A stretch of DNA of 64,000 nt from positions 1 to 64,000 of IMG/VR virus record IMGVR_UViG_3300035181_002074; one strand, given 5' to 3'. The stretch is from a virus. Under the pieces are notes generated by a model. It saw only the letters and a list, made by a program, of their open reading frames with translations, searched no databases and was not told the DNA's origin. Of this stretch, positions 1-64,000 are shown piece after piece. The translations under genes were made by a program, and so were the position numbers. Positions within the stretch are counted from its first letter, which is position 1, and the number at the start of each line of letters is the position of its first letter.

Positions 1-2
1 CC

Positions 3-788
3 CAAGCACTAGAGAAAAAGGGAAGAGCTTTTACAAAATTTGAGCGATCCAGTAATACAGACAAAACAGGCACCGTAACGGATTTTGGTAAAAAAACTGA
101 TGTGAATAATTCATCGTCGGTTAATCAAACTCAGAGAACCATGTTCGGAGAGCTACCTCGTTGGGCTATTGACGAAAGCATGATTAAATCGGTAAGTACT
201 GCTACTAGTGAATCTAAGCGCATCAATTTTGTGCAAGTATGGGGCAAAAATGCTGGCGCGGAATTTAATGGTGCGACCGGTATATCATCTGAAGCAATTA
301 AACAAGGTCAAATGGCAGCTGGTAATTATCGTGCAGATGTTGCAGATATTAAGCGCCATGGATTACGTGCCTCGATCATGACATCACTATTTGATACGCT
401 TGAAAATGGATCTTCTGCAGCCCCTGAATGGGCGAAGCGTCGAGCTGACTGGGAATTTAACGGCCATTTGAAACTCAGTGGCACTATTACATGTATTGGA
501 ATTCAAGAGCCTATTTGTGAAGGTGACAACGTTGAAGTGCGTGGAATCGTATATCATATTGATAGCGTATCACATTCAGCCTCGATATCCTCAAGAGGAG
601 TTAAAACTTTTACTACTACATTACATGTATCAAACGGATTAGTAGCAAAAAGTTTAGAACCAAACAAGCCACCATCGTATGCATGCCATCTGTCTCCAAC
701 TAGATCAGGTCACGAAGCACCGGGCTTTTCCGAAGTTCAAACTAGGCACTCCGATAAAAAAAGAAACAGTAATGGAGACCAATCATAA
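3..788 (+). CDS. baseplate hub protein, 5' end outside window
   Basis: The frame is open from base 3 to the TAA at 786-788, so the gene starts outside the window; the GTG at 102 is only an internal codon. The visible 261 residues look like the C-terminal half of a tail hub protein of the gpD / T4 gp27 type: a segment GDNVEVRGIVYHIDSVSHS is followed by a strand FTTTLHVSNGL, the usual end of the hub domain that ends just before the spike gene. The last 40 residues are polar and probably flexible. It overlaps the spike gene by one base (TAATG), as expected for a hub-spike pair made in fixed ratio. The hub assignment comes from motif and context and was not confirmed by search. Confidence 0.6.
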   Translation, partial: QALEKKGRAFTKFERSSNTDKTGTVTDFGKKTDVNNSSSVNQTQRTMFGELPRWAIDESMIKSVSTATSESKRINFVQVWGKNAGAEFNGATGISSEAIKQGQMAAGNYRADVADIKRHGLRASIMTSLFDTLENGSSAAPEWAKRRADWEFNGHLKLSGTITCIGIQEPICEGDNVEVRGIVYHIDSVSHSASISSRGVKTFTTTLHVSNGLVAKSLEPNKPPSYACHLSPTRSGHEAPGFSEVQTRHSDKKRNSNGDQS

Positions 789-1693
789 TGGCACTCCATG
801 GAATGTATTTTGGTATTATCGAAGAGGTGTACCCACCTAATCATCAGATGAACGCATCAAAGCTTCAGTATGAATACCGCGCTTTGATTACTATTGATGG
901 ACAGGCTCAACTACCGGTTAAATGTATTAAGCTAGACCCATACGGATCAATTCATAATTACGAAGACTCAGTCTTAACTAAGGGCTGCCGTGTATTTGTG
1001 CAATTCCCGCGAGGCGATAAATCTTTGGGTGTTATCATGGGGGGATCGCGATTTAATAATACGGGCACGGATTCAAAAGCTGGTATTATTTACGAACACC
1101 GCTTCAACGAGATCATAGAAACCAATGACTTCAAAGGTTCATGGATGTTGCGATCAACAAGTGGACCATTTATCAAGCTCGAAAAAACTCGTATTTCAAT
1201 TACTGATACTCCAATTAAACAGGATGGAATTCAAAATGCAAACTACCAAGCTACTAACGATGCGGCACAGAGTATCACTACTGATCCGTTTAATGGTCAG
1301 TTCATTGTTTTAGATAAAGCAAAAGGCGAACTATTCATTAACACAAATGAATTAAAAATAATCGTGAATCAAAATGCAGACGTGCATATCCGCAAAGATT
1401 CTAAGGTGGTCATAGATGGCGCTGCAACAATCAATATTACCAAGGATGCTACCGTAAATGTGCAAGGTAATACTAATTTAAATGTGGCGCAAAATGTTGT
1501 GGCAAAAGTTAAAGGTGATCTTAAAGCAGACATTGGCGGACAAGCCACTGTTAAAGCAAAAGAGATTATGCTAAAAAGTGATGGCGCTGGGTTTCCATTA
1601 TCAAGTCTGATTTCTACTATGTCTTCCCCCTTGGTGGATATGATCACTGGTTTACCAGCTGAAGGATTAGATACAATCCAAGGCGGATCATAA
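788..1693 (+). CDS. baseplate central spike protein (gpV/gp5-like)
   Basis: 301 residues. Residues about 5-95 look like the OB fold of phage spikes, ending in VFVQFPRGDKSLGVIMGGS. From about residue 195 to 265 there are short alternating strands (for example VHIRKDSKVVIDGAATINI) of the kind that form the intertwined beta-helix of spike proteins. No lysozyme domain is present, so this is a gpV/gp5.4-like spike without enzymatic part. The start overlaps the stop of the hub gene and the stop overlaps the next start, so the three genes are translationally linked. The protein would form the membrane-piercing tip under the baseplate. Confidence 0.7.
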   Translation: MALHGMYFGIIEEVYPPNHQMNASKLQYEYRALITIDGQAQLPVKCIKLDPYGSIHNYEDSVLTKGCRVFVQFPRGDKSLGVIMGGSRFNNTGTDSKAGIIYEHRFNEIIETNDFKGSWMLRSTSGPFIKLEKTRISITDTPIKQDGIQNANYQATNDAAQSITTDPFNGQFIVLDKAKGELFINTNELKIIVNQNADVHIRKDSKVVIDGAATINITKDATVNVQGNTNLNVAQNVVAKVKGDLKADIGGQATVKAKEIMLKSDGAGFPLSSLISTMSSPLVDMITGLPAEGLDTIQGGS

Positions 1694-2427
1694 TGCCAGC
1701 TCAACCAGCGGTTCTTGCTGAACTATGCAAGACTAAGATGCATAATGAAATTTTAGCGGTGTATCAGCAACGTCATCCTGATACAGATAAATATCATGGT
1801 CCTTTAAATCAAAGGAACCCGATGTACTTTATTCAATTTGCTAATGCGATTGGCCAAGGTATAGCTCAAGGCACACCATTAGTAAACTTTACAACCTTGG
1901 ATGTTGGGGTCATGGGTACACCACCCGTACCCGGAACCGGTGCCGGAGTTGGAATCGTATTCGATGCAGCCTTTTTTGAACAAACCGCTTACACTCATAT
2001 CCGTAATGCAATGCTGGCAACATTCAGTAAATGTGCCCATGATCCATATCCGCCACGTCTGGAAAATTCTGGAATGTATCTAAAAGCCATGTGCAAAGCC
2101 GTGGGTGAATCCATTGCGGAGCATTATAAGACCGCTTGGATTTTAACCTCTGCTCATCCGCTGATCTATGTCGGTACTGGGAAAATCAATAACGGTATGT
2201 TTTCGGGTATCCAGCAAGATCTCGTCTATCAAAGCATACTATCGCTCGGATTCTTAATGAGGGGTCAAGCTTGGCCAATTATATGTCAAGAAATCGCCAA
2301 AGCTTATAAACTGACCATAGAGACTAAATCGACCGGTCAAGTCACCATCGTGGGTGTTTGTATCCCGTCGATTTATCAACTTTGTATGATTAACAGTACA
2401 GGTGCTGGAACAGGCACTGCCACCTAA
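1693..2427 (+). CDS. virion structural protein of the baseplate cluster, unknown function
   Basis: 244 residues, not recognised. It contains a Pro/Gly-rich stretch (residues about 70-90), an alpha-rich middle with several Cys and Met, and a C-terminal strand region ending in a Gly/Thr-rich tail. Its start shares a base with the spike stop (TAATG). Position between spike and wedge genes and lack of signal peptide suggest a baseplate component. The late-promoter-like motif CCTAATATTTT begins at its stop codon, so a new transcript probably begins behind it. Confidence 0.55.
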   Translation: MPAQPAVLAELCKTKMHNEILAVYQQRHPDTDKYHGPLNQRNPMYFIQFANAIGQGIAQGTPLVNFTTLDVGVMGTPPVPGTGAGVGIVFDAAFFEQTAYTHIRNAMLATFSKCAHDPYPPRLENSGMYLKAMCKAVGESIAEHYKTAWILTSAHPLIYVGTGKINNGMFSGIQQDLVYQSILSLGFLMRGQAWPIICQEIAKAYKLTIETKSTGQVTIVGVCIPSIYQLCMINSTGAGTGTAT

Positions 2428-2433
2428 TATTTT
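2423..2433 (+). promoter_or_regulatory. late promoter-like motif CCTAATATTTT
   Basis: Lies across the stop codon of the upstream gene and 24 bases before the start of the wedge gene at 2457. Same core as at six other plus-strand gene fronts in this window. The role is inferred from position and repetition only. Confidence 0.5.
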
Positions 2434-2456
2434 ACCATAGAGAATCTCCCCCTACC

Positions 2457-5063
2457 ATGTCACTACCCAATATACCCTCAGTTGGACCTCCAGCTATTCC
2501 AAGCGCATCAAGCATTCTGGATTCATTGAATCCGTTCGCTAATCGTACCGTGAATAATCAAGCATCGGGGACAGGAAAAGATTATGCTATTAATGACAAA
2601 ATCTTTAATAATAGCAGAGATTTAGTTAATTTACTGGCTCCATCCCATCAGTCGCAATTTGATCCATTAGATTTCAGTCGTATATATGGATATAATCTAA
2701 CTATATACGGTGGCGACAGTGTTTCTGTTTTCAATTTCCCCATCCCACCCCAAAATATTTCCATCTCGGTTCCATCCGCCACAGACACGACTGTCACGAT
2801 GAAAGGTATTGTTGAAGATCATAATGGGGCACCGTTACGTCGTATCGCAATACGCGGCACGACTGGCGTACTACCACTTGACCCAATGACGTCTACCAGT
2901 CAAACGACTGGGCCAAATAATCTTTTACAAGCCATGTTTAAAGATACATTTCAATCTGCTGTGCGGGTTGTCAATCAGGCCACACAATTAGTGGAAACAG
3001 TGAAATCTATTTTTGGTGGTGGCAACATAAGTGCCCCACTGAACTGGAAAAACGCTGACATAAGTAAATCCACAACTGGATATGCCATTGCTCATACTAT
3101 GTATCGATTCTTGGATGGCTATCTGGCCATGAAAAAGAGTCACCATAATTCCAGAGTACGTTTATGTTTTGAAATGCATAAAGATAAAATGTATTATGAT
3201 TGCACACTGAACGACTTCAGTATTAATAAGATGCAAGGCTCGCTAGAGTATGAATACACAATCAATTTAACGGCATGGCGTAGACAAGCTGTGCCACCGT
3301 CTGGTGCTACCAATAAATGGGCTAAAGCTACTATTTTAAATACAACCCCCGCGAAAGATCTTAATGCTATTGCTGGAATCACTAAAGCCCTCAGACAAAG
3401 CCGTAAGCTTCTTGCAAGTTCGTTTGGTATTATGTCTGGTATTCGCGGAGATGTGGATACAGTATTTACTCAGCCTCTAAGAGAAGCTATTCTGCTTGGC
3501 GGCGAGGCTTCCGGCGGTTACAATTCATTAGGTGATTTCCCGAAGTCATTGGTTCTTAGTAATCAGTACGGATTAAAGTCCGCGATGGATGCAGCGAAGG
3601 ATCAATCAAAAATGGCTTCGATTAGTCAGTTATTGATTAAAAAGGGTTATTTTTCCAACGACAATAATAAGCCGAACTACGCTAATTTTGCTCCATCCCA
3701 ATCAATTCTAGCTTCGGAATCTCGCGAAGCAAAAGATTCTAATCAGGCAGAATTAAACGGTTACGATAATGATGGTTCCAGTTTCCTGTCTGCATTAAAC
3801 GATCCAGAAGTGTCGATTGAAATGTTAGATGCTTTTACTGTTGATGAAATACCAATGAGTGATGCGCAACAGAAGGCAATATCAGATGAGATTGAGCGTG
3901 TGCAAAATTTAACAGTGGGTGACTGGCGCCTTCGTCGTGATCAAATGGAATCCTTCGCTGCGTCTATATCAGAAGCTTTTGGCGGCGGTAACGCTACATA
4001 TAATCGCATCTATGGACGACAAAATAAAAAAGTTAATAAAAAACTACGCACAGAAGACATCTTATTATTAGCACAAATCAATGACGTTATCTTAGCCATG
4101 AATTCTTTTATTAATGCCTTTGATGAATCCACGTCTACCGGACAAAATGATTATTACAGTTATTACGCTAATTTAGCGAGAGAGAATGGTATCGCGTTTT
4201 CTACTAATCAAAGCAAATTCTATGTTCCGTTTCCATATGGAGCATCCATGGAATCATTGGCAGTGCAGTATCTTGGTCAATCCAGTCGTTGGCTCGAAAT
4301 TGCTGCATTAAATGGCCTTAAAGCTCCATATATAGATGAAGACGGTTTTGATAAATATTTTAAATCAACCGGTTCTGCCAATAGTATTACATTAAATAAT
4401 TCCGAAAACCTTTATATCGGCCAGACCGTATTACTATCGTCTGATATCCAAGTTGGTTCTCCCCGTAAGATTACCGGAATTGATAACGTATCTGAAATCG
4501 CAGCTATAATTACAGTTGATGGAGACAGTAATCTTTCGGATTTTAAATCCAGCGAAAACGCTAAACTGAAGGCTTATATGCCTGACACCGTTAATAGTTT
4601 AAAAATGGTAGCCATTCCATCTGCAAGCGGCACAGGTATTAATAATCGTATTAAAGTCACCCCAACCCCAGCAGACTTAGACCCGATCGCATTAGTGGCG
4701 CAGACTGATTTCTTGCTTCAATCCGATGGAGATCTTGCAATATCATCATCCGGCGAAGTATCTCTCGCAACCGGTTTAACCAATATCATACAAGCAGCTA
4801 ATATTAAAATCCTGACTAGAGCTGGCTCTATCATTAGTGACCCACAATTTGGTAACCCTTTAGCGGCGGGTGACTCTACAGCTGATACCACTGCGGCCAG
4901 CTTACTATCACGTTTATCCGATTTATTTGCCGATGACCCAAGATTTGGACCAGTTTTAGCTGCCAGCGTCAATAAGAAGGGGGTAGCCTGCGAGATCTCT
5001 ATTCTTATTCGGGTCGCTGGAACTGATCTAAACCTTCCTATCGTAGCTGAACTACCGTTATAA
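2457..5063 (+). CDS. baseplate wedge protein with LysM-like and gp25-like regions
   Basis: 868 residues. The N-terminal third (about 75-280) is strand-rich, seen in large myophage baseplate proteins but not firmly named. Around 585-625 the sequence FYVPFPYGASMESLAVQYLG followed by SSRWLEIAALN matches the LysM-like part of T4 gp53-type wedge proteins, which tethers the wedge. Residues about 748-868 look like the gp25/gpW domain: a 'LATGLTNIIQAANIKILTR' strand-helix, a G-S-x-x-D-P-x-F-G-N-P box, and a closing strand region ending in AELPL. So wedge functions that are separate genes in T4 appear joined here. The gp25-type end and the following J gene interact in all contractile tails, which fits the order. 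Confidence 0.65.
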   Translation: MSLPNIPSVGPPAIPSASSILDSLNPFANRTVNNQASGTGKDYAINDKIFNNSRDLVNLLAPSHQSQFDPLDFSRIYGYNLTIYGGDSVSVFNFPIPPQNISISVPSATDTTVTMKGIVEDHNGAPLRRIAIRGTTGVLPLDPMTSTSQTTGPNNLLQAMFKDTFQSAVRVVNQATQLVETVKSIFGGGNISAPLNWKNADISKSTTGYAIAHTMYRFLDGYLAMKKSHHNSRVRLCFEMHKDKMYYDCTLNDFSINKMQGSLEYEYTINLTAWRRQAVPPSGATNKWAKATILNTTPAKDLNAIAGITKALRQSRKLLASSFGIMSGIRGDVDTVFTQPLREAILLGGEASGGYNSLGDFPKSLVLSNQYGLKSAMDAAKDQSKMASISQLLIKKGYFSNDNNKPNYANFAPSQSILASESREAKDSNQAELNGYDNDGSSFLSALNDPEVSIEMLDAFTVDEIPMSDAQQKAISDEIERVQNLTVGDWRLRRDQMESFAASISEAFGGGNATYNRIYGRQNKKVNKKLRTEDILLLAQINDVILAMNSFINAFDESTSTGQNDYYSYYANLARENGIAFSTNQSKFYVPFPYGASMESLAVQYLGQSSRWLEIAALNGLKAPYIDEDGFDKYFKSTGSANSITLNNSENLYIGQTVLLSSDIQVGSPRKITGIDNVSEIAAIITVDGDSNLSDFKSSENAKLKAYMPDTVNSLKMVAIPSASGTGINNRIKVTPTPADLDPIALVAQTDFLLQSDGDLAISSSGEVSLATGLTNIIQAANIKILTRAGSIISDPQFGNPLAAGDSTADTTAASLLSRLSDLFADDPRFGPVLAASVNKKGVACEISILIRVAGTDLNLPIVAELPL

Positions 5064-5064
5064 C

Positions 5065-5075
5065 CCTAATATTTT
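5065..5075 (+). promoter_or_regulatory. late promoter-like motif CCTAATATTTT
   Basis: Sits between the wedge and the J gene. The following leader, TCATTAAGGAAATCCCTCAC up to the ATG, is nearly identical to the leader in front of the gene at 24565, including the AAGGAA ribosome site. Confidence 0.55.
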
Positions 5076-5094
5076 CATTAAGGAAATCCCTCAC

Positions 5095-8000
5095 ATGGCC
5101 GAAACACCAAAGCTTAGAAGCCCCGAAACCATCTATGGCGATTTAGTCGATGGATTCACTTCTCGTGCCCGTAATGTTACAGATCTTAGTAAGCAATCTG
5201 TATTAAATCAATTAATTAAGGCTGTTTCTGAATCTAATTTCAGGGCAGTGGCTGATATTATTCAAAGCATTGATGCTCTCAATATTGATAGAGCTATTGG
5301 TGATGCTTTGCAACGCCTTGCTCGTGACCGTAATGTACCAATCCTTTCTGGTCGTTATTCCTCTGGTCGTGTTGACATCACAGATACGACGTTTACTAAA
5401 ATTGAATCCGCTATCTTTGCCGGTCAACCAGCTCCAATCGGTGGATCACAAGTGATTTACGTAGCCGATGCATCTAAGTTTACCGCTACTGGTAAGCTCT
5501 ATATCGGACGCAATACACCAAACGTGGAAGGTCCATTGGATTATATTTCCATTGCATCCCAAGGCGGCGGAGCCTATTGGGCGATCACTTTGGCTCCTAC
5601 ATCATTGACTACCAAGTATCATAACGTAGGTGAAAAAGTTATTTTTGCTCAAGGCGGAAACCGCTTAATTAATGCAAACGCAGGAGTTCAAACTGCTTCT
5701 GGTTCTAGTGCTGAGCCAATTACTTTTAAAACAACTTCTAATGCCACTATCCAAGATGGTGAAACAACTGTTTACAATGTACCAATCGTTTGCAACCAAA
5801 TCGGTACAGCCGGTAATGTGCCTAAAGGTTCCATCCGTGAAACTGTTTCATTGCCGTTTGATTCAGTAGCTAATAACTCTCAACCGTTTACTAACGGTAT
5901 GGCTCCAGATAATGACGATACATTAAGAGATCGTATTAAAGCTTACGAACAAGCGAAATCTAAAGGTACTGAAGCTGCAATTAAAGTATCCGCGATTGAT
6001 GTAGTATCTGATGATGATCTTAAACGTGTAACTTCTTCAAATGTAATCCGTTATTCGGATTTATCTTCTGCACTGATCTTCGATGATGGAACAGGCTACG
6101 AGTCTATTTTTAATGGCGTTGGTCTAGAAAAAGTAATTGATAAAGCCCTCGGTGGTGAAACTAACTTACAACTAAGACAGTATCCATTAACTCAAGCACG
6201 GGTGATCAACAACGTAGATGGTCCATTTAATATTAATGATGGCGATACCTTAGATATTGATATTCAAGGTGTCCGCAAGTCTCATATCTTCTATTCCACT
6301 GATTTTAAAGTACAAGGAGCAGCAACTGTATCAGAAATTGTTGACTCAATTAATTCTGACCCCAACTTTCATGCTTACGCTACTGGCGCAATAAATACTA
6401 CTCGTATTGCATTGTACCCACGTGAGCGTACACAAAATGAGATCACTGTTAAGAGTCGTTCTACGATTGATGCGAATGTTCATTTAGGTTTTCCAGTTAA
6501 TACTGAGTACACCATTCGTTTATATAAAAATGATATTGCTTTATATCAAGATGGACTAGTGGCAAAAGTTAGTACTAGCCCAAAAGCAAACTGGGTTAAT
6601 ACTATTACTGCCGGAGATACGCTAATTTATTCAGTGGATAACGCTCCAAGCATTACTACGACATTTACCACTGATTCTTTTCAAGCCGTCAGCTTAACAT
6701 CAAGTGTTAGTTCATTTACGTCCATTGAAATTTGGGCAGCTGTAATGAACACATTAATGGCTGGATGCACTGCTACCGTAAATGGTGATGTGATTGAAAT
6801 TAAATCAAACTTAGGACAAGACACTAGAGCTTCTATTTATATTAGCGGTGGAACGATCTATAGTAAAATGTTTCCTGCTAATACAGTATTAGCAGCTACA
6901 GGTAGAAGTTCTGATTTTAATCTCAATATTAATACTGGGCAACTTGAACTAACCGAACCATTGCTTGCTGGCGATTCGATTGCTGCCGGATCTGCGTTCA
7001 CTAGAAGTAAGATATCTACGAATTCTATACCGAATGGCCCAACTTCTGTGGGTAATATGTGGTTAGTATCAGATGGTAACGCTAAAGGCATTGCAACTGG
7101 TTTAAGATTAAACACAACCCTTTATTTTGAGCAATACAATGCAAACCCAGATTTATTACGTCTACGTGGCGTGTCTGCAACTTTAACTCCAGAAGGATTC
7201 ACTAGCGTACAAGTAGGTGACTGGATATTGGTATGGGCTGAAGCGGCTGATGCAATGTTATATCCAACGATGTATGCTAATCGTGGTTACTGGCGCGTAG
7301 AGCAAATTGATAATGGTATCGTAGTTCGTATCGGTGGTAACTTCACTCCTACTTATGGCTTTGAATATGGTCTACCTCTTGATCGTATCGCAGTTGTACG
7401 CAGTACAGCTCCAGTACAACATTTAAATTACCCAGTTAGCACTATTGGCGGCTTCATTAATACTATTAAATCACAAATGGTAGGTATTGATGCGGAAGCA
7501 GTTGGCTCTACTGTACGTATTTCCACACAGACATCTGGATCAGCAGGTGAACTATTTGTGATTGCAGCCGATGCTGGAGCTAGATCTCTTGGTTTTGCGT
7601 CATCTACTATCGTGGATAATATTACTTCACATTATGGTTTTGCAGCGAATCAAGACGCCGAAGCCGGTACTCCTTTATTTACCCACAGTGCTTTTGGTAC
7701 AAAAACTAGCGCAACTGAATTTCAAGAAACAAACTATGTTGCTTTGGGCGGACATCTCGATAACTTCGCAGAGCTGCTTAATAATTACGAAACTAGCCCA
7801 CTACAAGAATTGCCAGATTCTAATAAATCCCGCAGAGTTCTAACTGAGGATTATATTGGTTCGAATGTTACCTTGAAAATTCCTCCGTATATGGCTAACA
7901 CTGAATCACCGATCCAAGCTTCAGATCGATACTTCCTAAGAGAAAGTTATCAATTTGACGCTAACGATCAAGTGACGTTCATTGTGGATGGCGACAATAA

Positions 8001-11000
8001 TACCAAGACTTACAATACTCCAACCTCTAGAAAAATCAAAGTTAATAGTCACAGTACTCCTAGCTTACAAGATTTTTCTGCTTCTGATACTGAATCTACT
8101 TTAGCTCTAGAAGACCCATCATCGTTTAATACTTTTGACTTTACTGATTTCAAAGTATGGCGTAAAGCTGGTATTTTATTGAGTGATGGATCATTATCGA
8201 TTAAATTTAATTCCGCCGATTTCGGTCCTGCCGGTAATTCCTTGCGTGTTGGTTATGTGTATCCAACTAGTCGCACTCAGACTAGTTTATCGTACAATAC
8301 AATCAACAATGAAACAGGCGCCATCGGTATCACATTACCAGTGACGTTAAGCCGTACTGCTAATTGGGATGGAACAACTTCCTTTACGACTGATGTAGTG
8401 ACTACTGGCGGTAGAGATGCTGTAACTTACACTTATCGCGTCGGTACAGCCCCATCTTTAAGTATTGGTGCTGGTGTGACCAATGGCGATATCGCGATGC
8501 TTGACCCAACATCAAATTTCCTATCAAGCAATAAAGATTTTTCAGCGAAAGTATCAGCAGTAACCCCAACAACTTTTACTATCAATAGACCTACTGGAAC
8601 AGCTACTAGTGATAATGTTATCTTTAGTTCCATGATCAATCAAGCAGGCGTTACAACTGTAACTTCAACCACTTCTCATGGCATTACTACTGGTGATCGC
8701 ATCGGTATCTGGAATACTGCAGCAGTTAGCGGTATCACGAAGCCTTTCGAAACCACTTATTTCCCCACAGTAACAAGTCCGAATACTTTTACAATACCAA
8801 CTCCAGTTACTGCCCCAACTGGTACAATCATTAGCACTACCCATGCTGGTAACATTGTGACTGTAACCTCAACTGCCCATGGATTGCAAGCGGGTAATAT
8901 CGTAATTATATCTAACGTGGCAACTGCCGTTAATGGTACTCACCCAGTTTCTAATATTTTAAATGCTAATCAGTTTCAATATGTAGTGATTGGATCAAGC
9001 TCCCCTCCGACCGGTGGACAGTTTGATTTCCAAAGTTATGCCGCAGACGGAACTACTTCACAATCTATTACCAGCGTTACTAAGTCTGGTTACACTGTCA
9101 CAGTTTTCGACAATAATAATCTTGTTACAAACGATCTAGTACAAATTACTGGTGCCGTTTGGGATGCTTACGTTGTGCTCACTACATATGGTATTGGTGA
9201 CATGGTAAGATATTCTGGAATAGATTATGTATCGTTAGTGTCAGGCAATACTAGTAATCAGCCTAACACCTCACCAGCGCAGTGGGCTATTAGCTCACTG
9301 ACCCTCAATGGCAACTATGTTGTTAGCTCAGCTGTCGCTGGTGTAAGTTTCACGTTTACCACTTCATTTGGTGGTAATGGTAGTTCAACTGGCACAGGCA
9401 CCGCAGCAAAGATGACAACTGCTGGTAAACTTGCAAGATCTATTGGTTCCAGCGAAGCGAAATTACAATTTGCACAAGTTCAATCAACAGCACAAGATGT
9501 CCTTACATTTGTAAGCACTAGCATGGCTGGCGTTTTACAAGCGGATCTCGTTACAGGCAGCTTAGGTGATTTAATTAATACATCAACTGCTGACAATGGC
9601 ATCGGTACTAATTACTATTCCGTAACGGCATTAAATATTAGCGGAACAATCTCTAGCAATCTCATTAATATTACAGTAAATGGTAATATTGCAGCAGGTT
9701 CTGATATTATATTGAATTCATCAAGTCATGCTGCGTATAACGATAGTTATGTAGTGTTAGATTCAGTACAATCTGGATTAAATTATATTTTAACGCTCAG
9801 AACAGCTATTAATTCTACGACAACGTTCTCTGCAGCGATGACCGGTGGAACAGTTCGCGGTACGAATGCTTATTCAATGTTTAAAGATGGTGAAAATTGG
9901 GTAAAATCATCTGATTTACAATCTTTACCCACGTTGCCACAATTCTCTCTCAAACGTGCATGGTCTACTGCTCCAGCAATAGACGAAGAAATACGTGTAA
10001 TTGCTACCACCAATGATCATTTAGCTAGATTTTGGAATATTTTAAGCGTGACCGGATTATCTAACGTTGCTACGATCAATAATAGTGAATATGGACGTCA
10101 ATTACAGGTTAGAACCAAAACTTTCGGTGCATCTGGTTCTATTCAAGTAGCCGGTGGTAGTGCAACAGCTGGACAAATTGCTTTAATTGGTGCCGGTAAA
10201 GAACAAGATACGACAACAGGGTCATTTGTGATCCCGTATGAAGCTCGCAAAGGTTTAAATAGCCGTTCATGGGTTAAACTTACACAAACAGTTAGACAAA
10301 ACAAATCACTCGGATTCAGTGGTACGACAGTAATACAAACGTTTAACGATGGATTGCAAATTACTGGCGGTACTGGATCATTCCAAACTTTAAGGGCAAC
10401 GACACAAGCTACCGGCACTACGATCAAAGTAGAGCGTCATGGTGATTATGTGGCCTACATTGGAATCGATGGTGCATCCATGGGATTACTTTCGAATTCT
10501 ACACAATTCGTGCGCGAAGGTGACTGGGTTAAGATTAGAAACACTGTATCTGTGCCATTTACACCATCCAACTGCGGAATCTTCCAAGTTGTGCGTGTAT
10601 TCGGTAACGGTACTTTCTGGATTGAAAATGATTTAGCTGTGGACGAGATTGTTACACTGACGGCTTCTACTGAGATGGCATTTTACAGCTATGATTCGGT
10701 TATGCCGGATGATACGCTGATCATTGCTGGGAACATTTTAGATCCGTTAAACGTAGGTCGTTACTTGGTGATTGATGAAACATCTGCGGGAGCATTTTTC
10801 CCTACCAGTACTAGAATTTATACTAAGCCTATTCCTATTACTCATGCACCAACCGTGCTTGGAGATTCTTTCTTGCAGGTTAACGTTGAAGAGTATAAAC
10901 CACTATCACTGTTGAAGCGCATCGTGACGATTGCCCCATCATCGGCTGGCTACGCTAATGTAATCGTTGATAGCTCAAACTTAATGAATAAAATGTCTTC

Positions 11001-11493
11001 AGCTAATAGCGCTGCAGCAATTTTCCAAAATAAATTGGCTTACCCAACTGAGATCCAATACGGTGTAGATTCTTATCGTTACTATAAAGGATTAGTAAAG
11101 CAGTTGAACAAGGTGATTTATGGAGACTCCTTCGATTCGATCAATTATCCGGGTGTTCGGGCTGCTGGCACTGCTATTGATATTAAGCCTGCTATCTTGA
11201 AAAGAATTACAGTTGCAATGTCGGTTCGCATCAAATCTGGTGTACCATTCATTGAATTACGTGATCGTATTAAAGCTGCTGTTGCTGGATACGTAAATTC
11301 ATTGAATGTTGGTGAGCAAGTAAGCTTGTCTAAGATCGTGGATGCTGCTGGTAAAATCAATGGAGTAACTTCCGTAGTAATTACTTCACCTGTTTATGAT
11401 ATCAGCAGCGATCTTATTTATGTTGGCCTCGACCAACGTGCCGCTATCACAGATGCAACTAATGACGTAACCGTTTCTATTTTAGGTAACTAA
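5095..11493 (+). CDS. giant baseplate J protein (gp6/gpJ-like) with inserted adhesin-like modules
   Basis: 2132 residues, far longer than common J proteins (300-700). The N-terminal 300 residues (SPETIYGDLVDGFTSRA, then the strand region leading to GTAGNVPKGSI and DNDDTLRDRI) and the C-terminal 170 residues (FIELRDRIKAAVAGYVNSLN, later GVTSVVITSP) are the two halves of the baseplate J fold that closes the ring around the hub. Between them is a long insertion of strand-rich repeats. It contains 'HG-turn' modules near 1190 and 1258 (TSHGITTGDRIGIW, TAHGLQAGNIVII) and a carbohydrate-binding-like module near 1355-1402 with Trp/Tyr pattern YGIGDMVRYSGIDYVSL ... QW. The insertion may decorate the baseplate exterior. 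Confidence 0.75.
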   Translation: MAETPKLRSPETIYGDLVDGFTSRARNVTDLSKQSVLNQLIKAVSESNFRAVADIIQSIDALNIDRAIGDALQRLARDRNVPILSGRYSSGRVDITDTTFTKIESAIFAGQPAPIGGSQVIYVADASKFTATGKLYIGRNTPNVEGPLDYISIASQGGGAYWAITLAPTSLTTKYHNVGEKVIFAQGGNRLINANAGVQTASGSSAEPITFKTTSNATIQDGETTVYNVPIVCNQIGTAGNVPKGSIRETVSLPFDSVANNSQPFTNGMAPDNDDTLRDRIKAYEQAKSKGTEAAIKVSAIDVVSDDDLKRVTSSNVIRYSDLSSALIFDDGTGYESIFNGVGLEKVIDKALGGETNLQLRQYPLTQARVINNVDGPFNINDGDTLDIDIQGVRKSHIFYSTDFKVQGAATVSEIVDSINSDPNFHAYATGAINTTRIALYPRERTQNEITVKSRSTIDANVHLGFPVNTEYTIRLYKNDIALYQDGLVAKVSTSPKANWVNTITAGDTLIYSVDNAPSITTTFTTDSFQAVSLTSSVSSFTSIEIWAAVMNTLMAGCTATVNGDVIEIKSNLGQDTRASIYISGGTIYSKMFPANTVLAATGRSSDFNLNINTGQLELTEPLLAGDSIAAGSAFTRSKISTNSIPNGPTSVGNMWLVSDGNAKGIATGLRLNTTLYFEQYNANPDLLRLRGVSATLTPEGFTSVQVGDWILVWAEAADAMLYPTMYANRGYWRVEQIDNGIVVRIGGNFTPTYGFEYGLPLDRIAVVRSTAPVQHLNYPVSTIGGFINTIKSQMVGIDAEAVGSTVRISTQTSGSAGELFVIAADAGARSLGFASSTIVDNITSHYGFAANQDAEAGTPLFTHSAFGTKTSATEFQETNYVALGGHLDNFAELLNNYETSPLQELPDSNKSRRVLTEDYIGSNVTLKIPPYMANTESPIQASDRYFLRESYQFDANDQVTFIVDGDNNTKTYNTPTSRKIKVNSHSTPSLQDFSASDTESTLALEDPSSFNTFDFTDFKVWRKAGILLSDGSLSIKFNSADFGPAGNSLRVGYVYPTSRTQTSLSYNTINNETGAIGITLPVTLSRTANWDGTTSFTTDVVTTGGRDAVTYTYRVGTAPSLSIGAGVTNGDIAMLDPTSNFLSSNKDFSAKVSAVTPTTFTINRPTGTATSDNVIFSSMINQAGVTTVTSTTSHGITTGDRIGIWNTAAVSGITKPFETTYFPTVTSPNTFTIPTPVTAPTGTIISTTHAGNIVTVTSTAHGLQAGNIVIISNVATAVNGTHPVSNILNANQFQYVVIGSSSPPTGGQFDFQSYAADGTTSQSITSVTKSGYTVTVFDNNNLVTNDLVQITGAVWDAYVVLTTYGIGDMVRYSGIDYVSLVSGNTSNQPNTSPAQWAISSLTLNGNYVVSSAVAGVSFTFTTSFGGNGSSTGTGTAAKMTTAGKLARSIGSSEAKLQFAQVQSTAQDVLTFVSTSMAGVLQADLVTGSLGDLINTSTADNGIGTNYYSVTALNISGTISSNLINITVNGNIAAGSDIILNSSSHAAYNDSYVVLDSVQSGLNYILTLRTAINSTTTFSAAMTGGTVRGTNAYSMFKDGENWVKSSDLQSLPTLPQFSLKRAWSTAPAIDEEIRVIATTNDHLARFWNILSVTGLSNVATINNSEYGRQLQVRTKTFGASGSIQVAGGSATAGQIALIGAGKEQDTTTGSFVIPYEARKGLNSRSWVKLTQTVRQNKSLGFSGTTVIQTFNDGLQITGGTGSFQTLRATTQATGTTIKVERHGDYVAYIGIDGASMGLLSNSTQFVREGDWVKIRNTVSVPFTPSNCGIFQVVRVFGNGTFWIENDLAVDEIVTLTASTEMAFYSYDSVMPDDTLIIAGNILDPLNVGRYLVIDETSAGAFFPTSTRIYTKPIPITHAPTVLGDSFLQVNVEEYKPLSLLKRIVTIAPSSAGYANVIVDSSNLMNKMSSANSAAAIFQNKLAYPTEIQYGVDSYRYYKGLVKQLNKVIYGDSFDSINYPGVRAAGTAIDIKPAILKRITVAMSVRIKSGVPFIELRDRIKAAVAGYVNSLNVGEQVSLSKIVDAAGKINGVTSVVITSPVYDISSDLIYVGLDQRAAITDATNDVTVSILGN

Positions 11494-11602
11494 TATCGTA
11501 TTCTTTGCTTTGTTTAGGCAACAGTTCCGGTATTTGATAAATAGCTGGTTCCCATATAACCCACCAGCCACTGTTGTAAATAGTTAGTACCCATCTATTC
11601 AT
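11477..11602 (-). CDS. micro-gene, array I (41 aa)
   Basis: Last gene of array I. The ATG lies in the end of the upstream micro-gene (ATGAATAG, 8-base overlap). N-terminus MNRWVLTIYNSGWWVIW, C-terminus KEYDISYLK. A longer in-frame start up to 11674 exists but would run through most of the upstream gene. It overlaps the 3' end of the plus-strand J gene by 17 bases. Confidence 0.6.
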   Translation of the reverse strand: MNRWVLTIYNSGWWVIWEPAIYQIPELLPKQSKEYDISYLK

Positions 11603-11741
11603 AACGGATATACCAAGTTTTATAATCACCTTTATCAACATGATAAGTTTGTTTTGACCAAGACGTTTGGTCACACAAGATTGTCCAGCCTTCTGGATAA
11701 ATTCTTTTGTTGCATATCACTAAAATATACTTACCCTTCAT
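11595..11741 (-). CDS. micro-gene, array I (48 aa)
   Basis: N-terminal strand MKGKYILVICNKRIYPEGW, polar middle, C-terminal strand KTWYIRYE. Starts within the last codons of the upstream gene, and its own stop lies in the start of the next one. Too short for usual gene callers. Confidence 0.65.
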   Translation of the reverse strand: MKGKYILVICNKRIYPEGWTILCDQTSWSKQTYHVDKGDYKTWYIRYE

Positions 11742-11892
11742 AATCAATATGCCATGCCTTTTTATCTATGTCATCCAATATCAGTTTATCCACATGCCAC
11801 GGTTCACCATCATTTAATAAACACCAGTAATCTTTTTCGGCAATAAGCAGCAGGGAGAATGGCTCATTAAAATTAACATAATGATTAGTCAT
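11731..11892 (-). CDS. micro-gene, array I (53 aa)
   Basis: N-terminus MTNHYVNFNEPFSLLLIAEK, then DYWCLLNDGEPWHVDK, C-terminal strand KAWHIDYEG. Start overlaps the upstream stop as CATGA; the stop lies 11 bases inside the next gene. Confidence 0.65.
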   Translation of the reverse strand: MTNHYVNFNEPFSLLLIAEKDYWCLLNDGEPWHVDKLILDDIDKKAWHIDYEG

Positions 11893-12026
11893 GATAATAC
11901 GATCCTGTAAATTTTTGATTCAATTGATAGTATATGGAGTGTAAGCGGTACGGCCGTAGGCATTATCCTGAACTTCATTCTAAGTGGTATGTTCCATGCA
12001 GCCACGATAAAATATCCGTTAATCAT
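11889..12026 (-). CDS. micro-gene, array I (45 aa)
   Basis: N-terminal strand MINGYFIVAAWNIPLRMKF, C-terminus SKIYRIVLS. The ATGATTAA start overlaps the upstream TAA; the TGA overlaps the next ATG. Confidence 0.6.
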   Translation of the reverse strand: MINGYFIVAAWNIPLRMKFRIMPTAVPLTLHILSIESKIYRIVLS

Positions 12027-12150
12027 ACTCCACACTAATAACTTTCAGTTCGTCCGGTAATGGATGACCCCATATTGATGGAAAACTACCACCTTCCAGC
12101 TCCACGAAAAAATATTCCAAACTCTTGCGGACTATAATAAGGTAAGTCAT
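12019..12150 (-). CDS. micro-gene, array I (43 aa)
   Basis: N-terminus MTYLIIVRKSLEYFFVELEG, C-terminal strand LKVISVEYD followed by TAA that overlaps the next ATG. Start in ATGA overlap with the upstream gene. Confidence 0.65.
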   Translation of the reverse strand: MTYLIIVRKSLEYFFVELEGGSFPSIWGHPLPDELKVISVEYD

Positions 12151-12293
12151 TCATCTATCCAAATAATATATAGTTTATGCTCCTGCTCCAACATCTCTTG
12201 AATCATCCTGTCGTGACTTTTGTATGTCGCGGTAAAATACCCTATGGGGCAGTCAGCATCCGTCACGAAAGCAATGAGGTATCTATTCACCAT
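12147..12293 (-). CDS. micro-gene, array I (48 aa)
   Basis: N-terminus MVNRYLIAFVTDADCPIGYF, a Met/Glu/Gln-rich helix-like middle (MIQEMLEQEH), and C-terminal strand KLYIIWIDE. Confidence 0.65.
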   Translation of the reverse strand: MVNRYLIAFVTDADCPIGYFTATYKSHDRMIQEMLEQEHKLYIIWIDE

Positions 12294-12411
12294 AAATCAT
12301 CCATTCCTTAACTTGCGATGGCGGTAGATGTGTTACGTATGATGGCTCAACTGGCGACCAAACCCACCAAAACCCATCATATCGGGAAGTTAATCCATAT
12401 AATTTACGCAT
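12283..12411 (-). CDS. micro-gene, array I (42 aa)
   Basis: N-terminus MRKLYGLTSRYDGFWWVWSP, C-terminus VKEWMIYGE. An in-frame ATG three codons upstream (12420) is possible; 12411 is preferred because the overlap with the upstream stop is of the size seen throughout the array. Confidence 0.6.
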   Translation of the reverse strand: MRKLYGLTSRYDGFWWVWSPVEPSYVTHLPPSQVKEWMIYGE

Positions 12412-12553
12412 GTTCAACATAAACACTGTATTCCCTGTATTCATTATCTAGCAACGTATTGTCATTAAAACTAAACGATATCTGCGGCGTCTGATCTCTC
12501 CAAATATACCATGTGCCACCATCTACGAATGCAATGGAATAATAGTCAATCAC
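12404..12553 (-). CDS. micro-gene, array I, GTG start (49 aa)
   Basis: GTG start inside the stop of the upstream gene (CAGTGATTG). N-terminal strand IDYYSIAFVDGGTWYIW, C-terminal strand REYSVYVEHA. The in-frame ATG at 12592 would run deep into the upstream gene and would put residues before the family N-terminus. Confidence 0.6.
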   Translation of the reverse strand: MIDYYSIAFVDGGTWYIWRDQTPQISFSFNDNTLLDNEYREYSVYVEHA

Positions 12554-12726
12554 TGTAATGTAACACCTTTGGAATCCCAGCCAGTAAGCCAAGCCTTAGT
12601 CGTTTCTTGGAACCAAGCAGCAGCTTCTTCTTGGGTTTTGAATTGATCTTTACCAGATCGAGCTACGATATTACCCTGACTGATGATTTCCCAAGTACGT
12701 GTAAACTGATCGTATTTGATTTCCAT
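12550..12726 (-). CDS. small protein in array I (58 aa)
   Basis: MEIKYDQFTRTWEIISQGN at the start, then a predicted helix rich in Gln, Glu and Ala (KTQEEAAAWFQETTKAW). It does not have the micro-gene C-terminal strand, so it is a different small protein carried in the chain. AGGAG lies 8 bases before the ATG, one of the few good ribosome sites in the array, and TAATG couples it to the upstream gene. Function unknown. Confidence 0.65.
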   Translation of the reverse strand: MEIKYDQFTRTWEIISQGNIVARSGKDQFKTQEEAAAWFQETTKAWLTGWDSKGVTLQ

Positions 12727-12863
12727 TATGTGTCTCCTGTTTCAATTATAAATTGTCTGACTGAGCTTGTGTAACGTATATCCCGCCAATACTTATCCAC
12801 GGAATGAAATTTAACATATACGTCATAAGTCTGCAAAGTTGGGAAATAGATTAAATAAGTCAC
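12726..12863 (-). CDS. small protein, array I, GTG start (45 aa)
   Basis: GTG overlaps the stop of the upstream gene (CTGTGA). N-terminus TYLIYFPTLQTYDVYVKF resembles the family's paired strands; the C-terminus FIIETGDT encodes the ribosome site of the next gene. Weak family member. Confidence 0.55.
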   Translation of the reverse strand: MTYLIYFPTLQTYDVYVKFHSVDKYWRDIRYTSSVRQFIIETGDT

Positions 12864-13132
12864 AGTTTCTCCACTGGTGAGTCCGTGGTGTAGCCAGTTA
12901 CATATCGGCGTGTGAGATTTTTAGTTGTTTCAAGGTAAATTTCTAAAACCATCTGTCCGCCTGCATCGCTGGGACGAAGGAAAAATGAAGACTTCCGCTC
13001 AACATGTTGTTTGATTAATGCGTGAGTATACGAATTAAAATCCGTTTTCTTTTTGATATCATAGATTCGATTTTCTACATATCTACACTGAGCTTGGAAT
13101 GAGGTAAGTATCATTTGGTTTAATTCTGTCAT
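12860..13132 (-). CDS. hypothetical protein heading array I
   Basis: 90 residues, unknown. N-terminal half is helix-like (MTELNQMILTSFQAQCRYVE), C-terminal half is strand-like (GGQMVLEIYLETTKNLTRRY). First gene of a chain of eleven overlapping genes. The -10 box of its promoter ends 6 bases before the ATG, so the mRNA should begin at or next to the start codon without a leader. Confidence 0.65.
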   Translation of the reverse strand: MTELNQMILTSFQAQCRYVENRIYDIKKKTDFNSYTHALIKQHVERKSSFFLRPSDAGGQMVLEIYLETTKNLTRRYVTGYTTDSPVEKL

Positions 13133-13138
13133 ACAAAT

Positions 13139-13167
13139 ATATTACCATGTTTTCTATTAAATGTCAA
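13139..13167 (-). promoter_or_regulatory. early promoter of array I, leaderless type
   Basis: TTGACA, 17-base spacer ending in TGG, then TAATAT. Six bases separate the -10 box from the ATG at 13132. The -35 box contains the TGA stop of the upstream gene. Confidence 0.6.
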
Positions 13168-13496
13168 GCCGTTTGTCGAGCGTTATAGATTACCATATAT
13201 GCGTCATGGCTAGCGCGTTGTTTCTTAGTCATTGGGTCAAAACCTTTGCTTTGAGCCCAGCCGTATGGCGAAGTAGCCTCACATCCAGCAACGATTTCTT
13301 CAGGAGAGAATCTTTGTAAGCACCACTTAATAAAACGCTTAGCGGTAGCTTTTGGGCTAGCATACTTAAAACGGCCAGCAAATTCAGCGCCAGTAGCTAC
13401 GTTAAGGCTTACCCATACTTCGCTAGAACCATTGAAGTTACCAACTTGTTTTCCATTTACGAAGATTGCATTTTCAACGAAAGTTACTTTATTCAT
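13164..13496 (-). CDS. hypothetical protein
   Basis: 110 residues, not recognised. The N-terminus (MNKVTFVENAIFVNGKQVG) is strand-like with a turn, followed by a basic Ala/Lys helix region (SPKATAKRFIKWCLQRFSPE), suggesting a small nucleic-acid-associated protein, but this is only inference. It has its own promoter (13514-13542) and a GAGGTAT ribosome site. Its stop codon is part of the -35 box for array I. Confidence 0.6.
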   Translation of the reverse strand: MNKVTFVENAIFVNGKQVGNFNGSSEVWVSLNVATGAEFAGRFKYASPKATAKRFIKWCLQRFSPEEIVAGCEATSPYGWAQSKGFDPMTKKQRASHDAYMVIYNARQTA

Positions 13497-13513
13497 TTGG
13501 ATACCTCATAAAT

Positions 13514-13542
13514 AGAATACCCTATAATGAGATAAATGTCAA
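13514..13542 (-). promoter_or_regulatory. early promoter with leader
   Basis: TTGACA-N17-TATTCT followed by ATTTATGAGGTA ahead of the ATG at 13496. The same promoter plus leader occurs at 20454-20482. The -35 box includes the stop of the small gene upstream. Confidence 0.65.
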
Positions 13543-13631
13543 TAAAAAAGATTATGAATATGACAAAGGCTCAGATCCAATACAATCATTATAGCAGTCG
13601 ATATGATAATTAGCACTATAATTGGTGTCAT
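13539..13631 (-). CDS. membrane micro-protein (30 aa)
   Basis: One hydrophobic segment MTPIIVLIIISTAIMIVLDL followed by a short tail LCHIHNLFY. The ATG overlaps the upstream stop (ATGA). Too short to assign. Confidence 0.45.
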   Translation of the reverse strand: MTPIIVLIIISTAIMIVLDLSLCHIHNLFY

Positions 13632-13906
13632 TTGGAGTCTCCCCATATGATTTTATGTGCCGTTGGGCATTTGATTTCCACTTGTTCGCGACGCTTTTCT
13701 TTAGGAGCAGCCTTGCTTCTGTAGCGCTTCATGATTCTAGACACAACTTCTTTATTATTGTTAATCCAAACTTTTTTGGTAAGAGCCACGCATGCACGAC
13801 ATCTACCTGATAGGCCATCTTTATTGCGTTTATAGCCATGGAAGTTCTTTAATGGCTGTGGATTAGGCTGGGCACAGTCTTTGTTTGTACAGGTTTTCAC
13901 GGACAT
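13628..13906 (-). CDS. zinc-ribbon protein resembling HNH endonuclease N-termini
   Basis: 92 residues. N-terminal pairs C-x4-C and C-x2-C around KNFHGYKRNKDGLSGRCRAC match the zinc ribbon at the start of the HNH nuclease encoded at 36102-36677. A basic helix follows (WINNNKEVVSRIMKRYRSKA). The catalytic His-Asn-His part is missing, so it is either a stand-alone DNA-binding protein or a remnant of a homing endonuclease. GAAGGAGAT lies just before the ATG, inside the end of the upstream gene. Confidence 0.65.
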   Translation of the reverse strand: MSVKTCTNKDCAQPNPQPLKNFHGYKRNKDGLSGRCRACVALTKKVWINNNKEVVSRIMKRYRSKAAPKEKRREQVEIKCPTAHKIIWGDSK

Positions 13907-14145
13907 TTTATCTCCTTCGAATATACGTACTCGATAGTAAACACTTTACCATCCAAATCACTAGACCACCCAGCATCGTAGCCATACCATACACGATACT
14001 TGTAATGCATACCTTTGACGCCGTGGATACCGATAGTATTGGGGCGCCATTGGGCATCAGGGGATTGGTAACAGTGCCCAAAGGAATACTTCGGCAATGT
14101 TGGCTCCGGCCATGATACGAACATTAAGGCTATTAATTCTACCAT
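13897..14145 (-). CDS. micro-gene family member, array II (82 aa)
   Basis: Start chosen at the ATG inside the TAG of the upstream gene (ATGGTAG). N-terminus MVELIALMFVSWPEPTLP, Tyr/Trp-rich middle (YKYRVWYGYDAGW), then KVFTIEYVYSKE, which matches the family C-terminal strand. Longer than typical members. Confidence 0.55.
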   Translation of the reverse strand: MVELIALMFVSWPEPTLPKYSFGHCYQSPDAQWRPNTIGIHGVKGMHYKYRVWYGYDAGWSSDLDGKVFTIEYVYSKEIKCP

Positions 14146-14375
14146 TCCACGTCCAGCCATTGGCCACACCCTGAGATAAAAACTCTGAAACCTTTTTTTC
14201 TTAATTCGCGGCTAATCCGCAGCGCATCCCGTGAAGGGTTCCTAAGATAAACTTGTGTATTTGAAAATCCCAGTTTAGCGAACTTGGTTAATTCTCTACT
14301 AGCACCAACGGTAGTAGTGTATCTTGGCGATAAGCTGTCGGCTAATTTGCGTAATTGTTTTGCTGTAACTTTCAT
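14139..14375 (-). CDS. small basic protein of unknown function
   Basis: 78 residues with N-terminal helix MKVTAKQLRKLADSLSPRY and an Arg/Lys-rich C-terminal half (ISRELRKKGFRVFISG). Possibly nucleic-acid binding, by charge only. Its promoter is leaderless: the -10 box ends six bases before the ATG. Confidence 0.6.
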   Translation of the reverse strand: MKVTAKQLRKLADSLSPRYTTTVGASRELTKFAKLGFSNTQVYLRNPSRDALRISRELRKKGFRVFISGCGQWLDVEW

Positions 14376-14381
14376 ATAATC

Positions 14382-14410
14382 AATATAACACTATTATACA
14401 GTTAAGTCAA
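14382..14410 (-). promoter_or_regulatory. early promoter, leaderless type, inside a micro-gene
   Basis: TTGACT-N17-TATATT with TG before the -10 box; ATG at 14375 follows after six bases. The -35 box codes for Val-Asp near the C-terminus (QVDLTV) of the upstream micro-gene. Confidence 0.6.
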
Positions 14411-14513
14411 CCTGAATTAAATAGCGCATATATTCGGGGTCATTGATGTCTTTAGACTCATCGAAAATACCATACAATATGCTTCCGACTTTCACTATGT
14501 GGTAATTATTCAT
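14394..14513 (-). CDS. micro-gene, array II (39 aa)
   Basis: N-terminal strand MNNYHIVKVGSILYGIF, C-terminus YLIQVDLTV. The last codons carry the -35 box of the next promoter, and the stop lies in its spacer. Confidence 0.6.
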   Translation of the reverse strand: MNNYHIVKVGSILYGIFDESKDINDPEYMRYLIQVDLTV

Positions 14514-14628
14514 GCCATACCTCAATATCAATATAATGGGTATATGGCTCATTACATATTAACCAAAAGCTGGAAACCTTAAGCCAACAATCGGTATAGA
14601 CAGCTTTCTCGATTAAGTAATCTTTCAT
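14506..14628 (-). CDS. micro-gene, array II (40 aa)
   Basis: MKDYLIEKAVYTDCWLKVSS, then FWLICNEPYTHYIDIEVWHE. GGAGGAAG precedes the ATG, which overlaps the upstream TGA (GTATGA). A longer in-frame start at 14688 would run into the upstream gene. Confidence 0.65.
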   Translation of the reverse strand: MKDYLIEKAVYTDCWLKVSSFWLICNEPYTHYIDIEVWHE

Positions 14629-14783
14629 ACTTCCTCCATTAATTCCACCGTGAGCCATAAATGACTGCCATTGTCGATAAACACCCATATGCGTGGAGCA
14701 GTCCCGTCAAATAGAGGCTCCCAGTCGCTGGGTGTAGCTATTATGAGTCTATAACTCTTCGATGATAATGCTATATTGTTCAT
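14625..14783 (-). CDS. micro-gene, array II (52 aa)
   Basis: SYRLIIATPSDWEPLFDG is the family N-terminal pattern; the C-terminus is HLWLTVELMEEV, whose codons hold the next ribosome site. It overlaps the upstream gene by 35 bases, more than usual, because no start codon lies closer to that stop. Confidence 0.55.
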   Translation of the reverse strand: MNNIALSSKSYRLIIATPSDWEPLFDGTAPRIWVFIDNGSHLWLTVELMEEV

Positions 14784-14889
14784 AACTGAATTCCTTATCC
14801 GCAGTGAGATCGTCTATATAATATGTACAAATATATATATTGCCTTGTTTATCAAAAGAGTGTACTCGGCTGATGTGATAAGAATTCAT
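14749..14889 (-). CDS. micro-gene, array II (46 aa)
   Basis: MNSYHISRVHSFDKQGNIYI at the start, C-terminal strand EQYSIIIEEL. ATG overlaps the upstream TGA. Confidence 0.55.
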   Translation of the reverse strand: MNSYHISRVHSFDKQGNIYICTYYIDDLTADKEFSYEQYSIIIEEL

Positions 14890-14999
14890 AATGATATCTC
14901 CACATGAAACAGTAACTCATACGTATCTCGGTCGAAAATAATATAATGCCTTATATCCATCCAAGCATCACTGTGATACATGCCGTATGGTTTATACAT
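14886..14999 (-). CDS. micro-gene, array II (37 aa)
   Basis: MYKPYGMYHSDAWMDIRHYI then TYELLFHVEISL. The ATGTATAA start overlaps the upstream TAA. Confidence 0.6.
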   Translation of the reverse strand: MYKPYGMYHSDAWMDIRHYIIFDRDTYELLFHVEISL

Positions 15000-15120
15000 A
15001 GACCACCACGCTAAAGTTATGATAGAATGCGTGGGTAGCGTATATGGTGTAATAGATTTGCTCCGTTTGTCCAAAGAAACCTAGACTGCGCGATGAGTAT
15101 ATTTTATATGGTTTCATCAT
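14992..15120 (-). CDS. micro-gene, array II (42 aa)
   Basis: Two adjacent ATGs; MMKPYKIYSSRSLGFFGQTE at the start, C-terminal strand HNFSVVVYV. Overlaps the upstream gene by 17 bases. Confidence 0.55.
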   Translation of the reverse strand: MMKPYKIYSSRSLGFFGQTEQIYYTIYATHAFYHNFSVVVYV

Positions 15121-15226
15121 TCCAAGGTCTTTCCATGTAGTATTCTTTATCGCCAAGATCATTTTCAATTGACCAGCACTCTTGAATTCCTTCAAACCAG
15201 TGGTACATGTAATAAAGCTTACCCAT
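15104..15226 (-). CDS. micro-gene, array II (40 aa)
   Basis: MGKLYYMYHWFEGIQECWSI at the start. It ends in ERPWNDETI and lacks the usual C-terminal strand. ATGGGTAA start overlaps the upstream TAA. Confidence 0.5.
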   Translation of the reverse strand: MGKLYYMYHWFEGIQECWSIENDLGDKEYYMERPWNDETI

Positions 15227-15341
15227 AAATGAAGTCTACCCAGTAATGTTTATTTTCTCCGCCGATCAGTATAAACCATGGTCTCTGCGCTTGAAAGTCG
15301 TCATCCCATTGAAAATGAGTGCGAATTGTATAATCAGTCAT
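15219..15341 (-). CDS. micro-gene, array II (40 aa)
   Basis: MTDYTIRTHFQWDDDFQAQR, then PWFILIGGENKHYWVDFIYG; C-terminal strand HYWVDFIYG is typical. Confidence 0.6.
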   Translation of the reverse strand: MTDYTIRTHFQWDDDFQAQRPWFILIGGENKHYWVDFIYG

Positions 15342-15453
15342 ATGCTATCCGCCACATGTGCTGACCTATTTCACCTTCATGGATATGGAACCATATTAGA
15401 TCTGCTGCACAGTAAATTCTTACGTGCCTATCCATGAAAGTATCATTCTTCAT
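15334..15453 (-). CDS. micro-gene, array II (39 aa)
   Basis: MKNDTFMDRHVRIYCAADLI at the start and HMWRIAYD at the end. The ATGAAGAATGA start lies within the last codons of the HNH-ClpP gene, so array II is translated directly behind it. The second ATG (MDRHVRIY) is an alternative start. Confidence 0.6.
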   Translation of the reverse strand: MKNDTFMDRHVRIYCAADLIWFHIHEGEIGQHMWRIAYD

Positions 15454-16708
15454 AGATCTTTTTTTTAGGGTTATTACTTATAAAATCCGCTAATTTAAAA
15501 CTGATTATACGATTTGCATCCAAGATCGTATCCTTTAGGCATAGACTTTGCCAAAATGTGGTCGGTTTGCCAGATTTATCTGAGTATATGCCATATAATC
15601 TCTGTCTACTTTGCTTGGATACTTCAGCCCATGCCTCAAATGACTTTGCTTCACCTTCGAATCCTTCTGTGCCGTCATGCAGTACGAAAACGGTATTCGG
15701 AGTTATTTCTCTTATGTCCCCAGCCTGAAAAATGGCTGTTGCGGTGCTAGCCACCATGCCAGTTCCAATTACATGGATTGGACAGGAACTACCCTTTAAT
15801 TTATCGTAAATGCTTAATCCATCCCACCAGTTACCGCCTTCACTCATTATTTTTACAAATATTGTCGCATGCGGATTAATATGTTCCATTATTTCTATGG
15901 CTCGGTTCACATTTGATGCCATTTCATTGTTAATTTCTCCAAAAATAAAAACAGTTCTGGTGTCGATATGATATCCATTAGTATATAATGTATCGAGGGC
16001 AATATTACGTTGCTCCTTAACAGCATGCATAGCTATTAGCATTTCAGATACCGTTAATTTATCTCCTTTAATAGAATTGCAAGAACCACAGCACGGCACT
16101 ACATTGTCTATTTTGTAGCCAATTTTTTTATCTAATATTATCCTATCCAATCCCGATCCCGATGGTGGCAAACTGCCCCCGCAATAAAAACAAGGTTTAC
16201 TTCTGAGAAGAGCAAATTCGGCTTTCGATATGTTCCATGGCATTTTGCGCTCAGAAGCTTGTCCTTTACCTGCATTAAATTGTACAGCTAAAGACGGTTG
16301 TCTTTTTTTAATTGGTCTTTTTTCTTTTGTTTTAACAAAACAAGCCGCACATAATGTGCCGGTATATTCAGCAGCACCAATTCGACCGCATCCCACACAA
16401 TCTTTACCCTTAATCGGATCTTTTATGATTGGCATTAAGGTGTCTAATAGTCCATTCGATACGCAAAATTTATACTTACCAGAGAATTTTTTTTTGAATT
16501 CCGATCGACTGCCGCATTCTTTTATGGCTTTTTTGAGACTATCGGTTGTGTAATCATGTTTAGTGGTCATATGTGCAAACAATTTGTTCCCTAGTTTAAG
16601 CTTGATAATAGCGGAGTATGCGCCGGAAGCCTGCGTTCGCATTTCGTGTCTAGTGGCGTACTTCTTAGATTCTTTGGTTAATGCCTCTTCTGTCCATTTT
16701 TTTTTCAT
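15443..16708 (-). CDS. HNH endonuclease fused to ClpP-type serine protease
   Basis: 421 residues. 1-47 and 52-95 are two copies of a W/Y-T-x-x-x-L ... Y/C-x-x-R-x-E-F/M DNA-binding repeat seen in phage homing nucleases. 104-123 is a zinc ribbon (C104, C107, C120, C123). 171-211 is an HNH-type nuclease core: KPCFYCGG, GLDRI, DNVVPCCGSCN. From 250 to 410 the sequence is a complete ClpP fold: strand RTVFIFGEI, SEGG loop, GTGMVASTATAIFQAGD with Ser321, FVLHDG with His344, LKDTILDA with Asp393. Ser-His and His-Asp spacings (23 and 49) match bacterial ClpP (about 25 and 49). Phage ClpP proteases often mature the prohead. The DNA-binding half may be a mobile endonuclease captured upstream of the protease. 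There is no frameshift or stop between the halves. Confidence 0.75.
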   Translation of the reverse strand: MKKKWTEEALTKESKKYATRHEMRTQASGAYSAIIKLKLGNKLFAHMTTKHDYTTDSLKKAIKECGSRSEFKKKFSGKYKFCVSNGLLDTLMPIIKDPIKGKDCVGCGRIGAAEYTGTLCAACFVKTKEKRPIKKRQPSLAVQFNAGKGQASERKMPWNISKAEFALLRSKPCFYCGGSLPPSGSGLDRIILDKKIGYKIDNVVPCCGSCNSIKGDKLTVSEMLIAMHAVKEQRNIALDTLYTNGYHIDTRTVFIFGEINNEMASNVNRAIEIMEHINPHATIFVKIMSEGGNWWDGLSIYDKLKGSSCPIHVIGTGMVASTATAIFQAGDIREITPNTVFVLHDGTEGFEGEAKSFEAWAEVSKQSRQRLYGIYSDKSGKPTTFWQSLCLKDTILDANRIISFKLADFISNNPKKKIYEE

Positions 16709-16711
16709 AAA

Positions 16712-16906
16712 CTATTCCTTAACCCATCCGTATTCGAGGCACTCTTGTTCATTGATGATGATATTTGTTGATAGTTCACATTCTTTTTTATTAAAATCAT
16801 TATGTTTAACGCATTCTGTCTTGATGATGCGATTGGTTTCATATTTGATACACTTATATTTGTCACAACCAGTCAAAAGTAGCAATGTTAATAGACAGAT
16901 TCTCAT
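16712..16906 (-). CDS. small lipoprotein
   Basis: 64 residues. MRICLLTLLLLTGC is a lipoprotein signal with the lipobox Cys at 14; mature part about 50 residues with three further Cys and many charged residues. It would be anchored in the host envelope. TGGTAATATAATAT before the ATG is an extended -10 element nearly identical to that before the gene at 62035; the leader would be absent or a few bases. The HNH-ClpP gene follows after 3 bases. Confidence 0.65.
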   Translation of the reverse strand: MRICLLTLLLLTGCDKYKCIKYETNRIIKTECVKHNDFNKKECELSTNIIINEQECLEYGWVKE

Positions 16907-16911
16907 ATATT

Positions 16912-16923
16912 ATATTACCACAG
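16912..16923 (-). promoter_or_regulatory. extended -10 promoter element, leaderless type
   Basis: TGTGGTAATAT with five bases to the ATG at 16906. No good -35 box at 17 bases; TGGACT lies at 15 bases. Confidence 0.4.
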
Positions 16924-16926
16924 TTT

Positions 16927-17109
16927 TTACGCAGTCCATATTTTAAATACCACGACCCAAAATGATACAAAAATGATAATTGCCGATAAGGCTATCATGA
17001 TATTAACAGTATCTTGAATCGGAGAACTATCGTTAATTTCTGGCTGTACCCCAGCGTCATCCCACTTAGCTTTACGAAATTCATTCTTTCTTCTAGCTCT
17101 TCTTTTCAT
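16927..17109 (-). CDS. small membrane protein
   Basis: 60 residues: very basic N-terminus (MKRRARRKNEFRKAKW), an acidic linker, then one membrane segment (IALSAIIIFVSFWVVVFKIW) close to the C-terminus, so probably cytoplasmic N-terminus. GAAGGAAAT precedes the ATG at 17109; the more upstream in-frame start at 17154 lacks a ribosome site. Function unknown. Confidence 0.6.
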   Translation of the reverse strand: MKRRARRKNEFRKAKWDDAGVQPEINDSSPIQDTVNIMIALSAIIIFVSFWVVVFKIWTA

Positions 17110-17400
17110 AAATTTCCTTCTTTCAAAACATGTGGGGTGGATCGCGACTTCCACCTCGGATTGTTACCCATGCAGCCTCTACCCTGCACTCAATGCGTTC
17201 AGCTTCTTACACCAACGCCCGATAAGGCTCCGACCTTAAAGATTTTAGGCGTTTCTCTAATGAAGTGTGTTTTCTACAAATAGTACTGGTCACATCACAG
17301 CTTCCAACGCCGCCCACATTCAAAATTTGGCCGTAATTTTAATTCCACGGCTCTACAGAATTCCCCGTCGTCTTTAAAGTCTACGGGTACTACGACTCTT
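17110..17400 (-). ncRNA. possible structured non-coding RNA or long leader
   Basis: About 290 bases without a convincing gene on either strand, the only such gap in the window, and more GC-rich than the arrays. On the minus strand several perfect stems can be drawn: GGTGGA/TCCACC near 17134-17153, TGCAG/CTGCA near 17170-17187, GCGTT/AACGC near 17190-17215 and GCCGT/ACGGC near 17320-17350. No tRNA, tmRNA or RNase P signature was seen. It may be an independent RNA or the long leader of the gene at 17109. Confidence 0.3.
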
Positions 17401-17883
17401 TTAGAAATCTAAACCAATCAACAATGAACCAGTTTTGTTCGTTTGTCCTTGGGCACCTACCGACAATCTGCGGGTAAGTAACCGTTGATATTGTAAACCA
17501 CCTACTAAACCACGACTATTTTCTACGGATACTGTGGTACCATTAGTAGAAGTATCAAGCTTATTGCGTGAACCATATCCACCAACCAAGCTCACACGAT
17601 TCTTATCGTTAACACTAACAGTGCATGAAGTCTTGGTTCTTTGTTCGGCAGTTTTGATAATATATTGCTGTACACGTGGTACAACTTTAAATTTCTCCGC
17701 TGGAACAGTGCTTTCTTTCCCATCAGCTTGACGAATGGTAATCGTCGCACCTTTCAGGTGGTTTGGCACATTGGTGTTTATATCGTAGAAAGAAGTAGCT
17801 TCTTCTGCGCTTGTACTTGAGGTACAGTCTTCGGCTAATGCTGGGGATGCTAACATAACGCTTAATAATAATAGATATTTCAT
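17401..17883 (-). CDS. secreted beta-rich protein, possibly outer-membrane
   Basis: 160 residues. Signal peptide MKYLLLLSVMLASPALA with cleavage after ALA. The mature part begins with a Cys/Ser-rich region; from about residue 95 it alternates polar and hydrophobic residues in 4-5 strands (VSLVGGYGSR, GLVGGLQYQRLL, SVGAQGQ, SLLIGLDF) and ends in Phe, like the sorting signal of outer-membrane barrels. Too few strands for a full barrel unless it oligomerises. The last 30 residues resemble the C-terminus of the gene at 61529-62035. It follows the collagen-like lipoprotein gene after one base and is probably co-expressed with it. Confidence 0.6.
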   Translation of the reverse strand: MKYLLLLSVMLASPALAEDCTSSTSAEEATSFYDINTNVPNHLKGATITIRQADGKESTVPAEKFKVVPRVQQYIIKTAEQRTKTSCTVSVNDKNRVSLVGGYGSRNKLDTSTNGTTVSVENSRGLVGGLQYQRLLTRRLSVGAQGQTNKTGSLLIGLDF

Positions 17884-17884
17884 T

Positions 17885-18610
17885 TTAGTCGTCCTGTTCT
17901 TGGTTATTAGAGCAAGTTAATGTTGGAACTTCAAGCGTTATTGTGCGTACTTGAAATGTACCTGAAGTAGCTGCCGTGATAAGCGATGGAGAATGGTAAG
18001 TCCAGTCAGTTGGACAGCTGTTTCCGTGTATCACATTACTAGTTAACTCATTGTATGGAGCTGAGTTTTTCTTGCAGTAAGCATTAGAATATACTGCTGG
18101 TGTAGGTAGCACTGTGTAATCATTGAACGATACCGATATATTTTGCGTTCCAGTTGTGCAATTAGCGTCTTGACCATTGGTTCCAGCTGCCCCAGTAGCG
18201 CCGGTATTTCCTTTATCGCCCTTATCACCTTTGCTTCCTTCAGCGCCGGTTTGGCCGTCGTATAATCTGGCAGATGAGTCACCACATGTAACAGTTACAT
18301 AATTTGCATGGCATGGTCTATTGATAGAGCACGAATCACCTTGAGGTCCGATTTCACCTTGAGGTCCGATTTCACCTTGTATCCCCTGATCTCCATTTGT
18401 ACCATTGAAAAGCTCAGAATAGCTACCATCAGTACACGAAATCAACGACCCAATTTTTATTTCGCTTTCTCCATATAAATCCGATACAGAGCAAGACGAA
18501 CCGTCAGCTCCGTTGGTACCATTGGTACCATTCACAATCTGCACTACTTCTCGATCTGGGCCGCAACCCACTAACATAATTAAACTAACTAAAATTCCGA
18601 TATTTTTCAT
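17885..18610 (-). CDS. collagen-like lipoprotein
   Basis: 241 residues. Lipoprotein signal MKNIGILVSLIMLVGC, lipobox Cys at 16. The mature chain has collagen-type G-x-y runs in three blocks (NGTNGTNGADG; NGDQGIQGEIGPQGEIGPQG; AEGSKGDKGDKGNTGATGAA) separated by Cys-containing globular parts. Such chains form trimers; with the lipid anchor it would sit on the inner face of the outer membrane or be surface-exposed. A direct nucleotide repeat encodes the two GEIGPQ units. Promoter TTGACG-N17-TACACT at 18629-18657 and AAGGAG before the ATG. Possible role in altering the host surface; this is inference. Confidence 0.75.
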   Translation of the reverse strand: MKNIGILVSLIMLVGCGPDREVVQIVNGTNGTNGADGSSCSVSDLYGESEIKIGSLISCTDGSYSELFNGTNGDQGIQGEIGPQGEIGPQGDSCSINRPCHANYVTVTCGDSSARLYDGQTGAEGSKGDKGDKGNTGATGAAGTNGQDANCTTGTQNISVSFNDYTVLPTPAVYSNAYCKKNSAPYNELTSNVIHGNSCPTDWTYHSPSLITAATSGTFQVRTITLEVPTLTCSNNQEQDD

Positions 18611-18628
18611 TTATTTCTCCTTGTTTTG

Positions 18629-18657
18629 AGTGTATCACTCTTTTTTTGTTTCGTCAA
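18629..18657 (-). promoter_or_regulatory. early promoter inside a micro-gene
   Basis: TTGACG-N17-TACACT with TGA before the -10 box. The -35 box codes for the Val-Asp of the C-terminus (EVDETKKE) of the upstream micro-gene. Confidence 0.6.
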
Positions 18658-18799
18658 CCTCTTTTAAAATTGCTATATTGTAGACGTGTGGGTCGAATAA
18701 CGTCGCTTGAAATGGATATTGGGCTTCTTCACCACCATCATCTATTATGTCATAGCTATTAGGCAGGATTATTATCCCGTAATTTCTAATTGGTGTCAT
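18635..18799 (-). CDS. micro-gene, array III, NIA subfamily (54 aa)
   Basis: N-terminus MTPIRNYGIIILPNSYDIID, motif DDGGEE, C-terminal strand PHVYNIAILKEV. Belongs with the genes at 18982, 19172 and 19341, which share NYGI/NIGI, a D-D/G turn and IYNIA. Carries a promoter in its 3' end. Confidence 0.65.
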   Translation of the reverse strand: MTPIRNYGIIILPNSYDIIDDGGEEAQYPFQATLFDPHVYNIAILKEVDETKKE

Positions 18800-19004
18800 T
18801 TAATTGGGCAATCAAAGCATCGGCGAGCCTTACAGCCATGATCGCCTTGCCTTTAGATTCATCGGCATTATTCGTATTATGTCCACCAGCAATAGCAGGA
18901 ACAACTAATCCTTGCATAATCAACGCAGCAAAATATTCTCTCTTGGTTAGGGCATCGCCCATTTGAGATTCTTGGTGGACTTTATCGTTTGGGTTTGTTT
19001 TCAT
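18786..19004 (-). CDS. small conserved-type phage protein with TKREYFAA motif
   Basis: 72 residues. The segment ALTKREYFAALIMQGLV followed by a C-terminal helix (AIMAVRLADALIAQL) is a motif I recall from many small phage and prophage proteins of unknown function. AGGAGAAAA precedes the ATG. The stop lies 14 bases inside the next micro-gene. Confidence 0.65.
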   Translation of the reverse strand: MKTNPNDKVHQESQMGDALTKREYFAALIMQGLVVPAIAGGHNTNNADESKGKAIMAVRLADALIAQLNDTN

Positions 19005-19179
19005 ATTTTTCTCCTATTGCTATATTGTAAATTTTTATGGATTTTTCGCCTTCTGGTGTATTAGTAAATGCATACGGGGTACTGGGGTTTCGTAACGTTT
19101 TATCGTCCGTTATTGGATAATAATAAGTTTTACTTACAATCATGATACCATAATTAAACAAAACTTTGAATTTAGTCAT
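18982..19179 (-). CDS. micro-gene, array III, NIA subfamily (65 aa)
   Basis: MTKFKVLFNYGIMIVSKTYY at the start, turn PITDDKT, C-terminal strand SIKIYNIAIGEKYE, then a basic tail. The start overlaps the upstream stop. The tail overlaps the following gene's leader by 23 bases. Confidence 0.65.
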   Translation of the reverse strand: MTKFKVLFNYGIMIVSKTYYYPITDDKTLRNPSTPYAFTNTPEGEKSIKIYNIAIGEKYENKPKR

Positions 19180-19354
19180 AAACCGCCAAGTTATATATCA
19201 CATTAAGCTCTGCCGCGATGCTGTCGTATAATAGTTCATCTATATTACTGAAATTTATTTGGACATGGGGATTCATTCCACCGTCATTCACTATATGAAA
19301 ACCTGCAGAGCGGATTGCAACCGCATAATTGAATGTAACTTTACTCTTCGCCAT
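19172..19354 (-). CDS. micro-gene, array III, NIA subfamily (60 aa)
   Basis: MAKSKVTFNYAVAIRSAGFH, turn NDGGMNP, C-terminal strand NVIYNLAVYD. Clearly related to its two neighbours. Confidence 0.65.
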   Translation of the reverse strand: MAKSKVTFNYAVAIRSAGFHIVNDGGMNPHVQINFSNIDELLYDSIAAELNVIYNLAVYD

Positions 19355-19523
19355 TTATTATTACCCAATCCCCTAAGAAGGCGATGTTGTATATCTTTGC
19401 TGCTTTGTTGCTCATAGCCTGTCCAAATGATGTATCAGGATTGATACCGTCATCGGTAACCATAAGGTACGGTACTTCACGTCGATGATACATAATAATC
19501 CCGATGTTGAATACAACCTTCAT
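19341..19523 (-). CDS. micro-gene, array III, NIA subfamily (60 aa)
   Basis: Start at the ATG that overlaps the upstream gene: MKVVFNIGIIMYHRREVPYL, turn TDDGINP, C-terminal strand AAKIYNIAFLGDW. The in-frame start at 19565 would lie far inside the upstream membrane-protein gene. Confidence 0.65.
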   Translation of the reverse strand: MKVVFNIGIIMYHRREVPYLMVTDDGINPDTSFGQAMSNKAAKIYNIAFLGDWVIINGEE

Positions 19524-19687
19524 GCAGTTACCTGAGCCAACCAATACAATGGAGCCCCAATCCAACCAAATAAAGCCATAGACCAGAATTCATCTGATTT
19601 GCCTGCCACGACATAGTAATACATGTAAGTAAAACATGTGAGATAGTATGATAAATATACGGCACTGGCAATTAAAAAGGTCTTCAC
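19520..19687 (-). CDS. small membrane protein, GTG start
   Basis: 55 residues with two membrane segments (TFLIASAVYLSYYLTCF and WSMALFGWIGAPLYWLA). The promoter TTGACA-N17-TACACT places the transcript start about at the GTG at 19687, so translation from a leaderless GTG is proposed; the ATG at 19708 lies upstream of the expected transcript start. Confidence 0.5.
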   Translation of the reverse strand: MKTFLIASAVYLSYYLTCFTYMYYYVVAGKSDEFWSMALFGWIGAPLYWLAQVTA

Positions 19688-19694
19688 TTGGGTT

Positions 19695-19723
19695 AGTGTA
19701 TCATTCATAGACAATAATGTCAA
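19695..19723 (-). promoter_or_regulatory. early promoter, leaderless type, inside a micro-gene
   Basis: TTGACA-N17-TACACT with TGA before the -10 box. The -35 box codes for Val-Asp in the C-terminus QVDIIVYE of the upstream micro-gene. Confidence 0.55.
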
Positions 19724-19856
19724 CCTGTTTTTGAATTGATCTGTGCCGCCCGATATTGTCCAAATCCTCCGACTTAAACCCAGTATAGATTTCCCATTTT
19801 CTACCATATATCGACCGCATCCAAAATACGACTTCTATTCGGTATTTAAACTTCAT
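19701..19856 (-). CDS. micro-gene, array III (51 aa)
   Basis: MKFKYRIEVVFWMRSIYGRK, WEIYTGF, C-terminus KQVDIIVYE. Carries the next promoter in its end. Confidence 0.65.
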   Translation of the reverse strand: MKFKYRIEVVFWMRSIYGRKWEIYTGFKSEDLDNIGRHRSIQKQVDIIVYE

Positions 19857-20020
19857 GGCAATATCCTTATGCTATATACCTTTTGTTCTGTTATTCCTGT
19901 AATCCATTCTGTCAGTGTCGCTATATTACGGGTGAAAATATGGTAGTTACTGTAACGATCCCATCTATACGCCTTTTTGCGAAATACATATATACCATAT
20001 TGGCAAATATTATTATTCAT
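19853..20020 (-). CDS. micro-gene, array III (55 aa)
   Basis: MNNNICQYGIYVFRKKAYRW at the start, C-terminal strand QKVYSIRILP. ATGAATAA overlaps the upstream TAA. Confidence 0.65.
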   Translation of the reverse strand: MNNNICQYGIYVFRKKAYRWDRYSNYHIFTRNIATLTEWITGITEQKVYSIRILP

Positions 20021-20159
20021 AAATCCTTATAAGCCATTCAGCCTTGCAATATGACAATTCACTTAGATTCGCATGTGGTACTTCTGTGCCCCATCGAGCA
20101 AGGTTCCAGCTACCGCCTTTCCAGTTGGTAATTGCAATAGTAACTAAATGGTTATTCAT
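20013..20159 (-). CDS. micro-gene, array III (48 aa)
   Basis: MNNHLVTIAITNWKGGSWNL at the start, C-terminal strand AEWLIRIYE. Three bases separate it from the tiny gene upstream. Confidence 0.65.
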   Translation of the reverse strand: MNNHLVTIAITNWKGGSWNLARWGTEVPHANLSELSYCKAEWLIRIYE

Positions 20160-20162
20160 ATG

Positions 20163-20219
20163 TTATTCGTAATGGTATGTTGGTCGAATAGAAATAGCAT
20201 AACGGTATAAAGGTTCCAT
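20163..20219 (-). CDS. candidate 18-residue micro-gene
   Basis: MEPLYRYAISIRPTYHYE. The ATG shares a base with the upstream stop (TAATG). It has the family's YRYAISI start and a YE end without a middle, so it may be a deleted member. Confidence 0.35.
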   Translation of the reverse strand: MEPLYRYAISIRPTYHYE

Positions 20220-20437
20220 TATTCAAAATTCACGGTTAGGTAGTCATTGTATCCATTAGCAACCATTTCCTTAGCAGTAGCCAAGGCAGCTTTACCAGCT
20301 GGGGTGATCATATTCATTTCTTCCAACCATTGGGTCTCAGGTGTAACCAATCTCAAGTGCCCACGGCGTGGAGCAGATAATTCAGGGTTATTGTTAACGA
20401 TCAAAGTAAATTTTGGGGCTGGATTAGTTTGTTTCAT
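20219..20437 (-). CDS. small protein of unknown function
   Basis: 72 residues: MKQTNPAPKFTLIVNNNPEL, a basic loop (APRRGHLRLV) and a C-terminal helix (AGKAALATAKEMVANGY). Start chosen behind the promoter 20454-20482 and the GAGGTA ribosome site; the in-frame ATGs upstream lie in or before the promoter. It uses the same promoter-leader as the gene at 13496, so the two are probably co-regulated. Confidence 0.6.
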   Translation of the reverse strand: MKQTNPAPKFTLIVNNNPELSAPRRGHLRLVTPETQWLEEMNMITPAGKAALATAKEMVANGYNDYLTVNFE

Positions 20438-20453
20438 AGTGTACCTCATAAAT

Positions 20454-20482
20454 AGAATATCATCCTTTATCCGAAATGTCAA
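20454..20482 (-). promoter_or_regulatory. early promoter with leader
   Basis: TTGACA-N17-TATTCT followed by ATTTATGAGGTA, identical in layout to 13514-13542. Lies in the 3' end of the upstream micro-gene (VDISDKG). Confidence 0.65.
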
Positions 20483-20660
20483 CATAAAAATTATATATTT
20501 TTGCTACCATGCTTTGAATAACCACATGCTTGTCGATTCGCGGGTGATATGGATGAGCTGAAACCCAATCCCCTATTAGATAGGTGCCGCTACGCGACCC
20601 AACATGACGTGCGTATCGTTTATTGTGCAAACTTATTTTATACCGCTGCGTTACTTTCAT
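20460..20660 (-). CDS. micro-gene, array III (66 aa)
   Basis: MKVTQRYKISLHNKRYARHV, LIGDWVSAHPY, C-terminal strand AKIYNFYVDISDKG. The three-base gap to the upstream gene is filled by CCC. Confidence 0.65.
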   Translation of the reverse strand: MKVTQRYKISLHNKRYARHVGSRSGTYLIGDWVSAHPYHPRIDKHVVIQSMVAKIYNFYVDISDKG

Positions 20661-20663
20661 GGG

Positions 20664-20819
20664 TTAAAGCTCCACCGAGATTCTGTAATACTTAATAAGG
20701 GACATATCTTCTACATCAGCTCCTTTAGCCTCTATATCGAACACCGATTTCCAGCTATCGATCATATACGTAAACCGTTGAATTTTAATGCCGTAGCGCT
20801 GTGTGGTATAAAATATCAT
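20664..20819 (-). CDS. micro-gene, array III (51 aa)
   Basis: MIFYTTQRYGIKIQRFTYMI at the start, C-terminal strand IKYYRISVEL. ATGA overlap with the upstream gene. Confidence 0.65.
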   Translation of the reverse strand: MIFYTTQRYGIKIQRFTYMIDSWKSVFDIEAKGADVEDMSLIKYYRISVEL

Positions 20820-21031
20820 TTCGTATCCGTGGTGCAAGCGTCGTCCATAGACGTACTGTTACCTGTAATAGTGTCCGTTACACTATAAGCATACTTACAG
20901 CCATTCACGAAACCGTTGGAACTACCTTTATGGTAAGCACCCCACATTAATCCACCGGTTAAGGCAGCGTCAAGTAAGCCAAGGGTTAAGAAGATATAAA
21001 AGCCTTTTTTGGTAAGAATTGGGTGGTTCAT
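20816..21031 (-). CDS. small membrane protein
   Basis: 71 residues with one hydrophobic segment (GFYIFLTLGLLDAALTGGLM) and a polar, Cys-containing C-terminus (two Cys, Ser/Thr/Asp-rich), likely in the periplasm. It heads array III. Its promoter leaves six bases between -10 box and ATG, so the mRNA is probably leaderless. Confidence 0.6.
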   Translation of the reverse strand: MNHPILTKKGFYIFLTLGLLDAALTGGLMWGAYHKGSSNGFVNGCKYAYSVTDTITGNSTSMDDACTTDTK

Positions 21032-21037
21032 GTAAAT

Positions 21038-21066
21038 AGCTTATCACGGTTATTCCCAGAAGTCAA
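21038..21066 (-). promoter_or_regulatory. early promoter, leaderless type
   Basis: TTGACT-N17-TAAGCT with TGA before the -10 box. Diverges from the plus-strand gene at 21105. Confidence 0.6.
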
Positions 21067-21104
21067 CTAGTTTTTATGGTATTATCAATTGGAGAACAAA
21101 TTTT

Positions 21105-21341
21105 ATGCAATCAACTGTAACTTTCACTGCTTATGCCCCAGATGGTACCGTAACAGCTACTAAGACCACTCGCCATGCCAATGGTTTTCGTTTAGATACC
21201 TATGCGAACAATGAATTCCCTTATGATAAGGTAGGCATGCAATACGCCGACAATAACGATCTGACAGCCGTGGTCAAGAATGCTGAAGGTAGAGTTATCG
21301 CCACATTCCTTCAGATCAAAGACGCCCCAGACGCCGAATAA
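21105..21341 (+). CDS. small protein of unknown function
   Basis: 78 residues, strand-rich with Thr-rich start (MQSTVTFTAYAPDGTVTATK) and acidic end. No signal peptide or membrane segment. Not recognised. A TTGGAG site lies 11 bases before the ATG, and TGGTATTAT in front could be an extended -10 promoter. It lies alone between the minus-strand array III and the late block. Confidence 0.55.
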   Translation: MQSTVTFTAYAPDGTVTATKTTRHANGFRLDTYANNEFPYDKVGMQYADNNDLTAVVKNAEGRVIATFLQIKDAPDAE

Positions 21342-21342
21342 G

Positions 21343-21352
21343 CCTAATATTT
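21343..21352 (+). promoter_or_regulatory. late promoter-like motif CCTAATATTT
   Basis: Just after the stop of the small gene and 74 bases before the start of the tail gene at 21426. Confidence 0.5.
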
Positions 21353-21391
21353 CCGGTACAGCCCACTTGCAACTCCTCTACTCTACGGAGC

Positions 21392-21445
21392 ATGAATATG
21401 TGGTTTTCTTTTTATTGGGATATCAATGGATTTCAAAAACACTAA
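21392..21445 (+). CDS. possible leader mini-ORF (17 aa)
   Basis: MNMWFSFYWDINGFQKH, preceded by CGGAG. It overlaps the start of the tail gene by 20 bases in another frame. The tail gene has no good ribosome site of its own, so coupling through this mini-ORF is possible. Confidence 0.3.
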   Translation: MNMWFSFYWDINGFQKH

Positions 21446-23828
21446 CAGCTACAAATGGATACGTCAATATATCTCCAGTTTCATGACTGGGCCGAATATC
21501 GATGCGCTCTTGGCGTCTTTTGGTGATGAACACCAAAGGCAGCAAGATTTATCTATTGCCGTTAATGATTCCTTAACTATTTCTACTGCCTCTGGTGATT
21601 ACCTTGATAAACGCTTAGCTGAAGTGGGGATTACCCGTCCAGCTGATCTCGGTATGTCCGATGATGCGTTCCGTAAAATGGGAATTCAAATCAACGCCCA
21701 AAAACAAATTACTGACGTCATACATACAGTTTTGGAGACCTTTTTTGGTGAAGAAACCGTTAGAGGTTATACCCAATCTGGAGCTTACGAGCCTTACCAG
21801 TTCCAAGATCAAGATGAACTATGGGTAGAACTAGAAAATGGCATTATTTATAAAATCCCTTTTTCATTATCATTCTTCAATAACCCGTCACAAGCCACAG
21901 CCCAAGAAGTCTCCGACATCATTACCCGATTCTTTCGCTCACAAGGCATACAAGCCTATTCAACTGTTTTGGAAGATGTAACGACCCGCAAGAACTATGT
22001 CCGTGTATTTGGTGCATCTAAGGGGCCATACTCCATGGTGCGTATCCGTGGTGGTAGAGCCCAAGTAGTATTAGATTTCCCAGATGTGCGCAATACTGCA
22101 TTAGCCTTGAATACCACTCTCTGGCAGATTACTCGCAACATTGGCTCTACAGTACGTTTCCGTTGGTACTCCGGCCCTAAGCCAGCATTAGATCAAATTA
22201 TCCCAAGTGATACGGCATTGATATACGGTACACCATTCCAGACTGCTGGAATCGAAGGAAGCTTCGAGGTTACCAACGTGAGGCCAGCTGGAGCATTACC
22301 ATCATTAGACTCAGGGTATTTCGAAGTAGACATTCCTGATCTCAGCACGTTACGCTATACACCACCAGATACTGCGCCACCGGCCAACACACCCGGTAAC
22401 ACTTACTCCTATTTAGTGAACCAAGGTGTTTACGAAGATCTCAAGTTCTTTGCATCTAAGAAAAACGTACCATATGAACAACCACGCTATGCATTAGCTT
22501 TTGAATCCAAAGCTGGTGTACTCAAGATCTATTTACCTGCGACGACTAAGGTAGTGAAGCGTGACCTCATTGGGTCAGCTCACATGCATATGCACTATGA
22601 TGAACTCAACCTGAATGGTACATTTGGTTCTGGTTTAGTAAATGATGATGATAATAAGATTATTGTAGTAAATGATTTCACTATCAAATACAAGCAGTTA
22701 GGACTCGACAATAATGGAGTAAACGGTACTGCTACCATCAATGATACTATACCATGCAGTGTTGATATCGACTATGTCATACGTGAGTCCGTAGCCTGCA
22801 CTGTAGTATTTAAAGATGTTCATAATATTACAACCATTGAATGGAAACCTTCGGTTAATTATACCACAGGAAATGCAGTATATTACCAAGGTGCTAAATA
22901 TACTGCATTACAAAACAATGGTCCATTAAGTTCTATACAATACCCAACAGACAATGCCGCCTATTGGGAATATGTGAAACCAAGCCAAAACTATTCCGAT
23001 CTCACTGTAACGGTGGATATGGGATTCGTAGAGCAAGATGACCCCAATGCTCCATTCCTTGGTCCTTATATCATTGACCCAGTTGCACCCTATACATTGA
23101 CTAATAACTTCGCGACTATCAGGGAATCTATCAGAGCGGGTGAGCGTAAACAAACGTTACTATGCCAAGGTGTTTTCCCTAATGAAGAAGGTATTTTACT
23201 TTTCGGCTTAAATGAAGATAACCAAGAAGGTCCGGTCAAGTATTATGGCGCTCAGATGGCTGGCTCCGTTTCACCGGTTAATCTCGTGTCTGCATCTCAG
23301 TCAGGCGTAACTATCACGATCGTAACTGCCCAGCCACATGGAGCCATTACCGGTTCTAATATAGTTATCGCTGGAACCAGTACAGCTTTGGATGCGCCAC
23401 ATGTCGTGGATAGCGTAATATCTCCAACTATTTACCAATGTATTGCTGCTAGTCCAGCTACCATATCAGCTATTGGCGTTGGTACTTCCACTACCATCAT
23501 CGAAGGCTCGGTTAGTACACTATTACTAGACCCATCATATACTTTTAAATATGGTCATAACATTAGCGAAGATGTATCACTATTAAGTGACACTATTGCA
23601 TATCAGCCTGCAGAAGATGGCTCCGACTATGCACCGTATATCACCGGAACAGCTGAAGGTAGAGTATTCGCCCAAGGGCTGATTGAGTCAATTACTGCAT
23701 TAGGTATCAAATTAAATATAGTAATCGTGTACCCGGAAGATACTGGCTGGGGTAATGACGACTATCCAAAAGATGGCAATGTAACTCCTCATAGTGACGC
23801 GGTATATATATACAGCGGTGAACAATGA
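21426..23828 (+). CDS. tail/baseplate structural protein with binding modules
   Basis: 800 residues. The N-terminal 200 residues are mixed helix and strand with a 'D-Y-L-D-K-R-L-A-E-x-G-I-T-R-P' segment as in tail proteins that bridge baseplate and fibres. Middle part strand-rich. Around 470-520 there is a carbohydrate-binding-like module (VNYTTGNAVYYQGAKYTAL ... YW), and around 626-672 an HG-turn module (TAQPHGAITGSNIVIAG). No enzymatic motif seen. It opens the second late block; the next gene overlaps its stop (ATGA). Confidence 0.6.
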   Translation: MDFKNTNSYKWIRQYISSFMTGPNIDALLASFGDEHQRQQDLSIAVNDSLTISTASGDYLDKRLAEVGITRPADLGMSDDAFRKMGIQINAQKQITDVIHTVLETFFGEETVRGYTQSGAYEPYQFQDQDELWVELENGIIYKIPFSLSFFNNPSQATAQEVSDIITRFFRSQGIQAYSTVLEDVTTRKNYVRVFGASKGPYSMVRIRGGRAQVVLDFPDVRNTALALNTTLWQITRNIGSTVRFRWYSGPKPALDQIIPSDTALIYGTPFQTAGIEGSFEVTNVRPAGALPSLDSGYFEVDIPDLSTLRYTPPDTAPPANTPGNTYSYLVNQGVYEDLKFFASKKNVPYEQPRYALAFESKAGVLKIYLPATTKVVKRDLIGSAHMHMHYDELNLNGTFGSGLVNDDDNKIIVVNDFTIKYKQLGLDNNGVNGTATINDTIPCSVDIDYVIRESVACTVVFKDVHNITTIEWKPSVNYTTGNAVYYQGAKYTALQNNGPLSSIQYPTDNAAYWEYVKPSQNYSDLTVTVDMGFVEQDDPNAPFLGPYIIDPVAPYTLTNNFATIRESIRAGERKQTLLCQGVFPNEEGILLFGLNEDNQEGPVKYYGAQMAGSVSPVNLVSASQSGVTITIVTAQPHGAITGSNIVIAGTSTALDAPHVVDSVISPTIYQCIAASPATISAIGVGTSTTIIEGSVSTLLLDPSYTFKYGHNISEDVSLLSDTIAYQPAEDGSDYAPYITGTAEGRVFAQGLIESITALGIKLNIVIVYPEDTGWGNDDYPKDGNVTPHSDAVYIYSGEQ

Positions 23829-24043
23829 GCAGCGAAGTTCTTGGTGTAGCATTATACAAAAGAACTCTAAATAATATTTATGAGCTGCTGGAGCGCATAC
23901 ATTTAAAAGGCGATGGTGGAATTTTAAGTACGACCGATGAAGAAGGCGTTAAGAAGTTTTACCAGACGTTAATTTTGATTAATAAAAGAAGCAAACGAAA
24001 GAAGAATATACCGTTCATTTGCCATAAGACAGGTAACGCATGA
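23825..24043 (+). CDS. small helical protein in the tail block
   Basis: 72 residues, helix-rich N-terminus (VALYKRTLNNIYELLERIHL) and basic C-terminus (LINKRSKRKKNIPF). ATGA overlap with both neighbours, so co-translated with structural genes. Possibly an assembly factor; function unknown. Confidence 0.6.
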   Translation: MSSEVLGVALYKRTLNNIYELLERIHLKGDGGILSTTDEEGVKKFYQTLILINKRSKRKKNIPFICHKTGNA

Positions 24044-24531
24044 AATCCGTAATAAGGACTGGAGCTAAGCTCGCATTAAAGATTGACGATGGCAGTGGGG
24101 AAAGACTCATTGGCTTTTGTACTGGTATTAATTATACCGTATCACAAGGCACTAAAACCATCTTCGTGGTGGATAGTCCGTTCCCGTTTGAAATAGCATC
24201 AGGCGCTTCTAATTCACAAGTACGCGGTAGCATGAATATTTACATGCTACAAAACACTACCCCTGAAAGTGCTGGACTCGTGCCTTATCGTACATCTGGA
24301 GCCGCATCAAGTAAAGATAACTCACCACACCCCGGTGATCCGACCAATACGATCCACTTAGCTCATTCAAAGTATTTCCATATGCGCTTGTATGATAGAG
24401 CTAGCGGAGAATTATTCGCGGGTATGGATTATACCAAGGTAACTGGCTACACTGTATCCACTAATGCTAAAGGTATCGTTACCGCATCATTAACTTTTGA
24501 AGCAAAATATCTAATATCTGGTCAAGGCTAA
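24040..24531 (+). CDS. tail tube-like or baseplate structural protein
   Basis: 163 residues. Starts with strand pairs (AKLALKIDDGSGERLIGFCT, then GINYTVSQGTKTIFVVD) and continues PFEIASGASNSQVRGSMNIY, a pattern typical of small beta-sandwich tail proteins related to tail tube and tube-initiator proteins. Size and strand content fit. No partner gene that would decide between tube and baseplate role is next to it, so the call is tentative. Confidence 0.5.
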   Translation: MKSVIRTGAKLALKIDDGSGERLIGFCTGINYTVSQGTKTIFVVDSPFPFEIASGASNSQVRGSMNIYMLQNTTPESAGLVPYRTSGAASSKDNSPHPGDPTNTIHLAHSKYFHMRLYDRASGELFAGMDYTKVTGYTVSTNAKGIVTASLTFEAKYLISGQG

Positions 24532-24535
24532 GTAG

Positions 24536-24546
24536 CCTAATATTTT
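24536..24546 (+). promoter_or_regulatory. late promoter-like motif CCTAATATTTT
   Basis: The motif and following leader (TCATTAAGGAATCCCTCAC) repeat the arrangement before the J gene at 5095, differing by one base. Confidence 0.55.
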
Positions 24547-24564
24547 CATTAAGGAATCCCTCAC

Positions 24565-27500
24565 ATGGCAGTTAAACGCAGACTGAAGCTCTTCTCAAGT
24601 GCTCGCCTCGACATCCCACATTTAAGATCAACAGAGTCAGGCGTTGCCAGTGACTTTGATAGTGCATTACGTGGACTCGTTACTGGATTAAATCAACCGT
24701 ATGTTATTCGCGGTTTTGATCTCGTTATTCCTAATGCTGCTATCCCTGCAACTTCTTTAGAAATCAAAGTATCTGATTCAGCTGTGCTACATGCAACGGC
24801 TGCTGAAGCTGGAACTATCCTTAGTGTTGCTGCTGGTACAGTAAATGAAATTCTATCACCAACTAATACTAAAGTGTTTGGCGCATTCCAAAACGGTGTA
24901 GCCAATTACGTTTCATTAGCTTATCGTCGTCGCACTGATCCAACTACTGTTGACCAAGTTGCTGGATGGTCTGAGTCACAAAAGATTGAATACCAACGTT
25001 CAGTTCCAACCGGTGATATATTAGAATACCAATTCGTTATCAGTACGTCAGGATTCTCTACTAACTTACCTTTATACATTGTAGGCACGACTTCGACCGG
25101 TGCTGTGCAATACGCTACGAAAGCTGCCCCCAACTTATTCCGCCTTGGACGTGGTGGTGCCGTACCTGATCCATATTATACATTCAATTACCACAATCAA
25201 AACAATAATTCACAATCACCTTCACAACCTCGCAGAGAATGGATTAATAATAGTCCATCATTAACTCCTAACCCAGTTACCGTATCACCGGGCGATCCAA
25301 CTAGCGCATTCCAGTATGGCGATTTCAATATTGCTAATATGAAAGAGTGGATGGATGCTATCATGAGTCGATTCAAGGAATTGACCGGTAGTACGTATTG
25401 GTATTTGGATTCCGCACTATCTGCAGGTTCACCAAATCTTTTCGACACATGGTATGATTCACTTGGTTCAGTAATGACTGGTAGCGGATCTATCTCATAC
25501 AACCTAGTACTTGAAGCAGCTCAACCAACATTTGGTGAGTTCCAATCCTTTTTCACTGATAGCGAAATCCTTGCCGGTGATTCTTATGTAGTTGGCCAGA
25601 CATCCGGTAACAGAGCCAACATTAGCGCGTTCAATGCTAACCAGCTTATCATTAATTCAATGTTGCGCCAAAACTTCATTGCTAATGAAACACTTTACAA
25701 TCGTCGTCTATATAGACCTGATCTAGTTAAGTTTGATCTATACAATACTGCCGATGCATTAGCTGCCAATAAGATTGGTGTGTTACGTCGCAAAGCTAAT
25801 GGATCTGGTACCCCACAATCTATTTCTTCTTGGTCTTATACTCAAATAGGTTCTTTATCTGCTGCTGACTGTACAGCTAACTTTGGTTCAGCTCACGGAT
25901 TTAACGTAGGCGACTATGCATTCTTCAGTGGCTTAGCGTGTACAACTAATCAGCCATCTGGCGTCTACATGATTAAAGAAGTGCCTACCAGTACTTCTTG
26001 TGTATTTTCTGTTTCATATCTACCAACTGGTGCGGCTACCGTATCATCCGCAACGGCTGCATTAGATACTGCAACACATCATCCTTATCTGCCAACATTT
26101 GTAGTTCAATCATGGTCATATGTAGGTACGGCTATTAAGGTACAAGCACTTGGCCATAACTTCTTAACCGGTGACAAGATTACTATCGGTGGATTGGCTT
26201 GTACAACTAACGCACCCAATGGTCGTTTCACTGTAACGGTTAACCCAGATAACTCTATCAACTTTACTGCAACAGCTCCAACTGGTACAGCAACCGTTAG
26301 TTCGGCATTCGTGCAAGCTAATACTGCCGCATTCCAGTTAACTGTATCGGGCACTAATCCAAATAATTATGATGTTATTGATGTGGTGGCTACAGCTGCT
26401 TCTGATACTGATTTCAATTACGTTATTGGTGCAATCTCTTTACCGACTATTCCTGTTGGCACTGGCGCGATTACTTTAGATGGTGTAGTAGCAGTATCTT
26501 CAGTGCTTGACCCAACTATCGTTTCAAGTATTACTTGGAATGGTACAGCGATCGTAGTTAATACTGCTACTCCTCATGGATATGCTAGTATCGCTGGCCC
26601 AACTGATTTCACGATATACGGTAATCAATCTTTGTCCGCATACATCACTACTTACAGTGGCGTATCAATTGTAAACATTAGTTCAAATGTATTCCAGATC
26701 ACCGGCGGCAATGTTGCTAATCACGGTACTTACACTAACGGCGGCAGTGATTTAACTTACGCACGTTACCCAAATAATCCTTACGCTGGTCCTATCCAAT
26801 GGGATAGTGACATGATTATTAAAGGTATCATCGGTGACAAGTACATGCGCATCCCACAAACTGCGACTGCTACTGGAACTCAACTAGCTAACAAATTTAA
26901 TATCAATGGCCTAACTGGTACAGCTTATTTACAAGACGGTGAAGTAGCATACATTATCATGGAGCGTAATAAGCTTCTTGCTAATGGTGCAAGCTATTCA
27001 ACTGCTGGTGGTAGCGCACAAGTTACTGGTTCAACTTCTCCAACATACGTAGGTGGTACTCGCTTACGTGTAGGTGATTTCGTTAAGTGGGAAGATGAAA
27101 GCGAAGCTTCTTGGCTACGTGTATCTAATCAAGGTTACCCTTCATTAAACGAAGGCGATCAATTGCCATCATTAGCTACTAACTTCTATTTAGTGACTGA
27201 CAATGGACAACCGCCTACTAGTTCACAACGTCCAGCTAAAACTGGCCGCATGGTTTACACTAGAGGAACTTATCAAGAAGTTATCGTTAGTAAGCATTGG
27301 CAAGTAACCCAAAGCGCTGACATCTATTGGATCGCTGTACGTCGTGACAATGGTGCATTAAAATCTAAAGTATATCTCAAGGCATTGGAACTAGAACTAG
27401 GCGAAGTTAGACAGATCAATGATAATGCCCCAAGCAATCTATTAACTTATACTGGAGCTGGTAGCGAAGCGGCTATCAATCCAAACTATAGTGTTATTGA

Positions 27501-29118
27501 TCAAACAGGTGCTTACCAAGAATCACAAGTCTTAGCAGTAGGCAGCAATGCAGCTGACAAGGATAACAGAACTAGACAAGTTACATTTGATTCTGCACCT
27601 GAATTAGATTTCCAAGCTGGCGACAAGATCGTTAAGACTGTTGGATTAACTCATTACAGTTATTTAATCAAGCATGTTATCACTTCTCGTACAGTGATCA
27701 TGGCTGATGATATTTCTACATTAGCTGCTGGTGATACGGTAACATATTACAGAGTGAATCATAATATCAACGATTCAGATAATCTTACATTGGCTATCCG
27801 TAAAGAAGATCGTGATCTAGCTAAAGTAAATACTGCTTTAACTCGCCCGATCTATGACGAAACAGTTTACTTGCAAAAGATGAACGTAACTGGATCTGGC
27901 TTCATTAAGTCTGGTTCATACATTTACAAAGGCACACAAGATCAACCGACTGCTTTAGCATGGGTACTCCATGGAACTAGCAATCAAACTGAAACTATCG
28001 AAGGATTCGGTATCAGTATGCCGGGTAGTAAATTTGGCGCATCATCCATTTTAGTGCATATCCTCAGTGGGACATTCTCCCATGGTGATAGTGTTTACCA
28101 AAATGGCGCATCTACTTATACCATCAATAACGTTGGTAACCCAGCTTTCCCAAGCCCAGCGATCTTAGCTGCTAGCAATGTGGAAATCGTATTACCACCA
28201 AACAGACGTACCCAAGTTGTTGGGTCAAGTTATGTGGTATGGCCAACTAACTGTGCATACAAAGCTTCCTTAGATGATAATTTATGTGGTGAAGAACTAT
28301 TAGTTATTGCCAATGATTCTATCCGCCAAGCTAACTTGGATTACTCCGAGACATATGGTGGACCGAAGGGTAAGATTGAAATATCCCGTAACTTACCAAT
28401 CAACACTCGTTTACGTTTCCGTATCTTGCCAGCTTATGGCTCTGCTAATGTTAGCTCATCCAGTTCTACTAGTTTACAATTAGCTTATGACGGTGGCAAT
28501 ATCGTTTCCATCTTATCTGGTCGTCCAATCGATGTCCGCGTAAGTGATAGAACAACTGGTATTGCACTAGACGGTACATTAAGTATTGATGCAGTTTACA
28601 GCGGTAATGTAGTTGGTGGTATCATGCCTAAGACTGATCGCAGTTTCGACATTGGTACTGAAGCACTGAAGGTTAATCAGATTTGGACAGCAATCCAAAA
28701 CATTAAAACTCATACAACTCATCCATCATCTGGTAACACTAAGTTTACCGCTGTGGGTACATCTACTAATAACTCTGCTTACATTATCCCATCATCCAAT
28801 ATTACTTTGGCGCAAGGTGAAGCAATGCAAGTTGTGGTGACTGGTGTGGCTCGCCGTTCAGAAGGTGTTGCGACGCCAACTACTCAAGGGTCTGCGTCCT
28901 TCAGAATAGAAGGTTGCTTTTACCGTGAAACAGCTGGTAGCACCCAAGCTGCTGGGAGTCCATACAATCTGGTTAGTGGTGCTTACGGTGACGGTATAAG
29001 TTACGCCCTTACATTTGGTACTGTAGGTAATGATGTGGTAGCCGTTGCCTTTGGTGAGAGTGCTGCTATTGAGTGGGCGATCAGTGTAGAATATCAAAAA
29101 GTTCGCCTTCCTAGCTAA
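24565..29118 (+). CDS. large tail structural protein with HG-turn modules
   Basis: 1517 residues, strand-rich, Thr/Ser/Ala-rich. No signal peptide. Two to three HG-turn modules near 436, 522 and 657 (GSAHGFNVGDYAFFSGLACT, LGHNFLTGDKITIGGLACT, ATPHGYASI) repeat each other and resemble those in the genes at 5095 and 21426. The C-terminus is a globular strand domain ending VEYQKVRLPS. Probably an extended tail component linking baseplate and fibres. Its last 8 bases overlap the end of the convergent array IV. Confidence 0.6.
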   Translation: MAVKRRLKLFSSARLDIPHLRSTESGVASDFDSALRGLVTGLNQPYVIRGFDLVIPNAAIPATSLEIKVSDSAVLHATAAEAGTILSVAAGTVNEILSPTNTKVFGAFQNGVANYVSLAYRRRTDPTTVDQVAGWSESQKIEYQRSVPTGDILEYQFVISTSGFSTNLPLYIVGTTSTGAVQYATKAAPNLFRLGRGGAVPDPYYTFNYHNQNNNSQSPSQPRREWINNSPSLTPNPVTVSPGDPTSAFQYGDFNIANMKEWMDAIMSRFKELTGSTYWYLDSALSAGSPNLFDTWYDSLGSVMTGSGSISYNLVLEAAQPTFGEFQSFFTDSEILAGDSYVVGQTSGNRANISAFNANQLIINSMLRQNFIANETLYNRRLYRPDLVKFDLYNTADALAANKIGVLRRKANGSGTPQSISSWSYTQIGSLSAADCTANFGSAHGFNVGDYAFFSGLACTTNQPSGVYMIKEVPTSTSCVFSVSYLPTGAATVSSATAALDTATHHPYLPTFVVQSWSYVGTAIKVQALGHNFLTGDKITIGGLACTTNAPNGRFTVTVNPDNSINFTATAPTGTATVSSAFVQANTAAFQLTVSGTNPNNYDVIDVVATAASDTDFNYVIGAISLPTIPVGTGAITLDGVVAVSSVLDPTIVSSITWNGTAIVVNTATPHGYASIAGPTDFTIYGNQSLSAYITTYSGVSIVNISSNVFQITGGNVANHGTYTNGGSDLTYARYPNNPYAGPIQWDSDMIIKGIIGDKYMRIPQTATATGTQLANKFNINGLTGTAYLQDGEVAYIIMERNKLLANGASYSTAGGSAQVTGSTSPTYVGGTRLRVGDFVKWEDESEASWLRVSNQGYPSLNEGDQLPSLATNFYLVTDNGQPPTSSQRPAKTGRMVYTRGTYQEVIVSKHWQVTQSADIYWIAVRRDNGALKSKVYLKALELELGEVRQINDNAPSNLLTYTGAGSEAAINPNYSVIDQTGAYQESQVLAVGSNAADKDNRTRQVTFDSAPELDFQAGDKIVKTVGLTHYSYLIKHVITSRTVIMADDISTLAAGDTVTYYRVNHNINDSDNLTLAIRKEDRDLAKVNTALTRPIYDETVYLQKMNVTGSGFIKSGSYIYKGTQDQPTALAWVLHGTSNQTETIEGFGISMPGSKFGASSILVHILSGTFSHGDSVYQNGASTYTINNVGNPAFPSPAILAASNVEIVLPPNRRTQVVGSSYVVWPTNCAYKASLDDNLCGEELLVIANDSIRQANLDYSETYGGPKGKIEISRNLPINTRLRFRILPAYGSANVSSSSSTSLQLAYDGGNIVSILSGRPIDVRVSDRTTGIALDGTLSIDAVYSGNVVGGIMPKTDRSFDIGTEALKVNQIWTAIQNIKTHTTHPSSGNTKFTAVGTSTNNSAYIIPSSNITLAQGEAMQVVVTGVARRSEGVATPTTQGSASFRIEGCFYRETAGSTQAAGSPYNLVSGAYGDGISYALTFGTVGNDVVAVAFGESAAIEWAISVEYQKVRLPS

Positions 29119-29257
29119 TATTAATATAATAGAGTTTCGTGATTGAGCCATCAAACTCGAATTGAGTTTCTGGGTAATTGATCTGCTGATGTCTCCATTT
29201 CATTACTTTAAATCCCCAGCCCCACATCTTAATACGATACTTGCTATAAGTTACCAT
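29111..29257 (-). CDS. micro-gene, array IV (48 aa)
   Basis: Last gene of array IV. MVTYSKYRIKMWGWGFKVMK at the start, C-terminal strand KLYYINIS. ATGGTAA overlaps the upstream TAA. Confidence 0.7.
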   Translation of the reverse strand: MVTYSKYRIKMWGWGFKVMKWRHQQINYPETQFEFDGSITKLYYINIS

Positions 29258-29409
29258 TCAATTTGCTCCCCAATATTAATATAGTAAACCTTTCGTGCAG
29301 CCGTGAAGGTATGGAACACGGCATTGATCATATTAGCTTCATTATCATCGTATGCAGTAAAGCGTAATATCAATCCATTTTTACGGATAATTATCCTGTA
29401 CTTATTCAT
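29251..29409 (-). CDS. micro-gene, array IV (52 aa)
   Basis: MNKYRIIIRKNGLILRFTAY at the start, C-terminal strand KVYYINIGEQIEW. Close relative of the gene at 30322, which ends KVYYINIGTEGVW. This is the clearest statement of the family pattern: strand, turn, strand, variable helix-like middle, closing strand. Confidence 0.75.
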   Translation of the reverse strand: MNKYRIIIRKNGLILRFTAYDDNEANMINAVFHTFTAARKVYYINIGEQIEW

Positions 29410-29539
29410 AGCGTATATTCCAAGCTTTGTAGATGTTGTATACAACCATATCTCCAGCGGTTATGTATATGTCTAATCTCCCCCAGTTTGGCATAACAAC
29501 GTCACCACCACGATATTGTATCACTGAATAGCTATTCAT
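29402..29539 (-). CDS. micro-gene, array IV (45 aa)
   Basis: MNSYSVIQYRGGDVVMPNWG at the start, C-terminal strand KAWNIRYE. Confidence 0.7.
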   Translation of the reverse strand: MNSYSVIQYRGGDVVMPNWGRLDIYITAGDMVVYNIYKAWNIRYE

Positions 29540-29672
29540 AATTCATGATCCACGCTTTCTGGATACTATTTAACTTCATGTCATAGAAGTTTGGTGAATG
29601 GAGCCGAAAACTAAAATGCTTGACCATGTGGTGACCCCATGAGTATTGACACACGTAATAAGATCTAATCAT
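29532..29672 (-). CDS. micro-gene, array IV (46 aa)
   Basis: MIRSYYVCQYSWGHHMVKHF at the start, C-terminal strand KAWIMNYE, matching the ending of its neighbour. Confidence 0.7.
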   Translation of the reverse strand: MIRSYYVCQYSWGHHMVKHFSFRLHSPNFYDMKLNSIQKAWIMNYE

Positions 29673-29794
29673 AAGTAAATCCTATATACCACTCTAATTG
29701 GTGCATAAATTGTTGGCTCACCTTCTAGGTGTCTTGGCCATTTCGTAATAAACCAGCAGTGATGTCGCACTACGAGAGAGTATTGCTTAATCAT
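29669..29794 (-). CDS. micro-gene, array IV (41 aa)
   Basis: MIKQYSLVVRHHCWFITKWP at the start, C-terminal strand RVVYRIYL. ATGA overlap with the next gene. Confidence 0.7.
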   Translation of the reverse strand: MIKQYSLVVRHHCWFITKWPRHLEGEPTIYAPIRVVYRIYL

Positions 29795-29927
29795 AATTGA
29801 TTACCCATGTGCGTTTTATTTGATATTTTCGCATTCCGTCCTCACCGAAGTAAATGTTCGGGCTAAGCCAGCTATTCACATTGATTAAACCGGAATCAAA
29901 TTCTGCAACGGAATAAGCTCTAATCAT
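29787..29927 (-). CDS. micro-gene, array IV (46 aa)
   Basis: MIRAYSVAEFDSGLINVNSW at the start, C-terminal strand RTWVINYD. Confidence 0.7.
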   Translation of the reverse strand: MIRAYSVAEFDSGLINVNSWLSPNIYFGEDGMRKYQIKRTWVINYD

Positions 29928-30079
29928 TCTAAAACCTCCACCTGTAGGCAACGTTTAGCATATTGATATTCATATAATGCCCTTGCTGGCTGCCAAGCGG
30001 GATTCTTTTCAATCCAACGAGACTCGCCCAAGAATATTAATATTCTGTAAATGCTTAAGTGTATATCTGAATTACCCAT
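29924..30079 (-). CDS. micro-gene, array IV (51 aa)
   Basis: IHLSIYRILIFLGESRW near the start, C-terminus KRCLQVEVLE. Confidence 0.65.
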   Translation of the reverse strand: MGNSDIHLSIYRILIFLGESRWIEKNPAWQPARALYEYQYAKRCLQVEVLE

Positions 30080-30195
30080 AACTTGGTCTCCCTTGGATGC
30101 ATTGGCGTTGGGTCATCTTCCCTGTAATCATAAAGCTTAAACAAAGTGTCGATCCACACAATCGCGTAGTATTGCACATCATGCATGGTGATCAT
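30055..30195 (-). CDS. micro-gene, array IV (46 aa)
   Basis: MITMHDVQYYAIVWIDTLFK at the start, C-terminal strand KLWVIQIYT. Overlaps the next gene by 25 bases, longer than usual. Confidence 0.65.
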   Translation of the reverse strand: MITMHDVQYYAIVWIDTLFKLYDYREDDPTPMHPRETKLWVIQIYT

Positions 30196-30328
30196 CCTTT
30201 GGGCGAAATGTTATCTCATACAATTTCAACGGGCAACCTTGCAGCAATTGCCATGCAATGTTATCCTTGATCGCCCAGCCATTTGGGTATATCCATACGC
30301 GGTAAAAAATTGGCGTCCTTGTTACCAT
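30179..30328 (-). CDS. micro-gene, array IV (49 aa)
   Basis: MVTRTPIFYRVWIYPNGWAI at the start, KLYEITFRPKDDHHA at the end. The final six residues extend past the usual closing strand. Confidence 0.65.
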   Translation of the reverse strand: MVTRTPIFYRVWIYPNGWAIKDNIAWQLLQGCPLKLYEITFRPKDDHHA

Positions 30329-30480
30329 ACTCCCTCTGTACCAATATTGATGTAATACACCTTCACATCGTCACCATACAAGACAAACGCTACCTCCGGC
30401 TGGTTCGAAGTATTAATATCAAACCTGACGATACGTGATGCCCCATTATGATAGCAGATGCGGTATTTCCTGTGAATCAT
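30322..30480 (-). CDS. micro-gene, array IV (52 aa)
   Basis: MIHRKYRICYHNGASRIVRF at the start, C-terminal strand KVYYINIGTEGVW. Paralogue of the gene at 29251. Confidence 0.75.
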   Translation of the reverse strand: MIHRKYRICYHNGASRIVRFDINTSNQPEVAFVLYGDDVKVYYINIGTEGVW

Positions 30481-30608
30481 TCCATCACCACCGTGTAAAA
30501 GACTACTTCATCTTTGCGCATATGGCGAACTGGCCTTGGTGTATGAGTCCAAGCACCAATCAGATACCGATTATTATGTATGTAAACACGGTAAAACTTA
30601 ATCTTCAT
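30477..30608 (-). CDS. micro-gene, array IV (43 aa)
   Basis: MKIKFYRVYIHNNRYLIGAW at the start, C-terminal strand VVFYTVVME. Confidence 0.7.
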   Translation of the reverse strand: MKIKFYRVYIHNNRYLIGAWTHTPRPVRHMRKDEVVFYTVVME

Positions 30609-30741
30609 AAGTCACCATCACTGAAAATAACGACATACCAACATAGAAGAAGCTTGGTGGACTCAATAAGCTACTATAACGATAGATACATTGGCCACCA
30701 ACAGGAAGGGGAAAAACACGATATGTTGCTGATTTAGTCAT
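30598..30741 (-). CDS. micro-gene, array IV (47 aa)
   Basis: MTKSATYRVFPLPVGGQCIY at the start, C-terminal strand FSVMVTYED. Confidence 0.65.
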   Translation of the reverse strand: MTKSATYRVFPLPVGGQCIYRYSSLLSPPSFFYVGMSLFSVMVTYED

Positions 30742-30860
30742 ACTAACTCGATTCTCCAGCCCAATCTGTTTCCTCGTCCGCCATCAAGCAAGACTATTAC
30801 ATAAAGACAATTCAGTGAACTGTCGGAATAAGCTGGCTTGTAGATTCTATAATCCTTCAT
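30738..30860 (-). CDS. micro-gene, array IV (40 aa)
   Basis: MKDYRIYKPAYSDSSLNCLY at the start, C-terminal strand LGWRIELV. ATGA overlap downstream. Confidence 0.65.
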   Translation of the reverse strand: MKDYRIYKPAYSDSSLNCLYVIVLLDGGRGNRLGWRIELV

Positions 30861-31011
30861 ATATAATCTCTACCATAAAAATCGTGTGGATGTGATGCAT
30901 ATTGCGCAAAGTAATTTCTGGGTCATTGTATCCGAAACGAGTTCCACCTCGTTGCATGACAAAATTTCCTCGCCAAAATGGTTCATGACTGCATGCGATT
31001 CGGTATATCAT
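30847..31011 (-). CDS. micro-gene, array IV (54 aa)
   Basis: MIYRIACSHEPFWRGNFVMQ at the start, C-terminal strand TIFMVEIIYEGL. Confidence 0.65.
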   Translation of the reverse strand: MIYRIACSHEPFWRGNFVMQRGGTRFGYNDPEITLRNMHHIHTIFMVEIIYEGL

Positions 31012-31169
31012 TCAATCACCATCACATTATAGATCTTATTATGCAAGTCATACAAATTGATCGGCAAATTATAATATCCCTGATATTTAAAGATCGTCCA
31101 CCAACCACCTTGCTCGCAGTAAACATCGTCTTGCCTGTTAAATAGTATCACACGGTAATTCTTATACAT
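31008..31169 (-). CDS. micro-gene, array IV (53 aa)
   Basis: MYKNYRVILFNRQDDVYCEQ, GGWWTIFKY, C-terminal strand NKIYNVMVIE. Confidence 0.7.
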   Translation of the reverse strand: MYKNYRVILFNRQDDVYCEQGGWWTIFKYQGYYNLPINLYDLHNKIYNVMVIE

Positions 31170-31317
31170 ATTCTATCTCTATCAACCATGCGTTCTCGGC
31201 GTCATCTACGAACCATAATAGATCTTGCGTATATCGGTGCAAATTCTCTGCATCGATGATATACCTTAACCTACTTATGCTCACGTAATCTGGGTAATCC
31301 ACAATCCTAAATATCAT
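31162..31317 (-). CDS. micro-gene, array IV (51 aa)
   Basis: MIFRIVDYPDYVSISRLRYI at the start, C-terminal strand NAWLIEIEYV. Confidence 0.7.
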   Translation of the reverse strand: MIFRIVDYPDYVSISRLRYIIDAENLHRYTQDLLWFVDDAENAWLIEIEYV

Positions 31318-31492
31318 AATCCACCATCACATAGTAAGCTTTCTGGACTGGAAATTGCTCCATGAATATTGCTGGCGAGAAGAAATCAGCGAACACGACA
31401 GTATCCCCGCTTTGCCTATAACGAGAGGATACGATTGATACGCTAGCATCAAATAAGGCAACTCGGTAAGCTTGTTTTGGATATGACTTCAT
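31307..31492 (-). CDS. micro-gene, array IV (61 aa)
   Basis: MKSYPKQAYRVALFDASVSI at the start, C-terminal strand KAYYVMVDYDI. One of the few members above 60 residues. Confidence 0.7.
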   Translation of the reverse strand: MKSYPKQAYRVALFDASVSIVSSRYRQSGDTVVFADFFSPAIFMEQFPVQKAYYVMVDYDI

Positions 31493-31647
31493 AAAATTTT
31501 AACCTCGAAATAGCGGCTAGTGGGGATAACACCTTGTGTAAACAGGCTATAAGTTTTACCAATGCCTTGTGACCCGAAGTCAATTAGCCGGTACCCTTTT
31601 TCTCGTTTGTACTTTTTCGCTTTAAAGATGATGTAATAAAATCTCAT
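31489..31647 (-). CDS. micro-gene, array IV (52 aa)
   Basis: MRFYYIIFKAKKYKREKGYR at the start, C-terminal strand RYFEVKIL. Unusually basic. Confidence 0.65.
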   Translation of the reverse strand: MRFYYIIFKAKKYKREKGYRLIDFGSQGIGKTYSLFTQGVIPTSRYFEVKIL

Positions 31648-31802
31648 CCCAGCCCCCGAATCAAATAAACCTTCTCTGCGTCGGCTTTTAATAAATATTC
31701 TTGTCTAACGTGATAATCATACGACTGATGGATACGCAGTTCATTTGTAATTATGCACCAGTATACAGTAACGTAGCTCTCAGGAACAAAGAAGTCTATC
31801 AT
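31644..31802 (-). CDS. micro-gene, array IV (52 aa)
   Basis: MIDFFVPESYVTVYWCIITN at the start, C-terminal strand EKVYLIRGLG. Confidence 0.65.
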   Translation of the reverse strand: MIDFFVPESYVTVYWCIITNELRIHQSYDYHVRQEYLLKADAEKVYLIRGLG

Positions 31803-31960
31803 CCGACCACCTCTATGGTAAATATCCTGCGCCCGTGTCCAGATTTTCCACTCAAAATAATCTCAGGGTTAATAAAAAAAGAAGCATACCGTGCAATAGC
31901 AATAGTATATGAGGCGCTCGCGTAGATTAAAATGCGGTAGACTACCCGATTAGGCTTCAT
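31799..31960 (-). CDS. micro-gene, array IV (53 aa)
   Basis: MKPNRVVYRILIYASASYTI at the start, C-terminal strand RRIFTIEVVG. Confidence 0.7.
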   Translation of the reverse strand: MKPNRVVYRILIYASASYTIAIARYASFFINPEIILSGKSGHGRRIFTIEVVG

Positions 31961-32127
31961 AAGATATGTACCGCAATGATTTTGGCTACCTTATAATGTT
32001 TAGAGCCCCAATGAATGGAAATAGCATTCTCCAGTATATCCTCTGATGTATGCAAAACATATTTCCCCGTCGTGAAAGATATAATCCTGAAAGTCTTAAT
32101 CTGATGGCATTTATACGGTTTAATCAT
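31957..32127 (-). CDS. micro-gene, array IV (56 aa)
   Basis: MIKPYKCHQIKTFRIISFTT at the start, C-terminal strand AKIIAVHIL. The ATGATTAA start lies in the end of the membrane-protein gene upstream. Confidence 0.65.
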   Translation of the reverse strand: MIKPYKCHQIKTFRIISFTTGKYVLHTSEDILENAISIHWGSKHYKVAKIIAVHIL

Positions 32128-32314
32128 GCTTATTCAACAGGGAATTCATTTTACCTGTTACGTAAGTATATGAATCAATCACTCCAACTACGTATCCGTA
32201 AACATACCAAAACACGCCCATGAAAGCTAGCTTACTGGCAATAGTCCAATCCGTTTCTTGTAGGAAGGTTAACGTAGCCCATGCACATATCAATGTTATT
32301 ATTATTCTTATCAT
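32120..32314 (-). CDS. small membrane protein
   Basis: 64 residues, two hydrophobic segments (MIRIIITLICAWATLTF and ASKLAFMGVFWYVYGYVVGV). Start at 32314, one base after the stop of the coiled-coil gene; a longer frame up to 32359 would overlap that gene. Not a micro-gene family member. Unknown function. Confidence 0.65.
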   Translation of the reverse strand: MIRIIITLICAWATLTFLQETDWTIASKLAFMGVFWYVYGYVVGVIDSYTYVTGKMNSLLNKHD

Positions 32315-32315
32315 A

Positions 32316-32639
32316 TTATTCCTTAGCCTCTTTGGCCGCTTTCTTTGCTGCTTTTTCAAGCTTAGCGTTTTCTTTCTCGATATCTTCTTGGGTTTGGAGT
32401 ACGGATTCGAAACGTTTCACACCGGCTGGCCTAAAAACTGTATTTTTCTCGGAGAAGTTATCCACGATGGACACGAAACGTGGGGTCGCTTCGTCAGTTG
32501 CGAATTTCTTATTACCAAAATACCCACATTGGGTAAATTCCACCGTCAAGGCATCAAGTTCTTCGTACAGAGGTTTTACAGCCTCAAGTTGGTCTTTGAT
32601 CTGAGCGATACGATTAACGATTTCATTTATACGTGACAT
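32316..32639 (-). CDS. coiled-coil protein heading array IV
   Basis: 107 residues. N-terminal heptad pattern (INEIVNRIAQIKDQLEAVKP), a central globular part with one Cys, and a highly charged C-terminal helix (NAKLEKAAKKAAKEAKE). It has a full promoter and an AAGGAG ribosome site, so it is the first gene of the transcript that continues into array IV. Function unknown. Confidence 0.7.
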   Translation of the reverse strand: MSRINEIVNRIAQIKDQLEAVKPLYEELDALTVEFTQCGYFGNKKFATDEATPRFVSIVDNFSEKNTVFRPAGVKRFESVLQTQEDIEKENAKLEKAAKKAAKEAKE

Positions 32640-32651
32640 AATAAGTCTCCT

Positions 32652-32828
32652 TTAATTAGCATACCATTCTTTTTGATCCGAGTCAAGTACTATTTCAAAT
32701 CGTCGATGTTGTTGATGTTTATAGTAATTACACATGACCGTATAATACAGCTCTTCATGGTTATCAACGATTCTGATTTCATTACCATATCTGGGGATGT
32801 TAAAGAATATGCTGTACCTAGTCCTCAT
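32652..32828 (-). CDS. micro-gene, array V (58 aa)
   Basis: MRTRYSIFFNIPRYGNEIRI at the start, closing strand RFEIVLDSDQKEWYAN. The last 14 codons carry the -35 and -10 boxes of the promoter for the coiled-coil gene. Confidence 0.65.
   Translation of the reverse strand: MRTRYSIFFNIPRYGNEIRIVDNHEELYYTVMCNYYKHQQHRRFEIVLDSDQKEWYAN
32658..32686 (-). promoter_or_regulatory. early promoter for array IV, inside a micro-gene
   Basis: TTGACT-N17-TATGCT with TGG before the -10 box, then an 18-base leader with AAGGAG before the ATG at 32639. Confidence 0.65.
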
Positions 32829-32964
32829 ATCGGATCTCGATTTGATAGTGTCTTGGATAATCCATAAATGTTTGCCATATTACGTAGAAAGATGAGTTGC
32901 TAGCCCTGATTACATATTTTTCTTTATAACGATATGCGATGGTGTATTCGTGGATTTGTTTCAT
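32818..32964 (-). CDS. micro-gene, array V (48 aa)
   Basis: MKQIHEYTIAYRYKEKYVIR at the start, C-terminal strand HYQIEIRYED. Confidence 0.7.
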   Translation of the reverse strand: MKQIHEYTIAYRYKEKYVIRASNSSFYVIWQTFMDYPRHYQIEIRYED

Positions 32965-33098
32965 TCGATTGTTACCACAAATCGTACATCATATGTTGCC
33001 CATCGCTTTAATAAGTCAAGCCAACCATCACTATTATCCCATATATGGACTCCTTGACGATCATCAATATTGATTACATACATTGTAGGTTGATTCAT
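32961..33098 (-). CDS. micro-gene, array V (45 aa)
   Basis: MNQPTMYVINIDDRQGVHIW at the start, C-terminal strand VRFVVTIE. Confidence 0.65.
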   Translation of the reverse strand: MNQPTMYVINIDDRQGVHIWDNSDGWLDLLKRWATYDVRFVVTIE

Positions 33099-33229
33099 AA
33101 GATATTAATCTGATAATGGTGATCACTGTTATTAAAGAGTTTCCAGATGACGTACATGTCTTCATTATCGTGACCTATCATGTAATTTAAAGTTAATAAA
33201 AGGATGGTGTATTCTTTTGGTGGCTTCAT
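33095..33229 (-). CDS. micro-gene, array V (44 aa)
   Basis: MKPPKEYTILLLTLNYMIGH at the start, DMYVIWKLF, C-terminal strand HYQINIL. Related to the gene at 32818 (EYTI ... YVI ... HYQI). Confidence 0.7.
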   Translation of the reverse strand: MKPPKEYTILLLTLNYMIGHDNEDMYVIWKLFNNSDHHYQINIL

Positions 33230-33378
33230 AAAAAATCAATCTGCCACATTTTATCAATCTTTCCTTGGACAAGGTCGATGTGCGCAGCGACCCAGTGTAA
33301 ATAATGTTCCAAGGCACTAATGTTCCAAGGCAATTTAGACCAAGGCGACTTATTATAAATACGATATGACCTAATCAT
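33226..33378 (-). CDS. micro-gene, array V (50 aa)
   Basis: MIRSYRIYNKSPWSKLPWNI at the start, C-terminal strand KMWQIDFL. Confidence 0.65.
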   Translation of the reverse strand: MIRSYRIYNKSPWSKLPWNISALEHYLHWVAAHIDLVQGKIDKMWQIDFL

Positions 33379-33556
33379 TGATGGTGACCTCATAAATTTT
33401 GGTGCTAACTAAATGCAGAACTATGCTTCTATTAAACTCCACCCCTACTCCAGCTACATTCGTTTTGATGCTGCTCCATCTGGCACTGACTTTGCCACTT
33501 AGTATTGTCCATCTCGCTCCAATGCGTAAATAAATGCGGAATGATCTTTTATTCAT
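33371..33556 (-). CDS. micro-gene, array V (61 aa)
   Basis: MNKRSFRIYLRIGARWTILS at the start, C-terminal strand STKIYEVTIND. Confidence 0.7.
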   Translation of the reverse strand: MNKRSFRIYLRIGARWTILSGKVSARWSSIKTNVAGVGVEFNRSIVLHLVSTKIYEVTIND

Positions 33557-33743
33557 ACCACTCCACTTGCCAAACGATATACGGCGCGTCAGAAAGCTGC
33601 AAGCTATCTACCATAACATCATGAGACCCGCGAATAAATCCACCCATAAATATGGGGGATATGCTGTAGTATTTATGATTATATGTATGTACGATATGCC
33701 CACGAATGCGAACTGCACGTAGGTCTTGGTCATTCAAGCTCAT
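33549..33743 (-). CDS. micro-gene, array V (64 aa)
   Basis: MSLNDQDLRAVRIRGHIVHT at the start, C-terminal strand YIVWQVEWYE. Paralogue of the gene at 33872, which shares RAVRIR and IWQVEWYE. Confidence 0.7.
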   Translation of the reverse strand: MSLNDQDLRAVRIRGHIVHTYNHKYYSISPIFMGGFIRGSHDVMVDSLQLSDAPYIVWQVEWYE

Positions 33744-33879
33744 CGACAATTACCTCCCAGAACTTGCGGTTATGTGAATGTACTTTGAATACAATTTCGG
33801 GGTTCATCCGATATACTCCACTGATTGACCAAATAGCCCAAGACACATTGTTTGTGATAACACGATAAGATCTACTCAT
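33730..33879 (-). CDS. micro-gene, array V (49 aa)
   Basis: MSRSYRVITNNVSWAIWSIS at the start, C-terminal strand KFWEVIVDELE. Lies between the two paralogues at 33549 and 33872 but is not itself a copy of them. Confidence 0.7.
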   Translation of the reverse strand: MSRSYRVITNNVSWAIWSISGVYRMNPEIVFKVHSHNRKFWEVIVDELE

Positions 33880-34042
33880 ACCATTCCACCTGCCAAATTC
33901 TAATCATAGGTTTATATAAGCAATCTGTCAACCTCATATGGCCAGTCCCAGAGAACTTGGTATATATTGACGACATGAAAAACTTGGTTCTCTTGTGTCT
34001 TTTATATTCCCTGATCCTTACTGCCCGTGTGTTTTTACTCAT
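33872..34042 (-). CDS. micro-gene, array V (56 aa)
   Basis: MSKNTRAVRIREYKRHKRTK at the start, C-terminal strand RIWQVEWYE. Strongly basic first half. Confidence 0.7.
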   Translation of the reverse strand: MSKNTRAVRIREYKRHKRTKFFMSSIYTKFSGTGHMRLTDCLYKPMIRIWQVEWYE

Positions 34043-34205
34043 AAGTTATACCATAGATCGTTTGAACATTTTCAGAGCCTATTATAATATTTTTTTCGCG
34101 GAAAACCCCTAGCATGCTGTTGATCATATCATACTCCTTACCCCAAACACCAGATACTTGCACTAATGAATCGCTCACATATATTAAATATCCTTGCTTA
34201 TTCAT
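34035..34205 (-). CDS. micro-gene, array V (56 aa)
   Basis: MNKQGYLIYVSDSLVQVSGV at the start, C-terminal strand QTIYGITYE. Confidence 0.65.
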   Translation of the reverse strand: MNKQGYLIYVSDSLVQVSGVWGKEYDMINSMLGVFREKNIIIGSENVQTIYGITYE

Positions 34206-34359
34206 TAACAATCTCGATTTCGTAGCCTCTATATATCCAATCAGATTTAAGTACGTGCGACTGCCTAATAATAAATGGATCTGGGTACCAGCCTTGGTAT
34301 ATTATTACCATGTTATCCGTAACGCTCATCATGTCGTAAATTCGCAAAACTTTATACAT
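34198..34359 (-). CDS. micro-gene, array V (53 aa)
   Basis: MYKVLRIYDMMSVTDNMVII at the start, C-terminal strand GYEIEIVNE. Confidence 0.65.
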   Translation of the reverse strand: MYKVLRIYDMMSVTDNMVIIYQGWYPDPFIIRQSHVLKSDWIYRGYEIEIVNE

Positions 34360-34531
34360 ATTTTACTACCCAAATCTTTGTGATGAGTTGGCCGTTAAAA
34401 GTTAAAGGCACATATATATTGTTTAATTCTCTCACCCATAATACACCGATATCGCTGGTACCACTCCATGCAATGATTCCATGACTCTTAGCGCAGTTAT
34501 TAATGATGTATTGGGTAACTGGTTTATTCAT
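34352..34531 (-). CDS. micro-gene, array V (59 aa)
   Basis: MNKPVTQYIINNCAKSHGII at the start, C-terminal strand TKIWVVKYV. Confidence 0.65.
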   Translation of the reverse strand: MNKPVTQYIINNCAKSHGIIAWSGTSDIGVLWVRELNNIYVPLTFNGQLITKIWVVKYV

Positions 34532-34667
34532 AAGTAAACTCGTATAGTTTCCGAAACGTACTACCTAAGTGAATTGCCCTGTAATTTGCTATTGCGTCAA
34601 AATACCAGCCGAATCCCCATTCTCCATTGCGATAGATAATAACACCATGTGGCAACCTGTTACCCAT
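34524..34667 (-). CDS. micro-gene, array V (47 aa)
   Basis: MGNRLPHGVIIYRNGEWGFG at the start, C-terminal strand RKLYEFTYE. Confidence 0.7.
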   Translation of the reverse strand: MGNRLPHGVIIYRNGEWGFGWYFDAIANYRAIHLGSTFRKLYEFTYE

Positions 34668-34812
34668 AAGTTACCTCGACAGTGAAAATCTTGGTGTGGC
34701 GGGGTGACATTCTAGTTTCATCACCGAGATAAGCGAATTTACCTTCTTCGTCTAACGCGTAGATTTCGTAAGCACGATTCTTGTATAGGTATATGCGGGT
34801 AGATTTAATCAT
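34660..34812 (-). CDS. micro-gene, array V (50 aa)
   Basis: MIKSTRIYLYKNRAYEIYAL at the start, C-terminal strand TKIFTVEVTYG. The ATGATTAA overlap with the upstream gene decides the start against the more upstream ATG at 34842. Confidence 0.7.
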   Translation of the reverse strand: MIKSTRIYLYKNRAYEIYALDEEGKFAYLGDETRMSPRHTKIFTVEVTYG

Positions 34813-34951
34813 ATCGCACCACATAGATCTTGATTCGATCATTCGCAGCTATGCTAAATACAGAGCCATCATATATATAACTGTGATATATTGTATACTC
34901 ATTACGACTTATCATCACACGATACTCGAAAGATGGTGGAATTTTATTCAA
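34805..34951 (-). CDS. micro-gene, array V, TTG start (48 aa)
   Basis: TTG in the stop region of the upstream gene (TTTGAATAA). FEYRVMISRNEYTIYHSY and C-terminal strand IKIYVVRYD fit the family only if this upstream start is used; the ATG at 34915 would remove the first strand. Confidence 0.55.
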   Translation of the reverse strand: MNKIPPSFEYRVMISRNEYTIYHSYIYDGSVFSIAANDRIKIYVVRYD

Positions 34952-35108
34952 AGGTCACCGTCCATATACACTGAACCGGCAAACCTTTGGAAGTCAAAGG
35001 CTGTTTTATGAACGTATCAACCATGGACGCAGCTATTTCTGGGTATCCATCCCAGTGTTTGGCAGCATAGCCCGTGCCATTTGTATATACCATGTATGAT
35101 TTATTCAT
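34944..35108 (-). CDS. micro-gene, array V (54 aa)
   Basis: MNKSYMVYTNGTGYAAKHWD at the start, C-terminal strand QCIWTVTFE. Confidence 0.65.
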   Translation of the reverse strand: MNKSYMVYTNGTGYAAKHWDGYPEIAASMVDTFIKQPLTSKGLPVQCIWTVTFE

Positions 35109-35181
35109 ATTCTATCCTGTACCCGCGAGTTACATACGTATTAGTGAAATAATTGATGCTATAATAAAACATTCTATTCAT
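35101..35181 (-). CDS. micro-gene, array V, short (26 aa)
   Basis: MNRMFYYSINYFTNTYVTRG followed by YRIEYE: the first and last strand without a middle, possibly a deletion derivative. Confidence 0.5.
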   Translation of the reverse strand: MNRMFYYSINYFTNTYVTRGYRIEYE

Positions 35182-35300
35182 TGAATAGTGGCCACTGCTT
35201 TTAATCCATATATCTTGCCAGAATCTAGTGTCCACAGCAACCACGGAAAGCCCAACAAAAAGCGACTGCCATCCCAATATTCATGACGGCAGATGGCCAA
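35178..35300 (-). CDS. candidate micro-gene, array V, TTG start (40 aa)
   Basis: AICRHEYWDGSRFLLGF near the start and GKIYGLKAVATIQ at the end. It overlaps the Cys-rich gene upstream by 76 bases in another frame and needs a TTG start, so the call is weak. Confidence 0.35.
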   Translation of the reverse strand: MAICRHEYWDGSRFLLGFPWLLWTLDSGKIYGLKAVATIQ

Positions 35301-35395
35301 TTAGTTGGTGGCTCAGGTTTATCATTTTGGCAGGTATCACATTCGCAGTCACAACCATGGCAATTTTTCACACAATCACATTCTTGTTCACCCAT
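35225..35395 (-). CDS. Cys-rich mini-protein heading array V
   Basis: 56 residues. Seven Cys in the first 27 residues in C-x-C, C-x2-C and C-x-C-x-C-x2-C spacing (MGEQECDCVKNCHGCDCECD), likely a metal site, then a Pro-rich linker and a hydrophobic Cys-containing end (MNIGMAVAFCWAF). First gene behind the promoter 35405-35433; the leader is about three bases long. Confidence 0.55.
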   Translation of the reverse strand: MGEQECDCVKNCHGCDCECDTCQNDKPEPPTNWPSAVMNIGMAVAFCWAFRGCCGH

Positions 35396-35404
35396 AATCT
35401 CTAA

Positions 35405-35433
35405 ACTATACCACTAAACCAGATCTAAGTCAA
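35405..35433 (-). promoter_or_regulatory. early promoter for array V
   Basis: TTGACT-N17-TATAGT with TGG before the -10 box. One base separates its -35 box from the plus-strand late motif at 35435, so the two promoters are back to back. Confidence 0.6.
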
Positions 35434-35434
35434 G

Positions 35435-35445
35435 CCTAATATTTT
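35435..35445 (+). promoter_or_regulatory. late promoter-like motif CCTAATATTTT
   Basis: Seven bases before the ATG at 35453, the shortest distance seen, so the late transcript would also be nearly leaderless here. Confidence 0.5.
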
Positions 35446-35452
35446 GCATTAG

Positions 35453-36100
35453 ATGGCAACCACCAAACAAGACATTATCATTATTGGTAAGGGGGCGATG
35501 AACTCAAATGCATCGTCTGCCCAGATATTTGCCAGCAAAAGCGCTGTCAGTTTTTGGGATACCGCAATTACTTACAACATTGAAACATGTGTTGAATATT
35601 CAGGTAACATCTGGAGATCATTAACTAATTCAAACATAGCTAACAATCCAGCTTCTTCCCCAACCCAATGGGAATTAATCCTAAAAAACACCAAAGACGG
35701 TGATGCCTGTTTCGTTATCAATGGGGCATCTTCTGATCTAATGATGCGCGTCAATTCAATCTGGGAGACTTTGGGCAATAAACCTTACATCATTAGCCTA
35801 AACGATAACCAAGTTTCGCCTACTTCCGCTTTTACTTATTTGGGCACAGCATTCCCATATGCCCAAATCGAGCTAAGAATCAGACGCAATAACTCTTATT
35901 CTTCAGCGTTTAAGAAGACTTACGAGGTTTTAAATGATGGAACTACTGATTTACAATTTTCTGCTGACGGGGTTAGCATTGGTGCTGATACTGGGGTGGT
36001 CATAACCCCTTCAATTACCGCTGGAACGGTATCTTTTGATTACACCAGCACTAACTTATCACAAGCAATTTCACTCGAATATACATTGCGTGGGTTTTAA
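35453..36100 (+). CDS. tail-fibre accessory protein with carbohydrate-binding-like module
   Basis: 215 residues. About 28-75 form a carbohydrate-binding-like module of the CBM5/12 type: SFWDTAITYNIETCVEYSG, IWRSLTNSN and a closing SPTQWEL with the conserved aromatic positions. The C-terminal 80 residues are strand-rich and end SLEYTLRGF. It opens the fibre block. The HNH gene starts two bases after its stop. Confidence 0.6.
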   Translation: MATTKQDIIIIGKGAMNSNASSAQIFASKSAVSFWDTAITYNIETCVEYSGNIWRSLTNSNIANNPASSPTQWELILKNTKDGDACFVINGASSDLMMRVNSIWETLGNKPYIISLNDNQVSPTSAFTYLGTAFPYAQIELRIRRNNSYSSAFKKTYEVLNDGTTDLQFSADGVSIGADTGVVITPSITAGTVSFDYTSTNLSQAISLEYTLRGF

Positions 36101-36101
36101 T

Positions 36102-36677
36102 ATGAAACAATGTAATACTTGCAATTTAACTAAAAACCTAGATTCTTTTCATAAAAATAAGAATTGCCTTGACGGTCGTCAATATAAGTGTAAACTATGC
36201 GTCAATACATATCTGAAAGCGTATTATTCCCAAAACAAGGAACAAGTAAAAGAAAAAGTTAATAATTACCGTCAAAATAACCCCACTAAGATTTCGGCAA
36301 GGAAAAAGTTATATCGTCAAAACAATATGCAAAAAGTAAAATCTGGTTTGCATAATTGGTATATGAATAATAAATCGAAATCTGCCGAAACTACAAAAGC
36401 ATATAACAAGGCGCATCCAGCACAGGCTTTGGCGCGATGTAATAAAAGACGAGCATCTAGGCTAAATGCTATACCTAGATGGCTAACCAAAGAAGATTTA
36501 TTAAAAATTAAGGAATTTTACATAGAGGCCAAACGACTAGAGTTATTGACTGGGGGTAAATACCATGTAGATCATATTATCCCACTTCAAGGTGAGGCGG
36601 TTCGTGGGCTACATGTACCTTGGAATTTACAAGTTATTCCTGCCTACCAAAATATAATAAAAGGGAACAAGATTTAA
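36102..36677 (+). CDS. HNH homing-type endonuclease
   Basis: 191 residues. Zinc ribbon at the start (MKQCNTCNLTKNLDSFHKNK ... CKLC), a long basic helical linker (residues about 40-125), and an HNH core near 165-190: YHVDHIIPLQGEAVRGLHV and WNLQVIPAYQNIIKGNKI with the His-Asp, Asn and final Asn positions. Free-standing nucleases of this type cut fibre or intergenic loci of related phages. It lies between two fibre genes, two bases after one stop and overlapping the next start (TAATG), with more A-rich codon use than its neighbours, consistent with insertion. The longer frame from 36036 would overlap the upstream gene; 36102 is chosen. Confidence 0.8.
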   Translation: MKQCNTCNLTKNLDSFHKNKNCLDGRQYKCKLCVNTYLKAYYSQNKEQVKEKVNNYRQNNPTKISARKKLYRQNNMQKVKSGLHNWYMNNKSKSAETTKAYNKAHPAQALARCNKRRASRLNAIPRWLTKEDLLKIKEFYIEAKRLELLTGGKYHVDHIIPLQGEAVRGLHVPWNLQVIPAYQNIIKGNKI

Positions 36678-39655
36678 TGTCACAAATACCTGATGGCCAA
36701 GGCGCCATAAAAAGCTCAGAGATCTACACGGATGCACCATTAACGGCTCTCGGCTCAACCGAGGGTACCGATAATCTTTCCGTTATCCAGCAGCTCACCC
36801 AATTAGCTACCGATTCCTTCTTTAAGCAAGGTATCACCCCGTTTTCATTAGGCTTTCTCAATTGGGATGGCTCTGTATTAGATTTCGCCCAAGACACTAA
36901 TACCAATGATGTTTACTTCCGTGCTTTACAAACTGATAGCGATACTTTAAGAACTATTGACATCGTAATGAAGGCTAGTACTTCTGCCAATAGCGCTAAT
37001 AGATTTAAGAATATTACCCTAGCTACTGGTGACCTTTTGTATGCTGAAATCAGTCATGCTAATTTGATGTCCGCTCCTGCGGGAATCCTTGAATTAGAAA
37101 ACGCTGTTAACGGTGGCTCTATCGTTGTCGGCAAAACAGTTCGTAAGATCAACTTATCGTCCACAACCGGTATTGGCCAAATCACTTCTTTATTGACTGG
37201 TGATGGCACTTCTTTATTTATCCCAATCGCTTTCTGTAATACTTGGACTGCTAACTCTATCACTTACGATGATCTTTTGTGGTGTGTGAATAATAATCGC
37301 TGGGAACGTGACACCAAGAATATGTTGGGCTCGGCTCGTGCATTATCTGTGGGTGGAGCAATTCTCAACTTCCTCGAAACTTCTACTCCTAAGATCTCTT
37401 GGGATGCTGAAGTTGGTATTCAAAACATGGTTACCTATAACGATTCATCTGCTATACCAGTTGATGGTACAGGTGGAACCGTTAATCCTGATTTCGTTTT
37501 CACTACTACTGCCAATCTAGCTGAAGTATTATCTGGCAACGATTCTTTCGTAATTGAAAAGAATGCTGTTGGTTCTATGCAAGGTAACGGTATGTCGTTT
37601 GATGTACAAATCTTTGCTGGCTACCGTTCACGCCAAGTAGTTTTCAAATGCTTATTTAACAAATTATCTGGTACATACAATGATGGCGACATCAAAGTAT
37701 ACGTAATCGCTGATCCAAACGGTACACCACAAATCATTACCCCAATCAATGGTAATGTTGGTGCATCCATGGGTGAAATGTCCGCAACGTTTTATCCGTT
37801 CCAGAGTATATCAGAATATCGTATTTGTTTCCATTTAGCTACGACCAATAGTAATACTTTCAGAGTTGCGCTAGATGATATCAAGTTAAACCCAATTTAC
37901 TATGTAACAGCTGACGCATTTGGTTCAGTTCAACCTGCGGGATCTATTGCAGCATTTGGTGCTAACGTTGACCCTGACGGTTGGATGATGTGTGATGGCC
38001 GTTCTTTGAATAGATCAGCTTACCCTGAATTGTTCGGCATGATCGGTACATCATTTGGTACAGCATCCGGCACAACTTTTAATATCCCTGATTTCCGTGG
38101 TAACTTCTTGCGTGGTACTGACTACACTGCTGGCCGTGACCCTGACAAACTTACTCGTACTGCTTTGCTAGCTGGCGGAGCAACTGGTAATAATGTCGGT
38201 TCGTACCAAAACGAAGATTTCAAATCACATACGCATTCAACTTTAAATTATTATGGCTTGTCACTATCTGGTGGTGGACAATTAAGTTATTTCAATGGTG
38301 GCGGTTCAACTGGTGCAGCCGGTGGTAGCGAAACTCGTCCAAAAAACGTTAACGTAAATTACATTATCAAGCTTTATGGTGATCGCAAGAATACTGTATT
38401 AGCTAATGTTCGTGTAGAATATACTTCTAATGCTAATACGACTTCAGCAACTTCTGATACGAGTGCATTCTTCAATGGTATCGAAGGACAATTAATCCCT
38501 AACTTAGTACAAGGCGTTTCGGCTACTCGTAATGTGTCTTTCTTATCACAAATTCAAGCAACTGATACCACTAAATTACAAACTGATTACGCATCAGGTG
38601 GGGCTTATTGGGTAGATGCAGCTGCATTATTCCCTAAGTCTGATTATCCTGCTATTACTATCTTAGCTAATACTAATAATCTAAGCAATCAAATTACTAA
38701 TATTTCTAACTTATCGGGTATAATTACGGGCATGTCTGTGTCGGGTACTGGTATTCCAGCTGCTACAGTTATTACTAACGTGAATAGAACAACCGGCGTA
38801 GTGACAATGAATAACAATGCTACTGCGACTAATATTAATACTTTAATTCTATTGGGTGGTATTAGTTTTGGTATGGCATTTACACCATCAATTTCTAGTT
38901 CAACGCAAGGTATTATAACTTTCGGTGCTGGTGGTGCTCAACCTGATGTTACGTGGGCTTCACTTGATGCATCTTTATGGCGCTGGCGTGTAGTTAAATC
39001 TACCAACGATCTTGCTGTAGAAGTAATCACTAAAGACGATTCAGGCGTAATAAAAATGTATGCCGGTTCATCAGTTCCGGCTGGTTGGCTAGAATGTAAC
39101 GGACAATCATTATTACGTTCAGCTTACCCAGAACTATTCTTAGCATTAAACACCAGACATGGTAGCGCTGATTCATTACATTTCAATGTACCTGACATGC
39201 GTGGTATGGTGGTTAAAGGTGATACTGGATTCAGCGCTGTTAACGTTACACCATCTTCGATATCTGGCCAAAATATTACTATTGCTGGTCATCCTTTTAA
39301 TCGGTCAGGTATTCCTGTTCAATTAAGTGGTATAGCAATGCCGTCACCATTAGCTACAGCAACAGATTATTATGTAATTGTAGTGGATGCAAATACAATT
39401 CGCTTGGCGTTAAATAGAGCTAATGCCTTAGCTGGCACTGCTGTTACTATGGTCGGTACCAATGCTAATGCAATTACTATTACACAATTTTTAGATGTTG
39501 ATTTATCTACATCATTACCAATGACGACTGGTGCAACTTATAATTCTTACCAAGAATCTGCATTCGGTATCGGAACTCCGGGCATTGGTGGTAGCTATAA
39601 CGAAAGTGGCGTGTTTTTACGCGCCATGTTAATGAAATATATTATAAAGGTTTAG
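36677..39655 (+). CDS. tail fibre protein with two phage collar domains
   Basis: 992 residues from the ATG at 36677; the in-frame extension to 36620 lies inside the HNH gene. Residues about 420-478 (PAGSIAAFGANVDPDGWMMC ... NIPDFRGNFLRG) and 793-848 (SSVPAGWLECNGQSL ... NVPDMRGMVVKG) are two tail-collar domains, the phage fibre unit with G-W-x-x-C-D/N-G and P-D-x-R-G boxes. The N-terminal 100 residues would attach to the baseplate; regions between the collars are strand repeats. Probably trimeric. A possible small duplication gave the two collars. Confidence 0.8.
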   Translation: MSQIPDGQGAIKSSEIYTDAPLTALGSTEGTDNLSVIQQLTQLATDSFFKQGITPFSLGFLNWDGSVLDFAQDTNTNDVYFRALQTDSDTLRTIDIVMKASTSANSANRFKNITLATGDLLYAEISHANLMSAPAGILELENAVNGGSIVVGKTVRKINLSSTTGIGQITSLLTGDGTSLFIPIAFCNTWTANSITYDDLLWCVNNNRWERDTKNMLGSARALSVGGAILNFLETSTPKISWDAEVGIQNMVTYNDSSAIPVDGTGGTVNPDFVFTTTANLAEVLSGNDSFVIEKNAVGSMQGNGMSFDVQIFAGYRSRQVVFKCLFNKLSGTYNDGDIKVYVIADPNGTPQIITPINGNVGASMGEMSATFYPFQSISEYRICFHLATTNSNTFRVALDDIKLNPIYYVTADAFGSVQPAGSIAAFGANVDPDGWMMCDGRSLNRSAYPELFGMIGTSFGTASGTTFNIPDFRGNFLRGTDYTAGRDPDKLTRTALLAGGATGNNVGSYQNEDFKSHTHSTLNYYGLSLSGGGQLSYFNGGGSTGAAGGSETRPKNVNVNYIIKLYGDRKNTVLANVRVEYTSNANTTSATSDTSAFFNGIEGQLIPNLVQGVSATRNVSFLSQIQATDTTKLQTDYASGGAYWVDAAALFPKSDYPAITILANTNNLSNQITNISNLSGIITGMSVSGTGIPAATVITNVNRTTGVVTMNNNATATNINTLILLGGISFGMAFTPSISSSTQGIITFGAGGAQPDVTWASLDASLWRWRVVKSTNDLAVEVITKDDSGVIKMYAGSSVPAGWLECNGQSLLRSAYPELFLALNTRHGSADSLHFNVPDMRGMVVKGDTGFSAVNVTPSSISGQNITIAGHPFNRSGIPVQLSGIAMPSPLATATDYYVIVVDANTIRLALNRANALAGTAVTMVGTNANAITITQFLDVDLSTSLPMTTGATYNSYQESAFGIGTPGIGGSYNESGVFLRAMLMKYIIKV

Positions 39656-39664
39656 GGAGAGATT

Positions 39665-40381
39665 ATGCCTATTTTTCAAATTGGAGCAGGTGGCGGAAGT
39701 AGTGGTACTGGTTTTACTTCAATTGAACCGCTAGCTAATGGCGGGACTTTTACAGTTCCAGCTGGCGTAACTACATTGTATGTTATTGGTTCTGGTGCTG
39801 GCGGCGGTGGTGGTGGTGGCGGAGCTGGGGGAAATAGTTCTAGTGGCCCCGGCGGTTCAGGAGGTTCAGGTGGAGCTGGTGGTGGTGCGTTCCCCTCTAT
39901 GCTACGAATCACGGTAGCCGCTGGACAAGTTTACACTGCTCAAGTAGCCGATGTTGCGAACGCTGGCGGTGGCGGTCCCGTTCAAGCATGGTATTACAAT
40001 GGTGGTTCAGGTGGCTCAGGAGCTGTTGGTGGTGACACTATTCTTAAATTAGGTATTACTTCAGTTGTCACTTTTTCAGGTGGAACAAATGGAAGTGGTG
40101 CAGGTGGTGGCGCAGCAAACTCAATCAGTGGTGGTGGTTCTGGTAGTGCAGGTGGTGGCGCCAAAATGGGTTTTATTAATGCATTATTTGGCTCATCCCA
40201 AGGTGGCGCAATTGGAAATGGTATAGGCACAAACGCTGCATTCATAACTGGTCGTGGAGTTTTAGGTATGGGGGCATCAGGCAGCAACGGTAATGTTGGG
40301 GCAGCTGGCAGTAATCTTGGAGCTGGGGCTGGTGGCTCAGGTGGTAATGGCGCACCGGGTTACTTAATGGTTTGTTATTAA
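39665..40381 (+). CDS. glycine-rich tail-tip adhesin
   Basis: 238 residues, about one third Gly in runs up to nine. The segment FTVPAGVTTLYVIGSGAGGG is the usual opening of glycine-rich phage tip proteins, which form packed polyglycine helices carrying variable receptor-binding loops, as in the gp38 adhesins of T-even-like phages. Ends APGYLMVCY. Fibre context and low-complexity composition support host recognition. GGGAGAG precedes the ATG. Confidence 0.7.
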   Translation: MPIFQIGAGGGSSGTGFTSIEPLANGGTFTVPAGVTTLYVIGSGAGGGGGGGGAGGNSSSGPGGSGGSGGAGGGAFPSMLRITVAAGQVYTAQVADVANAGGGGPVQAWYYNGGSGGSGAVGGDTILKLGITSVVTFSGGTNGSGAGGGAANSISGGGSGSAGGGAKMGFINALFGSSQGGAIGNGIGTNAAFITGRGVLGMGASGSNGNVGAAGSNLGAGAGGSGGNGAPGYLMVCY

Positions 40382-40399
40382 TTTTAGATTGGTTTAACT

Positions 40400-42100
40400 A
40401 TGGCACATAATAATTTCCGCCAATTCGAGGGTGGTATAAGCATTAAAGGCATTTACGCAACTGACCCAGTACAGGGTGAAGTTGGTGATATCTATTTTAA
40501 TACTACTACTAAATCTCTGAAATATTGTTTCAATGCAGCTCCATTAACATGGCGTGACTTAGTTATTGCTGCAGGTACGACTGCCGGTTCTGTTTTACAA
40601 TGGGACACTGGCACTTCTTCATGGACTGAAAATAATACTATCGTTACCGGTGTATCCACTATTGGTGGCACTAACGATAATGTACCCGATGCAGTCAAAG
40701 CTGCTAGTACTGTTTTCAAAGCTTCCGATAAAATAAATGTCGGTTCGACCGGTGACGGCGGAGATATTTCGCTTTTGGCTGGTACTTCATTTGCGGGTAA
40801 CCAAGGTTTAGTTTATTTAAAAGGTGATAGACTTTATCTAGATATTGGCCACGCTGCCGACCCTGTTGGTGGAATTGCTGGACAAGTTTATTATAATACA
40901 GCAACCAATGCTTTTTTATATTACAACGGAACTTCTTGGAAAGCTCTAGGTGGTTCAGGTGGTGGATTAGTTAAAGTTACCTTCCATGATCCAATCAGTA
41001 CAACTATGCCAGCTGCTGACCCAGCGACATTTGATGGCGCAATCTTAAATGCATTAGATACAGTTTTATTTACCAATCTAGCTAATCCAGCTGATAATAA
41101 TAAAATCTGGCAAGCTAACATTGCATTAGGCACAATCACTTGGACTCTTACTTCTCCATTTGAAACAGGTTCTGCTCCAGCACTATCTGATCAAGTTATT
41201 ATTTCTAAAGGTAATTCATTTGCGCAACAAGCTGGTGCCTATAATGGCACTATTTGGAGCTTCAATAATGTTACCAGATATTTCACCGGAAATGATTATT
41301 TCGAACAATCTGGATTAAATACTTCTACATTGGCCGACAACACGACTGCAGATCTATTTGCAATTGTAGCAATAAATAATGAAAACATTATAGTAGATTA
41401 CTCAGTTATCCGTAATACTGATAAATCACTCGGCACCTTACAAATCGTTTGCCAAGGTACCAATGTAAGTTTAGCCGATACTGGCACCGATTTAGGTATT
41501 GCCGGTGTTACTTTCAGTGCGTTCATATCTTCAGGCATATTACATGTTCAATACACTACTACCAATACGGGCTTTGCTGCAACGGCCAAATATTCTTTGA
41601 AACGTTGGTCTGATGCCGCTGGTGGCCCTGCTTCGGTTCCATCATACACCGGCGGCTCTACTGGGATTACCGCTGCTGGCTCTAATTCACAAGTTCAATT
41701 CAATGATGGTGGCAATTTTGGTGGTGACGCTGCGTTCACTTTCGACAAGACTAGCGGTAATATTGGTCACGGCGGCCACGTAACTACTACGTTAAATACA
41801 GCAGTTATTGCTGATAATCAAGCGACCCCAGCGACCCTAATATCATATAGTAAAGCATCGTATCCCCATACAGTGATTAGTTTTAGTATTGATCGCGGTG
41901 GTGAAACGGAAGTAGGAACAATATTAGTTGCCACAAATGGCACCGATGTTAGTATTAGCCCTAATTCCACGTATACGAACTTGGGCACTGGAGTAACTTT
42001 CAATGCCATTATCTCTGGCGCAAATGTAGAAGTACAATACATCAGTGATAACAGCGGGTTCGCGGGAACTTTTAAATTTTATAATAATCAATGGTCTTAA
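40400..42100 (+). CDS. tail fibre protein with repeated C-terminal domain
   Basis: 566 residues. Two short motifs G-D-I-Y-F-N-T-T and GQVYYNTATNAFLYYNGTSW are the usual fibre shaft units. Two related domains of about 100 residues lie near 310-405 and 470-566 (SLGTLQIVCQGTNVSLADT / EVGTILVATNGTDVSISPNS, each closing with a V-x-V/I-Q-Y-x-x-x-N/D-x-G-F strand). A third copy ends the gene at 42112. The domain could be a head or trimerisation module. Collagen-like Gly-rich linkers lie between. Confidence 0.65.
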   Translation: MAHNNFRQFEGGISIKGIYATDPVQGEVGDIYFNTTTKSLKYCFNAAPLTWRDLVIAAGTTAGSVLQWDTGTSSWTENNTIVTGVSTIGGTNDNVPDAVKAASTVFKASDKINVGSTGDGGDISLLAGTSFAGNQGLVYLKGDRLYLDIGHAADPVGGIAGQVYYNTATNAFLYYNGTSWKALGGSGGGLVKVTFHDPISTTMPAADPATFDGAILNALDTVLFTNLANPADNNKIWQANIALGTITWTLTSPFETGSAPALSDQVIISKGNSFAQQAGAYNGTIWSFNNVTRYFTGNDYFEQSGLNTSTLADNTTADLFAIVAINNENIIVDYSVIRNTDKSLGTLQIVCQGTNVSLADTGTDLGIAGVTFSAFISSGILHVQYTTTNTGFAATAKYSLKRWSDAAGGPASVPSYTGGSTGITAAGSNSQVQFNDGGNFGGDAAFTFDKTSGNIGHGGHVTTTLNTAVIADNQATPATLISYSKASYPHTVISFSIDRGGETEVGTILVATNGTDVSISPNSTYTNLGTGVTFNAIISGANVEVQYISDNSGFAGTFKFYNNQWS

Positions 42101-42111
42101 GGAGAACATAA

Positions 42112-44586
42112 ATGTCAGTAAATAAAATGCACAAAATGGGTGGAATGTTAAAATTAGCGTCGTTCGCATCCGACCCCGCTAGTCCAGAAAACGGAGTGAT
42201 GTACTACAATAGTACGTCTAACTTAGTACGTCAATATATTAACGGTGGATGGGCAAATATTGCTTCTGGTTCAGTTTCCTTAACTGGTCAATCATTAACA
42301 AATGGTGCAATCATTATCGGTAACGGCAGTGGACAATCAGCTGCAGTAACTCCATCAGGTGATGCAACGATCAGTAACACTGGCGTGATTACAATTGGTT
42401 CCAATAAAGTAACCAACGCAATGATGGCTCAGATGGCTGCTAAGACTTTCAAGGGTAATAACTCTGGGTCTACTGCAAATGCTTCTGACTTAACAGCTGC
42501 ACAAGTTACTGCTGAATTAAGCATTATGTCTGGTGATGCTGGATCAGGTGGAACTAAAGGTTTGGTTCCAGCACAAGTTTCCGGTGATGCTACTAAATTC
42601 TTACGCGGTGATGGTACTTTCGCATCTGCTGCAGATACTACTAAGCTTCCATTAGCTGGTGGAACTATGTCTGGCAATATTGCCATGGGCACCAACAAAG
42701 TTACTGGGTTAGCTAATGGTACCGCAGCTTCTCAAGATGCGGCTACTGTTTCTCAAATGGAAACTGCCGATGGCTTCAAAGTTTCTAAGTCTGGTGATAC
42801 TATGTCTGGTAACTTAGCTATGGGCAGTAACAAAGTTACTGGATTAGCTGCAGCTACCAATTCTGGTGATGCTGTAGAATACAGTCAGTTTTCAACTGCT
42901 ACTGGTAATAAATTGCCTCTAGCTGGTGGAACTATGTCTGGTACTATCAACATGGGTAGTAATAAGATTACTTCTTTGACTGATGGTACTTCTGCACAAG
43001 ACGCAGTAAGCAAAACTCAAATGGAAACTGCCGATGGTTTCCGCGTGGCAAAAGCCGGTGACACAATGTCTGGTAACCTTGCTATGGGTACCAATAAAGT
43101 TACTGGTCTCGGTGCTGGTACTGCAGCAACTGATGCTGTAAATAAATCTCAATTAGATGGAATAAGCGCAGGTCTCGTATGGTTAAGTCCAGTTCAAGAT
43201 CCTGACTTAGTGGACGACAGTTTATCTGCTCCTCCAGTTGCTCCAGTTGCTAACACTACTTACTTGGTTAGCGATACAGCTACAGGATTATGGGCTGGCT
43301 TAGAAGGTCGCCTTGTTTATACCGCTGACGGTGGTACTTCATGGGTAGATGTATTAGGTCGTGCGGTTATTGTCGGCGATCGTTTTGGTATCACTATGGA
43401 GCATGGTTCGGGCTCTGAAGGTGGTAACATGGTGGGTAATCATAATAAGATTGCTCAAATTACTACTGCAACTCCGGGCTCTTATGCTTACAGCTACACT
43501 ACTGCTACTACTAATCAAGCGGTATTCGTTAGTGCTACAGGATCTCAACACACTGGTCATCAGTATACTTTCAACGGAACTTCTTGGATCGAGTTCGGTG
43601 GTACAGCAGCAGTTTCTGCAGGTATTGGTTTATCTTACTCAGGTAACATATTAAATGTTAATCTCGGTGCAGGTATTTCTCAATTACCTTCTGATGAAGT
43701 TGGTGTTGACGTACATACGTCTGGCGGATTATTCACTACCGTAGATAATAGTACTTCTAGTACTGTAACTGCCGCACAATTAGCTATTAAACTTGATGGA
43801 TCTACTCTAGGTAAATCATCTTCTGGTATTAAGGTTGCTACTGGTGGAATTTCAAACAACGAAATTGACGCTGCTGCTGCAATTGCTTACAGTAAATTAA
43901 GTTTAGGTACTAGTATCGTGAATGCTGATATCGCTACTGCTGCAAACATTGCTCGCAGTAAATTAGCTTCTGGAACCAACTACGCTTGGGCTACTAATAA
44001 CGGTTCCGGTGTATTGTCTGATGTTGCTGTAACTGCTTCAAGAGCTGTTGCAACTGATTCAAACGGTGCTCCAGTTGCTTCTGCTACTACTGCTACTGAA
44101 CTAGGTTATGTTTCTGGCGTAACTTCTTCCATCCAAACTCAAATCGGTGGAAAAATTGGTAACGTTGTTGAAGATACTACTCCACAGCTTGGTGGCAATT
44201 TAGATCTAAATGGGCATGCAATTGCTTCCCCATTCAAAGTTGGTACTGATACTAACTTCGTTTCTGAATCATACATCCATACCGCTACTTTGACTGCTTC
44301 TCAAACTAATACAGTGCTAAGTAATTTAACCTTTGCTTTTGCAACTACTATGGCTATCGACGTACAATACACTATTAAAGAAGCTACTACGAACAACGTT
44401 CGCGTAGGACATTTACGTGTAGTATGTAACGGTACCGATATTGGTATCAGTGATGATTACGCTGATTCAGCTGACGTTGGCGTGAGCTGGGATGCAGCTA
44501 TCAACGGAGCGGACGTAGAAATCAACTATACTACGACTGCTAACGCAAAAACCTTTAGAGCTTCCGTTAAGTCTTTCCAAGCGTAA
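42112..44586 (+). CDS. long tail fibre with GDTMSGNLAMG repeats
   Basis: 824 residues. At least four copies of the phage fibre repeat G-D-T-M-S-G-N-L-A-M-G-S/T-N-K-V-T-G-L lie between about 180 and 350. A middle part (about 345-560) is nearly the same as in the next gene. The C-terminal 100 residues (VRVGHLRVVCNGTDIGISDD ... VEINYTT) match the two domains of the preceding gene. Probably a shaft protein of a side fibre. AGGAGA precedes the ATG. Confidence 0.7.
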   Translation: MSVNKMHKMGGMLKLASFASDPASPENGVMYYNSTSNLVRQYINGGWANIASGSVSLTGQSLTNGAIIIGNGSGQSAAVTPSGDATISNTGVITIGSNKVTNAMMAQMAAKTFKGNNSGSTANASDLTAAQVTAELSIMSGDAGSGGTKGLVPAQVSGDATKFLRGDGTFASAADTTKLPLAGGTMSGNIAMGTNKVTGLANGTAASQDAATVSQMETADGFKVSKSGDTMSGNLAMGSNKVTGLAAATNSGDAVEYSQFSTATGNKLPLAGGTMSGTINMGSNKITSLTDGTSAQDAVSKTQMETADGFRVAKAGDTMSGNLAMGTNKVTGLGAGTAATDAVNKSQLDGISAGLVWLSPVQDPDLVDDSLSAPPVAPVANTTYLVSDTATGLWAGLEGRLVYTADGGTSWVDVLGRAVIVGDRFGITMEHGSGSEGGNMVGNHNKIAQITTATPGSYAYSYTTATTNQAVFVSATGSQHTGHQYTFNGTSWIEFGGTAAVSAGIGLSYSGNILNVNLGAGISQLPSDEVGVDVHTSGGLFTTVDNSTSSTVTAAQLAIKLDGSTLGKSSSGIKVATGGISNNEIDAAAAIAYSKLSLGTSIVNADIATAANIARSKLASGTNYAWATNNGSGVLSDVAVTASRAVATDSNGAPVASATTATELGYVSGVTSSIQTQIGGKIGNVVEDTTPQLGGNLDLNGHAIASPFKVGTDTNFVSESYIHTATLTASQTNTVLSNLTFAFATTMAIDVQYTIKEATTNNVRVGHLRVVCNGTDIGISDDYADSADVGVSWDAAINGADVEINYTTTANAKTFRASVKSFQA
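43140..43790 (+). repeat. duplicated fibre segment, copy 1
   Basis: Codes for about 215 residues beginning near AVNKSQLDGI and ending near GGLFTTVDNSTSS. A related copy lies at 45540-46190; stretches of more than 40 identical bases occur, for example from 43681. Confidence 0.7.
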
Positions 44587-44589
44587 CCG

Positions 44590-44600
44590 CCTAATATTCT
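44590..44600 (+). promoter_or_regulatory. late promoter-like motif GCCTAATATTC
   Basis: Directly after the stop of the fibre gene and 8 bases before a strong hairpin. Confidence 0.5.
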
Positions 44601-44607
44601 TTACATC

Positions 44608-44629
44608 GGGGCTATCTTCGGGTAGCCCC
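44608..44629 (+). other. hairpin downstream of a late promoter motif
   Basis: GGGGCTA and TAGCCCC form a 7-base-pair stem with an 8-base loop. No T-run follows, so it is less likely to be a terminator than a 5' mRNA structure of the next transcript or an antiterminator-type element. Confidence 0.45.
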
Positions 44630-44667
44630 ACTAATTTCAACAACCAACTAACGAAAGTGACTTAGTA

Positions 44668-46758
44668 ATGGCAAACAATCTATTTAACATCAACAAAGGT
44701 TTATCCCTTAAACCTCAAGCAACTGCACCGGCATCCCCTTCAGCTGGTGACACGTATTACGACTCAACATCCAACACATTAAAAACATGGAACGGTACCG
44801 CTTGGGTAGGCGGCGGCGGTGGTGGGCTTGCTAATGTAGTTGACGATACTTCTCCTCAACTTGGCGGTGAATTAGACGTTAATGGTAATAATATTTTACT
44901 TGGCGTGTCTTCAACAATTAAATCTGGAGCTAGTGATTCAAATATTTCATTCCCATCTTTGGGTTCTGTTAGACTAGAGGCTTCTGTAGCTGGTGACTCC
45001 CTTGTGCTAGGTTCTAACTTTGATGTTCAGATGGTTTCTGGTAATATCACTATGAGCAGCGGTGGAATCGTACAAATTGGTACTGGTTCAAATAAATTTT
45101 CATCCGATTCATCCAAAGCTGTAATTACAAATGGACTTACAAACAAAGTTGAGGTTAATGGTTCAGATATTATTTTAGACGCTGGTGCAGGTAACATTAC
45201 TGCTGCTAGTAATATTGCCATGAGTAGCAATAAGATTACCGGTTTAGCAGCTGGTGGAGTTGCTGGCGATGCTGTAGAATATAATCAATTTGATACAGGG
45301 CTCGGAAACAAGTTAAGTTTATCTGGCGGAACTATGTCTGGCTCTATCAATATGGGCAGCTTAACTATTCAGCAGATGGCTGATGGTGTTGGCTCTACTG
45401 ATGCTGCCACGGTTGGTCAGATGAATACCGCTCTTGGTAATAAAGTTTCCATATCTGGTGACACAATGTCGGGCAACTTAGCTATGGGTAGCAACAAAGT
45501 TACTGGCTTAGCTAATGGTACCTCAGCAAATGACGCTGTAAATAAATCACAATTAGATGGAATCGCTGTAGGGCTTGTATGGTTAAGTCCGGTTAATGAT
45601 CCAGACTTAGTTGATGATAGTTTATCTACCCCTCCGGGTTCTCCAGTAGCTAATACCACATATTTAATCGGCGCTTCGCCTACCGGTTTATGGGCTGGTT
45701 TAGCCGGACATATTGTTTATACCGCTGATGCGGGCGCTTCATGGGTAGACGTTTTAGGTAGAGCAGTGATCGTAGGAGATCGTTTCGGTATCACTATGGA
45801 ACACGGATCTGGTTCTGAAGGTGGCAATATGGCTACCAATCATAACAAGATTGCTCAAATTACTGTTGCTACACCGGGTTCTTATGCATATACATTTACA
45901 ACTCCAGCAACTAATCAAGCTGTTTTCGTAAATGCTAACATCTCGCAACATGCTGGACATCAGTACAGTTACGATGGTACATCATGGATTGAGTTCGGTG
46001 GAGCTGCTGCTGTATCAGCAGGCATTGGATTATCATATTCTGGGAATGTCTTAAATGTGAATCTCGGTGCTGGTATTGCTCAATTACCTTCTGATGAAGT
46101 TGGTGTTGACGTACATACGTCAGGTGGATTATTTACCACTATAGACAACAGTACTTCTAGTACGGCTACCGCTGCACAGTTAGCAATTTTATTAGATGGA
46201 ACTACTCTAACTAAATCCGCTTCTGGCTTGAGGGTGACTGGTGCAACAGCTGCTGAAATCGGTTATCTTTCTGGAGTAACTTCTTCCATTCAAACGCAAT
46301 TTACCGGTAAACTTTCTACAACCGCTAATGCCGTAGCTAATACTAACTTAGCCCAAATGGCTGCTAATACCTTCAAAGGTAATAATACTGGGTCTACAGC
46401 TAATGCTGCTGACTTAACGGTTGCTCAAGGTAAAGCAATGTTTGGTGTGACTGGTGAAACTGATGCAGGTAACTCTGGTGCAACTAAGACTTTGGACTTC
46501 GTCTTAACCCCAGCTAATAAAGTTACCATGACTGCTTCATGTACTTTTACTTACACTAATATGGTAGCCGGTGGTGCTTACGCGATTCGTATTGTTCAAG
46601 GTGGATCAGGTTCATACACTGTTACTTGGCCTGCTGGAACTAAATGGGCTGGTGGTACTCCTCCAACCTTGACTACTACTGTTGGTGGTATTGATTTAAT
46701 TTCAGTTTACTATGATGGAACTAACTACTACTCTAGTGCTGCTATGGCGTTTGCATAA
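44668..46758 (+). CDS. tail fibre protein, paralogue of the preceding gene
   Basis: 696 residues. Opens with a fibre shaft motif (AGDTYYDSTSNTLKTWNGTA), has GDTMSGNLAMGSNKVTGLAN repeats, then the same middle domain as the preceding gene (residues about 290-510: VWLSPVNDPDLVDDSL ... SDEVGVDVHTSGGLF). The C-terminus differs: KTLDFVLTPANKVTMTAS and YTVTWPAGTKWAGGTPP form a common phage fibre tip domain. So a duplicated shaft carries two different tips, which suggests two receptor specificities or hetero-fibres. Confidence 0.75.
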   Translation: MANNLFNINKGLSLKPQATAPASPSAGDTYYDSTSNTLKTWNGTAWVGGGGGGLANVVDDTSPQLGGELDVNGNNILLGVSSTIKSGASDSNISFPSLGSVRLEASVAGDSLVLGSNFDVQMVSGNITMSSGGIVQIGTGSNKFSSDSSKAVITNGLTNKVEVNGSDIILDAGAGNITAASNIAMSSNKITGLAAGGVAGDAVEYNQFDTGLGNKLSLSGGTMSGSINMGSLTIQQMADGVGSTDAATVGQMNTALGNKVSISGDTMSGNLAMGSNKVTGLANGTSANDAVNKSQLDGIAVGLVWLSPVNDPDLVDDSLSTPPGSPVANTTYLIGASPTGLWAGLAGHIVYTADAGASWVDVLGRAVIVGDRFGITMEHGSGSEGGNMATNHNKIAQITVATPGSYAYTFTTPATNQAVFVNANISQHAGHQYSYDGTSWIEFGGAAAVSAGIGLSYSGNVLNVNLGAGIAQLPSDEVGVDVHTSGGLFTTIDNSTSSTATAAQLAILLDGTTLTKSASGLRVTGATAAEIGYLSGVTSSIQTQFTGKLSTTANAVANTNLAQMAANTFKGNNTGSTANAADLTVAQGKAMFGVTGETDAGNSGATKTLDFVLTPANKVTMTASCTFTYTNMVAGGAYAIRIVQGGSGSYTVTWPAGTKWAGGTPPTLTTTVGGIDLISVYYDGTNYYSSAAMAFA
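45540..46190 (+). repeat. duplicated fibre segment, copy 2
   Basis: Partner of 43140-43790, same order and length; differences are mostly at third codon positions. Confidence 0.7.
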
Positions 46759-46767
46759 AGGATTACC

Positions 46768-49700
46768 ATGCATAAGATTATAATGTTTTTGACGAGATCA
46801 GTGATATCCCTGTTAAATCGGGGCTGGATCGGCGTAACTACGGGACTATGGAGTAATTCTGCTAACTGGTCTCCTGCGGTAGTGCCAAATGGCGTGACTG
46901 ATTCAGCAAATATTAATAATACTAGCGGTTCCAATAGTTCAGTGAATTTAGATATGAACGCCACAGTTAATCGTGTGCAATTTAAATCTACTGGCACACA
47001 ATGGAACATCTCTGGCGGAGCTTTTACTTTAACGTTTGCTGGAACGAATCCAAGGATCGAAGTAGGAGCAGTGGGAGGGCAAATCACTAACGATATTTCG
47101 CTTAGTGCTAATCTAACTCTTGATGTGCCGAGTACTTCAACTAATGGTCTTATTTTACGTAAAATCACGGCAGCAAGTAAAACTATCACTCAGTCAAATA
47201 ACGGCGAAGTAACTTATTTAATTAATAACGCTGCTACTATAACAGGAGGCACATATTACCTCGATAACGGTAAGTTATCTTTGGGTGTTGCGAATCCTTT
47301 AGGTAACGCTGGGGGCATGACTATTGTCTGGAGTAATGCAAATCCGACAATCATTAATAATCAAATTACTACACAAACTTTTCTGCATCCAATTACGATT
47401 AATAATACTACTAGTAATGCAATGACCATGAAAACAACCGGTAGCTCGACGACCTTTACATTTTCCGGCGCAATGAGTGGCAACCTTACAGGGCCATTAA
47501 CCTCAGATAATGGTGGTAATTTGGGTGTTATTGCATTAAGTGGCGATCTTAGTGGGGTAACTTGGTCTGGATCTGGAGCGTTATATCATTATGGTACCTC
47601 ATCTACCGGAGTATGCAGTGGATGTGCTGCATCTACATTGAAGATTACTGGTACCGCCGTAACTACGTTATCCGCAACAATGCCAATCATACTAGGGAAT
47701 ACTGTAAATGGATATCGCAATTCAGGATTAACTGGGAATCAATTCTGGTGGGACTCATCGGGTACTTTTCCTAATCCAATTTCTGTACGTGGATCAACTA
47801 CGACAGCCCAAACTGGATATACTAGCCTTAATGTCAATAGTGGCGCTACCGTTAGCGGAAATATTGTTTTAAATACAAATGCTAGCACAAGAGGCGATGT
47901 ATTTAGATTGAATGGAACTAGTACTTATACAGGTATTATATCAAAATCAGCTGGTTCAGATACCGACATGACTATCGCTATATTTGGTAATATTACTTTT
48001 ACTAATGCCAATACGGCAACTAATAATGTAACACTAGAGAATCTTTTAAATGTAACTGGATCAACTCAAAGTACTCTTACTACTATTGCATCTAATGCTA
48101 CTTTAGCTGGTAATGGTTCTGTCAAAGCGGTTACGAATTCTGCTGGATTTATTAAGGCGTATGACAACAATTCACCGGCTACTACTGATATCTTAACTAT
48201 TAATGGTAATTTAACGGAATCTGGCGCATGTGTTCACACTTTTCAAGTAGGTGCTGCAAATGCATCAAGTAAATTGCAAGTTAATGGTAATGTGACGCTG
48301 GCTGGCACAGTGAGTCAAACAACTAGAACTGGCGGAACTTTTGAAATATTAAATTATACTGGAACTCGTACAAATTCTTGGACCACCCCAGTGCCCGGAG
48401 GCTCAATTACCAATGATGATGGCAATAAAAAAGTTATCCTCACTGTGACCGCTACCGGCACCGTTAGCTGGATCGGTTTGACAGCCGGTACATGGCAAAC
48501 TACGACAAATTGGAATCCTGCATGGATACCAAATGATTCGGGTATAATCGTAAACATTAATACCGATCAAGGGGCTGGTGCAAAAACTATTGCTATGGGT
48601 ACAACAGTTCCAGCTACCATTAACCAATTGAACTTTATTAATGCTACGTCTGACTGGACCATTACAGGCACATCTCCAGCTGTTTTAACTTTTGACGGAA
48701 CCAGCCCTGTCTTGAATGCTACTCATTTAGCGGCTATTTCGGCGCCAATAGCGTTAGGAGCTTCTGATCTTGCAATTACCGGTAATGCTAATATTACATT
48801 AGGAGTTTTTAATGCAAACGGTAAAAATATTACCAATACTAACACGGCTGACATAATCCTTTCGGGTACCATGTCCAATGCAACAGGCGTATTATATCAT
48901 CAAGGCAAGGGACTCAGAACAAGTGTTGTGAATGCAACACCGGATATTAATTGGACTAATACTGTTTCTGGTACATATATCAGTGCCGTGGGTACAATAG
49001 CAAAAAATATTATTTTTAATGATACTGGCGCCAATACCTTTGAATTGGGATCATCAACCCAATCTGGTGGGGTATGGACTGGTAGTAATTTTTCAGGTAC
49101 TATTACGCATGATTTAATTGTACGTAACAGTTGTAATATTTTTAACACATGGACTGGATTTACGTTTTCTGGTGGTGCGAGGCTTATTATTGCTGCCCCC
49201 AGCTTAATCGGCGTATTAAATCCACCTAGTGGTGGATTTCCATCTGCAGCAACTATTAGTGTCGGAGATGGAGCAACAACCTCAACGAGCTTCCAGACTT
49301 TTCTTACACCGTTAGCCAGTCCTATTGTTTGCAGACCATCTACGACCACAGCAGGAGTTATAACTATTTATGGCTCTGGAGCGTCGCAAACTTTTTCTAA
49401 TGGAATTACTTTAAATTCCGATTCAAATTGTGTTACAGGATCAATAGTGGATATAGTACCTACTGCTAATATTGCTGCTACTATTAGTGGAGTGATTTCA
49501 AATGCAAGTAATGCTGCAAATGTAACCTTACGCTTGACTAGCTCTGGCGCGGGGTCGATCACCCTAAGTAATACTAATACCTACACTAGTCCGACTAGTA
49601 TTACTGCTACAGCATCTGTCGTAAATGTTACTGGTTCGATTGGTTCAACCTCATTAATTACTTTATCTGGCACAACCGTGACTTTAAAGGGTTCTGGTAC

Positions 49701-50052
49701 AGTCGGCCCAGTAACGACTGCTGGCGCATCACCTAAAATTGAAGCTCGTAGTATTACTGCACCAAGTTCTTCACAAGTTCTGACCATTAACGGCGCATTA
49801 AATGAAACAGTAGCAACAGTACATACTTTCGAAACTGGCGCTGCTAACGCATCTAGTAAGATTGTGTTGTCTCCGAATTTCAATGCTACGTTATCGGGAA
49901 CCGTTACTACTAACCCAGCGACTCCAGCTGTCGGTACTTATACTCTATTGAGCGTATCTGGTACTGGTACTATCACTGGTACTTGGACTACGGCAATCGT
50001 TGGTGGAAGTATTTCAGTAGTTGGCCAGAACGTAATTTTAACTAAGGTTTAA
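46768..50052 (+). CDS. autotransporter-passenger-like adhesin
   Basis: 1094 residues, rich in Thr, Ser, Asn and Gly with short strand repeats throughout. Two units open with W-x-G-V/L-T-x-G-x-W ... N-W-x-P (GVTTGLWSNSANWSPAVVPN near 26 and GLTAGTWQTTTNWNPAWIPN near 565) as in autotransporter passenger domains and their associated repeats (LTINGNLTESGACVHTFQVG, LTINGALNETVATVHTFETG). No outer-membrane barrel or signal peptide; the N-terminus is short and basic. In a phage it is best read as a beta-helical fibre or adhesin, perhaps taken from a bacterial autotransporter. Last large gene of the fibre block. Confidence 0.6.
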   Translation: MHKIIMFLTRSVISLLNRGWIGVTTGLWSNSANWSPAVVPNGVTDSANINNTSGSNSSVNLDMNATVNRVQFKSTGTQWNISGGAFTLTFAGTNPRIEVGAVGGQITNDISLSANLTLDVPSTSTNGLILRKITAASKTITQSNNGEVTYLINNAATITGGTYYLDNGKLSLGVANPLGNAGGMTIVWSNANPTIINNQITTQTFLHPITINNTTSNAMTMKTTGSSTTFTFSGAMSGNLTGPLTSDNGGNLGVIALSGDLSGVTWSGSGALYHYGTSSTGVCSGCAASTLKITGTAVTTLSATMPIILGNTVNGYRNSGLTGNQFWWDSSGTFPNPISVRGSTTTAQTGYTSLNVNSGATVSGNIVLNTNASTRGDVFRLNGTSTYTGIISKSAGSDTDMTIAIFGNITFTNANTATNNVTLENLLNVTGSTQSTLTTIASNATLAGNGSVKAVTNSAGFIKAYDNNSPATTDILTINGNLTESGACVHTFQVGAANASSKLQVNGNVTLAGTVSQTTRTGGTFEILNYTGTRTNSWTTPVPGGSITNDDGNKKVILTVTATGTVSWIGLTAGTWQTTTNWNPAWIPNDSGIIVNINTDQGAGAKTIAMGTTVPATINQLNFINATSDWTITGTSPAVLTFDGTSPVLNATHLAAISAPIALGASDLAITGNANITLGVFNANGKNITNTNTADIILSGTMSNATGVLYHQGKGLRTSVVNATPDINWTNTVSGTYISAVGTIAKNIIFNDTGANTFELGSSTQSGGVWTGSNFSGTITHDLIVRNSCNIFNTWTGFTFSGGARLIIAAPSLIGVLNPPSGGFPSAATISVGDGATTSTSFQTFLTPLASPIVCRPSTTTAGVITIYGSGASQTFSNGITLNSDSNCVTGSIVDIVPTANIAATISGVISNASNAANVTLRLTSSGAGSITLSNTNTYTSPTSITATASVVNVTGSIGSTSLITLSGTTVTLKGSGTVGPVTTAGASPKIEARSITAPSSSQVLTINGALNETVATVHTFETGAANASSKIVLSPNFNATLSGTVTTNPATPAVGTYTLLSVSGTGTITGTWTTAIVGGSISVVGQNVILTKV

Positions 50053-50053
50053 T

Positions 50054-50293
50054 ATGAGCCTAATAGAAAAGATTAAAATAGCGTTCACTACAATCAAAGC
50101 AGTTGGCAATGGTATCGCTGAAGGTAAAGATATTATTGCGCCGAAGTCTCAAGCAGAGAAAAGAATGGATATTTGCAAACAGTGCCCTTTTTTAGGAGAT
50201 TTTGCAGGTGAGCCTCAATGTCAAAGATGTGGATGCTTGATGAATTTCAAAACCAAAGTTGCTGAAGCGACTTGCCCTGAAGGTAAATGGTAG
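50054..50293 (+). CDS. Cys-rich zinc-binding small protein
   Basis: 79 residues. N-terminal helix with IAEGKDIIAPKSQAEKRMDI, then C-x2-C ... C-x2-C-x-C and a final Cys (ICKQCPFLGDF, CQRCGCLMNFKTKVAEATC). The C-K-x-C-P ... C-x-x-C-G-C-x-x-x-x-K-x ... C-P-x-x-K-W pattern is a known small phage protein type, of unknown role. It ends the plus-strand fibre block one base after the adhesin gene. Confidence 0.7.
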   Translation: MSLIEKIKIAFTTIKAVGNGIAEGKDIIAPKSQAEKRMDICKQCPFLGDFAGEPQCQRCGCLMNFKTKVAEATCPEGKW

Positions 50294-50295
50294 GC

Positions 50296-50733
50296 TTAAT
50301 TACCCCAAAATAATTCACTCAAATAAGAGTGCTTAAAATTAAGGTAAACTTCATATGAAAAAGCGTACATGTACATTAAGCTAATCGGCTCGCCAAATGA
50401 ATCAAAGTTATCATTGTGTGGACGATTCAAGACGCAATGGCCTAGTTCGTGGTGAAACAACATTTGTCTTTCTGTCTCATTTAAGAACCCCCAAAATCTA
50501 TTACTAATCACAATCTTAGGCGTCATGTCTTCTGCTCGACGGCATTCACCCATTCTAGTCGTGCCTAAGTCACTTGCTGTTTCGACAATTAAATCATCCA
50601 CCTTGATGGATTTACCAACCGTTGCCGCATCCCGTTCAAAGGTTGTCACGTATTGTTGATATTGCGGTTCAATTATTAATTGGTGTTCATGGCTACAAGC
50701 CGATAATGCTAGAAGTAAAATAAGGTATTTCAT
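50296..50733 (-). CDS. lipoprotein zinc metalloprotease-like protein
   Basis: 145 residues. Lipoprotein signal MKYLILLLALSAC, Cys at 13. Near 95 the sequence MLFHHELGHCVLNRPHND contains the zinc protease motif H-E-x-x-H with a further His seven residues on. This HELGHCVL pattern is seen in small secreted matrixin-like proteins of bacteria. It would act in the periplasm or at the outer membrane, perhaps in host envelope remodelling; the substrate is unknown. Starts in an ATGA overlap with the gene upstream. Confidence 0.6.
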   Translation of the reverse strand: MKYLILLLALSACSHEHQLIIEPQYQQYVTTFERDAATVGKSIKVDDLIVETASDLGTTRMGECRRAEDMTPKIVISNRFWGFLNETERQMLFHHELGHCVLNRPHNDNFDSFGEPISLMYMYAFSYEVYLNFKHSYLSELFWGN

Positions 50734-51038
50734 CTGCCGTAAGATCCTTTGCCGAATCGTTTCTCGTATATCTCTTTAAGCCAAGCCGCTTCCGATACCT
50801 TCAATATAGTTTCATATATGCCTGTGCTTGGTTTATTAAACCAAGCTCTTGCGCTAGATAGAGTCGGATGTTTATCTCTCATGTCTTGTTCTATGATATA
50901 TGGGATTCCATCTGTCGCTTGGAAATCTACCTCGCTATACATTGTGGTAATATACTTCCATTCCACTGCCGCATGAGCGACTTCGAAAGTGATAGTTAAA
51001 ACTATGATTGACATCAAAAAAATACAGAAATTTTTCAT
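50730..51038 (-). CDS. secreted small protein
   Basis: 102 residues. Start chosen at 51038 because the ATGA overlap fits the operon pattern and gives a clean signal peptide, MKNFCIFLMSIIVLTITF followed by EVAHA. Mature part about 80 residues, mixed. It probably goes to the periplasm together with the metalloprotease. Not recognised. Confidence 0.6.
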   Translation of the reverse strand: MKNFCIFLMSIIVLTITFEVAHAAVEWKYITTMYSEVDFQATDGIPYIIEQDMRDKHPTLSSARAWFNKPSTGIYETILKVSEAAWLKEIYEKRFGKGSYGR

Positions 51039-51667
51039 AAATCGATTACCGTAACTGGACGACATGGTGAATACTGCTCGTCACATATAGCTAAGTTATA
51101 AAATGTCATACCATGCTTAGTTAATTGAGTTCCACCCTCGTGATGCAGGTGTCCGCCCATTACATGCTTTGGTTGTTTATCAATACAAGCCTTCAATAGT
51201 TCTTTACATCCTTGATTGCCATTACCGTAAATCGTAGTATCTAAAATACCGTAAGGTTGTCCGTGCGTAATTAACACATCTACATTTTCTGGAATATTAT
51301 CAAACTTCACCCCAATATGGCGACCTCTATCGCGCATCCATGCCCAATTTCCATAGCGCGGAACCCAAGGTGACCCGTAAAACTTGAAGCCATCGATAAT
51401 AATTTCTTCATCTAATAGAACTGTAATACCGTGCTCCTTAAATAATTCTCTTATTATATTGGTTTGTTTTTCAGCATAAACATCATGATTGCCAAAAACC
51501 ACGATCTTATGTTTATGCGGGTAGGCACCAAATTGCTTTGCAAAGGTATAGTGATCGGCATAGTTACCGGAATTACTGAAATCCCCCGCATGTATGAGCA
51601 CGTCTCCGTCTGGGATATCAACCTTGGTTAATTGGTTATGCGTATCGGATAAACAAATTAGTTTCAT
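51035..51667 (-). CDS. calcineurin-like metallophosphoesterase
   Basis: 210 residues with all motifs of the family in order: MKLICLSDTHNQ (Asp8, His10), DVLIHAGDFSNSG, VVFGNHDVY, VLITHGQPYG and VMGGHLHHEG. These residues hold two metals. The length and the GNHD/GGHLHH spacing place it with small cytoplasmic members related to the MPPED1/239AB branch. The substrate cannot be read from sequence; candidates include cyclic nucleotides and RNA ends. It shares ATGA overlaps with both neighbours. Confidence 0.85.
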   Translation of the reverse strand: MKLICLSDTHNQLTKVDIPDGDVLIHAGDFSNSGNYADHYTFAKQFGAYPHKHKIVVFGNHDVYAEKQTNIIRELFKEHGITVLLDEEIIIDGFKFYGSPWVPRYGNWAWMRDRGRHIGVKFDNIPENVDVLITHGQPYGILDTTIYGNGNQGCKELLKACIDKQPKHVMGGHLHHEGGTQLTKHGMTFYNLAICDEQYSPCRPVTVIDL

Positions 51668-51867
51668 TTCTGCTCTTTCTCTGTTTGCTCAGCAATAGAT
51701 GACTGGTAAATACAAGAAGATATTTCAGTGACCACTGGGATACCCAGCAATAATAGAAACCAAGGGGACTTGGCGGCGCATAAATATATGGTTAAGATTA
51801 TTAACCCAAACCCTAAAATGAGGCTGCCCCAAAATATTAACACTTCTTTTAACGCTTCTTTATTCAT
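51664..51867 (-). CDS. small membrane protein
   Basis: 67 residues, two hydrophobic segments (LIFWGSLILGFGLIILTIYL and WFLLLLGIPVVTEI) and a charged C-terminus. Start at 51867 overlaps the upstream TGA. Unknown. Confidence 0.6.
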   Translation of the reverse strand: MNKEALKEVLIFWGSLILGFGLIILTIYLCAAKSPWFLLLLGIPVVTEISSCIYQSSIAEQTEKEQK

Positions 51868-51995
51868 TTGCTTCTCCATAAATAAACATTCAAAATAATA
51901 CTAATCACGAAAAGAAACAGTATTGCATCTAATGCTAATGGATATGCCATAGCAAAAAAGGCCGGTGCCCATAAAATAAATTCAATTACATCCAT
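51864..51995 (-). CDS. membrane micro-protein (43 aa)
   Basis: MDVIEFILWAPAFFAMAYPL followed by a second hydrophobic stretch (ILFLFVISIILNVYL) and the tail WRSK. Its stop overlaps the next start. Confidence 0.5.
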   Translation of the reverse strand: MDVIEFILWAPAFFAMAYPLALDAILFLFVISIILNVYLWRSK

Positions 51996-51996
51996 A

Positions 51997-52107
51997 TTAC
52001 ATTCTTCCTTCTAAGTATCCATTAATAATTTGATAAATAGGCATAACCAGAACGATCACAATTAGCACCGATACAGCTGCAACTGCTATCCAGATTGCCT
52101 TATTCAT
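51997..52107 (-). CDS. membrane micro-protein (36 aa)
   Basis: MNKAIWIAVAAVSVLIVIVL is one membrane segment, followed by a short polar tail (YQIINGYLEGRM). AGGAGAAAAG before the ATG. The third of three small membrane proteins in a row. Confidence 0.55.
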   Translation of the reverse strand: MNKAIWIAVAAVSVLIVIVLVMPIYQIINGYLEGRM

Positions 52108-52489
52108 CTTTTCTCCTGTATTGTGACACCAATTCTTCAAAATTAATGCAATGATCTACGTGTGGATACTTTGTTAAGACTTCTTTATAAGCTTGCTTGT
52201 AACAAAATACTTGCCATTTACCAAAAAGATAACTCATGCCAGTATACCTGAAAAATGGTATGAATACTTTATAGTCAAGTTTATGTAACCATTTTGGGAA
52301 CCTGTTGTAGATGTGTTGTGGGTAAAAAATGGAATGTAAAGATAATGCTGTACCAAGGTAGGCATACCACCGGGTTGAATAATATTTTTCCTTGATCTGC
52401 CCCATGATCATACCACGTCTAGCCCACTTATGGAAAATATCGATACTATCACTGATGGCTTTATAATCGGGTTGATAATCTGGTCTCAT
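52100..52489 (-). CDS. hypothetical protein
   Basis: 129 residues, rich in Tyr, Phe, Trp and basic residues (KWARRGMIMGQIKEKYYSTR, FRYTGMSYLFGKWQVF). No membrane segment of full length. Not recognised. Overlaps both neighbours. Confidence 0.6.
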   Translation of the reverse strand: MRPDYQPDYKAISDSIDIFHKWARRGMIMGQIKEKYYSTRWYAYLGTALSLHSIFYPQHIYNRFPKWLHKLDYKVFIPFFRYTGMSYLFGKWQVFCYKQAYKEVLTKYPHVDHCINFEELVSQYRRKDE

Positions 52490-52788
52490 TTCCGTACCCT
52501 CGCTTCGTAAACACTTGTTACAGTGCGGAATGTAATTACAATATCAATGTGATCGTTTTTCACGCCCAAGATTTGCTGTACAGGTGAAGTTCTGATCGTA
52601 TTAAATCCACGACCGCATAATATGTACGGCTTCACGTTTCCTTCTTTATCTTCAAACTCCATCACTTCAAAGCTACCTTCAATGGTATCACCCAGACTAA
52701 TAAAAGAATCGGCATGCATTTGAATTTTAGTCAATGTGCCATACTTTTCGGATAATATCTTTTTAAGGAGTTCAGTAGCAGCGTTCAT
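52486..52788 (-). CDS. hypothetical protein
   Basis: 100 residues: N-terminal helix (MNAATELLKKILSEKYG), then a strand-rich part (GSFEVMEFEDKEGNVKPYIL and VKNDHIDIVITFRTV). Looks like a small compact cytoplasmic protein; no family known to me. Confidence 0.6.
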   Translation of the reverse strand: MNAATELLKKILSEKYGTLTKIQMHADSFISLGDTIEGSFEVMEFEDKEGNVKPYILCGRGFNTIRTSPVQQILGVKNDHIDIVITFRTVTSVYEARVRK

Positions 52789-53039
52789 TTTTTCTTCCTG
52801 ACTGTTTTTACTAGATCGTAAGTCAAACCTTTGCGCGGCGGATTAAATCTTAAAGCAGATTCCCCGTATTCATTATAGGTTTCTGGCTGTTGCTCACAAT
52901 CTTTGGAATCCGGTACGCAAGACCAATCCAAGATGCCTACGTATGGGTATAAACCAGATTTCATCTTGTGTATGATTTTCACAGTACAACCAACGCCGTC
53001 TTTATAAGTTCTACCTATTTTAATCTTGGCTTTGATCAT
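52785..53039 (-). CDS. hypothetical protein
   Basis: 84 residues. Start at 53039 chosen for the ATGA overlap; MIKAKIKIGRTYKDGVGCTV and later KSGLYPYVGILDW suggest an SH3-like small barrel with a basic C-terminal tail. This is inference from strand pattern only. Confidence 0.55.
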   Translation of the reverse strand: MIKAKIKIGRTYKDGVGCTVKIIHKMKSGLYPYVGILDWSCVPDSKDCEQQPETYNEYGESALRFNPPRKGLTYDLVKTVRKKK

Positions 53040-53197
53040 AAATCTGGCCCAGTGTCGATTCCGTGAGCCAAGCACATTGTTTTTACAGCCTGTAGCTGCC
53101 TGTTCAGTTCGGTATAATGCCCGTCAAACCACCATATAGTGTGGATATTAAAAAGTATTAAGCCAAGGATAATTAATAGATACGGTAAATGCTTCAT
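53036..53197 (-). CDS. small membrane-anchored protein (53 aa)
   Basis: One N-terminal membrane segment (MKHLPYLLIILGLILFNIHT) and a polar tail with one Cys. Linked by ATGA overlaps on both sides. Confidence 0.55.
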   Translation of the reverse strand: MKHLPYLLIILGLILFNIHTIWWFDGHYTELNRQLQAVKTMCLAHGIDTGPDL

Positions 53198-53688
53198 TTT
53201 TTGTCCCGTAATTCGGCGATTTGTTGGGACAGTGAATCTATTAGTGATTCAACTCGTCTAATTTTGTAATCCCGTTTAGCTAACTCGAAAAAGTAGCAAT
53301 CAACTGGCTGGTCGTAAGTATTAGAAAACTCGTGTTGTGATCGTAGAATATCAGCCGTATAGGCGGTTCCATCGGGTTGCCAACGGCTAGGGAGATCACC
53401 CCATGCGTCATACCTTTCAAAATTTACAACCTTCCAAGAATGGGTGTCATCGGAACGGGTGCCCGTGGATGTGATCTTTGCTACTGTATGTAAACTTGAA
53501 AAACACTTACCGGCAACATAATTTGATGGCCAACAATACCAAGCACCAAAGATTAAGGTGACAGCAGCAGCTAAAACCGATAAGACTTTTCCACAATCAA
53601 TATCCTTCATGCTGTCTTCTTTATCTGACCCGCGAGACGATGGTAATGGTTCTGGTCTAGTACTTTTAGTCTTTTTTGATTTTGCCAT
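53194..53688 (-). CDS. membrane-anchored protein with coiled-coil tail
   Basis: 164 residues. Basic, Ser-rich N-terminus (about 1-30), one membrane segment near 35-53 (VLSVLAAAVTLIFGAWYCW), a globular part with three Cys, and a C-terminal coiled coil (VESLIDSLSQQIAELRDKK). Probably inner membrane with the main part in the periplasm. Not recognised. Confidence 0.6.
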   Translation of the reverse strand: MAKSKKTKSTRPEPLPSSRGSDKEDSMKDIDCGKVLSVLAAAVTLIFGAWYCWPSNYVAGKCFSSLHTVAKITSTGTRSDDTHSWKVVNFERYDAWGDLPSRWQPDGTAYTADILRSQHEFSNTYDQPVDCYFFELAKRDYKIRRVESLIDSLSQQIAELRDKK

Positions 53689-53923
53689 TTTGTTCTTTCC
53701 TTCTATCTTGCTCTCTCTTATTTAATAATACCACAATTAAGTTGGTTTGTCCCCTTTCAACTAATTCTCTGGGACGGGCATGCTTTAATGAGGCGTTTTC
53801 TTTTTCATACCAACTTAAGCACTTTGCTCTAGGCCAGCCAAGCTTTTCCATGGCTAACTTGATAACTTCTTCCATGGTCATATGTCCATCATCATGGGGG
53901 TTCCGACATTTGCGCTTAGTCAT
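53666..53923 (-). CDS. small protein resembling Xre/MbcA/ParS toxin-binding domain
   Basis: 85 residues. MEEVIKLAMEKLGWPRAKCL, then WYEKENASLKHARPRELVER and GQTNLIVVLLN resemble the C-terminal toxin-binding domain of Xre/MbcA/ParS antitoxins (W-x-x-x-x-N-x-x-L-x-x-x-x-P-x-E-L). No toxin gene is seen beside it. If correct, it could bind a host toxin. Weak similarity; other small helical folds are possible. Confidence 0.45.
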   Translation of the reverse strand: MTKRKCRNPHDDGHMTMEEVIKLAMEKLGWPRAKCLSWYEKENASLKHARPRELVERGQTNLIVVLLNKREQDRRKEQNGKIKKD

Positions 53924-54150
53924 TTAATTCTTTCCATATCCTCGCAGAAGAACCAGTAACTCTTGTCTTCGCCTTTGATGTGAACACGAACACTAGTCTC
54001 GTTAACACCTTCAGCGATAAATTCTACCCCTTGATAAAATCCTTCTCTTGGTGTTATTTTATCACCGTACTTTATATTAGATGGGCATTCTTTATATTTT
54101 TCCGGTTTAGCACATCCAGCCAGCATAACCAAAATTAATAAATATTTCAT
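53920..54150 (-). CDS. small lipoprotein
   Basis: 76 residues. Signal MKYLLILVMLAGC with lipobox Cys at 13; mature part about 63 residues, strand-rich (TSVRVHIKGEDKSYWFF). Envelope-anchored. The start overlaps the stop of the membrane protein upstream. Confidence 0.65.
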   Translation of the reverse strand: MKYLLILVMLAGCAKPEKYKECPSNIKYGDKITPREGFYQGVEFIAEGVNETSVRVHIKGEDKSYWFFCEDMERIK

Positions 54151-54308
54151 GCAAATTTCTCCGCTAGTATATCGCCTAGACGAAAAATCCAGACGGCAAA
54201 TACGCCTGCCCAATAGCCGCCTGTAAAAGTAGGGTAACTATTTTTAATCGCCATATAGACTACCATTGCACCAATAAATGAACCACCAAAAAATAAGGCT
54301 TTCTTCAT
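54147..54308 (-). CDS. small membrane protein (53 aa)
   Basis: Two hydrophobic segments (ALFFGGSFIGAMVVYMAI and TGGYWAGVFAVWIFRLGDIL). First gene behind a promoter that places the transcript start on its ATG. Unknown function. Confidence 0.6.
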   Translation of the reverse strand: MKKALFFGGSFIGAMVVYMAIKNSYPTFTGGYWAGVFAVWIFRLGDILAEKFA

Positions 54309-54314
54309 ATAGTA

Positions 54315-54343
54315 ATCATACCATATTAATTAGAAATTGTCAA
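54315..54343 (-). promoter_or_regulatory. early promoter, leaderless type
   Basis: TTGACA-N17-TATGAT with TGG before the -10 box and six bases to the ATG at 54308. The -35 box lies in the last codons (AVDNF) of the upstream gene. Confidence 0.65.
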
Positions 54344-55142
54344 CCGCAACAGAATTCGTCTTCGGTATCTTCTTGACGTACCCGTACCCTGTTTTAGACC
54401 AAGGTGGATTCCCGTTAAAATCGCCCGGACTGGCGGCAAAGCTATCCCATGATACCAATTCGTCTAGTTCTAATGGGTGCAAACGCTTGCGTGTAGCCTT
54501 GAAGTGGGCTCTGGTGTTATTTTCCATGATATCTGATTCTTCTTTGCGTAAATATAAATTATTCCACAGTACAGTCGCTTTTTTGAATCCAAGCTTATCA
54601 ATAAACCACATTTGCATTTGCCAATAAGGAGTATGTTCTGCGTCACCCTTGAATCGTTTCAAATTCGGGAGCCTGATTCGTCGAAAGTTTTCTCGCTTGT
54701 ATCTGTCTAAATTTTCTACGACAGGTGGTGAATTGGCTTTAATTTCGTCATCAGTATATCTGTATGGGGTTCTCTTGGAAATGTATAGTTCATTACGATA
54801 CAGCCCCGTATTGGCTAACCATAATAGCCCGTATTCAGTATTAGACAGGCACAGAATAAATTTTTGATTGAACTGGTAAGTATTAGCATTAAAGATATAA
54901 TAATTGGAAATAATAACTAGCGAGGCATTTAATTCTTTAGATAATGTAGCCAGCTTTCGCGCATTCGCAGTGATATCTAAATGTCCACCCCACACTGACC
55001 CAATATTTGCGGCAAAGATTTGGATATCGTTTAGCGCAATATTCCTTGGATGGTCGTATCTGTAGTATCTATTAATATACGGAGACATGAATCCATCGCC
55101 AAGGATAGAGTCAGCTATTCTCTTGGCTTTGATCGGCAGCAT
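54330..55142 (-). CDS. hypothetical protein
   Basis: 270 residues from the ATG at 55142, which has GTGGAG 9 bases ahead; an in-frame ATG at 55187 would overlap the ferritin-like gene by 77 bases. Rich in Arg, Tyr and Asn. Possible alpha/beta core: IQIFAANIGSVWGGHLDI, ASLVIISNYYIF, KFILCLSNTEYGLLWLANTG. These strand-then-loop units suggest an enzyme such as a DNA-modification or nuclease fold, but I cannot name one. Confidence 0.55.
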   Translation of the reverse strand: MLPIKAKRIADSILGDGFMSPYINRYYRYDHPRNIALNDIQIFAANIGSVWGGHLDITANARKLATLSKELNASLVIISNYYIFNANTYQFNQKFILCLSNTEYGLLWLANTGLYRNELYISKRTPYRYTDDEIKANSPPVVENLDRYKRENFRRIRLPNLKRFKGDAEHTPYWQMQMWFIDKLGFKKATVLWNNLYLRKEESDIMENNTRAHFKATRKRLHPLELDELVSWDSFAASPGDFNGNPPWSKTGYGYVKKIPKTNSVAVDNF

Positions 55143-55617
55143 TCCAAATATTCTCCACTTGTACCTTGGCTTCGAAAAATCTTTCATGGGCGGCTTCTAC
55201 ATCACCCATGTGCCTTAATAATTGCGCAGCATAAGGCTTGTTTAATTGTTCGGCTAATTTGGCCATATCAGTGTAACCAGTTTTGCCTAAAGTTTCAAAC
55301 CATCCAGCAACCTTCATGGTAATCTTGTAACCAGTGAACTTACATAAAAAATAAATAGCGTTCCCTATTAACCACATCTGGAAATCTAGATGTTTATTGG
55401 GTTCGGCGTCATTTCGCTTCAGTAAAGATTCAATTATCATGATATGATCGTATTCATCTTGGCGAATACGTATTAAGGCTAATTGATCGGCATCATTTTT
55501 GGCTGCTTCTTGGTGGCCTTTATATGCCCAAAACGCGGCTATTTCACCTGCATGAGCTTTTTGCAGCTGCTTGATGAATTTATCTTCATTACTCATAGCC
55601 CACTTAGCGTGATTCAT
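55111..55617 (-). CDS. ferritin-like di-iron protein
   Basis: 168 residues, helical. HAGEIAAFWAYKGHQEAA, IRQDEYDHIMIIESLL and MGDVEAAHERFFEAKV give Glu and E/D-x-x-H positions expected for a four-helix di-iron bundle, as in rubrerythrin- or Coq7-like proteins. A hydrophobic helix pair lies near 85-115. In a phage it might protect against oxidative stress or iron; role is inferred. Its start overlaps the dUTPase stop (ATGA). Confidence 0.6.
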   Translation of the reverse strand: MNHAKWAMSNEDKFIKQLQKAHAGEIAAFWAYKGHQEAAKNDADQLALIRIRQDEYDHIMIIESLLKRNDAEPNKHLDFQMWLIGNAIYFLCKFTGYKITMKVAGWFETLGKTGYTDMAKLAEQLNKPYAAQLLRHMGDVEAAHERFFEAKVQVENIWNAADQSQENS

Positions 55618-56084
55618 TTGCCGGAACTCCCGAAACCTTGATCACCGCGAGATGAGTCACTTAGATTGTAAGTCTCGATAATTTCTTCTGCATAGGTGTC
55701 ATAGATTAAACCTTGGGCAATCTTGTCGCCTTGGTTTACATAATAGCCGAAACCTGAGCGATCTGGACTTATCGTACCAATTTTATCTTTGTTGCTAAAA
55801 TTATGTAAAATAACCTTGATTTCTCCACGGTAAGAATTATCTACTATTCCGCCGCCCGTTCTCAAACCCTTAACGGCCATACTTGAACGATCTTCGATTT
55901 TGAAAACTTGTTGCTGTTCGGTATTCCATCTGTTTTGCAATTCGATGGCAATACCAGTAGGCACAATCATGGTTGCGCCGTGCGGGATAAATACCGATTC
56001 GGATGCATATAAATCATAGCCATTGGAGCCGTCATCAGCCCTAGTTGGCAATTTAGCATCTGGATGTAATCTTTTAACTCTCAT
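55614..56084 (-). CDS. dut: dUTP diphosphatase
   Basis: 156 residues with all five motifs of the trimeric dUTPase: NGYDLYA (21-27), EDRSSMAVKG (64-73), GGIVDNSYRGE (78-88), GDKIAQGLI (119-127) and RGDQGFGSSG (146-155). It hydrolyses dUTP to dUMP and pyrophosphate, which keeps uracil out of phage DNA and feeds thymidylate synthesis. A ten-residue stretch between motifs 1 and 2 (NRWNTEQQQV) is slightly longer than usual. High certainty from motifs. Confidence 0.95.
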   Translation of the reverse strand: MRVKRLHPDAKLPTRADDGSNGYDLYASESVFIPHGATMIVPTGIAIELQNRWNTEQQQVFKIEDRSSMAVKGLRTGGGIVDNSYRGEIKVILHNFSNKDKIGTISPDRSGFGYYVNQGDKIAQGLIYDTYAEEIIETYNLSDSSRGDQGFGSSGK

Positions 56085-56085
56085 T

Positions 56086-56319
56086 TTAAAGCTTCTTAAT
56101 CTTTGTTTTTGGTTTAGCCGTAAGATCCACAGATAGATTACCGTACACTTCGATAGTCAGCTTAGCAAGGCTTCTGGCAGACAGGTCAATCGAAACATGG
56201 CTAACACCTTTCATCAACTTGCCGTCCATGTATAATTCCATATTACTACCGGTAGATAATCCAGTTGCGCCAGCTTTTGGTTGTAATGAAAATTTATGTC
56301 CGATAGTTTTTTTACTCAT
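56086..56319 (-). CDS. hypothetical protein
   Basis: 77 residues, strand-rich: MSKKTIGHKFSLQPKAGATG, MELYMDGKLMKGVSHVSIDL, LTIEVYGNLSVDL, basic C-terminus. It resembles small phage proteins that carry one beta-sandwich; no name. Stop one base before the dUTPase start. Confidence 0.55.
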   Translation of the reverse strand: MSKKTIGHKFSLQPKAGATGLSTGSNMELYMDGKLMKGVSHVSIDLSARSLAKLTIEVYGNLSVDLTAKPKTKIKKL

Positions 56320-56647
56320 ATGTTTCTCCTGCCTTTAATGGGGCGTCATGGAAGATTCCGTTTGCATCAGCTTCTTCATATTTTATATTACCTAAGATAA
56401 TATCTTGCTGGATTTTCATCCAAACTTTAAATTCTTTAGTTTCAGTCATTCGCTTGAAAGCAAGCGCTTGGTTCTCGCTTTGTTTTCGACTGTCTTGAGA
56501 CTTACCTTCAGCTCCGCTTGCTCGATGTACAATACGGCAGGCGCTTGATGTCTTCTGTTTTTTTTGCCCTCCGTTACCTGAGCCTACATAAAAATGCACA
56601 TCAAAATCTTTTCTAGTTAATGTAAAACATTTGGTTTGCTTTCTCAT
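56312..56647 (-). CDS. release-factor-like protein with GGQ motif
   Basis: 111 residues. GSGNGGQKKQKTSSACRIVH (22-41) followed by SGAEGKSQDSRKQSENQALA (44-63) is the catalytic domain of class I release factors and of ribosome rescue factors such as ArfB/ICT1. The GGQ at 26-28 enters the peptidyl-transferase centre and triggers peptide release. No stop-codon recognition domain is present. The C-terminus is not the long basic tail used by ArfB but an acidic end (YEEADANGIFHDAP), so the way it recognises ribosomes must differ. It probably acts on host or phage ribosomes, for example to rescue stalled ones. Confidence 0.8.
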   Translation of the reverse strand: MRKQTKCFTLTRKDFDVHFYVGSGNGGQKKQKTSSACRIVHRASGAEGKSQDSRKQSENQALAFKRMTETKEFKVWMKIQQDIILGNIKYEEADANGIFHDAPLKAGETYE

Positions 56648-56652
56648 ACCTT

Positions 56653-56661
56653 ATTATACCA
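56653..56661 (-). promoter_or_regulatory. extended -10 promoter element
   Basis: TGGTATAAT with five bases (AAGGT) to the ATG at 56647; no clear -35 box. Same TGG-extended, near-leaderless type as elsewhere on this strand. Confidence 0.4.
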
Positions 56662-56666
56662 TAAGT

Positions 56667-56906
56667 TTACTTCCAAAATTCTGGGTCAGCTAATTCATGG
56701 CCTGCAAATATACCTTCCAAATAGCCGATGAGAAATCCGTCTACGACACATTTACCGAATTCACCTTCGCCTTTGTGTCTCTTCTTTTCTTCCTTCATAA
56801 CCTTAATTGCCATTTTATTGAGTTTAACGATAAGATCATGACGCTTAATCAAATGCTGACTGTGCGCGATTAATTCTTCGGGAGTCATTTTCTTTACGTT
56901 TTTCAT
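56667..56906 (-). CDS. hypothetical helical protein
   Basis: 79 residues, mostly helix, charged (MTPEELIAHSQHLIKRHDLI; MAIKVMKEEKKRHKGEGEFG) with a Gly-rich C-terminal part (GFLIGYLEGIFAGHELA). ATGA overlap with the gene upstream. Confidence 0.55.
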   Translation of the reverse strand: MKNVKKMTPEELIAHSQHLIKRHDLIVKLNKMAIKVMKEEKKRHKGEGEFGKCVVDGFLIGYLEGIFAGHELADPEFWK

Positions 56907-57223
56907 TTTTTCTTCTTTCTTGGTTTTCGTTTAGACATGGCTGTCGCACATTGTAACCTGATCTTGTTCCACTCCATCATACCGTACCTTTGGGTAAATT
57001 CATCTCTCAGTGTCTTGACGGTGAATCCAAACGAGAAGCTTAATGGATTAACGTTCCCATCTTTGATCATCATCACTATGGCATTTACTTTCATGGCTTC
57101 TTTTTCACCGAGAACCTGATTAAACACCGTAGCGTATAGATCTGCTGTATAATAGGCCACGACGGCATCATTATTAGATACCGATTCGAGGACTTTATCA
57201 ATCAGGCGTTTACCAAATTTCAT
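56903..57223 (-). CDS. hypothetical protein
   Basis: 106 residues, alpha/beta, with very basic C-terminus (MSKRKPRKKKK). Not recognised. The basic tail may bind nucleic acid. Confidence 0.55.
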   Translation of the reverse strand: MKFGKRLIDKVLESVSNNDAVVAYYTADLYATVFNQVLGEKEAMKVNAIVMMIKDGNVNPLSFSFGFTVKTLRDEFTQRYGMMEWNKIRLQCATAMSKRKPRKKKK

Positions 57224-57224
57224 A

Positions 57225-57296
57225 TTAAAATTGTAAATCTAAAGCTAGGGCTAGGAATATTGCTAATACCGTATAGGCGATTAAAAGGTTATGCAC
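57225..57296 (-). CDS. possible 23-residue membrane peptide, GTG start
   Basis: HNLLIAYTVLAIFLALALD is one hydrophobic segment. GTG start inside the end of the gene upstream, stop two bases before the next ATG. Fills the only gap here; weak. Confidence 0.3.
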   Translation of the reverse strand: MHNLLIAYTVLAIFLALALDLQF

Positions 57297-57463
57297 TTGT
57301 CTTTATCCCTAAAGTAATTCATCATGTTAAAAGTCACATTATTACACTGCACCACTAAAGTAGTCCGATTAGAATTAAATCCCACAGAAATGAATTGCCT
57401 ATTATTACCTTCGCATTGCTGTATACCCATTTTGATTAATAATGCCATCGAAATACAAGTCAT
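57281..57463 (-). CDS. small protein with weak secretion-like start
   Basis: 60 residues, MTCISMALLIKMGIQQCEGN then strand-like FISVGFNSNRTTLVVQCNNV. Possible cleavable or lipid-type start but without a clear lipobox. ATGA overlap with the gene upstream. Confidence 0.5.
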   Translation of the reverse strand: MTCISMALLIKMGIQQCEGNNRQFISVGFNSNRTTLVVQCNNVTFNMMNYFRDKDKCITF

Positions 57464-57798
57464 TTTCTTCTCCTCATAGCGATATTTAACATGATCTTTG
57501 AAACTTCGATAGAGTTTAATCGTGTTAATAAAAAATCAGTAACCTGCTTGTTCGAGTATTCCCAATAATAACCTTCCATTAAAGCTAAAGGAATCTTCTG
57601 GGCTTTACGGCGTAAATCTTTTTGGCAATTATTAATCGCCACTCTAATCATAGAGTGACTAATATAATGCTCATCACCAAGTTCTGGGCTCCCCCAAGTA
57701 TGGTACACCGAACTGGTTCGCGTACCGGCAGTACCTTGGGTGTAATTAATAGTGAAATTGCTTGAGGATACGTTCCTTTGGTGTTTAGCCCAACTCAT
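57460..57798 (-). CDS. hypothetical protein
   Basis: 112 residues. MSWAKHQRNVSSSNFTINYT, a Thr/Ser-rich stretch, and a helical C-terminal half with basic end. Not recognised. Coupled on both sides by ATGA overlaps. Confidence 0.55.
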   Translation of the reverse strand: MSWAKHQRNVSSSNFTINYTQGTAGTRTSSVYHTWGSPELGDEHYISHSMIRVAINNCQKDLRRKAQKIPLALMEGYYWEYSNKQVTDFLLTRLNSIEVSKIMLNIAMRRRK

Positions 57799-58130
57799 TT
57801 TTTCCGATCCAAAAAGTATTTATGAACAAGGTTAGCCGCCATTGGGTTATTCAACCGCATTTCCATGAGCATATCGTCCAAATTAATCAGTTCAGCACCG
57901 TCTACAATCCCTACATCGGGTTTACCTTCGCGCCAGATACCTTGGGCTGTCACCACAGTTCCCGTAGCTTCGTCCACTAATACGGTGCCACGTTTGGTCA
58001 CAACCTTAATAATCTGCGGCAGGGCGCCTTCTGCGGCCTTTGGGGAGCCTACAATAACGGCTTCACCTTTAGATAGTTTTTCTAGTAGATCATTAATTGC
58101 GCCAGTGGGTTTTTTAGTGGGTTTCTTCAT
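57795..58130 (-). CDS. hypothetical protein
   Basis: 111 residues. Lys-rich start (MKKPTKKPTGAINDLLEKLS), a beta-rich centre (GTVLVDEATGTVVTAQGIW) and a helical end. Not recognised. Confidence 0.55.
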   Translation of the reverse strand: MKKPTKKPTGAINDLLEKLSKGEAVIVGSPKAAEGALPQIIKVVTKRGTVLVDEATGTVVTAQGIWREGKPDVGIVDGAELINLDDMLMEMRLNNPMAANLVHKYFLDRKK

Positions 58131-58315
58131 ATTTTAATAATAACCTCTTTTTGTTCATCCGTCAACCAGATTTCATAGCATCTGGTCATTTCGTACTGCT
58201 TACGCAGCATATCGTCGGCATTAAATATAGGGTAATGCACGATTTCAAAAGGAACTTGGTACAGGTTTAAGTTGTATGATTCTATCCGATAACGGTATTG
58301 TGGCCTATCATTCAT
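58127..58315 (-). CDS. micro-gene, array VI (62 aa)
   Basis: MNDRPQYRYRIESYNLNLYQ at the start, later RCYEIWLTDEQKEVIIKI. ATGAATGA start overlaps the upstream stop. Has the N-terminal family strand and a longer C-terminal end. Confidence 0.65.
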   Translation of the reverse strand: MNDRPQYRYRIESYNLNLYQVPFEIVHYPIFNADDMLRKQYEMTRCYEIWLTDEQKEVIIKI

Positions 58316-58466
58316 ATGTCAACCTGATTTCGTATATTTTGACTATTATAAATGATGACATCCTATTATAATCATAAAACATAAGACTAGCTGCAGTAGC
58401 CGATGGTTTCCTTGGTATATAAAATCCCCCGTCCAGCATAATATCGACGCGATGATCTGGCATCAT
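58308..58466 (-). CDS. micro-gene, array VI (52 aa)
   Basis: Two ATGs in a row; MMPDHRVDIMLDGGFYIPRK at the start, C-terminal strand VKIYEIRLTYE. Confidence 0.65.
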   Translation of the reverse strand: MMPDHRVDIMLDGGFYIPRKPSATAASLMFYDYNRMSSFIIVKIYEIRLTYE

Positions 58467-58609
58467 GGCATAACCTCAATCATCCAGCCTTTGACCATAG
58501 ATTGGGATACCATAAATGCTCCAGATAGATTAATGGTGGGATCTCTTTTAACAGTATACGTGCCAGTAAACATCACAACAATGCGCCAGTGATTTAATCC
58601 GTACCCCAT
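58463..58609 (-). CDS. micro-gene, array VI (48 aa)
   Basis: MGYGLNHWRIVVMFTGTYTV at the start, C-terminal strand VKGWMIEVMP. The ATG shares a base with the cold-shock gene stop (TAATG), so it is translated behind that gene. Confidence 0.65.
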   Translation of the reverse strand: MGYGLNHWRIVVMFTGTYTVKRDPTINLSGAFMVSQSMVKGWMIEVMP

Positions 58610-58809
58610 TATTTTTTCACCACATTTTTGGCTTCTAACCCCTTTGGGTTTTCATAAAGATCGAATTCAACTTTATCTCCGCAACTTAAAAGTTTGTAAC
58701 CCTTATCAACAATACTCGAAAAATGCACGAATGCACTTCTGCCATCTTCAAGCTTGATATATCCGTAACCTTTTTTAGCGTCAAACCAATCTACTACACC
58801 CGTTTGCAT
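58609..58809 (-). CDS. cold-shock domain protein
   Basis: 66 residues, the size of bacterial CspA. MQTGVVDWFDAKKGYGYIKL contains the first RNA-binding motif (KGYGYI) and AFVHFSSI the second. Single-strand RNA/DNA binding, RNA chaperone. It ends in AKNVVKK. The N-terminal Trp-Phe-Asp is typical. It starts 16 bases inside the end of the gene upstream and heads array VI, so it may be co-expressed with the micro-genes. Confidence 0.9.
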   Translation of the reverse strand: MQTGVVDWFDAKKGYGYIKLEDGRSAFVHFSSIVDKGYKLLSCGDKVEFDLYENPKGLEAKNVVKK

Positions 58810-59012
58810 TTCTTTTTACTTTCTTTAATTTCTAGGAAAAAACCCGCAACAAAATCGACCGGATTATACGGATCATGAGCCACCGATGTCGGGTCTAATA
58901 ACACTGCTTCCGGTGAGAATATCCACGAACTATCAACCAAGAGCCATTGCCCTTTTTGTCTATCTCTAAAAATCATGACCCTAATTTTTTCATTAAAATC
59001 TATTTCAGACAT
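58794..59012 (-). CDS. hypothetical protein
   Basis: 72 residues: MSEIDFNEKIRVMIFRDRQK, WLLVDSSWIFSPEAVLL, and a basic C-terminus ESKKKCKRV. The start lies in the end of the micro-gene upstream (ATGTCTGA). The first half resembles the family's strand pair (IRVMIFRDRQKGQWLLV), the second does not. Confidence 0.55.
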   Translation of the reverse strand: MSEIDFNEKIRVMIFRDRQKGQWLLVDSSWIFSPEAVLLDPTSVAHDPYNPVDFVAGFFLEIKESKKKCKRV

Positions 59013-59139
59013 ATACGCGGTACACCTTCCTGTCGGCTGGCCAATATATTGGAATCTTATAGGAGTCTCGGATAATTGTGTAGGTTAATGCTCCTCTTTC
59101 ATAAAAATTAATAGCAATAAACAATTGATACTTAATCAT
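59005..59139 (-). CDS. micro-gene, array VI (44 aa)
   Basis: MIKYQLFIAINFYERGALTY at the start, C-terminal strand RKVYRVYV. ATGATTAA overlaps the upstream TAA. Confidence 0.7.
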   Translation of the reverse strand: MIKYQLFIAINFYERGALTYTIIRDSYKIPIYWPADRKVYRVYV

Positions 59140-59269
59140 AGATCATTATTAAATACATTTTTCGGTCAATTTCATATGGATCAAAAGTGTTTGACATGTC
59201 ATGTGGGTAAACTGGTGCAATCCTTTGAAAGTTTGGTCTCAGTGGAATGAAAATAGTTATAGTTATCAT
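59132..59269 (-). CDS. micro-gene, array VI (45 aa)
   Basis: MITITIFIPLRPNFQRIAPV at the start, C-terminal strand RKMYLIMIYD. ATGA overlap with the gene upstream. Confidence 0.65.
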   Translation of the reverse strand: MITITIFIPLRPNFQRIAPVYPHDMSNTFDPYEIDRKMYLIMIYD

Positions 59270-59514
59270 TCTTTACCTTCAATATCATCATAGCCGTAAA
59301 ATTTTGATAGCGAGTCTATTTTATCCACTACTTCTTTGTTAAAGCCATAATATTCACCATAAAAGCATAAAACGGCGATCAATGGAATATGACTCACTAC
59401 TGCAATGTCGGTGGCAGTATTAGACCAATTAAAATTCTCTTTAGCTTTCTCTTTTTCAAAAATTCCTTTAATCCAGTGATAGTTTCCTCTGTATCTATTG
59501 ATGTCAATTTTCAT
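59266..59514 (-). CDS. hypothetical protein
   Basis: 82 residues from the ATG at 59514 that overlaps the upstream stop. MKIDINRYRGNYHWIKGIFE, a hydrophobic stretch IAVVSHIPLIAVLCFYG that is short for a membrane segment, and an acidic end. Not recognised. Confidence 0.55.
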   Translation of the reverse strand: MKIDINRYRGNYHWIKGIFEKEKAKENFNWSNTATDIAVVSHIPLIAVLCFYGEYYGFNKEVVDKIDSLSKFYGYDDIEGKE

Positions 59515-59644
59515 TTTGTAGCCTATCTTGGATGACTTTGCTTTGGTGGTCAACTTGCTGGGCGATATTATTAACTACAACGATGCACTGATGGGCTATC
59601 AGGAATAGACACGCTATCATTACAATGGATAATACTAACCTCAT
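59504..59644 (-). CDS. small membrane-anchored protein (46 aa)
   Basis: MRLVLSIVMIACLFLIAHQC is one membrane segment with two Cys; the tail (NNIAQQVDHQSKVIQDRLQN) is coiled-coil-like. Start decided by the promoter 59652-59680; longer frames start upstream of the promoter. Confidence 0.6.
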   Translation of the reverse strand: MRLVLSIVMIACLFLIAHQCIVVVNNIAQQVDHQSKVIQDRLQNEN

Positions 59645-59651
59645 TCTAAAT

Positions 59652-59680
59652 ATAATACCACAATAAAGCGATTTAGTCAA
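59652..59680 (-). promoter_or_regulatory. early promoter, leaderless type
   Basis: TTGACT-N17-TATTAT with TGG before the -10 box; seven bases to the ATG at 59644. Three bases separate it from the plus-strand late motif of the lysozyme gene. Confidence 0.65.
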
Positions 59681-59683
59681 CCC

Positions 59684-59693
59684 CCTAATATTC
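59684..59693 (+). promoter_or_regulatory. late promoter-like motif CCTAATATTC
   Basis: Five bases before the ATG of the lysozyme gene; a leader of at most a few bases would result. Confidence 0.5.
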
Positions 59694-59698
59694 ATAGT

Positions 59699-60127
59699 AT
59701 GAAAACTAATCAAAAAGGTCTGGATTTAATTAAAAGTTTCGAGGGGTTACGTCTACATAGCTATCAAGATAGCGTAGGAATATGGACCATCGGGTACGGC
59801 TCTACCGGTGCTGATATCATCGCTGGAATGACTTGGACGGAAGCTCAAGCCGATGCCAGAATGGCGCAAGACTTAGCTAAATTTGAGCAAGGGGTATCGG
59901 AAGCTTTAACCGTTACAGTAACAGAAAACCAATTCGCAGCAATGGTAGCGCTGGCGTATAATGTGGGGTTAGGTAATTTTAAAAGCAGCACATTACTGAA
60001 GAAAGTAAATGCACAAGATTTTGCCGAAGCAGCAAAACAGTTCTTGCGTTGGAACAAAGCTGGTGGTAAAGTATTAGCTGGGCTTACTAGAAGACGAGAA
60101 GCAGAAAAAGCACTATTTGAGGAGTAG
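59699..60127 (+). CDS. endolysin, T4-type lysozyme (GH24)
   Basis: 142 residues. Opening SFEGLRLHSYQDSVGIWTIG holds the catalytic triad Glu15, Asp24 and Thr30 of GH24 lysozymes; FAAMVALAYNVGLGNFKSST and FLRWNKAGGKVLAGLTRRRE are the other conserved helices. It cleaves the MurNAc-GlcNAc bond of peptidoglycan at lysis. No signal peptide, so a holin is needed for release. It has its own late motif and lies away from the other plus-strand genes. Confidence 0.95.
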   Translation: MKTNQKGLDLIKSFEGLRLHSYQDSVGIWTIGYGSTGADIIAGMTWTEAQADARMAQDLAKFEQGVSEALTVTVTENQFAAMVALAYNVGLGNFKSSTLLKKVNAQDFAEAAKQFLRWNKAGGKVLAGLTRRREAEKALFEE

Positions 60128-60129
60128 AA

Positions 60130-60432
60130 ATGATTTACGACGATGACAGCTATCTATGGGGCTACGGTGGCGGTGAATCTGCAGCTAAACCACTTGTGAC
60201 ATCATCTAGAGATGATATTTATAAATACTCGATGCGTATCAGAGATCTGACCAAAACTGCGATGATCAGTAAAGAAGAAACTGTGGAACTGGAAGACCTT
60301 AGAAAAAAAATTGAGGACATTAGAAGTACTTGCTGGCACGACTGGGAAGTTACTGTTTTATTTCAATTCCCAAAAAGATTATGTAAGCGCTGCGACAAAG
60401 AAGATACCTCTTTTAATCACAGCGCCAAATAA
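60130..60432 (+). CDS. hypothetical protein with C-terminal Cys motif
   Basis: 100 residues: acidic Tyr-rich start (MIYDDDSYLWGYGGGESAAK), central helix (EETVELEDLRKKIEDI), then CWHDWEVTVLFQFPKRLCKR, with C ... C-x2-C giving a possible metal site. Co-transcribed with the lysozyme (two-base gap). Unknown. Confidence 0.6.
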   Translation: MIYDDDSYLWGYGGGESAAKPLVTSSRDDIYKYSMRIRDLTKTAMISKEETVELEDLRKKIEDIRSTCWHDWEVTVLFQFPKRLCKRCDKEDTSFNHSAK

Positions 60433-60433
60433 T

Positions 60434-60613
60434 TTAAGATAAATCGACTTTTAATACTTTAGCAGTACCAATAGTTAAAGCAATTGCGGGTATAAATAAT
60501 CCCACTAATCCAAATGATAGGCTTTTTTTGAAACATAGTATGATTCCATAAAGATGGATACCTATGCTTGCAATAATTAACCCAGACAGTAAAATAACTA
60601 ATAATAAGCTCAT
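60434..60613 (-). CDS. small membrane protein (59 aa)
   Basis: Two hydrophobic segments (LLLVILLSGLIIASIGIHLY and SFGLVGLFIPAIALTIGTA) with a basic loop (CFKKS) between them. Size and layout would fit a class II holin or an immunity protein, but it is on the strand opposite to the lysozyme. CAGGAA before the ATG. Confidence 0.5.
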   Translation of the reverse strand: MSLLLVILLSGLIIASIGIHLYGIILCFKKSLSFGLVGLFIPAIALTIGTAKVLKVDLS

Positions 60614-60614
60614 A

Positions 60615-61532
60615 TTAATTCCTGTGAATTAGGTCATCACCTGTAAGAGTGTTCTCTAGGCAAAGACCATTAGTGTTCACTTTTTCATCTTTTGCTTTTT
60701 GACATGCTTGGTTAAGTTTTACAACAGAATCATGCAAACTTGCATCTTCGGTCGGAGCAGCGGTTGATTGATAGCTTGGACGGATAGCTTTAAGTGTCTT
60801 GGCTTCGACATTTAAAAAGAATCTTACGTAATCAGGTGGTACGGCCATTGCATACCCCAAAGAACCTTGTCCTGCAAAAGCTAATCCAGTTAATTCACCT
60901 TTTTTATTGAAAATCGGTGAACCGGATGAACCGGGCATAATTGTCGCTGTTACTAGTTGTGACTGATAGCTTTCATAAATAGGTAATCCACCTACTAAAC
61001 CGCAAATAAATCCCATAGCTGGATCTTTAAAGTCATCATCAGTACATTTACGCATTCCAATTAAGATCGTAATAATTTGAGACCCACTAAAATGTCCGGC
61101 AGTAACCGTTGTAGGCAATAAAGCTGGGTGACCCACAATAAATGCAGGTTCATAATAGTTTAAAGAGTCTGCGGCTAAGTTCACTCCAGTGCCAAGGTTT
61201 TCAGCAATCTGAATTAAACATAAATCGTGAGTTTGGGATGGCTTATAAGAAACAACGGTATTTAATTTGCCGTCATCAGTGCGAACCAATCCACCATTTT
61301 TTACGACACCACATACGTGACGGTTCGTCAAAATAAACGAGCCGTTACTTGTAGAAGAAAGAATTACTCCACTTCCACCACTATTTTGCGCCATATTTAC
61401 AATAGATACGGACACAGTTGCTAATTCTGCATTTGTGGTTGGGCGAATACGATTGTCACTCCATCGCTCGTGCAATAATATTATTCCTAATAGAAGGGCA
61501 AGTGCCCCAGTTGCTAAACCTAACTTTTTCAA
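60615..61532 (-). CDS. membrane-anchored trypsin-like serine protease
   Basis: 305 residues. N-terminal signal anchor (LGLATGALALLLGIILL), then a chymotrypsin fold with His72 in FILTNRHVCG, Asp103 in THDLCLIQI and Ser203 in MPGSSGSPIFN. No PDZ domain, unlike DegP. It would work in the periplasm, on host or phage envelope proteins. Start codon is TTG, overlapping the upstream TGA, with AGGAG in front; no better start exists. The C-terminal 60 residues form a Cys-containing helical tail. Confidence 0.75.
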   Translation of the reverse strand: MKKLGLATGALALLLGIILLHERWSDNRIRPTTNAELATVSVSIVNMAQNSGGSGVILSSTSNGSFILTNRHVCGVVKNGGLVRTDDGKLNTVVSYKPSQTHDLCLIQIAENLGTGVNLAADSLNYYEPAFIVGHPALLPTTVTAGHFSGSQIITILIGMRKCTDDDFKDPAMGFICGLVGGLPIYESYQSQLVTATIMPGSSGSPIFNKKGELTGLAFAGQGSLGYAMAVPPDYVRFFLNVEAKTLKAIRPSYQSTAAPTEDASLHDSVVKLNQACQKAKDEKVNTNGLCLENTLTGDDLIHRN

Positions 61533-62035
61533 AATGAAACTCCTAACGTTAAACCTGTAGTGCGATTTTGTAAGTAAAATGCTCCAGCCGTGACCGCTCC
61601 GAAAACACGCTTGGTAGCTATAACCCCATATTCTGGAGAGTTAAATTTATTGATATTGGAATATGCCATGGCTCCTAAGAATACCCCGCTGCCACTGCGC
61701 TCGGTAGTTTTCTCGGCTAATTGTTCTTTGTATTTCTCTATCTCTTTTTTTGTTTCTTCTGTGGTATTTTGGGTGGTTGTCCCTTTATCGGTAATACGAG
61801 TTTCTTTTGTTTTTGTTCCGTCTGGATGAGTAGTTTCTGTAATGATGACAATCTTATTCTTTTGCTCCACCTTATCGGAAGTTTTTTCCGTTTTAGTTAC
61901 TTCTTTGATTACTTCTTTGATTTCAATCTTGGTCACAGTCTTAGTTGGTGATACCCAATATCCGAGCCCGAACACTCCTAAGAGGAGAGCAGCGGCAATT
62001 AATTTAGCTTGTAAAGTGCTTAAGTCAATCTTCAT
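61529..62035 (-). CDS. membrane-anchored coiled-coil protein with beta-hairpin end
   Basis: 168 residues. One N-terminal membrane segment (LIAAALLLGVFGLGYWV), a Lys/Glu/Thr-rich region (about 35-115) likely to be extended or coiled coil (EVIKEVTKTEKTSDKVEQKN, ETKKEIEKYKEQLAEKT), then a Gly-rich strand end that closes in Phe (FGAVTAGAFYLQNR, TTGLTLGVSF). The layout, inner-membrane anchor plus a periplasm-spanning rod, is spanin-like, but the lysis context is on the other strand. The end resembles that of the secreted protein at 17401. Confidence 0.55.
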   Translation of the reverse strand: MKIDLSTLQAKLIAAALLLGVFGLGYWVSPTKTVTKIEIKEVIKEVTKTEKTSDKVEQKNKIVIITETTHPDGTKTKETRITDKGTTTQNTTEETKKEIEKYKEQLAEKTTERSGSGVFLGAMAYSNINKFNSPEYGVIATKRVFGAVTAGAFYLQNRTTGLTLGVSF

Positions 62036-62040
62036 ATATT

Positions 62041-62049
62041 ATATTACCA
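62041..62049 (-). promoter_or_regulatory. extended -10 promoter element, leaderless type
   Basis: TGGTAATAT, five bases from the ATG at 62035; TGGTAATATAATATATGA is shared with the lipoprotein gene at 16906. No clear -35 box. Confidence 0.4.
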
Positions 62050-62055
62050 TAACTT

Positions 62056-63840
62056 TTAGAACGGACATTCCTCTTCTGGAGGTAATTCGCTAGGGGTTGT
62101 AACTGTTTTAGTTTTTTCGGCTTCAATTTCTGCTAAGTTGGCTTCAAACGTGATAGCAGTCTGTTTATCTCTCAGTTCGATATCCACTTTTTCTCTAAGC
62201 TCACTCAAGGATTGCTCTGAGCGCTTGTCTAAGGCAGTACCCTGCAAGGCAGATTCGCCAATCCATCTTGCTATCGCCTGAGAATCGACTTGGGTGTTAT
62301 AATCAAAAGTTACGGCAGGTAAATATATTCCGAAAGCTTGAGAGTGATCCATGTTGGTCTTGGAAGCGAATACACGGTCGGTTGCCCCAGCACGGTTCTT
62401 TACGATCATATAACGAATCAAGTCAGCTTGACGATCGGTTGGGGTTCTATTAATAGAAATAACTTGATCGGCAGCTTGAATGATACCAAAGGCTCCAGCT
62501 GCATCTCCCATGTCAAGCATTCTGCCTGTGCCGTTGATACCTTGATTGACCTTGTATCCATCACGGTTAGTCTGTACGGGCAATATGGTATGATATTGAT
62601 GCTCTCTAGCGTGATCGATGAAGTTTTGGTAAATCATGGTTAATTCATCATGTCTTTGCCCATTTTTACCAAAAGCAGGTGATCTAAGTCGTGCAGGGTA
62701 ATCGATCATTACTAAGTCAAATCCTTTACCGGTTGCCCGTTTACGCTTGACGATCGCTTGATTCAATAAATAATTCACATGCTCCATAGTCATCTGTGAA
62801 CTTTTATTGTGATGAATATGAGTAATCTGCTTGGATACTGTAGCTTCTACCATTGCCATAGAATAAAGAAAATTCTTTAATTCTGGATTTTCAGCAGCAG
62901 CCTTGTGTGGGCCACCCATGCCTTTTACAGTCTGACATAGTCGGCGCATCTCAAAATTGCTCTTATTTAAAATATTAGAGACAATCTTATCGCGAATTTC
63001 GTCTGCAGCTTGCTCTAGGGTGATTAGCAATACACTTTTGCCCATCATGGCATTAGCAGCTGCAATGGTACACAATGTTGTAGTCTTACCGCTATTAACC
63101 GTTCCTAGCACTACAGTAGAGCCACCAACAATTAATCCACCCATCGTCTGTTCCACTAGTAATTCGCCTGCACCCAAAATAGATTCATTTTTCTTGAAAT
63201 GATCATGAGATTTAAAGGTTTTTGTTGTCGGCAGAAGGCTTCCTTTTACTAGCATTTCATCAAATAGTGGATGACCGGTAGTACAATTATGTTCAGCCTT
63301 ATTATCATCTTGCTTGAGGTAACTTTCGTATAAGCCTTTGAAATTATCACTTGCGTCTGTGACATCACGGAAAACGATATCATTAATAGTATCGCTCATT
63401 TTCTGGACATGAGGCTTGATGGCTTTATAATCAGATTTATTTACATGTTGAGCAAGTTTATTGGCAAAATCTATCGCTGTTATTTTTGATAACCAGCCTT
63501 CTAGGTAGTCGCTCACGATTTCGATGGGATGAACATCTGCTAATCGATCACATTCAGCGAATTCATTTTGATATTTGAACTGGTCTTGTATATTACCTTT
63601 ACGTTCAACTAGGTACTTGAATACCACGGCACTATTAAAGACTAGATGAGTATAGTCAGGATTTTTGCAAAGCTCGTCAATAACGAAAACGATCTCCGAC
63701 AATAAGCCCGGAAACTGATTAAACTTCAGTTGGGTCATTACCTTTTCGGCAAATGAACGATCTTTTAGCATATGACCAACAATTGCTTGTGTGGTCGTTT
63801 TGTCTAATTCGATACCTGTTGATGTTAATAAATCTGCCAC
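62056..63840 (-). CDS. DnaB-type replicative helicase
   Basis: 594 residues. Helical N-terminal part (about 1-215), then a RecA-type ATPase core: Walker A GTVNSGKTTT (246-255), a following helix and LLITLEQAADEIRDKI as in DnaB, Walker B GFDLVMIDYPARL, sensor-type strand HTILPVQTNRDG, and an arginine-finger region near IVKNRAGATDR. It would unwind DNA 5' to 3' at the phage fork. GTG start three bases after the stop of the gene upstream. The C-terminal 60 residues are charged and probably flexible; they end in EEECPF, an acidic tip like those that contact single-strand binding proteins. Confidence 0.85.
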   Translation of the reverse strand: MADLLTSTGIELDKTTTQAIVGHMLKDRSFAEKVMTQLKFNQFPGLLSEIVFVIDELCKNPDYTHLVFNSAVVFKYLVERKGNIQDQFKYQNEFAECDRLADVHPIEIVSDYLEGWLSKITAIDFANKLAQHVNKSDYKAIKPHVQKMSDTINDIVFRDVTDASDNFKGLYESYLKQDDNKAEHNCTTGHPLFDEMLVKGSLLPTTKTFKSHDHFKKNESILGAGELLVEQTMGGLIVGGSTVVLGTVNSGKTTTLCTIAAANAMMGKSVLLITLEQAADEIRDKIVSNILNKSNFEMRRLCQTVKGMGGPHKAAAENPELKNFLYSMAMVEATVSKQITHIHHNKSSQMTMEHVNYLLNQAIVKRKRATGKGFDLVMIDYPARLRSPAFGKNGQRHDELTMIYQNFIDHAREHQYHTILPVQTNRDGYKVNQGINGTGRMLDMGDAAGAFGIIQAADQVISINRTPTDRQADLIRYMIVKNRAGATDRVFASKTNMDHSQAFGIYLPAVTFDYNTQVDSQAIARWIGESALQGTALDKRSEQSLSELREKVDIELRDKQTAITFEANLAEIEAEKTKTVTTPSELPPEEECPF

Positions 63841-63843
63841 AGT

Positions 63844-64000
63844 TTAATCCAATACGTAATGTAAATCGAACCCTTTACCAAGATATTTATCTTTTGCTAT
63901 CTCTGTATAATTAATACCATATAATTTGCAATATTTTTTAGCTTTTTTTCGTAAATCGCTGCTAACATGTTTTGTAATCGCATAATAGGCTAATAAATCT
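63844..64000 (-). CDS. hypothetical protein, 5' end outside window
   Basis: Open frame to the right edge. The last 50 residues are seen: basic helix LRKKAKKYCKLYGINYTEIA and the end GFDLHYVLD. Three bases before the helicase start, so part of the same transcript. Too little to name. Confidence 0.5.
   Translation of the reverse strand, partial: DLLAYYAITKHVSSDLRKKAKKYCKLYGINYTEIAKDKYLGKGFDLHYVLD

Follow-up and report, generated by a model that had tools for sequence, protein, structure and literature searches.

A zinc ribbon/HNH domain joined in frame to a ClpP-type peptidase in large phages related to Myxococcus phage Mx1

ClpP is usually addressed to its substrates by an AAA+ unfoldase. The locus described here raises two questions: whether a ClpP peptidase has truly become joined to a homing-type nuclease domain, and what such a protein would do. 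The window is a 64,000-bp stretch, positions 1 to 64,000 of a 160,612-bp virus record (IMGVR_UViG_3300035181_002074; G000). Genes for terminase, portal, capsid and tail mark the record as that of a tailed phage. On the minus strand of the window, positions 15443-16708 hold a single frame with an ATG start that encodes 421 aa, stop codon included in the coordinates; the plus strand across the same positions is full of stops.

Read from its N terminus, and thus from high to low coordinates on the minus strand, the protein opens with two repeats (residues 1-97; 16418-16708) of a kind that stands beside GIY-YIG domains in Vibrio phages and presumably binds DNA. A zinc ribbon (residues 104-123; 16340-16399) follows, whose four cysteines (C104, C107, C120 and C123) are invariant in the three fused proteins discussed below. 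Next come an HNH core placed by residue comparison (residues 173-217; 16058-16192; CFYCGG...LDR...NVVPCC..C) and a bridging helix in a low-confidence model (residues 220-244; 15977-16051). The ClpP protease domain (residues 248-411; 15476-15967) was recognized by Pfam match, model and Foldseek, and alignment places the codons of its catalytic Ser321, His344 and Asp393 at 15746-15748, 15677-15679 and 15530-15532, respectively. Profile strength differs along the chain: Pfam CLP_protease matches residues 248-411 with an E value of 5.2e-24, Pfam HNH_5 matches residues 173-218 weakly and below its cut-off (E 0.0039), and the Pfam zinc ribbon match at residues 102-127 has an E value of 0.11. PHROG endonuclease VII and HNH families match the protein at 5e-11 and 5e-9. 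Residues 1-97 resemble repeats in protein 5 of Vibrio phage PVA23 (E 2e-12), a protein that we take to carry a GIY-YIG motif as well. An earlier note, made from the sequence alone, had proposed this order of domains and these triad positions; profile matches, alignment and homologues confirm the former, and the Ser-His-Asp triad lies where claimed and is invariant in all six aligned proteins.

The same architecture, which the earlier note had suggested searching for, recurs in two further large phages that belong to the same group. A 155-kb IMG/VR phage contig (G001) encodes zinc ribbon, HNH and ClpP in one frame of 328 aa, with 57% identity over residues 100-408, and a 154.8-kb contig (G006), located by ClpP pattern search, encodes a fused protein of 363 aa with 49% identity over residues 98-408. 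Contig G002 encodes the same fused protein as G001, and both were counted as one. Only three distinct fused proteins are known, and the two N-terminal repeats occur in the window's copy alone. In all three, 111 residues separate the last HNH cysteine from the catalytic Ser, 23 the Ser from the His and 49 the His from the Asp. The HNH region (residues 169-236) is 66-68% identical in every pair versus 50-66% for ClpP, which suggests that the HNH part is under constraint. When 80 kb of G001 was searched with the 192 frames of G000, 28 were matched, and the fusion showed the highest identity (57.5%, compared with 52.5% for capsid and 48.9% for portal). Conservation of the zinc ribbon-HNH-ClpP unit in two other phages excludes chance, and its occurrence in phages this distant also excludes a stop codon lost to sequencing error, the refutation foreseen by the earlier note. 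The architecture is well supported, and by these comparisons what these large, Mx1-like phages encode is a genuine fusion of a homing-type zinc ribbon/HNH with a phage ClpP peptidase.

Recovery of fused relatives depended on the query. Among IMG/VR viral contigs they surfaced with the ClpP half and a ClpP pattern, and were missed with the full fusion protein or its N-terminal half alone. GenBank phage records yielded 366 matching the window's protein and 214 matching the G001 protein, none with one place covering 80% of the query, and in none of 139 plasmids was the fusion covered at one place. Bacterial genome contigs gave no relative with poor automatic patterns and no stretches with another pattern, a weak test of absence. 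Literature searches listed no title on an HNH-ClpP fusion, and those aimed at phage Mx1 returned no papers.

Searches with terminase, capsid and portal over seven records matched five, namely G001, G003, G004, G006 and Myxococcus phage Mx1; G002 and G005 gave no match to any of the three. The terminase gene of G001 (103798-106087) lies in two frames about 500 bp apart, as an intron, an inserted endonuclease or a frameshift might produce, and the terminase match in G006 carries two TAA codons. Outside the window, G000 also encodes what reads by sequence as a GroEL-like chaperonin (84257-86026), with 37% identity to its G001 homologue. Free-standing ClpP of related type, whose existence in relatives the earlier note had asked about, is indeed encoded by the isolate Mx1 and by G003 and G004.

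A 16-row ClpP tree unites the three fused domains in a single clade (97/94; 95/93 without two long rows), which is most simply explained if the fusion arose once. Relationships within that clade conflict with those of the phages. The core-gene tree places G000 with G006 and G003 (100/100) and rejects a G000+G001 clade (p-AU 6e-7), whereas the ClpP tree places G000 with G001 (99/97) and rejects G000+G006 (p-AU 0.009); these clade tests were chosen after identities had been seen. The HNH tree, in which no branch is starred, tends towards G001+G006 (93/89), at odds with the ClpP tree, and the conflict with the core genes thus rests on ClpP.

The surroundings of the gene differ as well. In G000 it lies within an accessory island of 9,932 bp (11494-21425), mostly of minus-strand genes, between two tail genes. 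Measured between matches to these flanking genes, the gap is about 30 bp in G001 and 53 bp in Mx1, and the same junction in G006 holds 12.1 kb of unrelated genes; nearly empty in two phages and differently filled in a third, it looks like a hotspot of gene acquisition. The G001 fusion shares 4 bp with the gene upstream of it, within a cluster that includes SSB and RecA-like homologues. In G006 it lies between a DnaQ-like gene, by our own reading, and a run of genes for an 85-aa protein, a 96-aa protein, a second ClpP and structural proteins. In Mx1 the free ClpP gene lies downstream of SSB and RecA and has a 4-bp overlap with a primase-helicase gene. From the different contexts and the conflict between ClpP and core-gene trees, we read the fusion gene, or part of it, as having moved between lineages, the patchy and mobile behavior of a homing endonuclease. 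The earlier proposal that a homing endonuclease landed just before clpP therefore stands in part: a homing-type HNH is joined in front of clpP, but a recent accident is unsupported, because the join is common to phages whose capsid proteins are only 54-66% identical.

The peptidase half has both the triad and the fold of ClpP, as indicated by Pfam, alignment, monomer model and Foldseek. AlphaFold models of six sequences gave ClpP blocks mostly at pLDDT 84-95 and HNH parts mostly at 38-74, and Foldseek with the modelled ClpP part returned ClpP structures with TM scores, normalised by target, of 0.79-0.88 among the 50 matches listed. Its best PDB sequence matches are Listeria ClpP, presumably ClpP1. 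Features of ATP-dependent ClpP are missing. The NCBIfam ClpP model TIGR00493 scored 42.9 bits against a cut-off of 308.6, and by alignment the fused proteins have no canonical N-terminal axial loops: the domain begins at the first core strand, about 30 residues of axial loops and first helix are gone, and the HNH stands in their place. ClpP H-sites and N-terminal loops are among the features described in PMC9035409, and a passage of PMC7112951 shows that the IGF side chains of ClpX pack into hydrophobic clefts of ClpP. This ClpX-docking face is where an N-terminal HNH would lie. Alignment positions 48, 62, 82, 112 and 114, which we assign to the ClpX/ADEP pocket, carry only polar or charged residues or Gly in the three fused proteins (E/D/E, K/K/K, G/S/N, E/E/Q and T/T/T) versus L, Y/F, F/H/Y, Y/F/A and L in four canonical ClpP rows; position 90, likewise assigned to the pocket, is Ile in all three. 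Free relatives and head proteases are likewise mostly polar at the five positions, and pocket polarity is thus a trait of the wider group, not a consequence of fusion.

Whether the HNH part cuts or binds bears directly on function. Alignment to solved HNH nucleases (E 0.0097) puts Arg189 at the position of the general-base His. All three fused proteins have Arg there and keep the D-R of the DR-type core, and one of the three, that of G000, keeps the metal-ligand Asn, which is Ser in G001 and G006. Free-standing HNH relatives also carry Arg (7/7), so Arg alone does not show inactivity; all seven keep the Asn and lack a 2-residue insertion that the fused proteins share in the HNH loop. With Asn changed to Ser, nuclease activity of the G001 and G006 copies appears doubtful. 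That the core is so strongly conserved suggests that it still has a function, of which binding is the simplest. A defence-system reading was rejected, as the HNH part gave only weak PADLOC matches, to PDC-M01B and PtuB (E 3e-4 to 0.0095). The HNH part of the G001 protein also matches PHROG families for the Srd anti-sigma factor and a decoy of host sigma70 (E 3e-4 and 6e-4), a hint that these proteins may share an HNH-like domain. Elsewhere in the window, an HNH-type gene by our own reading (36036-36677) overlaps the start of a predicted 1,011-aa tail frame (36620-39655).

Our best reading, which we favor tentatively, is that the protein is a DNA-tethered phage peptidase independent of Clp ATPases, in which a former nuclease domain mainly binds. 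The ClpP part would assemble into rings able to cleave peptides, or proteins in a loosely folded state, with no need of a Clp ATPase. The HNH/zinc ribbon would occupy the axial face of each ring, the place where ClpX docks, and serve chiefly as a nucleic-acid tether, and a protease so anchored on DNA could act on proteins of host or phage wherever the phage genome is being replicated or transcribed. We count in favor the same unit in three phages, the identical HNH-to-triad spacing, the constrained HNH and the invariant triad. The polar pocket, the missing axial segment, Arg in all three copies and Ser in two, and a separate prohead-protease homologue point the same way, as do the overlap of the Mx1 free ClpP with primase-helicase and the SSB-RecA cluster around the G001 fusion. 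Counted against it are the poor modelling of the HNH part (mean pLDDT 53 in a separate model of residues 98-245), the Arg of free-standing HNHs, the Asn kept in the window's copy, the polar pocket of free relatives and head proteases, and a sample of three distinct fused proteins. A bolder form, possible but less secure, would make a retired homing endonuclease the targeting arm: with the HNH/zinc ribbon crowning the mouth of the ClpP ring in place of the face to which ClpX docks, an ATP-independent degradation chamber would be kept on DNA itself or on machinery bound to it, such as RNA polymerase, the replisome or a defence nuclease.

The main rival of a DNA-tethered peptidase, in our view unlikely, is that the HNH is still active as a homing-type endonuclease and has clpP as its cargo. 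It would cut DNA and spread the gene, and clpP would travel with it because joining ties the element to a gene from which the phage benefits. The three settings, an island, an SSB-RecA cluster and a DnaQ/structural operon, are what such an element might leave, as is the conflict between ClpP and core-gene trees, and the window's copy has in addition its N-terminal repeats, of a kind seen next to GIY-YIG domains. Against an active element stand the change of the metal-ligand Asn to Ser in two of three copies and the 2-residue loop insertion. No target or intron site was identified, and the HNH tree, with no starred branch and its lean to G001+G006, does not follow the ClpP tree.

G000 (118733-119380) and G006 each encode a second free ClpP, 47% identical to one another and in the same structural neighborhood; that of G006 lies downstream of the fusion in the same gene run. 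The G000 gene lies downstream of genes for a MoxR-type ATPase (116429-117508) and a VWA/metallopeptidase protein (114813-115973). These second proteins, and the Listeria ClpP1 matches noted above, would suit a mixed ring of fused subunit and free second ClpP, modelled on the ClpP1/ClpP2 mixed rings of Listeria, in which the HNH caps one end and the second ClpP takes the ATPase. We think this improbable: docking positions of the second ClpP are only partly hydrophobic, and the whole G001 record holds, besides the fusion, only a ClpP-like protein with an apparent signal peptide (95120-95617; L080 1168-2154).

Slightly less probable still is a polyprotein that is separated, through self-cleavage or cleavage by the host, into an HNH protein and a free-standing ClpP. 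Relatives do use free ClpP, and the stretch joining the two domains is variable in sequence, but the HNH-to-triad spacing is the same in all three proteins, a continuous helix is predicted across the joint (residues 220-244, with low confidence at its start) and no known cleavage site was noticed. Self-cleavage near residues 230-245, raised by the earlier note, is thus without support from spacing or model. An internal start giving a separate ClpP was also considered and rejected. Start codons led by a ribosome-binding site are found at codons 263 and 396 in G000, nowhere in G001, and at codons 14, 158, 238 and 275 in G006; no such codon is shared between the genes, and in all three the junction itself is free of them.

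A head-maturation protease with a DNA-binding arm, another option of the earlier note, is very improbable. The best PHROG matches of the fused ClpP are ClpP-type head maturation proteases, but the NCBIfam head maturation model NF045542 scored 74.3 bits against a cut-off of 120, and the gene lies in the island between tail genes, not beside portal or capsid. Between those two genes, G000 encodes at 98220-100199 a protein with 38% identity over 311 aligned columns to the annotated putative prohead protease of Mx1; it takes its name from that annotation, being recognized by Pfam and PHROGs only in a ParB-like stretch. Because this separate homologue exists, the fusion is probably not the head protease, and on gene position, cut-off and homologue we rejected that role. 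A sequencing or assembly error that fused two genes has a negligible chance of being the explanation, as the same join occurs in independent contigs of two other phages and, although the window's copy rests on a single contig, no support for an artefact was found.

If the DNA-tethered reading is true, a compartmental protease would here be aimed in a different manner, through a domain of nucleic-acid-binding type in place of the docking face, and a homing-type nuclease domain would have been recruited as a targeting arm; in the bolder form the result would be a DNA-addressed compartmental protease. A jumbo-phage survey (PMC7824862), in its passage on non-capsid phage ClpPs, could only suggest that they act against host proteins; the fusion offers a direct test of how phages use them.

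Among known systems, the closest is the free ClpP of Mx1 (WNM70285.1), from the same phage group by terminase, portal and capsid, which has 32% identity and no axial loops; unlike the fusion, it starts directly at the ClpP core and has no HNH/zinc ribbon. ATP-dependent ClpP (TIGR00493; Listeria and E. coli structures) shares fold and catalytic triad, but the fusion lacks the N-terminal axial segment and has a polar docking pocket and an N-terminal HNH instead. ClpP-related head maturation proteases (NF045542, phrog_94) show domain similarity and are set apart by score, neighborhood and the separate prohead-protease homologue. The ClpP-like prohead protease/major capsid fusion (NF045540) also has its ClpP domain in a fusion, but with a capsid protein as partner and no HNH. 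DR-type phage HNH endonucleases (phrog_1035, phrog_3118; HNH_5) have the zinc ribbon and the LDR...NVVPCC..C core, whereas the fused set has the 2-residue insertion, Asn changed to Ser in two of three and a protease partner. HNH-Rnl2 fusions of jumbo phages, as they appear in part of PMC7824862, likewise join an N-terminal HNH to another phage enzyme, in that case an RNA ligase rather than a protease.

Follow-up and report, generated by a model that had tools for sequence, protein, structure and literature searches.

Large DNA viruses possess multigene families in which divergent paralogues have expanded, lineage by lineage, within variable regions. Among phages, the host-takeover module of SPO1 comprises 26 mostly small early genes, with characterised members and the ribosome-binding sites of highly expressed genes (PMC6873191). 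Amplification of counter-defence genes driven by recombination or endonucleases has been described for tifA in T4 (PMC9391042) and for the SegB case in T6 (PMC13096335). A search of the open-access literature found no description of arrays like the one analysed here, which lies in a window of 64,000 nucleotides (the whole stretch of DNA studied) taken from a virus record of 160,612 bases. The record is that of a tailed phage and includes genes for the baseplate, tail fibre, terminase, portal, major head, and DNA polymerase III. The structural genes of the window are encoded on the plus strand, and the array, on the minus strand, is flanked by two tail-fibre-like genes (Table 1).

The minus strand from 35181 to 29111 is tiled head-to-tail by 40 genes in 6.1 kb, confirming the original prediction of chained micro-genes, which had counted ~39. 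Genes are 26–64 codons long with a single exception of 107 codons. Overlaps are found at 37 of the 39 junctions, measuring 8 nt in 17 cases (for example ATGAATAA), 4 nt (ATGA) in 12, 11 nt in three, 14 nt in two, 7 nt in two, and 25 nt in one. The two exceptions are a 12 nt gap before 32639 and a 1 nt gap before 32314. The unit truly begins with the first promoter-like site and a Cys-rich head gene, the latter having no PHROGs match at E ≤ 0.001. Decay of one long repeat-protein gene was ruled out as an origin, as the overlaps fall in two relative frames (8/11/14 vs. 4/7/25 nt) and no array gene lacks a start of its own. Further minus-strand blocks at ~11.5–15.5, 18.6–20.7, and 58.1–59.3 kb hold additional micro-genes, some of them weakly related to the family. 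Like the SPO1 module, the locus is a tight cluster of many small genes with apparent early-type promoters, here consensus matches, and no enzyme signatures. It differs in consisting mostly of one private paralogous family of ~50-codon genes coupled from stop to start.

Table 1. Features of the micro-gene array and its surroundings, in window coordinates.
Feature	Position	Strand	Remarks
Extended -10 sigma-70-like promoter, TTGACT-N17-TGGTATAGT	35405..35433	-	Consensus match only; first ATG 9 nt past the -10
Head gene, 56 aa, Cys-rich N-terminus, hydrophobic C-terminus	35225..35395	-	Outside the family
First run, g1-g17, 17 chained micro-genes of the YR[IV]...K.Y.I.YE family	32652..35181	-	
Second promoter-like site, TTGACT-N17-TGGTATGCT	32658..32686	-	Ahead of g18
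g18, 107 aa, ordinary phage gene	32316..32639	-	Outside the family; preceded by AAAGGAG
g19, 64 aa, hydrophobic, probable membrane protein	32120..32314	-	Outside the family
Second run, g20-g40, 21 chained family micro-genes	29111..32127	-	
g31, member with a predicted structure	30480-30322	-	Within the second run
Tail-fibre-like gene, left flank of the array	24565..29118	+	Hot-spot marker in relatives
Weak tail-fibre-like gene, right flank of the array	35453..36100	+	phrog_20878, E 3.7e-5
Endonuclease VII/HNH-like gene adjoining the array	36036..36677	+	phrog_1035, E 2e-25
Further micro-genes of similar design	11477..12726	-	Weak family score at 11598
Further micro-genes of similar design	13897..15453	-	
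Further micro-genes of similar design	18635..20663	-	Scores at 18638, 18985, 19856, 20463
Further micro-genes of similar design, broken by a cold-shock-domain gene	58127..59269	-	

Chained frames could also be mimicked by random minus-strand sequence with few stop codons, particularly as some terminal residues are forced by the start/stop overlap. Under strict rules the longest chain comprises 23 array genes, or 24 if any start codon is permitted. By comparison, 300 dinucleotide-preserving shuffles, a check that had been proposed with the original prediction, gave chains of at most five with ATG starts and frames of at least 25 codons, and at most seven with ATG, GTG, or TTG starts. The plus strand yields a longest chain of three. 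A common pattern of an N-terminal YR[IV] strand and a closing K.Y.I.YE strand runs through 38 of the 40 genes, the other two (g18 and g19) being unrelated inserts. When each member was scored against a leave-one-out profile, 29 of the 38 reached p ≤ 0.05 and 21 reached p ≤ 0.01, with the remaining nine not individually placed. The null consisted of shuffles of each member keeping the first three and last two residues, and the resemblance therefore extends beyond what the junctions impose, as had been claimed. At E < 0.05, 16 paralogous pairs are found in the called frame versus one and none in the other two frames. The chance explanation is already refuted by the chain, profile, frame-paralogy, and codon-position tests, leaving it a negligible probability.

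In similar pairs, identity at codon positions 1, 2, and 3 is 0.51, 0.54, and 0.32, respectively; these pairs were picked by protein similarity, which favours positions 1 and 2, and the other-frame control serves as the guard. Identical residues are encoded by identical codons in 78 of 180 observed cases against 75 expected from codon usage, and many synonymous codons are used for the [YF]R[IV] and KR motifs. With the first two positions conserved and codon choice at expectation, the amino acids have been preserved despite complete randomisation of synonymous sites. As paralogy is restricted to the called frame and synonymous sites are saturated, the frames appear to be translated and selected as proteins. 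Codon usage shows only a weak resemblance to the large genes, the called frame ranking first among the three frames in 21 of 39 cases. At the level of sequence comparison, the profile, frame, and codon-position tests, none of which relies on the junctions, concur in showing that the array frames are real, protein-conserved genes of one divergent family in this phage.

The full randomisation of synonymous sites also indicates that the paralogous copies are old. Rapid diversification within the array, which had been predicted, is therefore not supported by the synonymous clock, nor by the array of the related phage G008, which is identical in three assemblies. As with tifA in T4 and SegB in T6, copy number would have grown in tandem in a tailed phage with homing-type endonucleases close by. 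However, those amplifications are recent, segmental, and dose-raising, whereas the array copies are synonymous-saturated and different in sequence. By no test applied here are the array genes members of the SPO1 or T4/T6 systems, which serve as the nearest working analogies. Lineage-specific paralogue expansion in a variable region is also shared with the multigene families of large DNA viruses, but here the genes are of ~50 codons, overlap, form one coupled array, and belong to a family that is replaced between related phages.

Expression of the array was assessed from consensus matches to promoters. Extended -10 sigma-70-like sites number 15 on the minus strand of the window versus one on the plus strand, with ~2.6 expected per strand, and several minus-strand blocks are headed by such sites. 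These consensus matches lend indirect support to the predicted early expression, and the array is inferred to be expressed early. At the promoter sites of the window an ATG is often situated just 4–9 nt past the -10, which would give leaderless or near-leaderless transcripts. Information content upstream of the array starts is low, while the purine-rich sites of the G008 array are clearer. The strong ribosome-binding site of each SPO1 gene thus has no counterpart in the window array.

The family proteins are ~50 residues long and, relative to the large genes, are enriched ~3-fold in Trp and Tyr with Ala at 0.4-fold. Hydrophobic residues alternate at lag 2 at both ends of the proteins (z 2.8 each) in the called frame only, bearing out the earlier reading of these ends as strands. 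AlphaFold2 models g31 as a meander of three strands, at modest confidence (pLDDT 71, pTM 0.43). Neither this model nor a second one, from a relative, gave a significant match to solved folds in a fold search. Pfam, PHROGs, PADLOC, and PDB sequences were searched for relatives of the family and none were found; PADLOC-DB defence proteins matched none of the 38 members. A role as the target of a diversity-generating retroelement was ruled out because the reverse transcriptase (PF00078) has no match in G000, G001, G008, or G009, while control genomes do match.

None of the family members was matched to a takeover or anti-defence protein in the searched libraries, and any function therefore rests on analogy. 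One alternative places the action outside host takeover, in superinfection exclusion, phage–phage competition, or inhibition of proteins of competing mobile elements. The position of diversified paralogues beside tail-fibre genes, where receptor- or competitor-specific genes would be useful, is compatible with such roles. Against them, inspection by eye shows no obvious signal peptide or membrane pattern among the family members, with g19 the sole clearly hydrophobic gene of the array, and we consider these roles improbable.

Relatives of the locus were sought by several routes. No matches came from exact 33-mers of the array searched against other viral contigs, from a search with g31, or from single-protein searches with the helicase and baseplate-J proteins, and close orthologues suitable for dN/dS were sought without success. 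A TerL search gave L017 as the nearest match, 100% identical over 5.9 kb but stopping short of the array. A fibre-alignment scan of genome contigs found neither a host nor a prophage. Relatives of g18 elsewhere in IMG/VR are 46% identical, and the two examined (L123 and L124) have no such array. Myxococcus phage Mx1 (OR576727) is a distant relative by its tail-fibre N-terminus, TerL, Pol III alpha, and helicase; no comparable array was found in the 40.8 kb compared, nor any profile match in its genome. More distant records held nothing comparable under the same criteria, with small chance-level chains only.

The informative relatives were reached via the fibre gene. G001, whose Pol III alpha is 69% identical to that of this phage, carries chains of 33, 25, and 18 micro-genes plus others around the same fibre gene. 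Its total, which start choice and antisense frames make imprecise, is roughly 150–180 and occupies over 20 kb; 146 proteins were analysed. A subset of these is modelled as beta-alpha-beta-beta (pLDDT 81). In G008, with a fibre N-terminus 60% identical to that of this phage, a helical family has 43 members in the genome, ~31 of which lie at the same tail-fibre spot, in the same place and on the same strand relative to the fibre gene. These genes are ~60 codons long, begin with M(K/R)KRxQI, and show hydrophobicity with a period of four residues (lag-4 z 9.9). Their paralogy is again concentrated in the called frame, with 125 pairs (E < 0.05) compared with eight and two in the others. Signs of duplication in G008 are a run of 33 nt that recurs exactly across two junctions and the expansion of a 12-nt repeat within one gene. 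Over 20.9 kb, three assemblies that are possibly not independent carry the G008 array with 100% identity; the records L046, L047, and L051 are identical to one another. L048 has ordinary small genes at the array spot, and no array was found there in L044.

Eleven other phage records contained no match to the window profile, and the profiles A1 and A8 each match their own phage only, A8 doing so in both G008-genome records. As the array profiles of G000, G001, and G008 do not cross-match, each phage has its own private set. Judged by these profiles, the family is shown to be confined, within the set of phages tested, to this one, and the arrays of its relatives at the same spot to be other private families. 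The single superfamily of the original prediction thus holds within this phage but does not extend across its relatives. The turnover observed lies between phages, with array content replaced fast relative to the polymerase and fibre genes. The new element is the presence of lineage-private, interchangeable micro-protein families at one locus.

Filling of the same spot by unrelated families raises the question of whether the proteins matter at all. In a selfish or neutral expansion, a duplication-prone spot would gather near-idle tiny genes selected for translation compatibility alone, for example to avoid untranslated early-strand RNA. Weak codon adaptation and the relatives that lack an array at the spot are compatible with this. 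Nevertheless, all frames are open at saturated synonymous divergence and residue patterns are kept in the called frame only, while G001 devotes >20 kb to such genes despite phage packaging limits, making such an expansion unlikely. A lower probability still is given to co-assembly, in which a large hetero-oligomer, such as a scaffold, filament, or compartment, would form in the infected cell from numerous co-translated subunits that differ slightly and have complementary edge strands or helices. Strict co-translation, common strand ends, an aromatic-rich composition, and the regular hydrophobic period of the G008 family would suit such an assembly. However, there is no sign of a fixed stoichiometry, copy number ranges from ~43 to >140 between phages, folds differ, and L048 manages with ordinary small genes.

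The reading we prefer, with a probability of about 0.5, is that the arrays encode small proteins that interact with the host, are expressed early with coupled translation, and have expanded by tandem duplication into a repertoire resembling a host-takeover module. Transcription would start early from host sigma-70-type promoters and give an mRNA with almost no leader, from which the first gene is probably translated, with ribosomes then moving down the array by termination–reinitiation. Copies would be made by tandem duplication, perhaps aided by the neighbouring homing-type endonucleases, a link drawn from proximity only, and would then have diverged around a constant beta scaffold. By analogy, each small protein might bind a different host target or defence component, and the array would work as a host-takeover or counter-defence repertoire. 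A more specific proposal, which we hold only tentatively, is that the locus is a fixed slot in which each lineage keeps its own unrelated tiny-protein family (beta, beta-alpha-beta-beta, or helical) in 40 to >140 diverged copies as a binding repertoire against host defences, the whole family being replaced between lineages.

If the tentative proposal is true, a lineage-replaced binding repertoire would represent a repertoire-type counter-immunity without precedent in phages. If the proteins are host-directed, up to ~1/6 of a genome would be given to small proteins outside the searched family libraries, and the arrays would offer a concentrated supply of candidates for inhibiting bacterial processes and defences. 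Such proteins would go unnoticed by gene finders that apply a length cut-off. Whole-family replacement at one locus makes the origin of orphan phage genes, and their divergence between relatives, testable.

The repeat-built micro-gene in L046, a locus carrying a helical-family array, encodes what is perhaps a new helical protein born of repeat expansion. In L044, from a relative without an array, three frames close to the same tail-fibre hot spot look like paralogues of one another, with their similar motif endings. The 421-aa frame of the window has the appearance of an endonuclease either fused to a protease gene or inserted in it.

Genes and frames in the window and in loci of related phages (L004 and L011 lie at the tail-fibre hot spot of the relative G001)
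Sequence	Position	Strand	Feature
L046	18542-18790	minus	Micro-gene built from a 12-nt unit repeated ~14 times (encoding QLxY/N repeats)
L044	17902-18564	plus	Three frames in a row, 65-68 aa each, with similar YxIYD motifs at their C-terminal ends
Window	58612-58809	minus	Cold-shock-domain protein (PF00313), micro-genes around it
Window	55114-56084	minus	dUTPase, adjoining ferritin-like/COQ7-like protein; within early-strand block
L004; L011	9279-10010; 6785-7588	plus	Homing-type endonucleases (GIY-YIG, HNH), adjoining the hot spot
Window	15443-16708	minus	HNH/endonuclease VII-like part and ClpP-like protease (PF00574), single 421-aa frame

Promoter-like sites matching the consensus TTGACa-N17-TGGTATaaT occur on the minus strand of the window, L004 and L011, with a start codon 4-9 nt downstream. 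This spacing suggests that the early transcripts of these phages are leaderless.
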